Positions 1-29,231 of a DNA stretch of 29,231 nt are shown one piece after another (the stretch's first letter is position 1; each line of letters begins with the position of its first letter). Origin of the DNA: a virus; IMG/VR virus record IMGVR_UViG_3300021963_000496, positions 1-29,231 of that record. One strand, 5' to 3'. The translations under genes and the position numbers were made by a program. Below the pieces are notes generated by a model, which had not been told where the DNA came from, did not search any database, and saw only the letters and a list, made by a program, of their open reading frames with translations.

Positions 1-860
1 GGAGATGCTGCCATGGTGGTACGAGAGCCATCAAAATCTTCACGAGTTTTGAATGCTGTTTCAATGCGATGAATGTGTCCATAAATCACACTTGTCTTTT
101 CGCTGTTCAAATAAACATGGGCTGTTGAGCCAGAAGACTTAACCCTGTCTCCGTGAATAATTCTTAACTTTTCGTTAATCCAAAAATCAGAAGCCGGATA
201 TCCTGGTCTGTATTCAACCCCAAAATCATCCATACGGACAAGATATGGAACAGTTAATACCGGCCAAGAGTCTGGAGTGTTGCCCTTGCGAATTCCATAC
301 GCTGAAACAGCATTAATTAATAAGTACTTCGGCATTCTTTCTTCATGATTGCCGGCAAGCCAAACTATTTTAGCGGTTGGCGCAGCTTCTCTAAGCTGAG
401 CACAGAATGTTGTTGCCCGATCAATTGAAGCCTGCATAGTTTGTTGATACGCAGGTGTTGTGATGTATTTTCCTAAAGTTGGGAAATCCAAATTATCACC
501 AACACAAACTACTGAGTCTGGCTTTACATCACGAACGATTGAAAGCATAATCTCAATTGCTTTTTCGTCATGAGTTGGCTCTAACTTGCCATCACGACCT
601 CTGTAGTAACCAATTTGTGCATCAGGAACAACAACGCATTTTTTATATTTTGAAGTTTTCTTTGTAGCAATTCTTGGCTTCGGCAATCTTACAGCAGGGC
701 CTTGCTTAATCACAGGCCATTGCGGACCACGAGACTCTCTTCTAACTCTACATATACCGTCTTTATCAAGTGTCTTGCGACAACTATTATCCGCATATCT
801 TTGATTTGCCGTTTTAGGCTCAAACTGATATGTGCAATCAGTACCTTCACATTGTTTCAT
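1..860 (-). CDS. Calcineurin-like metallophosphoesterase, 3' end cut by window edge
   Basis: The first 286 residues are visible; the stop lies beyond base 1. The metallophosphoesterase metal-site motifs appear in order: D80-A-Q82 with IGY after it (motif I, with Gln where His is usual), GDNLD at 121-125, GNHE at 170-173, HGD at 236-238 and GHIH at 261-264. Residues 1-40 carry four Cys (C4, C9, C27, C37), a possible small zinc-binding head. The family hydrolyses phosphoesters (nucleic acid, nucleotide or phosphoprotein) with two metals; the substrate here is unknown. A motif I of the form PDxQIGY is, from memory, common in actinophage phosphoesterases. The ATG is preceded by AAGGAG four bases upstream. 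The gene follows the HNH endonuclease after a 39-base gap and probably begins the next, non-structural block. A nuclease-type role in DNA metabolism is possible but not shown. Confidence 0.88.
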   Translation of the reverse strand, partial: MKQCEGTDCTYQFEPKTANQRYADNSCRKTLDKDGICRVRRESRGPQWPVIKQGPAVRLPKPRIATKKTSKYKKCVVVPDAQIGYYRGRDGKLEPTHDEKAIEIMLSIVRDVKPDSVVCVGDNLDFPTLGKYITTPAYQQTMQASIDRATTFCAQLREAAPTAKIVWLAGNHEERMPKYLLINAVSAYGIRKGNTPDSWPVLTVPYLVRMDDFGVEYRPGYPASDFWINEKLRIIHGDRVKSSGSTAHVYLNSEKTSVIYGHIHRIETAFKTREDFDGSRTTMAAS

Positions 861-899
861 ATATCTCCTTAAGTATAGGAATTCTATAGTACATTATCT
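861..899 (-). promoter_or_regulatory. Leader of the phosphoesterase gene: Shine-Dalgarno and weak -10-like box
   Basis: This 39-base gap holds AAGGAG (865-870) as ribosome binding site. TATACT (872-877) and TATAGA (883-888), read on the minus strand, could serve as -10 boxes. Neither has a TG extension or a recognisable -35, so the promoter call is weak; the ribosome binding site is clear. Confidence 0.35.
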
Positions 900-1340
900 C
901 TAGACCAAATCCTCTTTATTTTGAAAATTTTTATTTTTTTCTTTTAAATTATCCCTTATTTCTTTATTGCGTTTCTTCATAGTTTGTCGCATTTTCTCCC
1001 TATGCTCAGCAGTTGGCTTTCTGCCTTCTCTATGGAGTGCGCTATGCTCGGAATGAGTGCATAAAAAAAGGTTATTTAAGCGATTGTCGCTTTTAATTTC
1101 ATTTATATGGTGCACTGTCTCCCATGGCTGGACATGCCTGCCAAGGTATTTTTCAAGAACTGCTCGGTGTTCATAAACATATCCCTTGATATTAAATGGG
1201 TGATCCTGATCTAAAATACGAACATATCCTTTGTCATCAACATATTTACCGCCCCCGTAATTTGGATTATTTTCTCCAGAAATAGATCTTAATGCCCAAT
1301 TAACATCTTCCCTTTTAGATGCTAAAACTCTTTTTGTCAT
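900..1340 (-). CDS. Free-standing HNH homing-type endonuclease
   Basis: A 146-residue protein with a His-Me finger (HNH) nuclease core. YEHR at 56-59, VHHIN at 76-80, the Asn-rich stretch NRLNNL at 86-91 and EHSALH at 98-103 match the HNH_3-type pattern of phage homing endonucleases. An N-terminal segment around 22-42 (GENNPNY then DKGYVRI) is typical of these proteins. The C-terminal part (109-135, KPTAEHREKM onward) resembles the helical NUMOD-type DNA-binding motif, and the last residues are very basic. These enzymes make a site-specific cut that spreads their own gene. Its ATG shares one base with the stop of the upstream virion gene (TAATG), so it is not within a visible intron and is probably read by coupling. 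It looks intact. It is a selfish insert rather than a structural gene, though some phage HNH proteins assist DNA packaging; that role is less likely this far from a terminase. Confidence 0.88.
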   Translation of the reverse strand: MTKRVLASKREDVNWALRSISGENNPNYGGGKYVDDKGYVRILDQDHPFNIKGYVYEHRAVLEKYLGRHVQPWETVHHINEIKSDNRLNNLFLCTHSEHSALHREGRKPTAEHREKMRQTMKKRNKEIRDNLKEKNKNFQNKEDLV

Positions 1341-1999
1341 TACGAGCCAGAGCCAATGTCCTCAACATATAATTGCAACTTCTTCGCAGAAGTTGCGCCA
1401 ACACTAATTTGTGGTGCATTTGTTGCTCCAGAAACAAAAGTTCTTTTAACAACAACAGAAAAAGATTGCTGAGAAAGCCCGCCACCGCTTTGAGCAACAG
1501 CAGAATAAACACCAGCGCCAACAGTTGTTGGCTGGCTCTTGTAACTTTGTTGGTTAGCTGTAATGTTTGCATTACTGGTAACATCATAAAATATATGTGG
1601 AGGCGGAGTCATATCCCATTGCATTATTGGACTTGCTGCATCAAAACCAGATGCTACTTGAAATAATTTCAAACTCAATATTGAATCCTCAGCACCCTTG
1701 GCTGCGATTTCAAACCCAGGAAATACGCATGTAACACGAAAATACCTATCTGCTGGAATTGTAATTCTTTGATCGGCTCCACCACCAGGATTTGTCAACT
1801 GAATAACTAATGAGTTTGTTGCAACAACATTGGCAACAATAGGTGCAGTTGTTGACTGAATTAGCTGGAGAATTCCGCTTGGCTTCCTATCATTAGCATC
1901 CCTGATTTGTTCCATATTCATTGACATTTGGGCGAGCCTTTCGCCGGTTATTGGGGTGCCATCAGACCAGGACACAAAAGAGTAATTTTCATAAGCCAT
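1340..1999 (-). CDS. Probable virion (minor tail or appendage) protein
   Basis: A 219-residue protein. Its start resembles the head of many actinophage tail-end proteins: a short aromatic segment, then SDGTPITGERLAQM at 12-25 and an Asn/Met-rich helix ending near residue 38. The rest is predicted beta-rich: ITIPADRYFRV near 78-88, then alternating hydrophobic strands ending in KLQLYVEDIG. There are no Cys, no signal peptide and no enzymatic motif. It lies after the fibre and oxygenase genes, at the end of the structural block, so I infer a tail-tip or receptor-related protein with a jelly-roll-like body; no exact family is recognised. The ATG lies six bases after TATAAT, with GAGG 12 bases away, so initiation could be leaderless or use a distant Shine-Dalgarno. 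Confidence 0.6.
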   Translation of the reverse strand: MAYENYSFVSWSDGTPITGERLAQMSMNMEQIRDANDRKPSGILQLIQSTTAPIVANVVATNSLVIQLTNPGGGADQRITIPADRYFRVTCVFPGFEIAAKGAEDSILSLKLFQVASGFDAASPIMQWDMTPPPHIFYDVTSNANITANQQSYKSQPTTVGAGVYSAVAQSGGGLSQQSFSVVVKRTFVSGATNAPQISVGATSAKKLQLYVEDIGSGS

Positions 2000-2005
2000 T
2001 TAACT

Positions 2006-2015
2006 ATTATACCTC
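2006..2015 (-). promoter_or_regulatory. Candidate -10 box next to the start codon of the 219-residue gene
   Basis: On the minus strand GAGG (2012-2015) runs directly into a perfect TATAAT (2006-2011), six bases before the ATG. If used as a -10, transcription would start at or very near the A of ATG. No -35 is recognised and there is no TG extension, so chance is possible in AT-rich DNA. GAGG may instead act as a distant ribosome binding site. Confidence 0.3.
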
Positions 2016-2017
2016 AT

Positions 2018-2614
2018 TTAGACATATCTATACCAATTAACAGCCGCATACCTAGCTCCTTTGGTAATTTTTTTAACACGGTGCATATAGGGAAAAGCTG
2101 AGCAAAATACAACACAATCTCCAGGCTCTGGAGAGTATTCAATGTTAAAATGCTTAAAGCCCAATTCCCCTCCTTCATAATCGCTATTAAAATACATTAC
2201 AGCAGAAACTGTTCTAGGAATTGATGGGCAGTCATCATTATGATAGTTAAAAAATTCTCCCTCGGCATACCGCATCATAATAAGATCGTGGTTGGGGATT
2301 ACGCTATGATATTCATATTTTTGGCAAAATTGATTAACAATATTAGTCATTTCTTGCTGCACTTCGCCAATTAATATTCTTAATGGATCTGATTCATGGC
2401 ATTGTCTTAGCTCACTTGTAGAAAAAATTTTACAATTTCTTACATGTTCATCAATTTTTGAATAATATTCACCATTTTCATTTTTTTTAATCACAGACCC
2501 CATTGTTAAAAATGGATCAGAATAAGTTTTAAGTATATTATAATAATATTCAATTTTATCAATTCCAACGGAATAAACATCTATACCTGGGGCTAATGAT
2601 TTTTTAATCACCAT
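2018..2614 (-). CDS. 2-oxoglutarate/Fe(II)-dependent dioxygenase, prolyl-4-hydroxylase-like
   Basis: A 198-residue single-domain protein with the full active-site set of the P4H-type 2OG-Fe(II) oxygenases. The iron ligands are H125-x-D127 (in FFNYHNDD) and H178 (in PYMHRV); R188 in KGARYA is the expected 2-oxoglutarate anchor. The strand AVMYFNSDYEGGEL at 138-151 and PGDCVVF at 164-170 are family hallmarks. Such enzymes hydroxylate a side chain, classically proline, using O2 and 2-oxoglutarate. Phage homologues are common in marine phages and cyanophages and their substrates are mostly unknown. The first ~100 residues are less typical. The gene overlaps the preceding zinc-ribbon gene by seven bases and has no clear Shine-Dalgarno, so it is probably coupled. 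Its place three genes after a Pro- and Gly-rich fibre tip suggests, as inference, a virion protein substrate. Confidence 0.92.
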   Translation of the reverse strand: MVIKKSLAPGIDVYSVGIDKIEYYYNILKTYSDPFLTMGSVIKKNENGEYYSKIDEHVRNCKIFSTSELRQCHESDPLRILIGEVQQEMTNIVNQFCQKYEYHSVIPNHDLIMMRYAEGEFFNYHNDDCPSIPRTVSAVMYFNSDYEGGELGFKHFNIEYSPEPGDCVVFCSAFPYMHRVKKITKGARYAAVNWYRYV

Positions 2615-2835
2615 TTTTCTAAAGGACAGGATGCATTATTTAATTTAGTTTTCATTGTCATAATACAACCACACTGTTTACATTGTTTTGTTAAATCAAT
2701 TAATTCTGGACAAGATTTGCATATCTCATATCTTGAAGAAGATATTTCATCATCCACATAATTATTGGAATTTAACAAATGCCAGGGCCTGGAATCGCCT
2801 ATTTTTTTCTTATACTCTTGCCATGCACTTAGCAT
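2608..2835 (-). CDS. Small zinc-ribbon-like protein (cyanophage-type family)
   Basis: A 75-residue protein with six Cys: C39-x2-C42, C52-x2-C55-x-C57 and C70. The spacing and the surrounding text (ICKSCPEL, then TKQCKQCGCIM, then KTKL and ASCPLEKW at the C-terminus) match, from memory, a small family of cyanophage and marine phage proteins; the N-terminal RPWHLLN fits too. The Cys pattern suggests a structural zinc site. I know of no established function. It starts in a TAATG overlap with the gene before it, lacks a Shine-Dalgarno, and its stop overlaps the oxygenase start by seven bases. The three small genes thus behave as one coupled unit after the fibre gene. Zinc binding is inference; membership of the conserved family I hold as likely. 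Confidence 0.75.
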   Translation of the reverse strand: MLSAWQEYKKKIGDSRPWHLLNSNNYVDDEISSSRYEICKSCPELIDLTKQCKQCGCIMTMKTKLNNASCPLEKW

Positions 2836-3032
2836 TATGGAGCAATAAAATTAGTGCCATCCCAGGTCCAACCTGGAACAACATTTGGCTGATCAGTAAC
2901 TTCAATTACAATAGGGTTGCTTGATAAGCCAGCAGCCCATGCTGCAGACTGCGGACCACTAATTGAATCATCAAATTGAATTTGCATAAAGACATCGCCT
3001 TCTGTAACGCAAACAAATCTTCTAATAGACAT
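2835..3032 (-). CDS. Small conserved phage protein with C-terminal PGWTWDGTNF motif
   Basis: A 65-residue acidic protein. The body is probably beta-rich: IRRFVCVTEGDVFMQIQF at the N-terminus, then WAAGLSSNPIVIEV, then the aromatic tail PGWTWDGTNFIAP. Small proteins ending in a GW-x-[WY]-[DN]G-x-x-F motif often sit next to tail fibre genes in cyanophages and other aquatic phages; no firm function is known to me. A role as fibre-associated or fibre-assembly protein is inferred only from its place directly after the 374-residue fibre. It has a strong ribosome binding site (AAAGGAG, 3040-3046) and begins a new coupled group with the zinc-ribbon and oxygenase genes. Confidence 0.65.
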   Translation of the reverse strand: MSIRRFVCVTEGDVFMQIQFDDSISGPQSAAWAAGLSSNPIVIEVTDQPNVVPGWTWDGTNFIAP

Positions 3033-3039
3033 TTTATTT

Positions 3040-3060
3040 CTCCTTTAACACAGTATACCA
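3040..3060 (-). promoter_or_regulatory. Candidate extended -10 promoter and Shine-Dalgarno before the small-gene cassette
   Basis: On the minus strand TGGTATACT (3052-3060) matches an extended -10 (TGn then TATAAT with one mismatch). It lies just after the fibre stop codon and is followed by AAAGGAG (3040-3046), seven bases from the ATG at 3032. A start near 3045 would leave a short leader holding the ribosome binding site. The same nine bases recur at 25560-25568. No -35 is seen. Confidence 0.4.
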
Positions 3061-4185
3061 TTAACCAATGCAATAACTATTATCAATACAAATAAACCCA
3101 TCTGGGCATGGTGGAGAACAACCTGCTGGTGGTTCTCCAACCACGACAACAACTCCACCTACTGCGTCTACTCCGCCTACCCCACCTACTCCGCCTACTG
3201 CGTCTACTCCGCCTACTGCGTCTACCCCTACTGGCTCAGGAGGTGAACCTACGGCTGGCGGGGAAGCTCCGCACTTCTGTATACAATATGGTTGGCCATC
3301 TATGTAAGCCCATAATTGATCAGCCCCAGCATCATAGTAGAATTCAAATGTTTGATTACCATAATTTTCATAAATAACACCAGAGTCTGTATAAACAGTA
3401 CTTGACGCAATACCGCTGTTTCCTTGATAAACAGATGAAAGCTCCATTACACCTTCTGTAACAACAGCTCTGGGGAAAAGACCACCAGCGGCAGCACCAT
3501 CAACTTTCATACCAGCAAAGTTAGAACCAAGAAACTTTCCAAGTATCATATCCCCAGAAAAATTTCCACCGGTTATAAGACTGTCGCCAGAAATTTCCCA
3601 TCCAGCAATTTGACCAGCAGTTGCAGTGACTGTTCCAGTTAATTCCAAACTAGTGCCGTTGTAAAACATATAGTTATTAGCAGCACCAACGGAAAATGTT
3701 CCATTTGAGTTCCAATAATTTAAGGCATTGATATATATAGAATCAGCTACAATTTGACCTCTGATTACAGCAATATCAAATTCAGCAAAACCATTGCCAT
3801 AAATAGCCCATCCGGAAGTGTTGGCGACATAATTGTTACTTCTTATTATGTTATTAACTAAAACAATGTTAGCTGCTAATTGGTCTGCTGTTATGGTATT
3901 TGAGACAATACTGATCGCATGCAAACTATTTGGAGCCAAGCGAATTCCGGTAGGTCCAAGAACAGTTTCAGTAACAACATTTGCGATTACATTTTTTAAA
4001 GCATCAAAATTTGCTTCTTGGCGAGACAGCCTAGAGCCAGCACCAACATAACCCACTGTCCAGTCATAAAGGGAGTATTCATCAGTGTCTATAAGAGAAG
4101 AAGATATGCCGTCATGATTATGACCACCGTTGTAAAATACAATTGAGCTTTCAGATACTCCGCTAGAACCACTCACTCTTGCCAT
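3061..4185 (-). CDS. Tail fibre / receptor-binding tip protein with elastin-like repeat and Cys-rich end
   Basis: A 374-residue protein. Residues 1-60 include an HNHDG turn (22-26) and an acidic Tyr-rich segment. Residues ~95-220 show the beta-rich pattern of central tail fibre and tail tip C-termini (SGWAIYGNGFAEFDIAVIRG, then a YNG loop, then GQIAGWEI). Residues 319-350 are an almost pure V-G-G / V-D-A repeat encoded by 9-base units, flanked by Pro-rich segments (SPPAVGSPPEPVG; GEPPAG). The C-terminal 20 residues carry C356, C360, C366 and C372, with C301 and C305 before the repeat, suggesting a small disulphide or metal-stabilised knob. Its place directly after the hub gene suggests the distal fibre that contacts the host; no enzymatic motif is seen. 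The start is in a TAATG overlap, with AAGGAAGG upstream inside the hub gene's spacer. Product class is fairly sure, receptor unknown. Confidence 0.75.
   Translation of the reverse strand: MARVSGSSGVSESSIVFYNGGHNHDGISSSLIDTDEYSLYDWTVGYVGAGSRLSRQEANFDALKNVIANVVTETVLGPTGIRLAPNSLHAISIVSNTITADQLAANIVLVNNIIRSNNYVANTSGWAIYGNGFAEFDIAVIRGQIVADSIYINALNYWNSNGTFSVGAANNYMFYNGTSLELTGTVTATAGQIAGWEISGDSLITGGNFSGDMILGKFLGSNFAGMKVDGAAAGGLFPRAVVTEGVMELSSVYQGNSGIASSTVYTDSGVIYENYGNQTFEFYYDAGADQLWAYIDGQPYCIQKCGASPPAVGSPPEPVGVDAVGGVDAVGGVGGVGGVDAVGGVVVVVGEPPAGCSPPCPDGFICIDNSYCIG
3153..3224. repeat. Tandem 9-base repeat in the fibre gene (eight units)
   Basis: Eight consecutive 9-base units, written on the plus strand as variants of CTCCGCCTA and CTGCGTCTA (with CTCCACCTA and CCCCACCTA), coding on the minus strand for V-G-G and V-D-A triplets. 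The two main unit types partly alternate. Because the unit is a multiple of three, gain or loss of units would change fibre length without breaking the frame. It is richer in GC than the surrounding DNA. Confidence 0.9.
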
Positions 4186-7100
4186 TAGACAACCTTCCTT
4201 ACAACAATGCTTTGTGATGGGCTATCGGAAAACACACAATCTGTACTAATAACCCAATACTCTCCATTAATTATATCAAAAGAATCCATTGAAGATATTT
4301 TTATTCTATCCCCAAGTTGAATTCTTGGATTTGGCAATATATTTAAATTTATAATAGGAACTGGCTCACTCATTTTATTAATAATAAAATCTGCTATTTT
4401 TTGTGCTTTTTCTAAATTAGAAATAAATTCATTTTCTATAACTAATTCTTTAAGACCATATTTTCTAATATTGTCGTCAAGCTTTGCAACTTTCTCAACC
4501 ACTTCACCTTTAGCTTCAGTAACAACAACTGGGATGCCAGCAATTGACGCAAAAGCCTTAACATTGCTGGCAACATCTTCTCCTTCAACATAAACCAATG
4601 AACCCGAAGTTGTTGCATTAGAAGCGGCAATGATTAATTTCGCTCCGTAATGGTTTGGCTCAAATTTAATAAGCTCTATTAATGGCGGTGATGGTTCAAT
4701 CAAATTAGTTATTAATGGATTTTGAACTCTAAATGCAGGCGATTTGTCAAACTTAATATCAAAACTAAGAACTTCTCGCACAAGAGCGTTATTGGAGTGG
4801 GCTGCAGCAACTGTGCCAAATTGTGCTCTTTCTGCTAACAAGAAAGCGTTGCTTGTTGTATTACTATATTTTATAATTTCATTATCTATTTTAAGATAGC
4901 CCGATTTAGGGAATGGCGGTTTGTCCGTAGTACTAACAGGCAATGTATTGGATGTGCTAGTAATATTTGATTCAAGGTTTACAGTGCCCAAAGAAGTTGG
5001 ATCTTCAGCTCTCCACAAAGACTGCCTAGCAATCAGGTTATTTGTTACTCCAGATATTTTCACAACTACTTTATTTGTTTGTAGTTGAACATTATAACTA
5101 GCATCAATAATATTGGTTGTATCTGAAAAAATTTGTTGAACATTGGCGTGTTGATCTATTGTTGTTTCAAAAAAACGATAATAATGCTCATATCTGGCTT
5201 TTTCATTTTCATCTATATACAGCCGGCCAAGATCAGCTAGGCTTATGCTATCAATTATGCTTTGTGCAGTGGTATCGTTCCCATATATAAAAGGAAATAC
5301 ATCCGATGGTTGCATTTGCGTTTCTATGTAATTATTTAAATTTTGTTCATCACTCAGGGATGTATTGAATATAACAAATTCATCAATTGTAAATTCCCGA
5401 ATTGTGGATGGTGCTACTTCGGCTCCAGAAGTATAAGAGGCACCACGACCACCAATGCAAAGGTCTTTGTTGCTATAGGAAATTGGAGTACCAGTCAAGG
5501 TGATAGTGTTTGCTAAAACACCATTTACATAATATTTTAAAATATTGCCTTTTAGTGCAAAAGACATTAGGTAAAAAGAAGAGCTAGATAGCGCTGTATT
5601 GGATGAAATTATTTCAGTTCCTGATGATGTTATTACTTTCATTCCGTGCATTGAGGAATTGTAAAATAATTCAAACCCAGAATTTGGGGTGGAGTTATTC
5701 CAGTTACTAATAAACTCACCATTGCCGGAGAACGAATTTGCATTAAACTTAACATATGTAGAAATTGTAAAATCACCAGTATATGTGTGAGAATTGCTTT
5801 CAAAAACATTATAAGATATGTCATAAGGTATTCTTAAGTAAGAATTTGATGACAGAAGCAGACTCTTGTTGTCTGTATCAGAAACGACTCCTCCTGGTTG
5901 AGCCAGGGTTGGATTTCCCACATATATTGCATTATTTCTCCTAGAAGCTCTTTCTATTTGATTCTGGCTGGGGACAACGGACCAGCGACCAGTACCAGAA
6001 TTAAAAGAAAGATATGATTGATTTGACCTGCTGCCAATTCTGTCTAAAGCAGCCATCGTTATTGTTTGATCAGAGTAAACCCAGTCAATACCGTTGCTAT
6101 CATTTCGTTTCAATTTGATTTGAAAAGGCGCTCCAGTTTTAAGAGCACCAGTAAAAAATTCAATTCTTAATTCATACATTTTGCCAGCAGTTAAATTATA
6201 ATTATCAGATTCTAGAGTTACTGTTGAATTAGTACCAGACTCAACAGAATACCAGTCATTGATAATCAAAACTTTATCTAAATAGACGCGAACACCACCT
6301 CTATTTATTAAAATCATTAAACTTTGATTCCCGGATGTGTCCGGAATGTAGAACCCATCAAAAACACCATTATAAAATTGCGTTACTGTACCGCCAGCAT
6401 TTTTTGTAAAAGTGCCAGTGGTAAAGTTTAAGGCAACTGGATATGCTTGGTCTTGTGTTGATATAGTATTTGAAACTGTTGTTAATGATGGAGTAAAATA
6501 AGCTTTAATATCCAAAGCTTTTTCCATAACAGTTAAGTCTTTATCGTTAGCATCTAGAAGTATGTCTTTGAGACCAACTAAGTCATTAGATGTAACTTCT
6601 ACGAATCTTGCTCTTAAAGAACTAGCTACGGTTCTTGTTGCATTATCTCTATCAACAATGTTTTCGTTAAAATTATAATGCAAAATAGCATTATTTCTTG
6701 TATATGACTCAGAAGGTTTTGACAAATAAGTTATATCTTTTTCAGGAAAATTAGAACTCATCAAAATATTTTTAGTTGCAAAAGGTATTGTAGAATCCTG
6801 AATGAAGAAGCCTTTGGTAAAAGTTTTTTCATTTAAAAATTTGCTCCAATTTGTTAATGAAGCACTAACAACCATTGACGATGAAGCAGCTTGCCATTCA
6901 TCTATATAAAAAACACCATAAGGAACATATTCAAAGGTATCAAAATGCACAGTTGCGTTAGCATTATGGCTTCTGGCTATTGAGTCACCATAGCCTCTTT
7001 GAACAGCATTAAACAAAAATGGAGAATTCTTAGAGCAAAGAACATATTCTCTATTAATAGTATTTTTATCAATTGTCAATATAAAATTATTATTTCCACC

Positions 7101-8225
7101 ACCATCTGGAAACCCAATTGTTGTCCCAACCGGGATTGTATTAGAGTTGGCATTAATAGAACTTGTTAAAAAAGTTGATATTTCGTAATCATTTGTTTTC
7201 TGAATTTGCCAACCGCCATATATAAAAAACTTTAAATCTTTTTTCATATATTTTCCAAACAAAGAATTTGAGCTAAATATATTAAAATTTTTACTATTAT
7301 TATTAAAACTAATAGACGCTGTTGATGACCCGCCACCAGCAATTGGGAGACTTGTTTCGTGCACATCTCTTACCTTAGAAACACTTACATCAATTACATA
7401 ATCAGTCATATCAACTTCGTATATAGGACACACCTCCTGTACCCTGGCGTTGTCTAGAGGGTTTTTAGTGGTATATACAGTTACTAGTATTTTGTTTATA
7501 GCACTGTTAGAAATGCCTTCAAGGTAGTGTGTAAAATAGTAATTATCTTCAGGTATTTCGCCATCTTGATCAAAAACAAGTGTTGATGTGTTTACATAAG
7601 CTTTTACATTGTAAGATTTAATTTGTCCATAATGTTCCGATGTAATAATTTTAATTAAATTTACCGGCCTGGCTGTAAACAGATATGTTAATACAACAGG
7701 TGTTGAAAACTCATAGCCGTTTCTAGTAGCGTGCAAGTTACTGGTGCTTTTATAAGATGACCAGTATCCGAATTCAAAGTTATCATCTAAATCCAAAACA
7801 TTTGTTTTAGAACTACTAGATGTGGGTAAACAATGCCAATTGCCATTGGCGGTAATTATATTCCCGTTAACATCTTTAGCCCCAGCAACAGCCCATGGGA
7901 ACGACTCTCTTTCAATCCCGTTAATTGATTCATTTGGTGTAAAATAAAAATCTGCTCTTTTTGATTTATTAAACAATATTTCGTTATCAGATAACGATCT
8001 TGACTCCGATAGCATTCCGTAAGCTTCGTTGATTATGTCATTATTTGTAGGCGTAGCATAAGTAGCATTGCTTGATGCTATTTCGGTATTAGCGTCAACC
8101 TTATCAATATGGCGACTATCAAGCCAATGAGCAATAACCATTGGTTTTATTTTTTGGGAAATAGCAGAAATTTTGTCTACAAAAGTATTAGATATTGGTT
8201 TATCGTAAAGTCCGTAAGTTAACAT
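4185..8225 (-). CDS. Large tail tip hub protein (Tal-like) with PA14-like and LamG-like domains
   Basis: A 1346-residue protein. An N-terminal part (~130-240) looks like a discoidin-type beta sandwich. At ~285-350 is a hub-like segment (TDYVIDVSVSKV), followed near ~430 by YVPYGVFYIDEW, a hub hallmark. Residues ~595-725 read as PA14-like: GVRVYLDKVLIINDW and LTAGKMYELRIEFF. Residues ~815-965 read as a concanavalin/LamG lectin fold: GDFTISTYVKF, LKYYVNGVLAN, IREFTIDEFVIFN. A ~75-residue beta module occurs twice (~350-430 and ~1078-1150). The C-terminus (KYGLKELVIEN, then LGDRIKISSMDSF) is typical of phage tail hub ends. Expected role: closes the tail tube and binds cell-surface glycan. I chose the ATG at 8225, which overlaps the upstream stop as TAATG with GCGAGG just before it, over a TTG at 8258 that reaches 34 bases into the previous gene. 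No peptidase or muramidase motif was seen. Confidence 0.8.
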   Translation of the reverse strand: MLTYGLYDKPISNTFVDKISAISQKIKPMVIAHWLDSRHIDKVDANTEIASSNATYATPTNNDIINEAYGMLSESRSLSDNEILFNKSKRADFYFTPNESINGIERESFPWAVAGAKDVNGNIITANGNWHCLPTSSSSKTNVLDLDDNFEFGYWSSYKSTSNLHATRNGYEFSTPVVLTYLFTARPVNLIKIITSEHYGQIKSYNVKAYVNTSTLVFDQDGEIPEDNYYFTHYLEGISNSAINKILVTVYTTKNPLDNARVQEVCPIYEVDMTDYVIDVSVSKVRDVHETSLPIAGGGSSTASISFNNNSKNFNIFSSNSLFGKYMKKDLKFFIYGGWQIQKTNDYEISTFLTSSINANSNTIPVGTTIGFPDGGGNNNFILTIDKNTINREYVLCSKNSPFLFNAVQRGYGDSIARSHNANATVHFDTFEYVPYGVFYIDEWQAASSSMVVSASLTNWSKFLNEKTFTKGFFIQDSTIPFATKNILMSSNFPEKDITYLSKPSESYTRNNAILHYNFNENIVDRDNATRTVASSLRARFVEVTSNDLVGLKDILLDANDKDLTVMEKALDIKAYFTPSLTTVSNTISTQDQAYPVALNFTTGTFTKNAGGTVTQFYNGVFDGFYIPDTSGNQSLMILINRGGVRVYLDKVLIINDWYSVESGTNSTVTLESDNYNLTAGKMYELRIEFFTGALKTGAPFQIKLKRNDSNGIDWVYSDQTITMAALDRIGSRSNQSYLSFNSGTGRWSVVPSQNQIERASRRNNAIYVGNPTLAQPGGVVSDTDNKSLLLSSNSYLRIPYDISYNVFESNSHTYTGDFTISTYVKFNANSFSGNGEFISNWNNSTPNSGFELFYNSSMHGMKVITSSGTEIISSNTALSSSSFYLMSFALKGNILKYYVNGVLANTITLTGTPISYSNKDLCIGGRGASYTSGAEVAPSTIREFTIDEFVIFNTSLSDEQNLNNYIETQMQPSDVFPFIYGNDTTAQSIIDSISLADLGRLYIDENEKARYEHYYRFFETTIDQHANVQQIFSDTTNIIDASYNVQLQTNKVVVKISGVTNNLIARQSLWRAEDPTSLGTVNLESNITSTSNTLPVSTTDKPPFPKSGYLKIDNEIIKYSNTTSNAFLLAERAQFGTVAAAHSNNALVREVLSFDIKFDKSPAFRVQNPLITNLIEPSPPLIELIKFEPNHYGAKLIIAASNATTSGSLVYVEGEDVASNVKAFASIAGIPVVVTEAKGEVVEKVAKLDDNIRKYGLKELVIENEFISNLEKAQKIADFIINKMSEPVPIINLNILPNPRIQLGDRIKISSMDSFDIINGEYWVISTDCVFSDSPSQSIVVRKVV

Positions 8226-9316
8226 TAGACCTCGCTCAGAGTAATTGAGCAATCCCAATAGTAAGTATTGGAGCTAATATCCCTTCTAACCAGGGTTTCG
8301 TTATAATTTGTCACTAATACATTATAACTTGTTTGAGTATCTGGTGTCACTCCTGATGAATCCATATTGGTAATTTTAAGCACATGGTAATCAGGGTCTT
8401 CAGCTATTGACGCAATGTAGTCTCTAGCCCACCTATTGTCAACCGTTTGCTCTTTACTATTTGGCAGATATTGCCATGAAAGCACAAAAACATTTCTACT
8501 GGCTCTTGTAGTTGATTTGTAATAACGACTTCTAGTGTTTTTAACATTAGTATTTTCAATATAAATTGGCTCAATAGAGGATTCAATAATTCTGTTATGA
8601 TTTGTTATAACCTTATCATCTATTGAAAGCAAAGTTCTAATCTGCTGCGTATCAAGGATTTCAGCTCCGCCAACAGATGGGCGATATTTGATAATTCTTG
8701 GTGTTACTGTTAAGTTGTTTAGTAAACTTGTACGAATAGTAAGAAGTATCATTTTGCCAAGAACAGACAGATCAACATGAGCAGACATTGATGACGAAAT
8801 ATGAGCTATCTTCTGAGAAATAGCCGTAACACTCAAAGCGCCACTTAATGCAGAATCTGCTTTTGCAGTTTTTATCATTTGCAAATCAGCAACATCTACA
8901 TGCCCACTAATATTTGATTGAGCATAAGCTTCTTTAAGCATTGAAACTTCCACTGATGCCCCAGAAGCCCCAATAACATCATCAAGTTGACCAAACGCAA
9001 TTTTTTCCATATCTACAGAAATACTAAGATTTGCAGAAATAGAAGCCGAAACATCCTGTCTTTCAAATACCGCTGTTAGAGATGTTGATAAAATGTTTTG
9101 AATTGAAACTGACGCATATGCAATTTTTGTTGCATTTGCAGACAATTCAGAAGCACCAGATACATCTGATTGCGCATGCAAAATTTCTGTTGCTTGAGCT
9201 GTTAATGTAAGCGATGCTGAAAGAGAAGCACTTATAGCTATTGCATCATCTGCGGTATAAAAATCATAACCGCTACTTAACGGCTCTGTTATGCTAAAAC
9301 GACTAAAATTCGCCAT
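8225..9316 (-). CDS. Tail protein: ~20-residue repeats fused to a Dit-like C-terminal domain
   Basis: A 363-residue protein. Residues ~24-187 are about eight degenerate repeats of 19-23 residues with the pattern S-x-S-G/A-x-x-x-V-S-A ... K-I-A-x-A (for example SNISGHVDVADL, DSALSGALSVTA). Such Ser/Ala-rich repeats occur in other phage tail proteins. Residues ~237-363 are a paralogue of the whole preceding 131-residue protein, sharing the landmarks HNR-x-x-ESS, SW-x-YLP, TVDNR, TL[VI]RRD and a YY-D/W-x-S-[IL]TL ending. This C-terminal unit probably forms part of the distal tail ring. The start is the ATG at 9316, one base after the previous stop and with GAGG six bases upstream, rather than a TTG at 9328. 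It lies between tape measure and hub genes, the usual place for distal tail proteins. Confidence 0.7.
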   Translation of the reverse strand: MANFSRFSITEPLSSGYDFYTADDAIAISASLSASLTLTAQATEILHAQSDVSGASELSANATKIAYASVSIQNILSTSLTAVFERQDVSASISANLSISVDMEKIAFGQLDDVIGASGASVEVSMLKEAYAQSNISGHVDVADLQMIKTAKADSALSGALSVTAISQKIAHISSSMSAHVDLSVLGKMILLTIRTSLLNNLTVTPRIIKYRPSVGGAEILDTQQIRTLLSIDDKVITNHNRIIESSIEPIYIENTNVKNTRSRYYKSTTRASRNVFVLSWQYLPNSKEQTVDNRWARDYIASIAEDPDYHVLKITNMDSSGVTPDTQTSYNVLVTNYNETLVRRDISSNTYYWDCSITLSEV

Positions 9317-9317
9317 A

Positions 9318-9713
9318 TTAAGCCTCAACCAAAGTTAAAGAAACATCGTAATAACTGCATTGCGTTGAAAAATCTCTTCTAATTAAAGTTTTAGAATAAG
9401 AATCAACATAACATGTATACTCATCATACGGACCATCAGGAACAGTCTGTATAGCAACCGTTACGGTTCCACGAATATTACCCAAAGTTTCTAAGTAAAT
9501 CTGCCCTTTACGATTATCAACAGTTTTTGATTGAAGACTGGGTAGGTAAGACCAAGAAAAACTAAATTCTTTTTTATTATCTTTGTAGAACCTTCTTTTA
9601 TGACCACTTGCTAAATCTATATCATTTACAGACAAAAGTTCAGAAGATTCAAATGTTCTATTGTGTTCAGTAATTTCATTTCCGTTAATTAATATTAGGT
9701 TAACAATAGACAT
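9318..9713 (-). CDS. Distal tail (Dit-like) or tail ring protein, 131 residues
   Basis: A small all-beta protein directly after the tape measure gene, the standard place of the distal tail protein that joins tube to tip. Landmarks are HNRTFESS, FSWSYLP, TVDNRKGQ, TLIRRDF and a C-terminal YYDVSLTLVE. The same order of landmarks makes up the last ~125 residues of the next gene, so the two are paralogues. It is shorter than the classical ~250-residue Dit, so it may correspond only to the Dit core domain or to another ring protein. Its ATG overlaps the tape measure stop as TGATG, and AGGGG lies six bases upstream. Role by position is fairly secure; family assignment is inference. Confidence 0.65.
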   Translation of the reverse strand: MSIVNLILINGNEITEHNRTFESSELLSVNDIDLASGHKRRFYKDNKKEFSFSWSYLPSLQSKTVDNRKGQIYLETLGNIRGTVTVAIQTVPDGPYDEYTCYVDSYSKTLIRRDFSTQCSYYDVSLTLVEA

Positions 9714-12700
9714 CAGTTGCCCCTATTTAAACCATTATAAGTTGAAATAACTCTGTTTTCAAGACCGGCTGCTTTTTGATTTCTAGGCAAAATTTTTGTA
9801 TTGTACTCTTTCATCATTGACTTGAACCATTCTGGTTCTCCAACAAATGTATCAACATAAATATTTACATTTTGCGTTGAAGAACTTGCTCCGCTCATAG
9901 CTTGCAACGATGGGCTAGGTATTCTCATAGACGGAATTTCTGGGACTGAAAACTTGGCTTTATTAAGTTGTGCTAGAACAGGCATACCTATTCTTCTTAC
10001 CGCTTCTGCATTCAAAACATATTCGCCACCATGCAAGGTTGCTGGAACTGGAGTTGAAGATGATCCAGGCACAAATCCACCGGCTTTAAATTTTGGCCAT
10101 TCAATTGATGGATCTATGCCCACAGGTCTCTTGACTTTTCTAATATTCGTAACGATTTGTTCTGGATACTTCATGGCTTTAGCAACTAAATCTTCAAACG
10201 CTTCTTCTGTCATTTCTCCAAGAGAAACCGCATCAAAATCAGGAACATTTAGATACTGCGTGTCGTCTGCAAAAGAAAGCGGGTCCATTTTGAGAACCTT
10301 CACCCTTTCATATGATTGATTAAATACTCCAGTTTTAACTTTAATCCCCAACGCCAACAATCTCTTAGCAAGTTCTCTTTGCGCACGAAGTTGATTTTCT
10401 GGAGATACCATATTTATATATTCGGCACCCCAGCCCATATCGCCCACGGCACCTGCTATATTTTGTGGCCCTAGATGCTCCCGGAGCAGAGTCACCATAT
10501 TAATATTGTCCTTATCAAAGTTAATTCCTGGGAATTGAATTTCTGAATAGGCTCCAGGTAGTGTCTTGGCAAATTCTGGTTTTAGTCCGTATACGCCAGC
10601 GAGGATAGCGTCTGATAAATTTTTTGGAAGACTTTTTACAGCATCTGCTTGCTGAATTAAATTTTGCGCATATAGTCCATAACTATCTCCTACCGTATAT
10701 GTTATTTTAGAAGATGGTACTAAATCAATAATTGCTCTACCCAGCAATTTATCTAATTCAAATTCATAATTATACGCAATACCACCAAGGTCAGAAGTCA
10801 TTATTGCGCCACCTTCTCTAAAATTTGTATGGAATTTACTGTAACCAATAGCTGTGTTGAAATCATCTATATATCTCAGGTATCCGTAATTACTATTACC
10901 TTTTAAGAATGCTTCTTCTATATATTTCCTAATTCCGTTATATGCACCAGAACCGCCTGCGGCTTCAGCTGATACTCCTATCTCCTTCAAAAATTGAGTA
11001 TTGCCAAGATAACCGCTTCTAGTAGCTAGTGCTGAATCTATAACGCCCTGGTTTAGCATTGCAGCTAAATCGGATCCTCTTGCAGCCATTGAGGGAACTA
11101 CTGATGATGGTTCAAATAATTTTAATCTACTTGGACTTGGGCGGCTAAATAAGAGAGTTTCTACTTCACTCAAGGCTGGCAAAGGATAATCTGGTTTTGT
11201 TGCCAAGTGCCTTTGAAAAATTTGTTCTGCCGTTAATCCAAGTCCTGCTTTTTTTTCTACCACTTCAGATACCGCTTTGTCAATTAATTTAGCATCAGCA
11301 GCATTTCTGATATCAATTTTTCTTAAGATTGAGTTTGCTGCGGCTACTCTTATGGATGCTTCAGTTCCATTGCGATCAATTCCTGTCAAAGAAGGTTTTT
11401 TTCTAAAAAGTGTATTAGTAATTTTATTAATAAACCGATTAATTCCACTAGCATCACCGTTTGTTTTGCCAAAAAATTCTTCCCATATAGATTTAGAAGA
11501 TCTCCCTGGCAAGAAAGACTTCATTTTTTCTTTAATATTAAATTTCCATGCACTAGTGTAATTTTGTAATTGCTGCAGCGGGAATTCTTTTTTACTTAAA
11601 TTTAATAAAGGAATTTGTTGTATATCTCTTTTATGTGGTCGTAAACCAAGAGCAGACCCGGCTTTATTTACCCAATCATGATACCAAGCACCCTCCTTAA
11701 CTCTTCCGGTTGATTTATTTATCTTTTCTAAATACGAAGTAATCATTCCAGCTATTTTCATTTTTGAAGCAAGAAAATTAGAGACTTCTGCTGATTCAGG
11801 AATAATTCTTGGATCCAAACTTGGTGCTTTACCCCTGGTAAAACCTGGTTTACTTTCTTTTAATAGATTAAAAAAAACTCCTGCTGAGTCTAATACTGAT
11901 CCAAAAATTGGATCGTTTTCATTAAATACGGCAGTGCGTGATTTTGCACCAGGAGATAAATTGAGCATATCATCAATATATTTATTCCAGAAAATAAGTT
12001 CATCTTCAGAATTTAAAAGTTTTGGCATTATGCCTTGAGTCTGAAGTTTTGCTTTTGCCATTAACCTTAAAGTATTGACGCGAGGGCCTTCCGGAAGCAA
12101 AGACCCCCCACCACCTAACAAATCTAACTGGTCAAACAAATATAACAAACCTCTATCAAATTCTGATTCTTTTCCGCTAGGAAGCGCATTACTCAATGCA
12201 GGAGCGTCATTAGATATTCGCAACATAGGCCTTGGTTTTGTTTTTTCTAGTTCTCGCCACCAATTCCTGCCTATGCCCTTAAAACCATCTGCAAAAATAG
12301 TATTTTTAGTTAATGCATGCGTAATTCTTTCCCTAAGTGTTGGATTTACAGCATCAAGACCAGCAAGTCCAATATGCTGGACAAAATTATTTATACCTCT
12401 ATTAATTACCGGAGATATTGCATCTTTTAGACCAATGACTCCACCAATACCCATTTTTTCAGAAATTGCTGCACTTGCAAAGTTTCCTATTTTACTCAAA
12501 CCAGGTATTTTCACAGGAACAACAGATGTTACAACATTAAGAGCATCAACGAATCCAAATTTAGAACCGGGAGCATCTCCCTCTCTGTTTTGCAAAGTAA
12601 AGTTTTTGCCAAACATTGCGCCGATGTTTAATGGCTTCCCAGTTTGAGCTTCTTGCCTTGCTTGATAGTTGGTAATCGGATTTGATGATTTGTTAGTAAA

Positions 12701-15700
12701 CGGAGACATGGCGGCATCGGTTACTGAGCCAACAATATTGTTAATTTCATTACCTAATTTAATTGCGCTGACTCCAGCATCATTTAGCCCCCACTTCAGT
12801 ACCGATCCAAGCTCTTTTATTCCACCAGTTATTTTATTAGTATCTGTGGAGAAAATATCCATAACACTTCGCCCAACAGGCTTGCCCTGCGCAACAGCTT
12901 TAGCGTAATTCAAACTTAACTTCTTATTAGCTTCGCTTTCCCCCGCAAAAGTCATTGCTGATGTTGGGTAAACTTTGGGCAAAGGTGCATTGGTTTTACC
13001 CAACATTGCCCTTTCCATCATGTCTGCACTTTTACCTCGTAGAGCACTACCAGTTGGGATTTTTCCGACAAATCCGCCTTTCTTAAAATACGGAATGCGG
13101 TTATCATTCATTTTTGTTAAAGCACCAACACCAATTCTTTCAACAGCTTTAGCGTTAAGGACAAACTCACCACCATGCAATATTGCTGGTATTGCGGTAT
13201 TAGGCGATCCACTAGTATAGCCGCCTTCTGCATAGCCTTTGACCGGAACCATACCGCCAGCTGAAAACTGAAAAATACCACCAATTCTTCCAGTGATACC
13301 TTTAATTACGCTATACACCGGGTTATTAGTAACATTTCTAGCAAACCAGTTTGTTATATTTCTCCAAGTATCTTGTAGACCTGTAAATAAATTATCCCAA
13401 ACCCCGCTTAATCGTTTTCCGATATCAGCCATAAATCCGCCAACAGCGGTGGGCATAGATACTGTAAACCAGTTTGTTATATTATTCCATGTGGTGATTA
13501 AGTTAGCATGTAAGCCATTCCATGCGCCTCTTAAATTATTTGTAATTCTCTCAGGCAATGAAGCCAACCATGGGGACAGTTCTTCATTCCAATAGTTCCT
13601 TACTCTTTCCCAAGCAGCTGTCATCATTTTGCCCAATGCAGTTGCTGCTAACAAATTCAAAGGACCAATTATTGCTATTGACAGCAGCATCAGCAAGTTA
13701 TCTTTTACAAAAGAAGCCATTGAATTACCAATTTGTTTCATAATTTCTTTAAAAATTTTACTAAGGGCGGGGACAGCAACTGCTACAACTTTGTCTACAA
13801 TTTTGTCTGGATCAAAAGCTTTATCAACCGCAGTGTTAATTTGACGCTCCATGTTATCCACACTGCCGTTTAATTTAGATCTTAATTTTTCATTAAATGC
13901 TATAATTTGCCTTTCCATATTGTCGGCCGAACCAAAGGCAAACGCTGGTTTTTTAATAACATTTATTGGTTCTGGCTTACTTGGGTCTTCAAACTGGAAT
14001 CCAGGTTCTTTTGCACCAGATTCAGATCCAGACCCATCTCCTTTTTCTTCTTCACGAATTGTTTCAAGTGTTATTTTAATTGTAGCTAAACTCTCAAGTT
14101 CTTTTATAAGAGTTTCAAATTTAGTTTTAAATTCACTAAATATATCACCCTTAAGACCAGCGATTGTTCTCTTTATCCCGGCAATCATTGCATTTACAGC
14201 ACGAATACCTGCCTGATCCCACATTGTAGTAATGGCTTCGGATGTTGTAGTGGTGGTCAATAAAGTCTTAATAGCATCCATTGTTGGAGTAACATACTGC
14301 GGAATTACGCTGGCATTAAACGCCGATTTGAAAGCATCAGTGACTCCATTTGCCATATAATAAGCAGCGCCAAGAATTGATTTCGGATCCTTAACATTTC
14401 CTGTTGCTCCAAATTTTTGTGCGGCAATATCAACCAGTGTGTTGAAATCTGTATCAAACAACTTAATTGCTGAGTTTAAGGATTTAGAAATAGCGCTTGG
14501 TAACTCGTTCATAGAACCACCAAATATGGTGGCCATTTGCTCTGAGAAATCAACCCCTATACCGCCAAGGTTTTTAAGCGCTTTTTCAAATTCTTCTTTT
14601 GAGGCAAAACCTTTTTCTTTCAAAAGCTCAACTTGCTCATCAAATTGCTCTTCAAGAAGATCAAATTGCTTTTCAAGCTGTTCTTTTTGATTTGCTATAA
14701 CAGCTTTTGCAATCTCTCTTTGTTCAGCCTGAAGATCCCTGTTGTATCCTCTGTCAAGATCAAGCAATTCTTTATCTGCTGATTCTTTTGATTTTCTTTC
14801 TTCGGCATCAAGCCTTCTTGCGTCTTCGTAACGACCTTCGTATATAGCAAGCTTTCTTTCACGAATATAATTTTCAACATCAGTAGCTCTATTGCGTATC
14901 ATCTCCCTACGCTTTTCTTCATAGTCCATCTTCTTTGTCAATTTTTCTTCAGCCTCAGCTAAAGCATCAATACCAGCAGACATGTCATCAAAAGCATCAA
15001 GAGCATTTTCTCTTTGCTTATCAAGCTGTTTTTTAATGTTGTTAGTAACTTTATCAAACTGATCGTCAAGATTACTAAACAGTTTTTCTGTAAATTCAAC
15101 TTGTAAATCCAAAAGACCATTCTTTATTCCTTTACCAATTTTACTAGCTAGACTTTCACCACCATCAATAGCAGCTGGAGCTGCCTTCTTTACAGCTTGT
15201 TTAATTTCATCAGCTATAGCGCCGGGATTTTTGAAAATTTTAACTAATGGAGTATTTAACGAAACCCCCATAATTTTTTGATATGCAGTAGCAATTTTGT
15301 TTTGAACAATTTTGGCTTTGTCACCAACTTTAACAAAAGTTTCTCCAACTTTATTAGAAAACGCTGTGCCTATTTTTGTAGCGCTACCAACAATACTTGC
15401 TCGGTTTTTCTTTAATGTCTGCTCTACGCCTATAATCGCAAGAGAAGCTGCACCAGCAGCACCGGCAAGCCCAAGTAGCGGTGCCCCCAATGGTCCGCCA
15501 AACGCCGTAACTAAACCACCAATTATTCCAAAAGCAGCTGTTGCTGCAATTGCAATTGACTTAAAGCCCTCAAGTATATAAAGGGTAAATCCTATAAATT
15601 TGTCAACTATGTAACCAAAAAATTTTCCAATTATACCCGAAGCAGATTGAAATAAATTACCGATACCTCTTAGTGCAATTCCAATAATACCAACAATGTC

Positions 15701-18700
15701 ATGTCCTATAGAGAACAAAAATCCTTTAAAGTTCTTTATGGCCGTTTCTGTTTCGCCAGTAAAAGCAGCACCAATCGCCCTTTTAAGCATAATAAATTTA
15801 TTTATAATTCTAGCAATAAATGGAGCAAAAGTATTAGTCATGAAAGATTTTCCAACACCTTCAGAGAATTTCTTAAATGCCTCAGAAACTTGCTTTATAA
15901 AATAAGCAAGTGTTGCAAAAGCACCAGCAGATTTTTCTGCTTGATTTTGTGCACCAGTATTATTAAACCCACCAAATCCTTGTATAACATCCAAAATTGG
16001 ATTGACTAAATTCATAATTGCTTGTCTTAAATTATTAAACGCTTCTTTCAAATAATTTATTGCTACAGAAGAACCCTGCCCCATACTCTTAAATGTTGCA
16101 AATACAGCACCTATCAAGAGAACAATTGGGGAAAGTATAGTTAATACCATAAGCAATTTAACAAACATTGCCGCAGCTTGACCAACAGCTGAACCTACAC
16201 TTTTAACAACAGCAGCAGTGCCTGTTTTAAATACAGCTGGCGTACCCATTGCAATTTTTTTAGATCTAGACAAGGAACTTACCCTGTTTGCCGCCTCTTG
16301 CGCAGTAATTTGCTCCCCAGCCCTTGAGGCTGCTTTTGTAACTTTTTGCAAAACACTTTGCGCCGCAGCTACTTTATAAATTTCTTTACTGAACAAACCC
16401 ATTTTAGATGCCGCACGAGTTGCTCTTAATCCAACAGTTGATAAACCGGCGGTAAACATAAACAAAAACGGAGCCAACAGTCTGCTGTTGTGTAATGAAG
16501 AAAAGAATGTTGAAACAGCAGTTCTTGGAAGAATGGCGCTTGCTTTAGCTATGGATGTTAAACCACTTGCAACTTTTTTAAGATTTTCGCCAGAACCTAC
16601 ACTTGCAATTTTTTTACCCAAAAACTGCATTGCTCTACCAGCTGTATACGCTTTAGAGAATTGATCAAAAAAGTTTTTCCCAAATGGAATTTTGCTAAAA
16701 TATGGCTTTATATTTTGCACCCTTGTTGCCTTGACAGCTCTTTGTTTCATTTCGGCAGATTCCAATAATCCAAAAGGTTTAAATCTAGGCTGCACATCGT
16801 CTTCGTATTGGAACTTGCTTGTATCAACTTTAGGGGTTGCTCTAATGTTTCGTGTTCTATCCAAATTGTCTACAAACTTAATATTCTTTATCTTATCCCC
16901 ATCAAGAAAAGAGTTACCAATGAATTGGTTTGGACCTTTAAATAAGTTTGGTCCAGTAAATACATTTGCAAAAGCTGTATCTATTTGAACTTCTAATGCA
17001 TCAGCGGCATCACCAATATTTTTTGCAAATACTTTTGTAGCGCCATTTATATTGGTTTTAATATCTTCAGCAGCATCTTGCATTTTGCTGGCAGCTCCAC
17101 TTAGGTTATTTGGTATATCTATACCTCTTAAATCAGCACCTTGCAAAAACCCCGGATATCTTAAAGGAGTAGTTGATACAGGGACAGAGGCTTGTGATAA
17201 AACTTTTGCTGCTTTAGCAGGAGATACATTTAAAGCTTGCTGTACAGTAGAAATTAATTGTGTTGATTTTTTCAATTCTCCTGCAAACTTTGCAGCGGAT
17301 TTTGCACTCATACCTGAAGCTCTTTCAATATCAGCACGAGCCTTTCTTATAATTTTTGAAATTGAACCATCAGCAATGCCTTCTTTAATAACTTTAGTTC
17401 CAGGTCCCTTTATTGCACTAACTGGTAGGGCTTTTAATGCTTTTGTAATTTCACCTAAATCAGATGTCATTGCATCAAGAGCGTTAACAACTGGCTTAAT
17501 TGTTTGAGTAGAGGCTTGAATTGCTGCTTGACTAGCTGCTTGTATAACTGGACCGGGTGCCAAATTTGCTGGAGCAGCTGGAGTTGGGGCAACAAGTTGT
17601 TTATTGCTAAGATTATTTAAAGCATTAGCTAATTTTTGTAAATCGGGTCTAGCTTCATCAAGACTATTAGATACATTCTTAACAGCATCCTTGACTTCAG
17701 CCCCAGTTGTTGCTGGAATCTGTGCAGATTCTTTAATATCAATAAGATTTTGTACAAGATTATCAATTGCGCTCTTATCCATTAACTCCGGAGCAAGATA
17801 TCCTGGCAAAAGATTTTTTTGTCCTCTTAGCCTGCTCGCCCTTACTTCAACTTGTTTAGCAACGACATCTCCTTGAATTGCAGGAAGACCAGCTACTTTT
17901 TCTACATCAGCATCTCTTAAGCCAGCAACTGCTTGGAATAAAATTTGCCTGATGAGCATTCTCGCAAAACGCTCTTGCACTTCTTTGCTTGCGGATGCAA
18001 TTGGACCTCTAGACAAAACTTCTGTTATCAATTTATTAAAATTGTCTTTTGATTTTCCACCAACAACATCAAACGATCTTAAGTCATCAATAATCGCTTT
18101 TACATCAGGGGTAAGTGCTTGACCTCTAGGCATTAACTGCCTCATCCTGTTCATTATGCTACCGGTTCTACCAGTCTCTATTTTATCTATTGCATCTTGA
18201 GCCGCCATGATCATTGCTTTCTCTATATCAGCAACCTGATCACCAACAGATTGAAGTAATAAGTTAGACCAGCTCCCAGGAGCCAATGACATCATTTTTT
18301 GCATTGTTTCTTTAATAATTGCAATTTCAACGGGTATAGAAGTTCCTTTCGCAACAGTTGCTGCCGCTGATGAAATAACCAATGCTTTGCCAAGCATTTT
18401 TGTATCATTTGTTATGCCATCAATAATATTATTCATTACAGTTGCGTATGTTATTTGCGCGTTTTCAGCTGACATTTTTATTGAACGATATACATCCAAA
18501 GAAGTAACTTTAGGCGAAACACGAGATAAATTAGCCCTTGCTTTTCTCTGTATTTCGGCTTCTTTTTCTAGCAACAACTGATCAAAAACAGCCATTCTTG
18601 ATTCAGCTGTGCCTGGTAGTACTTGAGGGGTTAGTTCAAAATCTCTATTAGTAAACGGCAATTGCTTAACTCTAAGATTGTATTCTTTCAAAAATTCTTC

Positions 18701-21700
18701 ACTACTTGTAATTTCTTTTATCGCCTTGTCTCTTGCTTGTTTTATTTCAAGCAATTGATTGCGATCCATCAATTCTTCAACTGGTCTACCGGGTATATTT
18801 CTTATATCAATCGGTCTAGCCAATTCATGATAAAGTTTTTGAGTCATTACCCTTACTTTTTCAACTGCTGGTCCAATAGATTTAGCTGGTACCTGAGCAG
18901 CAATTCTCTTTACTTCGTCAAAGTAGTGGTACATCGGCTCTACCATCATTCCCGACATCAGCATGTCATCTAATTGCTCATAATGCCTCAAGACAGAATT
19001 GTTAAAAGAAACCAAAGATTTTTTTTGAGCGGCTATTGCTCTTGCGTAAGCCCTTCTTATTTCACCTTGTCTTTCATATGATTCACTTGGATTAAAACCC
19101 TCAAAACCCCTACCTGCGGGGTCAAATCCTTCAAAACTAGATGCTTCAGCAAGATCCAGGGATTTATTAATCCCCTCTGTCATTTCATCAAAACTTCTCT
19201 CTACAGAGTCTATTACTCTTCTTTTAACATTTGTCAACTCTGCAACTTTTGCTTCTAGTTGTTTTTCAGAAATATCATAATCCGAAACTTTTATTCTCGG
19301 TCTAGTTGGAGCAAGTTTGGGAGATATTTCTTGTGGTTGAATAGGAACACTTTCTCCAAGTAAATTGGTTGTTGTAAGAAGATATTGCCCAGTAACAGGG
19401 TTTTTTTGAGTTAAAAATTTGTATTTTTCATTTCTAGTTGTTAGTGCTGGTTCACCAGCTTTCTTTCTTCTCTTATTTTCTGCCCGTATTAAAGCTTGAT
19501 GTTGTTTTTGATTATATTCTCTAAGAACTTTTAATTCCTCAAACTGTTCATTTGAAAGTTGTTGAGCCAATCTAATTCTGTCGGCAGCAGCTTTATTTCT
19601 TGTAGCAATATCTTCAGCCAATGCTTGCGATTCTTTTATTGCTTGCTCTCTGCTCAGACCATGATATCTTTCCAAAGCTTTTAGCGCATCACCCCTACCC
19701 TCGGTATCACTTTTTACCCGCTGTAGCAATAATCGTTTAGCAAAAGCAACTTCACGCATAGCACCAATTGAGCCATATGGTCCTGTAATTTTTGGCATAT
19801 CCGATTCTTTGATTCCAAAAATATATTTAGTTGGAGGAATCATAGATGTAACTATTTGAGAAGCAATTCTTTGTTTTGTATTTAAAATTTGTTTCTGAAC
19901 AGATCTCCTGATTCGCTCAATAGCGCTATCTTTTACATCAAGCCCCAAAACATTTTGCCTAACAGCGGCTAGATCTGACACTAGGAGATCAGCAGTTTGT
20001 TTAATCGCCCTGTCTAAATCAGCAGCTTCAAATAGTGCATTTGCATTTCCTTTTTTAATTCCATCAAGCAATAAGTGAGAGCCATAACGAGAACTTAATA
20101 GTGAATCAAGCAATAATCTATTTCTATTAGCTGAATATTCCAAAAGTTTTTGAGTAAAGATTTGTTCTCTTTTAATGGCTCTTGCAATTTCAAAATCAGC
20201 TCTTTGATTTTTATATTTTCTAACTTTTTCAACTTCTTCTGCGTAGTTAGCCAAATCTTCTTGAGACAACTGTTCAAGATTGTCTATATTTACATACCCT
20301 TTTCTTTTCTTCCTAACTGTCGGTAACTTACTTCTAACAGAAGGATCTTGGAGCGCAAGGCGATCAGATTCTCGTTTTAACCTATCTATATCTTTTTTAG
20401 ATATATTAGACAAATCAGGGCGACCATATCTTTCCCCTAAAGATTGTTTACCATACTTGATTTCATCAAGCACTCTCTGGGTAATATCGGATCCATAAAT
20501 TCCAGACCCAGCTAATTTTGCAAAGAGCCTTTGAGTTTGATCAGTAAGATTTGTTTTTACTGCCGAGGAACCAAATTCCCTGATTCTTTTTGCCCCAGAT
20601 TTTGGAAAAATTTGAACAATATCAGCAACATACTCTTCTCCATCACGAAGTGTTCTTTTAACAACTCTAAGAAGTTTATCGCCTTTTTGTATAGCTTTAA
20701 AAATTTGTTGTTTAATTGTAAAAGGTACTTCAAATACTTCACTACCAAGAACGCTAGTTAAATTTTTTAAATAATCAGGAATGCCTTTACCAAGTATATA
20801 AAACGCATCTTTTATTTCACTAGCGGTAATAGTTGTAAGACCGGCTTTAAGAAGCTGACTATTTGAAGCATTCACCAACTCATCAAAAACTTTTCCAGTT
20901 CTTAATCTTGCGTCTAGTGTATCAAAAAATTTAGGAGTGTCTGGAGTAAAATACTCGGGAGCTGTGGGGGCTGAAAACCTTGCGTCTGTAGCATATCTGC
21001 TAGGGGTGCTAACACCGACTTGGCCAAGTGCTTGAGAAATTACAGCAGCTTTGGAAATTGTTTTTGCAAAATTTGTATTATAAGAATCAAGTGCGGCTTT
21101 AAATCTATATAAATCAAAAGGTGGAGGAAATTGTGGACCATAAAATGGTCTTGTGTCTGGAGTTGCTACTTTATTACCGTATCTAATTCCAAATCTTTGA
21201 CCACCCGGACTTCCACCACCACCGCCACCTGCTGGGTTTACAAATGGAGCAGAAGGACCACTTCCGGGTCTCCCTTTGCCTGGTCCGAATTGATTACCTT
21301 CAGCATTGCCAATAAAAGTGTTGCCAATAAATTCGTTTGGTCCTTTAAATATATGCCCAACAGTTTTTGATATTTTTGAAGCTGCATTTTTTGCTGTTTT
21401 TTCGGCAGTTGTAGCAGAATCCTTAATTGACTTATCTACTTTCTTAACAGCATCAGCAACTTTGTTTGTATTCTCAGAATTAGAATTAATACCGTTTTGA
21501 AGATCACGAACAAACGCCGTTGTGCCTGGCAATATTTTTTCAAATTTTTTAATAAAACTGTCAACTAATCTCTTCCCACCAGACTCAAGAACACGACTTC
21601 CACCAGTTCCGCCTGGAACAGCTTTTGCCTGTCGCAAAAATTCTACTGTCTCTGGTGATAGACCAGACAGATCAGGCATTCTGCTTCTTGATGCAAATCT

Positions 21701-23902
21701 ATCAAAACGATTAGGAATTTTTCCTTCTGTATAAAAAGCTTGGCTGTCTGGAATTTGAACAACTTTTTTAAATTTTAAAATATCAGGGCGACTAAGAATA
21801 TCTTTAATATCCAAAATCTCTTTTTTGGCTTTGCCAAAACCAAGCAAACTTGCTCCTCTCATTGAAGCAAACATTCCTTGAATTGTTTTTAAAGTTCCTA
21901 AAAATATTTTAAATGGACCAGTCAGTGCCAATATAACAAGAAGACTGCCCAATACCCTTTTGACACCTTGTGGTAAGTTTTGCACAATCGCTGCAAATTT
22001 TTGAACTACCGGAACAAGGAAAGCAACAATGCTGTCAACAATCGGCACAATAGCGCGACCTATTTGCAATAAGCCTTCTTTCAACTGTCTGTACCTCACC
22101 TCTGGTGATTTTTGAGCCAAAAGCAATTCAGTTTCAACCATCAAACCAGCCATTTCATTTACATCAAAAGCTTGCGCAAGGAAAATTTTTGCAACTTCGG
22201 TTTGTGTGTTTCCTAAAAAGTCAGCATTTTGTGTAGACTTCAAAGCCATTTCTTTTAATTTATTTTGAGCGTCTATTTGACCTTTTTGAACGGCTGCAGC
22301 CAAAGCGGTTTGCTTATCTGTTCCTTTAATTGTTGATGTAGCCATTTTATTTATTCTTGATAAATCCTCAATAGTATTAACAGAAATAGTATTGAATCCT
22401 TTCAATTTCAATTGCATGTTAATGCTTTGTTCTAATTGTTTTGCAATAATATTTTCTTGCGTTTGCTGAATCCCTGGCGCTCTTGCCTTGCCAAGATTAC
22501 TTAAAGCGTCTTGGAATTGAGCTAGTTGCGAAATAGATGTTGCCATACGGGGTCCTTGGCGAACACCAAACAATCTTGAATAGAATTCAAGGACACCTTG
22601 TTGCCCTTTATTATCTTTCAAAGCATTAAATCCATCTACAAGTAGCTGAATATTACTTATACCAACACCTGACGAGTAGCTAAACCCATCCATACTGTTG
22701 GATAAACTATCCACCATTTGTTGATTTTGCTTTGTCATTGCGTTCATTCTCTGTAGAGAAACTTTCACCGAGTTTGCTGATGCACCAAGCTGAAAACCAG
22801 CCGCAACCATAGGAGTTACTAAAGCAATAGCCTCAGTCATGCTAAGACCAAATAAGTTTGCCGCAGCAGAAACTTCAGGGAATGCTTCCGATATGTTTCT
22901 CAAAGACATAACAGTTTTGTTTTCAACAAGGTTGAACATAGCCATCTGACCTCGCAATGTGGCAGCTATGCTGTCGGATACTTCTTTGGTATTCAAGTCA
23001 ACACTCATCCCAAGATCTCTTCTTGATTTCAAAATGTTTTGATACATTGAAGAAACAAATTCTTGCGATGCGGTAATATCCAGATTACCAAGTTTTTCCA
23101 TTTCTGCTGTAATCAAAACCATTGTTGACAACATATCTTTACTGGAAATTCCAAGTTCTGCGTAATCACCAGCCAAGGATTGAACAAGTAATCTTGAGAT
23201 ACCCCACTTTGCAGTTATCTTATCTAGCTCAACACCTAACTCAGCAACAGCTTTTTTTGCTAAATCAATATTTGAAGCCGTAGCCGTTCCAACAAAATTA
23301 TCGGCCAACAATTTTGTAACTCTAATATTTTGCGTTTCTAACTTTGCATAATTATAAAACACTTCTCTTAAGCCATAAATAATTGGAGCAGAAAAGTTTC
23401 TTGAAAAATAATAACCAGATTGCTGAGCAGCCATGCCAAAAGCTCTAAGCTGTTGACCGTAATTTCTTAAATCGTTACCTCTTACAACTCTATTAAAAGC
23501 TTTTTGATTAATTAAAGCAGAATTTAGGTGAGATGAATATTGCTGTAAGTATTGTCCAAATTGAGGGTTTGCTATATTAGCAGCTTTAATTGCACTAAGA
23601 TTTTTCTGTAAAAAATCAGCTTCAACTCTTGCGTTTTTAAGAGATTGCTCAAGTATTTGAATATTTCTTGAATATTTACCAACTTCAGCACTTGCCTTTG
23701 ACGAACCAGATGCTGTCAATCCTAAAGCTTTATTCAAAGAACTTGTTAAATTACTAGCACTCTGCGCCCTTGTTGCCAAAGATGCAATATTCTGAGCCAG
23801 GATTTGAAGCTGGTTATTGATGATAGCCGTAGCAGAGGTAGCGTTGTCTGTGACAACGGCATTTATATTAATTGACGCTTCATTCCCGCTAACATCAGAC
23901 AT
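9713..23902 (-). CDS. Giant tail tape measure protein, 4729 residues
   Basis: One unbroken frame of 14.2 kb. Residues ~150-700 match the phage tail tape measure core (TP901-1 type), including SEAFPEVSAAANLFGLSMTE near 350 and a hydrophobic segment near 654 (VLGSLLVILALTGPFKIFL). A Gly/Pro linker follows near 880-900, then ~1400 residues of charged helix. Further hydrophobic segments lie near 2590, 2800 and 3410. A charged coiled coil with AIYEGRYEDARRLD spans ~2945-3097. Trp-rich repeats (WNNITNWF, WRNITNWF) lie near 3450-3520. The motif LHGGE[FY]VLNA occurs at ~3579 and ~4622; the C-terminus (NIYVDTFVGEPEWF) is typical. It contains no Cys. The protein sets tail length, helps assemble the tube and is expelled on infection. 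At ~0.15 nm per residue the tail would be near 700 nm. I saw no lysozyme or peptidase motif. The start lacks a Shine-Dalgarno. Confidence 0.95.
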   Translation of the reverse strand: MSDVSGNEASININAVVTDNATSATAIINNQLQILAQNIASLATRAQSASNLTSSLNKALGLTASGSSKASAEVGKYSRNIQILEQSLKNARVEADFLQKNLSAIKAANIANPQFGQYLQQYSSHLNSALINQKAFNRVVRGNDLRNYGQQLRAFGMAAQQSGYYFSRNFSAPIIYGLREVFYNYAKLETQNIRVTKLLADNFVGTATASNIDLAKKAVAELGVELDKITAKWGISRLLVQSLAGDYAELGISSKDMLSTMVLITAEMEKLGNLDITASQEFVSSMYQNILKSRRDLGMSVDLNTKEVSDSIAATLRGQMAMFNLVENKTVMSLRNISEAFPEVSAAANLFGLSMTEAIALVTPMVAAGFQLGASANSVKVSLQRMNAMTKQNQQMVDSLSNSMDGFSYSSGVGISNIQLLVDGFNALKDNKGQQGVLEFYSRLFGVRQGPRMATSISQLAQFQDALSNLGKARAPGIQQTQENIIAKQLEQSINMQLKLKGFNTISVNTIEDLSRINKMATSTIKGTDKQTALAAAVQKGQIDAQNKLKEMALKSTQNADFLGNTQTEVAKIFLAQAFDVNEMAGLMVETELLLAQKSPEVRYRQLKEGLLQIGRAIVPIVDSIVAFLVPVVQKFAAIVQNLPQGVKRVLGSLLVILALTGPFKIFLGTLKTIQGMFASMRGASLLGFGKAKKEILDIKDILSRPDILKFKKVVQIPDSQAFYTEGKIPNRFDRFASRSRMPDLSGLSPETVEFLRQAKAVPGGTGGSRVLESGGKRLVDSFIKKFEKILPGTTAFVRDLQNGINSNSENTNKVADAVKKVDKSIKDSATTAEKTAKNAASKISKTVGHIFKGPNEFIGNTFIGNAEGNQFGPGKGRPGSGPSAPFVNPAGGGGGGSPGGQRFGIRYGNKVATPDTRPFYGPQFPPPFDLYRFKAALDSYNTNFAKTISKAAVISQALGQVGVSTPSRYATDARFSAPTAPEYFTPDTPKFFDTLDARLRTGKVFDELVNASNSQLLKAGLTTITASEIKDAFYILGKGIPDYLKNLTSVLGSEVFEVPFTIKQQIFKAIQKGDKLLRVVKRTLRDGEEYVADIVQIFPKSGAKRIREFGSSAVKTNLTDQTQRLFAKLAGSGIYGSDITQRVLDEIKYGKQSLGERYGRPDLSNISKKDIDRLKRESDRLALQDPSVRSKLPTVRKKRKGYVNIDNLEQLSQEDLANYAEEVEKVRKYKNQRADFEIARAIKREQIFTQKLLEYSANRNRLLLDSLLSSRYGSHLLLDGIKKGNANALFEAADLDRAIKQTADLLVSDLAAVRQNVLGLDVKDSAIERIRRSVQKQILNTKQRIASQIVTSMIPPTKYIFGIKESDMPKITGPYGSIGAMREVAFAKRLLLQRVKSDTEGRGDALKALERYHGLSREQAIKESQALAEDIATRNKAAADRIRLAQQLSNEQFEELKVLREYNQKQHQALIRAENKRRKKAGEPALTTRNEKYKFLTQKNPVTGQYLLTTTNLLGESVPIQPQEISPKLAPTRPRIKVSDYDISEKQLEAKVAELTNVKRRVIDSVERSFDEMTEGINKSLDLAEASSFEGFDPAGRGFEGFNPSESYERQGEIRRAYARAIAAQKKSLVSFNNSVLRHYEQLDDMLMSGMMVEPMYHYFDEVKRIAAQVPAKSIGPAVEKVRVMTQKLYHELARPIDIRNIPGRPVEELMDRNQLLEIKQARDKAIKEITSSEEFLKEYNLRVKQLPFTNRDFELTPQVLPGTAESRMAVFDQLLLEKEAEIQRKARANLSRVSPKVTSLDVYRSIKMSAENAQITYATVMNNIIDGITNDTKMLGKALVISSAAATVAKGTSIPVEIAIIKETMQKMMSLAPGSWSNLLLQSVGDQVADIEKAMIMAAQDAIDKIETGRTGSIMNRMRQLMPRGQALTPDVKAIIDDLRSFDVVGGKSKDNFNKLITEVLSRGPIASASKEVQERFARMLIRQILFQAVAGLRDADVEKVAGLPAIQGDVVAKQVEVRASRLRGQKNLLPGYLAPELMDKSAIDNLVQNLIDIKESAQIPATTGAEVKDAVKNVSNSLDEARPDLQKLANALNNLSNKQLVAPTPAAPANLAPGPVIQAASQAAIQASTQTIKPVVNALDAMTSDLGEITKALKALPVSAIKGPGTKVIKEGIADGSISKIIRKARADIERASGMSAKSAAKFAGELKKSTQLISTVQQALNVSPAKAAKVLSQASVPVSTTPLRYPGFLQGADLRGIDIPNNLSGAASKMQDAAEDIKTNINGATKVFAKNIGDAADALEVQIDTAFANVFTGPNLFKGPNQFIGNSFLDGDKIKNIKFVDNLDRTRNIRATPKVDTSKFQYEDDVQPRFKPFGLLESAEMKQRAVKATRVQNIKPYFSKIPFGKNFFDQFSKAYTAGRAMQFLGKKIASVGSGENLKKVASGLTSIAKASAILPRTAVSTFFSSLHNSRLLAPFLFMFTAGLSTVGLRATRAASKMGLFSKEIYKVAAAQSVLQKVTKAASRAGEQITAQEAANRVSSLSRSKKIAMGTPAVFKTGTAAVVKSVGSAVGQAAAMFVKLLMVLTILSPIVLLIGAVFATFKSMGQGSSVAINYLKEAFNNLRQAIMNLVNPILDVIQGFGGFNNTGAQNQAEKSAGAFATLAYFIKQVSEAFKKFSEGVGKSFMTNTFAPFIARIINKFIMLKRAIGAAFTGETETAIKNFKGFLFSIGHDIVGIIGIALRGIGNLFQSASGIIGKFFGYIVDKFIGFTLYILEGFKSIAIAATAAFGIIGGLVTAFGGPLGAPLLGLAGAAGAASLAIIGVEQTLKKNRASIVGSATKIGTAFSNKVGETFVKVGDKAKIVQNKIATAYQKIMGVSLNTPLVKIFKNPGAIADEIKQAVKKAAPAAIDGGESLASKIGKGIKNGLLDLQVEFTEKLFSNLDDQFDKVTNNIKKQLDKQRENALDAFDDMSAGIDALAEAEEKLTKKMDYEEKRREMIRNRATDVENYIRERKLAIYEGRYEDARRLDAEERKSKESADKELLDLDRGYNRDLQAEQREIAKAVIANQKEQLEKQFDLLEEQFDEQVELLKEKGFASKEEFEKALKNLGGIGVDFSEQMATIFGGSMNELPSAISKSLNSAIKLFDTDFNTLVDIAAQKFGATGNVKDPKSILGAAYYMANGVTDAFKSAFNASVIPQYVTPTMDAIKTLLTTTTTSEAITTMWDQAGIRAVNAMIAGIKRTIAGLKGDIFSEFKTKFETLIKELESLATIKITLETIREEEKGDGSGSESGAKEPGFQFEDPSKPEPINVIKKPAFAFGSADNMERQIIAFNEKLRSKLNGSVDNMERQINTAVDKAFDPDKIVDKVVAVAVPALSKIFKEIMKQIGNSMASFVKDNLLMLLSIAIIGPLNLLAATALGKMMTAAWERVRNYWNEELSPWLASLPERITNNLRGAWNGLHANLITTWNNITNWFTVSMPTAVGGFMADIGKRLSGVWDNLFTGLQDTWRNITNWFARNVTNNPVYSVIKGITGRIGGIFQFSAGGMVPVKGYAEGGYTSGSPNTAIPAILHGGEFVLNAKAVERIGVGALTKMNDNRIPYFKKGGFVGKIPTGSALRGKSADMMERAMLGKTNAPLPKVYPTSAMTFAGESEANKKLSLNYAKAVAQGKPVGRSVMDIFSTDTNKITGGIKELGSVLKWGLNDAGVSAIKLGNEINNIVGSVTDAAMSPFTNKSSNPITNYQARQEAQTGKPLNIGAMFGKNFTLQNREGDAPGSKFGFVDALNVVTSVVPVKIPGLSKIGNFASAAISEKMGIGGVIGLKDAISPVINRGINNFVQHIGLAGLDAVNPTLRERITHALTKNTIFADGFKGIGRNWWRELEKTKPRPMLRISNDAPALSNALPSGKESEFDRGLLYLFDQLDLLGGGGSLLPEGPRVNTLRLMAKAKLQTQGIMPKLLNSEDELIFWNKYIDDMLNLSPGAKSRTAVFNENDPIFGSVLDSAGVFFNLLKESKPGFTRGKAPSLDPRIIPESAEVSNFLASKMKIAGMITSYLEKINKSTGRVKEGAWYHDWVNKAGSALGLRPHKRDIQQIPLLNLSKKEFPLQQLQNYTSAWKFNIKEKMKSFLPGRSSKSIWEEFFGKTNGDASGINRFINKITNTLFRKKPSLTGIDRNGTEASIRVAAANSILRKIDIRNAADAKLIDKAVSEVVEKKAGLGLTAEQIFQRHLATKPDYPLPALSEVETLLFSRPSPSRLKLFEPSSVVPSMAARGSDLAAMLNQGVIDSALATRSGYLGNTQFLKEIGVSAEAAGGSGAYNGIRKYIEEAFLKGNSNYGYLRYIDDFNTAIGYSKFHTNFREGGAIMTSDLGGIAYNYEFELDKLLGRAIIDLVPSSKITYTVGDSYGLYAQNLIQQADAVKSLPKNLSDAILAGVYGLKPEFAKTLPGAYSEIQFPGINFDKDNINMVTLLREHLGPQNIAGAVGDMGWGAEYINMVSPENQLRAQRELAKRLLALGIKVKTGVFNQSYERVKVLKMDPLSFADDTQYLNVPDFDAVSLGEMTEEAFEDLVAKAMKYPEQIVTNIRKVKRPVGIDPSIEWPKFKAGGFVPGSSSTPVPATLHGGEYVLNAEAVRRIGMPVLAQLNKAKFSVPEIPSMRIPSPSLQAMSGASSSTQNVNIYVDTFVGEPEWFKSMMKEYNTKILPRNQKAAGLENRVISTYNGLNRGN
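13343..13483. repeat. Direct 18-base repeat within the tape measure gene
   Basis: The 18 bases AAACCAGTTTGTTATATT occur at 13343-13360 and 13466-13483, 123 bases (41 codons) apart. They code for the repeated N-I-T-N-W-F segment of a Trp-containing helical repeat common near the C-terminal part of tape measure proteins. The spacing keeps frame, so this is an internal protein duplication rather than a separate DNA element. Confidence 0.8.
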
Positions 23903-23909
23903 AGTTTGT

Positions 23910-23945
23910 ACTATAAATTATCGCACAATAAACTATTTTAAGCAA
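23910..23945 (-). promoter_or_regulatory. Candidate promoter immediately before the tape measure gene
   Basis: In the 47-base gap before the tape measure ATG, the minus strand holds TTGCTT (23940-23945), 17 bases, then TGC-GATAAT (23917-23925), an extended -10 with one mismatch. A second box, TATAGT (23910-23915), sits seven bases from the ATG. No Shine-Dalgarno is present. Either box would give a transcript with almost no leader. The 17-base spacing supports the first, but the -35 match is only partial. Confidence 0.4.
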
Positions 23946-23949
23946 TTTA

Positions 23950-24336
23950 TTACTGCTTGTTATCATATAATTCAGGGAACGCCTGCCTTCTATCTTCATC
24001 TGTAGCCATACCAAACCCAGTAATACCTTTAGACTGTAATTCCATAGCTGTCGCCCCGGCTTTCATTGGCTTAGGTGCAGGATCGTACCAGTCTTCTTCA
24101 AAATCAACATCAGCGCCTTGCGCTGCTGCGGCAATTTTCATGCTCGTAGAAGTTTCATTCGTGCAAGCGCGATATAATAAAAACAGTTCGTTTAGCGTTA
24201 GACTGTTTTCTAATTCATACAAGTTCAACCATGAACCAGTTTTAACAAACAACTCTGATTCATACTTGAGGAGAGGAATATCCTCCCAACCGAGAGGTTC
24301 TCCATCCTCTCCGCTTACAAGGAAGGGTCTGACCCC
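23950..24336 (-). CDS. Tail assembly chaperone, frameshifted downstream part (gpGT-like)
   Basis: This frame carries a typical chaperone T part: GWEDIPLLKYE, FVKTGSW, SLTLNELFLLYRAC, AAQGADVDFEEDWYDP. It has no ATG near its beginning, and the protein-like reading continues upstream of the first possible TTG (24252) into the overlap with the G gene, open back to 24354. A -1 shift in 24354-24318 would join it to the G frame; GGGG at 24333-24336 (minus strand) is the best slip point I see. The fusion would be about 226 residues (99 + 127). The G and GT products coat the tape measure during tail assembly, in a ratio set by frameshifting. Its position just before the tape measure gene fits. The exact slip site is uncertain; the shift itself I regard as very likely. 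Confidence 0.85.
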   Translation of the reverse strand, partial: GVRPFLVSGEDGEPLGWEDIPLLKYESELFVKTGSWLNLYELENSLTLNELFLLYRACTNETSTSMKIAAAAQGADVDFEEDWYDPAPKPMKAGATAMELQSKGITGFGMATDEDRRQAFPELYDNKQ

Positions 24337-24629
24337 ATTGCGGCTGCCATTACTTCACCGAATGAACGCAAGTCAAGCACATCTTCAAGAGCTTCCTTGT
24401 TATTGGCAAGTTCTGGATCAACAACTGACAGAGCAATGCCTGCAGCTTCAACCATAACATCAATGTCAGCATCAGACAACGAATCTTCAGTCTTGAGGTC
24501 TTTAACGACTTTCATAAACTTACGAAGAGTGCGGATTGTCAATGGCTTAATTACACGAACCTTACCATCAGCAAATAGAATTTCTCTACCGGCCAAAATA
24601 TCTTTATTTATATTACCCAATTTAATCAC
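24315..24629 (-). CDS. Tail assembly chaperone, first frame (gpG-like)
   Basis: A 104-residue, helix-rich, acidic-tailed protein located between the major tail protein and the tape measure gene, which is diagnostic for the tail assembly chaperone. The segment VRVIKPLTIRTLRKFMKVVK (25-44) is the typical basic start of the chaperone helical core, and the C-terminus ends with LRSFGEVMAAAMGSDPSL. The start is GTG with AAGGA eight bases ahead; an ATG is not available in frame at that point. It makes the short, frequent product, while a fraction of ribosomes shift into the next frame. It follows the hairpin at 24656-24700, so part of the major tail transcripts may end before it. Confidence 0.85.
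   Translation of the reverse strand: MIKLGNINKDILAGREILFADGKVRVIKPLTIRTLRKFMKVVKDLKTEDSLSDADIDVMVEAAGIALSVVDPELANNKEALEDVLDLRSFGEVMAAAMGSDPSL
24318..24354 (-). other. Probable -1 programmed frameshift window in the chaperone genes
   Basis: Both chaperone frames are open only between 24354, after a TGA in the T frame, and 24318, before the TAA of the G frame. The relation of the frames requires a -1 (or +2) shift. Within it are ATG-GGG-TCA with four G (24333-24336), where a GGG-reading tRNA can re-pair perfectly, and a CCCTTCC run downstream as an alternative. A standard X-XXY-YYZ heptamer is not present. Confidence 0.6.
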
Positions 24630-24655
24630 CTGTTCCTTTTGTTAAGAAGAAAGCC

Positions 24656-24700
24656 GAAGCTCCCTAGTAATAAGTTTACCACAAATTACTAGGGAGCTTC
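24656..24700 (-). terminator. Perfect 16-bp hairpin after the major tail protein gene
   Basis: The arms 24656-24671 and 24685-24700 are exact inverted complements (16 bp, GAAGCTCCCTAGTAAT) around a 13-base loop. On the minus strand the stem is followed by GGCTTTCTTCTT, a broken T tract. It lies in the largest gap (24630-24736), directly after the tail tube gene. I read it as an intrinsic terminator or attenuator that keeps tail tube transcripts abundant relative to chaperone. The imperfect T tract leaves room for an mRNA-stabilising hairpin instead. Confidence 0.7.
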
Positions 24701-24736
24701 AAGCTTTTGCAAACTATATTTGATTTTTATTAAATA

Positions 24737-25303
24737 TTACGTTTGGTCAACAATTTTGCCGTACTCATAACCACTGTCTGCAATGGTTGGAAGAATACGG
24801 AAGCCTACCGTAAACATTGTTGCCTCGGCACGCTTCATTGAAATCATTGATGATTCCATTGAAACAGCACGCTTAGCATAGAATTTACGAGTCTTAATTG
24901 CTACTGCACTTGAGCCTGGGGCTGCGCCGGTTACTACGATTCCCTTCTCATTTGGGTATACCGATTGGGTACCAAAATTGAAAGTTTGTGTAGATGCACC
25001 ATCTTGTGCCGAAACGATGTCGCCATCGTCATAGTTCCAAGCTGTTGTAAGGTTTGTCAAAGTTCCTTCTGCAAGGGTTGTCTTCAACATAACCTTTACT
25101 TTTGATTGAATCAACTTAGCGGCATCGCCAAATTGATCAACTTCAATGTCAACCACTTCTGGTTCCCACGAAATTTCAACACCGTTTGATGTTGCACCAA
25201 CATCTGTAAAGCTGTTCATGTTTGCGATTGATGTTGCGTTTGCGTTAGTGCCAAGCTTAATTGTAGCTTCACCAACAACAATATTTGCTACTGTTACTGC
25301 CAT
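24737..25303 (-). CDS. Major tail tube protein
   Basis: A 188-residue beta-rich protein without Cys, located just before the tail assembly chaperone pair. The segment DVGATSNGVEISWEPEVVDI (34-53), followed by EVDQFGDAA, is characteristic of siphovirus tail tube proteins, in which it leads into the inner beta barrel. The middle (TLTNLTTAWNYDDGD) and the Lys/Arg-rich strand near 140 fit the same fold. The protein would polymerise into hexameric rings around the tape measure. It has the strongest ribosome binding site in the window (AGGAGG, seven bases from the ATG) and a terminator-like hairpin after it, both fitting a very highly expressed gene. Other structural roles are unlikely. Confidence 0.9.
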   Translation of the reverse strand: MAVTVANIVVGEATIKLGTNANATSIANMNSFTDVGATSNGVEISWEPEVVDIEVDQFGDAAKLIQSKVKVMLKTTLAEGTLTNLTTAWNYDDGDIVSAQDGASTQTFNFGTQSVYPNEKGIVVTGAAPGSSAVAIKTRKFYAKRAVSMESSMISMKRAEATMFTVGFRILPTIADSGYEYGKIVDQT

Positions 25304-25319
25304 TTTAAATCCTCCTGAT

Positions 25320-25514
25320 TTAATCTAACCGAAAAATTTTTCGGCCTTTTTTATCTCGCCATTTGGCGATTTTTTGCGAATCCTCAATACCGACTTCGTT
25401 TTCACGTTTGCCGATACCTAAACCCTTCATCCATTCAAAACTATAAACCTTGCCAGAGATCTTTACCTCATAGCCAGATTCTTTTCCAATGTATGTAATT
25501 GTAGTGTATCCCAT
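25320..25514 (-). CDS. Small unknown protein between tail terminator and major tail protein
   Basis: A 64-residue basic protein that I do not recognise. Its first half looks like three short beta strands (TTITYIG, YEVKISG, VYSFEWM), then a Gly-rich turn, and an acidic then strongly basic C-terminus (KWRDKKGRKIFRLD). There is no membrane segment or Cys. It is preceded by the second longest gap in the window, with a perfect extended -10 five bases from the ATG and no Shine-Dalgarno. It ends 16 bases before the tail tube start, so both are probably on one transcript. It could be a minor tube or neck component, or a small regulator; nothing in the sequence decides. Confidence 0.6.
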   Translation of the reverse strand: MGYTTITYIGKESGYEVKISGKVYSFEWMKGLGIGKRENEVGIEDSQKIAKWRDKKGRKIFRLD

Positions 25515-25519
25515 ATTTT

Positions 25520-25528
25520 ATTATAACA
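25520..25528 (-). promoter_or_regulatory. Extended -10 box adjacent to an ATG (possible leaderless promoter)
   Basis: On the minus strand TGTTATAAT is a perfect extended -10, ending five bases before the ATG at 25514. Transcription would begin at or next to the start codon, and no Shine-Dalgarno is present. The identical nine bases lie at 27594-27602 in front of the adaptor gene. It would drive the small gene and the major tail protein. Confidence 0.45.
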
Positions 25529-25559
25529 CAATTCTTTTATGCGTTTTACCGCAATATCT

Positions 25560-25568
25560 AGTATACCA
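25560..25568 (-). promoter_or_regulatory. Second candidate extended -10 in the same gap
   Basis: On the minus strand TGGTATACT lies directly after the tail terminator stop codon and about 45 bases before the ATG at 25514. It is identical to the box at 3052-3060, which also sits just after a stop codon. If used it would give a leader of about 40 bases. No -35 is recognised. Confidence 0.35.
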
Positions 25569-25570
25569 CA

Positions 25571-25987
25571 CTAATTATCAACATTTTTAATTTTAAAATC
25601 AAGATTCATTCTGTACCAGCCTTCTTTTTCAATAGGGGCAGCCAGGCTTGATCCGACCATATAGGAGCTTAAATTTCTGACTTCGGTATTGACAATTCCG
25701 TTGGTTTGAGCAACTAAATCACCAATTGAAAGTATAGCTATAAACCTTTCTGACAAGGCAAAAAGTCTTGCTGCATCTGTATCAAAAATAGAGTATCTTA
25801 TGTAATCGCACCTCAACCAATATTGCTCTACATCAGGAACCCTAGGCTGGTATAAATATGTAACAAAAGGGGCTGGCTCGTTCCCAGTCGCTACCACCGG
25901 AAAAAAATTCATTGTTTTCCCGGCAATTGATATAACAGTAGCGTCATTTTTTACTCGCGTGTTGACATCGTAAACACTAATTCCCAT
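25571..25987 (-). CDS. Probable tail terminator (tail completion) protein
   Basis: A 138-residue alpha/beta protein. APFVTYLYQP (38-47), then LRCDYIRYSIFDTDAARLFA (58-77) and a helix leading to LSIGDLV, match the general pattern of tail terminator proteins: a strand giving a paired beta sheet, then a surface helix. The C-terminus WYRMNLDFKIKNV is the expected last strand. It lies between neck genes and the tail tube gene, the usual place. In known phages this protein caps the tail tube as a hexamer and docks to the head. It overlaps the preceding gene by 11 bases and has AGGAG eight bases before the ATG. The assignment rests on position and pattern, not on a specific motif. Confidence 0.6.
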   Translation of the reverse strand: MGISVYDVNTRVKNDATVISIAGKTMNFFPVVATGNEPAPFVTYLYQPRVPDVEQYWLRCDYIRYSIFDTDAARLFALSERFIAILSIGDLVAQTNGIVNTEVRNLSSYMVGSSLAAPIEKEGWYRMNLDFKIKNVDN

Positions 25988-26270
25988 TATTTGCGCTCCT
26001 TAAATTCTTAAAAGATTCATTGAATGTATCTATAAAAACTTCTTTTGCTTCTTCAACAACATGTTCTTGATACCCAATATTGTCTGTAGTTATTGTAAAT
26101 TCATTACCGTCAGATGATATGTTTACTACAGCGTATGGGGGGTTAACTTCCTCCAAATTGAGTGCAGTCGCCACAGCAGCCTCTGCCGCTGCTGTCTGTA
26201 TATCTAGGGGAATAGTATTCAGACTATCTATATACTTTTGTATATTATGGGATACTATAAACTTTATCAT
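25977..26270 (-). CDS. Small neck / tail completion protein (HK97 gp10-like position)
   Basis: A 97-residue protein with a helical N-terminus (YIDSLNTIPLDIQTAAAEAA), a short beta part (YAVVNISSDGNEFTITTD) and a C-terminal helix rich in Glu and Asn. This layout of helix, strands and helix is like the gp10-type neck or tail completion proteins that lie between head closure and tail terminator genes, though it is shorter than the usual ~110-150 residues. The start overlaps the previous stop by four bases (ATGA), without a clear Shine-Dalgarno, implying coupled translation. The exact family is not certain. Confidence 0.5.
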   Translation of the reverse strand: MIKFIVSHNIQKYIDSLNTIPLDIQTAAAEAAVATALNLEEVNPPYAVVNISSDGNEFTITTDNIGYQEHVVEEAKEVFIDTFNESFKNLRSANNGN

Positions 26271-26656
26271 TGTGGTTCTATTACCCTTTTAAGCATAATT
26301 AAATTATGATGTTTTTTTCCAGAATATGAAAATTTAGGCTGTATACCTATAATCTCATAAATATCCGAACTAATCGCATTACCGTATCTATCTTTAACAG
26401 ATCCAATTCGGTTAGAAAATGTTATGTACGAATCATATTTATTTGGAACAATCGCCTCATAATACGCTATGTTTTCGTTGTATGGAGCAACTCTTTTTTC
26501 TCCGCCTGTTGATGACAATGTAGGGGTTTGAAACTGAAAATATATTATCCCAGAATTTGTAAATGTCGGATATTTCTGCCCTGCTGCATTTGTTGTAATT
26601 GTCTTTGTATAAACAATTCCGTTATGGGTAAAACGAAAATATGTTCCATAAGCCAT
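26267..26656 (-). CDS. Probable head closure protein (Hc1-like)
   Basis: A 129-residue beta-rich protein. It starts with paired strands (TYFRFTHNGIVYTKTITTN) and later shows YYEAIVPNKYDSYITFSNRI, then DRYGNAISSDIYEIIGIQPK and a final HHNLIMLKRV. A strand carrying a D-R-[YV] turn followed by Y-x-I-x-G and a terminal His/Leu strand is the common pattern in head closure proteins that plug the connector below the adaptor. Its place directly after the adaptor gene supports this. The gene begins two bases after the adaptor stop and has only a weak purine stretch before the ATG. Identification is from pattern and order. Confidence 0.55.
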   Translation of the reverse strand: MAYGTYFRFTHNGIVYTKTITTNAAGQKYPTFTNSGIIYFQFQTPTLSSTGGEKRVAPYNENIAYYEAIVPNKYDSYITFSNRIGSVKDRYGNAISSDIYEIIGIQPKFSYSGKKHHNLIMLKRVIEPQ

Positions 26657-26658
26657 AA

Positions 26659-27585
26659 TTAAACCACATAATCCATAATAAATAATGTGTAATCCATAAG
26701 CAAAATATCTGCATCAATATTTCCAGTTGATTCATAAAATGAATCTTTTGTTTGATATTTTATTACATCCATATCCACGGTTGTCATACCATGTCTTCTG
26801 TATTCCGAATCACCGTTCATCATGTCAAGAAGTAACAGCTCAGATGCTTGCTCAACATTATTAGGAACAAATTGCCAGCCAAAATCGCCAACAACTTTAT
26901 AATCATCGTCTGAATTAAATTTATTAGTTACAACAATTTTCTGCACACTATCTAGGTATGAATTCTTGAACTGAATCCAATTTGATGATTGGAAGTTAAA
27001 AGGCTCTCTAGATTTTTCCATATTGTTTACTGAGGAATCAGACGAATCGTGCAGTAGCACTTCATCCTCGTCACCAACATTCATAGTTACTGTTTTTAAA
27101 TTTACTATTGGTAAAGGAAGAGGCAGTGTGCTTTTATTATTTCCGTTTAATATAAAATATTTATTTGAATAAAATTCAAAAGATTGGCCACAAAATGTAT
27201 TAATTATATTTCTAACTTTTTTTTCATAAGAATCAAATTTGTCATAAAAATCATTTTCAAGATCCGGATGTTGTTCAAAAAATATATCAGCATCATAATA
27301 CGGTGTATAAACATTTATGTATTGAGATTGTGTATATGATGTTCCGCTTATCGTATAAGTAAAATCAACTCTATGCCTTCCGGCTGAATTTAAAACATAA
27401 ATACCAGAAGCCTGTTGACCGTAAGTAATTGTATAAACGCCAGCACTTGTCCTTGTAGCATTAGTTGGACCACTTACCAGTGAACCAAACTCGTGATAAA
27501 GACTTGCTGATACAATATTGGATGTAGGATCGCTTGGCAAAGTAAGGGTTAATGTCTTACTTGTGTTTATTTTTACATCATCCAT
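26659..27585 (-). CDS. Head-tail adaptor protein with N-terminal beta-sandwich domain
   Basis: A 308-residue protein of two parts. Residues ~1-95 are beta-rich (KTLTLTLPSDP, SAGVYTITYG, RHRVDFTYTISG) and end in YINVYTPYYDAD, like the small sandwich domains fused to aquatic phage structural proteins. Residues ~100-308 look like the head-tail adaptor (HK97 gp6 / SPP1 gp15 type): acidic helix with repeated Phe/Tyr, NTFCGQSFEFYSN, then a strand turn and LPLPLPIVNLKTVTMN, followed by C-terminal helices. It sits under the portal and opens the neck series. I prefer the ATG at 27585 to a TTG at 27594, since the TATAAT box lies at 27594-27599. There is no Shine-Dalgarno. The fused domain makes it longer than typical adaptors. 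Confidence 0.65.
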   Translation of the reverse strand: MDDVKINTSKTLTLTLPSDPTSNIVSASLYHEFGSLVSGPTNATRTSAGVYTITYGQQASGIYVLNSAGRHRVDFTYTISGTSYTQSQYINVYTPYYDADIFFEQHPDLENDFYDKFDSYEKKVRNIINTFCGQSFEFYSNKYFILNGNNKSTLPLPLPIVNLKTVTMNVGDEDEVLLHDSSDSSVNNMEKSREPFNFQSSNWIQFKNSYLDSVQKIVVTNKFNSDDDYKVVGDFGWQFVPNNVEQASELLLLDMMNGDSEYRRHGMTTVDMDVIKYQTKDSFYESTGNIDADILLMDYTLFIMDYVV

Positions 27586-27593
27586 AATATTCA

Positions 27594-27602
27594 ATTATAA
27601 CA
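27594..27602 (-). promoter_or_regulatory. Extended -10 box before the neck genes (possible leaderless promoter)
   Basis: On the minus strand TGTTATAAT, a perfect extended -10, ends eight bases before the adaptor ATG at 27585, with no Shine-Dalgarno between. It occupies the 35-base gap that separates the fibre-like genes from the neck genes. The same nine bases occur at 25520-25528. No convincing -35 is present. Confidence 0.45.
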
Positions 27603-27620
27603 GAGAAGCTATTCCAAGCC

Positions 27621-27848
27621 CTAGAAGGTTTGCATGGCTACGGATACTTCTAAATCGGCAAGATCTGTATCAAGATTTGAAATAGCAATCGCATCTGTTA
27701 TGCTAAAAGAAATAACAGTATTGCTTACATCTTTATAAAACAAAACTCCATCAGCATAGTTAATTGCAAGCTCCCCGTGCTCTAATGAATTAGCGGCTGG
27801 AGCCGCATTGGCAGTCCCAGATCTTTTAAGTTTTACAATGTTAGCCAT
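27621..27848 (-). CDS. Short fibre-type protein consisting of the LKR N-terminal domain
   Basis: A 75-residue protein. Its N-terminus (MANIVKLKRSGTANAAP, then LEHGELAINYADGVLFYKD) is the widespread phage head-fibre / tail-fibre N-terminal module, in which a short basic strand is followed by the GELAIN-x-x-DG-x-L turn. The next gene upstream starts with a diverged copy of the same module. Here almost nothing follows: about 25 residues ending DLADLEVSVAMQTF. It may be a stand-alone adaptor or a decayed fibre that lost its shaft. A good ribosome binding site (AGGAG) lies five bases from the ATG, so it is probably made. No frameshifted remains of a shaft are apparent after it. Confidence 0.65.
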   Translation of the reverse strand: MANIVKLKRSGTANAAPAANSLEHGELAINYADGVLFYKDVSNTVISFSITDAIAISNLDTDLADLEVSVAMQTF

Positions 27849-27860
27849 TGATTCTCCTAA

Positions 27861-28862
27861 TTAAAAAGTACCACCATCAACAGTAACATTGTCAAGATTT
27901 GTTCCACTCAACACCGTTGTTCCATTAATTTTAAAAACCTTTCCAGATGCAAGATTGATGTGCTCAGATGATGTCCAAGAATCAGTTGCATCAACCCAGT
28001 TCCAAGTCTTATTGGAAGCACCAAGAATTGTTAAACCAGCGCCATCTGCTGTTGTGTCATCTGGGCTGGCAACATTTGCCAAAACAACATTCTTATCTTC
28101 AACAACAAGAGTTGATGTGTTAAGAGTTGTTGTATTACCCTGTACAGTTAAATCACCAGTTACAGTAAGGTTGTTTGAAATAGTAACATTTGCTGGCAAG
28201 CTCAGTGTTACTGCACCAACTCCAGAGTTGGAAACTGTAATTTCATTTGCAGTACCCGACAAGCCAGTAACAAGGTTTGTTGATCTATCACTAATTTGAG
28301 AAGCTGTAATTGAAATTGTTGAATTAGCAGCAGCTGTCAAACGACCTTGTGCATCAACAGTGAATGTTCCAACAGTTCCTGAACCACCATAGCTACCAGC
28401 AGTAACCGCTGTGTTGTCAAGATTAATCGTAACTGTATCGGTAGCCCCGGCGCTTGATGTTAATCCGGTTCCACCTGCGATTGTTAATGTGTCTGTACCA
28501 CTTGAAATCGTAACAGTGCCGCTATCGCCAGCGGCTGTAAAAGATGTTGCAACATTAGATATTGCATTGTCAACATAAAGTTTTGTTGCTGCATGCCCAT
28601 TAGCAGATGGCGTTGCAACAGAAACGGTTCCAGAGAATGTTTTATTACCAGTAACTGTTTGTTCAGTTCCAAGCGTGAGGTAAGCACCATAACCAGCAAT
28701 GGCAATAACAGAAGTCGCTGAGCCTCCAGCGCCACCAGTACCTGTTCCGTAATAAAGAATATTATCAGCTTCGTTAAAAGCTAATTCTGCATTCTCTAAA
28801 CTTGTTGGTGCGCCAGCTGCTCCTGCTGATGACCTTCTTTTAATTCTTAATGTATTTGCCAT
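27861..28862 (-). CDS. Fibre-like structural protein (aquatic phage family)
   Basis: A 333-residue Ser/Thr/Gly/Val-rich protein without Cys. It starts with the LKR-type module (MANTLRIKRRSS, then LENAELAFNEADNILYYG). Residues ~60-100 have the NKTFSGTVS and ATKLYVDNAI signature of trimeric tail fibre shafts. The middle is a beta-repeat stalk (TVTISSGTDTLTIAGGTGL). From ~230 the text QGNTTTLNTSTLVVEDKNVV followed by WNWVDATDSWTSSEHINLAS is a conserved block I know from marine phage fibre and structural proteins. It ends VTVDGGTF. It is probably a trimeric fibre or whisker; its place before the neck genes suggests the head or neck rather than the tail tip. GGAGG lies nine bases before the ATG, which overlaps the previous stop as TAATG. 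Confidence 0.75.
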   Translation of the reverse strand: MANTLRIKRRSSAGAAGAPTSLENAELAFNEADNILYYGTGTGGAGGSATSVIAIAGYGAYLTLGTEQTVTGNKTFSGTVSVATPSANGHAATKLYVDNAISNVATSFTAAGDSGTVTISSGTDTLTIAGGTGLTSSAGATDTVTINLDNTAVTAGSYGGSGTVGTFTVDAQGRLTAAANSTISITASQISDRSTNLVTGLSGTANEITVSNSGVGAVTLSLPANVTISNNLTVTGDLTVQGNTTTLNTSTLVVEDKNVVLANVASPDDTTADGAGLTILGASNKTWNWVDATDSWTSSEHINLASGKVFKINGTTVLSGTNLDNVTVDGGTF

Positions 28863-29101
28863 TAATAGTTTCCTCCATCCATAAGCAGATTTGCTGCGCT
28901 ATGAACATGGTCGGCTCTAGCCGCCACATTGCTTGTTCCAGCACTAGCAGTTCTTGCGACATCCGCTGGGGCCGTATTACTTAAACTTAAACTTGCTAAA
29001 TTAATTGTACCACTACTTTGACTTAACACAGTAGTGCTAACTACTTGAGAAACATTAGAAATGTTATTTGCATAAACTTGGACTGTGGTTAAATCAGGCA
29101 T
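28862..29101 (-). CDS. Small fibre or collar protein with DHVHS motif
   Basis: A 79-residue Ser/Thr/Ala-rich protein. The segment SAGTSNVAARADHVHSAANL (52-71) carries the H-x-H pair found in many phage collar and fibre proteins, where in trimeric fibres such pairs can bind metal along the axis. It ends LLMDGGNY, similar to the DGGTF end of the next gene. No enzymatic motif is present. Both ends are TAATG overlaps, so it is translated between two other beta-rich structural proteins. It is probably a small part of the same head or neck decoration; metal binding is inference from the motif only. Confidence 0.65.
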   Translation of the reverse strand: MPDLTTVQVYANNISNVSQVVSTTVLSQSSGTINLASLSLSNTAPADVARTASAGTSNVAARADHVHSAANLLMDGGNY

Positions 29102-29231
29102 TATCGCGTAACCTCACCTGTCACAACAACATTCCCTGTTAAAAGGGTTGTAACAACAGCACCGTTGGTTTCTTGAAAATCATACACATAAGTCCCAGAA
29201 GCTATATTGGAAGTAATGTTTGCAGCCACAC
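29101..29231 (-). CDS. C-terminal end of a beta-sandwich structural protein, 5' part outside window
   Basis: Only the last 43 residues are visible. They read as alternating strands: SGTYVYDFQET, then TTLLTGNVVVTGEVTR at the C-terminus. A Y-x-YD strand followed by a G-x-x-x-V-T-x-E-V-T-R ending is typical of small Ig-like phage proteins that pair with fibres or baseplates. The rest of the gene lies beyond base 29231. The stop overlaps the next ATG as TAATG. Confidence 0.6.
   Translation of the reverse strand, partial: VAANITSNIASGTYVYDFQETNGAVVTTLLTGNVVVTGEVTR

Follow-up and report, generated by a model that had tools for sequence, protein, structure and literature searches.

The locus described here raises the question of whether one uninterrupted frame of 4,729 codons can be a single phage tail gene and, if so, how such a gene has reached this size and how long a tail it would specify. 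The window, i.e. the whole stretch of DNA analysed, is an entire linear IMG/VR record (IMGVR_UViG_3300021963_000496) of 29,231 bases, and the genome is therefore incomplete. An earlier note, made from the letters alone, had read the frame as an exceptionally long tape measure protein (TMP), close in size to the largest known and sufficient for a tail of about 700 nm.

The reading frame and its tail gene neighbourhood

Judged by its sequence and setting, the frame at 9713-23902(-) is a real, very large tape measure protein gene. The Pfam domain PhageMin_Tail (PF10145) matches above the cut-off (36.4 bits versus 33.2), seven PHROG tape measure families, 167 and 5448 among them, match various parts of the protein (best E 8.7e-26), and hydropathy identifies hydrophobic segments of the kind expected in a siphophage TMP at residues 611-672, 2569-2608, 2776-2827 and 3401-3424. 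The position is likewise that of a siphophage TMP, between the tube protein and chaperone pair on one side and the distal tail genes on the other (Table 1). The single unbroken frame and the tape measure identity claimed in the earlier note are both borne out, the former by the lack of any internal stop, by dN/dS values of 0.06-0.47 depending on region, i.e. purifying selection at the protein level, and by collinear intact frames in independent IMG/VR contigs from other samples (4,484 aa in G001, 4,398 aa in G004 and 4,587 aa in G005 and G006), the latter by the domain and family matches and the gene order.

The predicted neighbours fit a siphovirus tail operon, with the order tube protein, chaperone pair with a -1 overlap, TMP, 131-aa protein and larger tail tip proteins. 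The overlap DNA around 24331-24338 (ATGGGGTC) is identical in five phages, as is the DNA that closes the first chaperone frame there (GCAATGGGGTCAGACCCTTCCTTGTAAGCGGAGAGGATGG), and this stretch is likely a -1 programmed frameshift site. A 133-aa minor tail protein is found in Streptomyces phage NootNoot at the position matching that of the 131-aa protein. Elsewhere in the window, an HNH endonuclease (900-1340(-)) lies between tail genes, a 2OG-Fe(II) oxygenase (PF13640; 2018-2614(-)) is located in the tail fibre region, and a 9/18-bp tandem repeat (3152-3225) codes for a run of residues rich in Gly and Val, close to the terminus of a tail fibre-like protein.

Table 1. Tail genes of the window and segments of the TMP, in window positions.
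Feature	Position	Strand	Remarks
Major tail (tube) protein candidate	24737..25303	(-)	PHROG 2175/885/476
Tail assembly chaperone, first frame (GTG start)	24315..24629	(-)	Putative, from position; matches function-less PHROG 10504
Tail assembly chaperone, second (-1) frame	23950..24252	(-)	Putative; open across the first frame's stop in -1
Tape measure protein (TMP)	9713..23902	(-)	4,729 aa, ATG start to stop
N-terminal conserved core, residues 1-865	21308..23902	(-)	28-95% identity in full-length relatives
PhageMin_Tail domain, residues 232-432	22607-23209	(-)	Pfam
Variable middle, residues 866-2300	17003..21307	(-)	Mostly unalignable beyond closest relatives
Second conserved core, residues 2300-3300	14003..17005	(-)	Hydrophobic segments 2569-2608, 2776-2827
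Motif copy 1, GG..IPAILHGGEFVLNAKAVERIG, residues 3557-3599	13106..13234	(-)	Motif at residue 3576
C-terminal cassette, residues 3600-4604	10091..13105	(-)	Without counterpart in L003
Motif copy 2 and C-terminal anchor, residues 4605-4729	9716..10090	(-)	Family-wide
131-aa distal tail component	9318..9713	(-)	Directly downstream of TMP; family marker
Tail protein	8225..9328	(-)	C-terminal part paralogous (34%) to the 131-aa protein
Tail tip/fibre protein	4185..8258	(-)	PA14 and Laminin_G_3 domains

Conserved cores and an exchangeable cassette

The TMP is laid out as N-core, middle, second core, motif, cassette, motif and anchor. Residues 1-865, about 2300-3300 and 4605-4729 are conserved among relatives, and residues 866-2300 and 3300-4604 are variable. 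In the alignment, the last 125 residues combine the motif HGGE[FY]VLNA (the last A not always being present) with a strongly conserved terminus. Identity to L004 drops to ~27% in 17873-21307, the flanks being 85-98% identical, and this part of the middle is probably a separately replaced or fast-evolving segment. AlphaFold returned pLDDT values of 34 for the cassette and 36 for the middle, too low for an assignment of fold or helicity.

Comparison with relatives shows the C-terminal cassette, a block of about 1,000 residues flanked by the two motif copies, to be exchangeable within the ruler gene. In L003, 91% identical to the window over residues 552-3599, the motif runs directly into the anchor with no cassette between them; the TMP length of ~3,680 aa given for L003 presumes a window-like 5' part, and L003 and L006, which share a sample and meet end to end at residues 549/552, were kept as separate genomes. 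The first ~600 residues of the cassette are common to L025, L007, G006 and G020, and no homologue of residues ~4225-4570 was found in the sequences searched. No known domain was matched when the cassette was compared with Pfam, NCBIfam, PHROGs and PDB sequences, nor is a peptidoglycan hydrolase domain recognisable in the window TMP. With a dN/dS of 0.47, compared to 0.06-0.16 in the cores, the cassette is under weaker protein-level constraint, and it is also richer in Pro and Gly and lower in helix propensity than the cores.

How such blocks may be gained is illustrated by G014, whose TMP carries two cassettes and three copies of the motif. At the DNA level, the stretches following copies 1 and 2 agree at 88% over 144 nt, and those at copies 2 and 3 agree at 90% over 101 nt. 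As these repeats link the middle copy to both copies 1 and 3, it constitutes a joint between two types. Joints of this kind are as expected from cassette insertion or duplication by recombination at the motif. From this one genome we infer that motif recombination is a general route of growth, suggesting that the ruler lengthens by about 1,000 residues at a time (a predicted ~0.16 micrometre each). In the window, the DNA of the two motif copies has diverged far more than in G014, and its cassette event, if due to motif recombination, would therefore be old.

Relatives, slot contents and the likely host

A search with the C-terminal anchor recovered at least 214 IMG/VR contigs that encode a relative. 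Among contigs long enough to hold the gene, the TMP frames range from 2,706 to 6,438 aa, many falling at 4,100-4,650 aa. The window TMP ranks third among the measured family TMPs, behind G014 (also L127; IMGVR_UViG_3300020193_000009, TMP 228-19541(-), 6,438 aa) and G020 (also L128; IMGVR_UViG_3300032321_001056, TMP 188-16261(-), 5,358 aa). The scale of what was called exceptionally long and near the largest known was right, but the protein is no exception within its own family, and both G020 and G014 exceed the 5,002 residues of phage P23-45. No close isolate of the family was found in 50,697 phage records, and no published description of it in the literature searched.

The slot filled by the cassette in the window holds different contents in other members. 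The Rpf-like transglycosylase domain PF06737 is found in that of G006 (E 1.8e-7) and, weakly and below the cut-off, in that of G015, and the endolysin profile phrog_90 in those of L031 and G004. Metzincin-like zinc-protease signatures (HExxH and a SIMSY Met-turn) are present in the G014, G020 and G046 cassettes, the full HExxHxx[GN]xx[HD] pattern occurring in G020 and G046 with zero expected by chance from shuffled sequences; in G020 the site reads HEFGHIGGFDHPH...SIMSY. In G001, L026 and L030 the slot is occupied by hydrophobic Trp-rich helical repeats. An ADP-ribosyltransferase in the L031 cassette (4199-4801; LHRG/FRSTSTS/NEREILLPP) was considered on a likeness noted by eye and set aside as evidence, as it found no backing in Pfam, PHROGs or PDB. 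A domain with the pattern VHETPY...RDTVHFALNHxVxGH is common to the cassettes of L007, L025, G004, G006, G014, G015, G017 and G047 and is not part of that in the window.

The host is most likely an actinobacterium, at the level of the phylum (Actinomycetota) and as judged from relatives only, since 13 of the 15 long relatives encode WhiB, which in a control of 14 genomes matched only Corynebacterium. WhiB was not found in the window itself, an incomplete record of 29,231 bases, and a search for the host by prophage or WhiB across 84,980 genomes returned nothing. The tail sheath domain PF04984, matched in three control genomes, was absent from 15 records, which include contigs of 80-109 kb and may be incomplete; the lack of a sheath gene points to siphoviruses.

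Predicted tail length and the role of the cassette

Published phages offer several calibrations of TMP against tail length. Deletions in TP901-1 yield a slope of 0.153 nm per residue, 127 residues making no contribution (PMC5099701), Tsamsa combines a TMP of 3,123 aa with a tail of 440 nm (PMC3903500), Hotorobo a 9,984-bp TMP gene with a tail of ~540 nm (PMC4982279), and P23-45 a TMP of 5,002 aa with a tail of >800 nm (PMC10770324, PMC9022992). Applied to 4,729 residues, these predict a tail of 667-766 nm, and applied to G014 one of 908-1,043 nm. The 0.15 nm per residue assumed at the outset is of the right scale, and ~700 nm was a sound estimate.

We consider it probable that the window encodes the TMP of a siphovirus of Actinomycetota which unites a ruler with a C-terminal cargo cassette, is lengthened or shortened at the motif, and specifies a tail of ~0.65-0.77 micrometre. 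For the orientation, ejection, cargo and length we infer the following course. The TMP would lie extended inside the tail tube, the C-terminal anchor held at the tail tip by the 131-aa neighbour and the N-core at the head end, and polymerisation of the tube would halt at the length of the TMP. On infection the TMP would exit first, its hydrophobic segments helping to build a DNA channel, and the C-terminal cassette would be delivered as cargo, which in relatives may consist of peptidoglycan hydrolases or metzincin-like proteases. The length of the ruler would change by ~1,000-residue steps via recombination at HGGE[FY]VLNA. Cleavage by proteases could leave a shorter effective ruler.

The strongest competing explanation, although an unlikely one, places the cassette outside the ruler, folded in the tip hub or cleaved off, so that ~3,600-3,700 residues would measure a tail of ~0.52-0.6 micrometre. 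It gains from the cassette-free TMP of the 91%-identical L003, and from the composition of the cassette and its place next to the tip anchor. Against it, the tail of TM4 becomes ~20 nm shorter on loss of a 114-aa hydrolase motif from its TMP (PMC1796659), indicating that embedded domains may count towards tail length; by this analogy, siblings with and without the cassette are therefore predicted to differ by ~160 nm. Less probable still is that the entire length is tape and that the extra 1,000 residues serve no other function. The scaling of tail with TMP length across published phages is in keeping with this plain reading, as are the Trp-rich repeats of G001, L026 and L030, which are typical of tape, but the hydrolase and protease signatures in the slots of several relatives and the separate exchange of cassettes argue against it. 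What stands of that reading, which was also the original one, is the tape measure protein as such, and what does not is a ruler of uniform nature, about 1,000 residues being exchangeable. Finally, an assembly chimera or frame artefact, the refutation foreseen by the earlier note, is very improbable even for a single metagenomic contig known from its assembly: a chimera of unrelated pieces is ruled out by the selection along the frame and by the collinear intact frames in independent contigs of comparable length from other samples, except for the last ~350-380 residues of the cassette, for which the sequences searched gave no homologue and across which the frame remains open into the conserved anchor, L025 and L007 having the same anchor after their cassettes.

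Returning to the reading of the TMP as ruler plus cargo, its main interest lies in the record lengths of the relatives and in the motif-bracketed, exchangeable cassettes. The G014 and G020 rulers exceed that of P23-45, the longest among the published rulers compared. It is conceivable, though we hold it only tentatively, that the family builds the longest phage tails known, up to about 1 micrometre for the 6,438-residue ruler, through exchangeable cargo cassettes of ~1,000 residues stacked at the motif; if true, tail length would shift in quantal steps of ~0.16 micrometre tied to the injected payload. Natural close pairs that differ in the presence of a ~1,000-residue cassette make the question of whether cargo counts towards length testable, and motif-to-motif recombination within the ruler gene is suggested as a route to new injected enzymes.

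The Thermus phages P23-45 and P74-26 resemble the window in having a giant single-chain TMP with hydrophobic segments and a tail near a micrometre in length (predicted for the window), and the tape of P23-45 is fused to enzymatic domains (PMC10770324), comparable to the enzyme signatures in the slots of relatives. In P23-45 this is an N-terminal RNA polymerase with a DxDxD motif, whereas the cassette of the window is C-terminal; a fusion of the P23-45 type was rejected, no DxDxD being present in the 4,729 residues. The TMPs of the mycobacteriophages TM4 and Barnyard contain embedded Rpf-like or mt3 hydrolase motifs, comparable to the PF06737 matches above, but those motifs are small, the one in TM4 comprising 114 aa, and reside inside ordinary TMPs, unlike the cassettes of about 1,000 residues, bracketed by motifs and variable in number, of the present family. 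The Gordonia phages Hotorobo, Woes and Monty are, as the family most likely is, actinophage siphoviruses, with extremely long tails of ~540 nm (PMC4982279); their TMP of about 3,327 aa is shorter than that of the window, and Gordonia phage records gave no tblastn match. The best isolate matches are Streptomyces phages of the genus Samistivirus such as NootNoot (27% identity in the TMP N-core and 29% in the C-terminus of the tail fibre), which share with the window the order TMP, ~130-aa minor tail protein and large minor tail protein, but have a TMP of only 2,095 aa. The Sle1-type CIS effectors of Actinobacteria also join a TMP-derived carrier to exchangeable C-terminal functional domains (PMC13277306), like the family TMP, but are part of a contractile particle and consist of a coiled coil of about 440 residues rather than a phage ruler.
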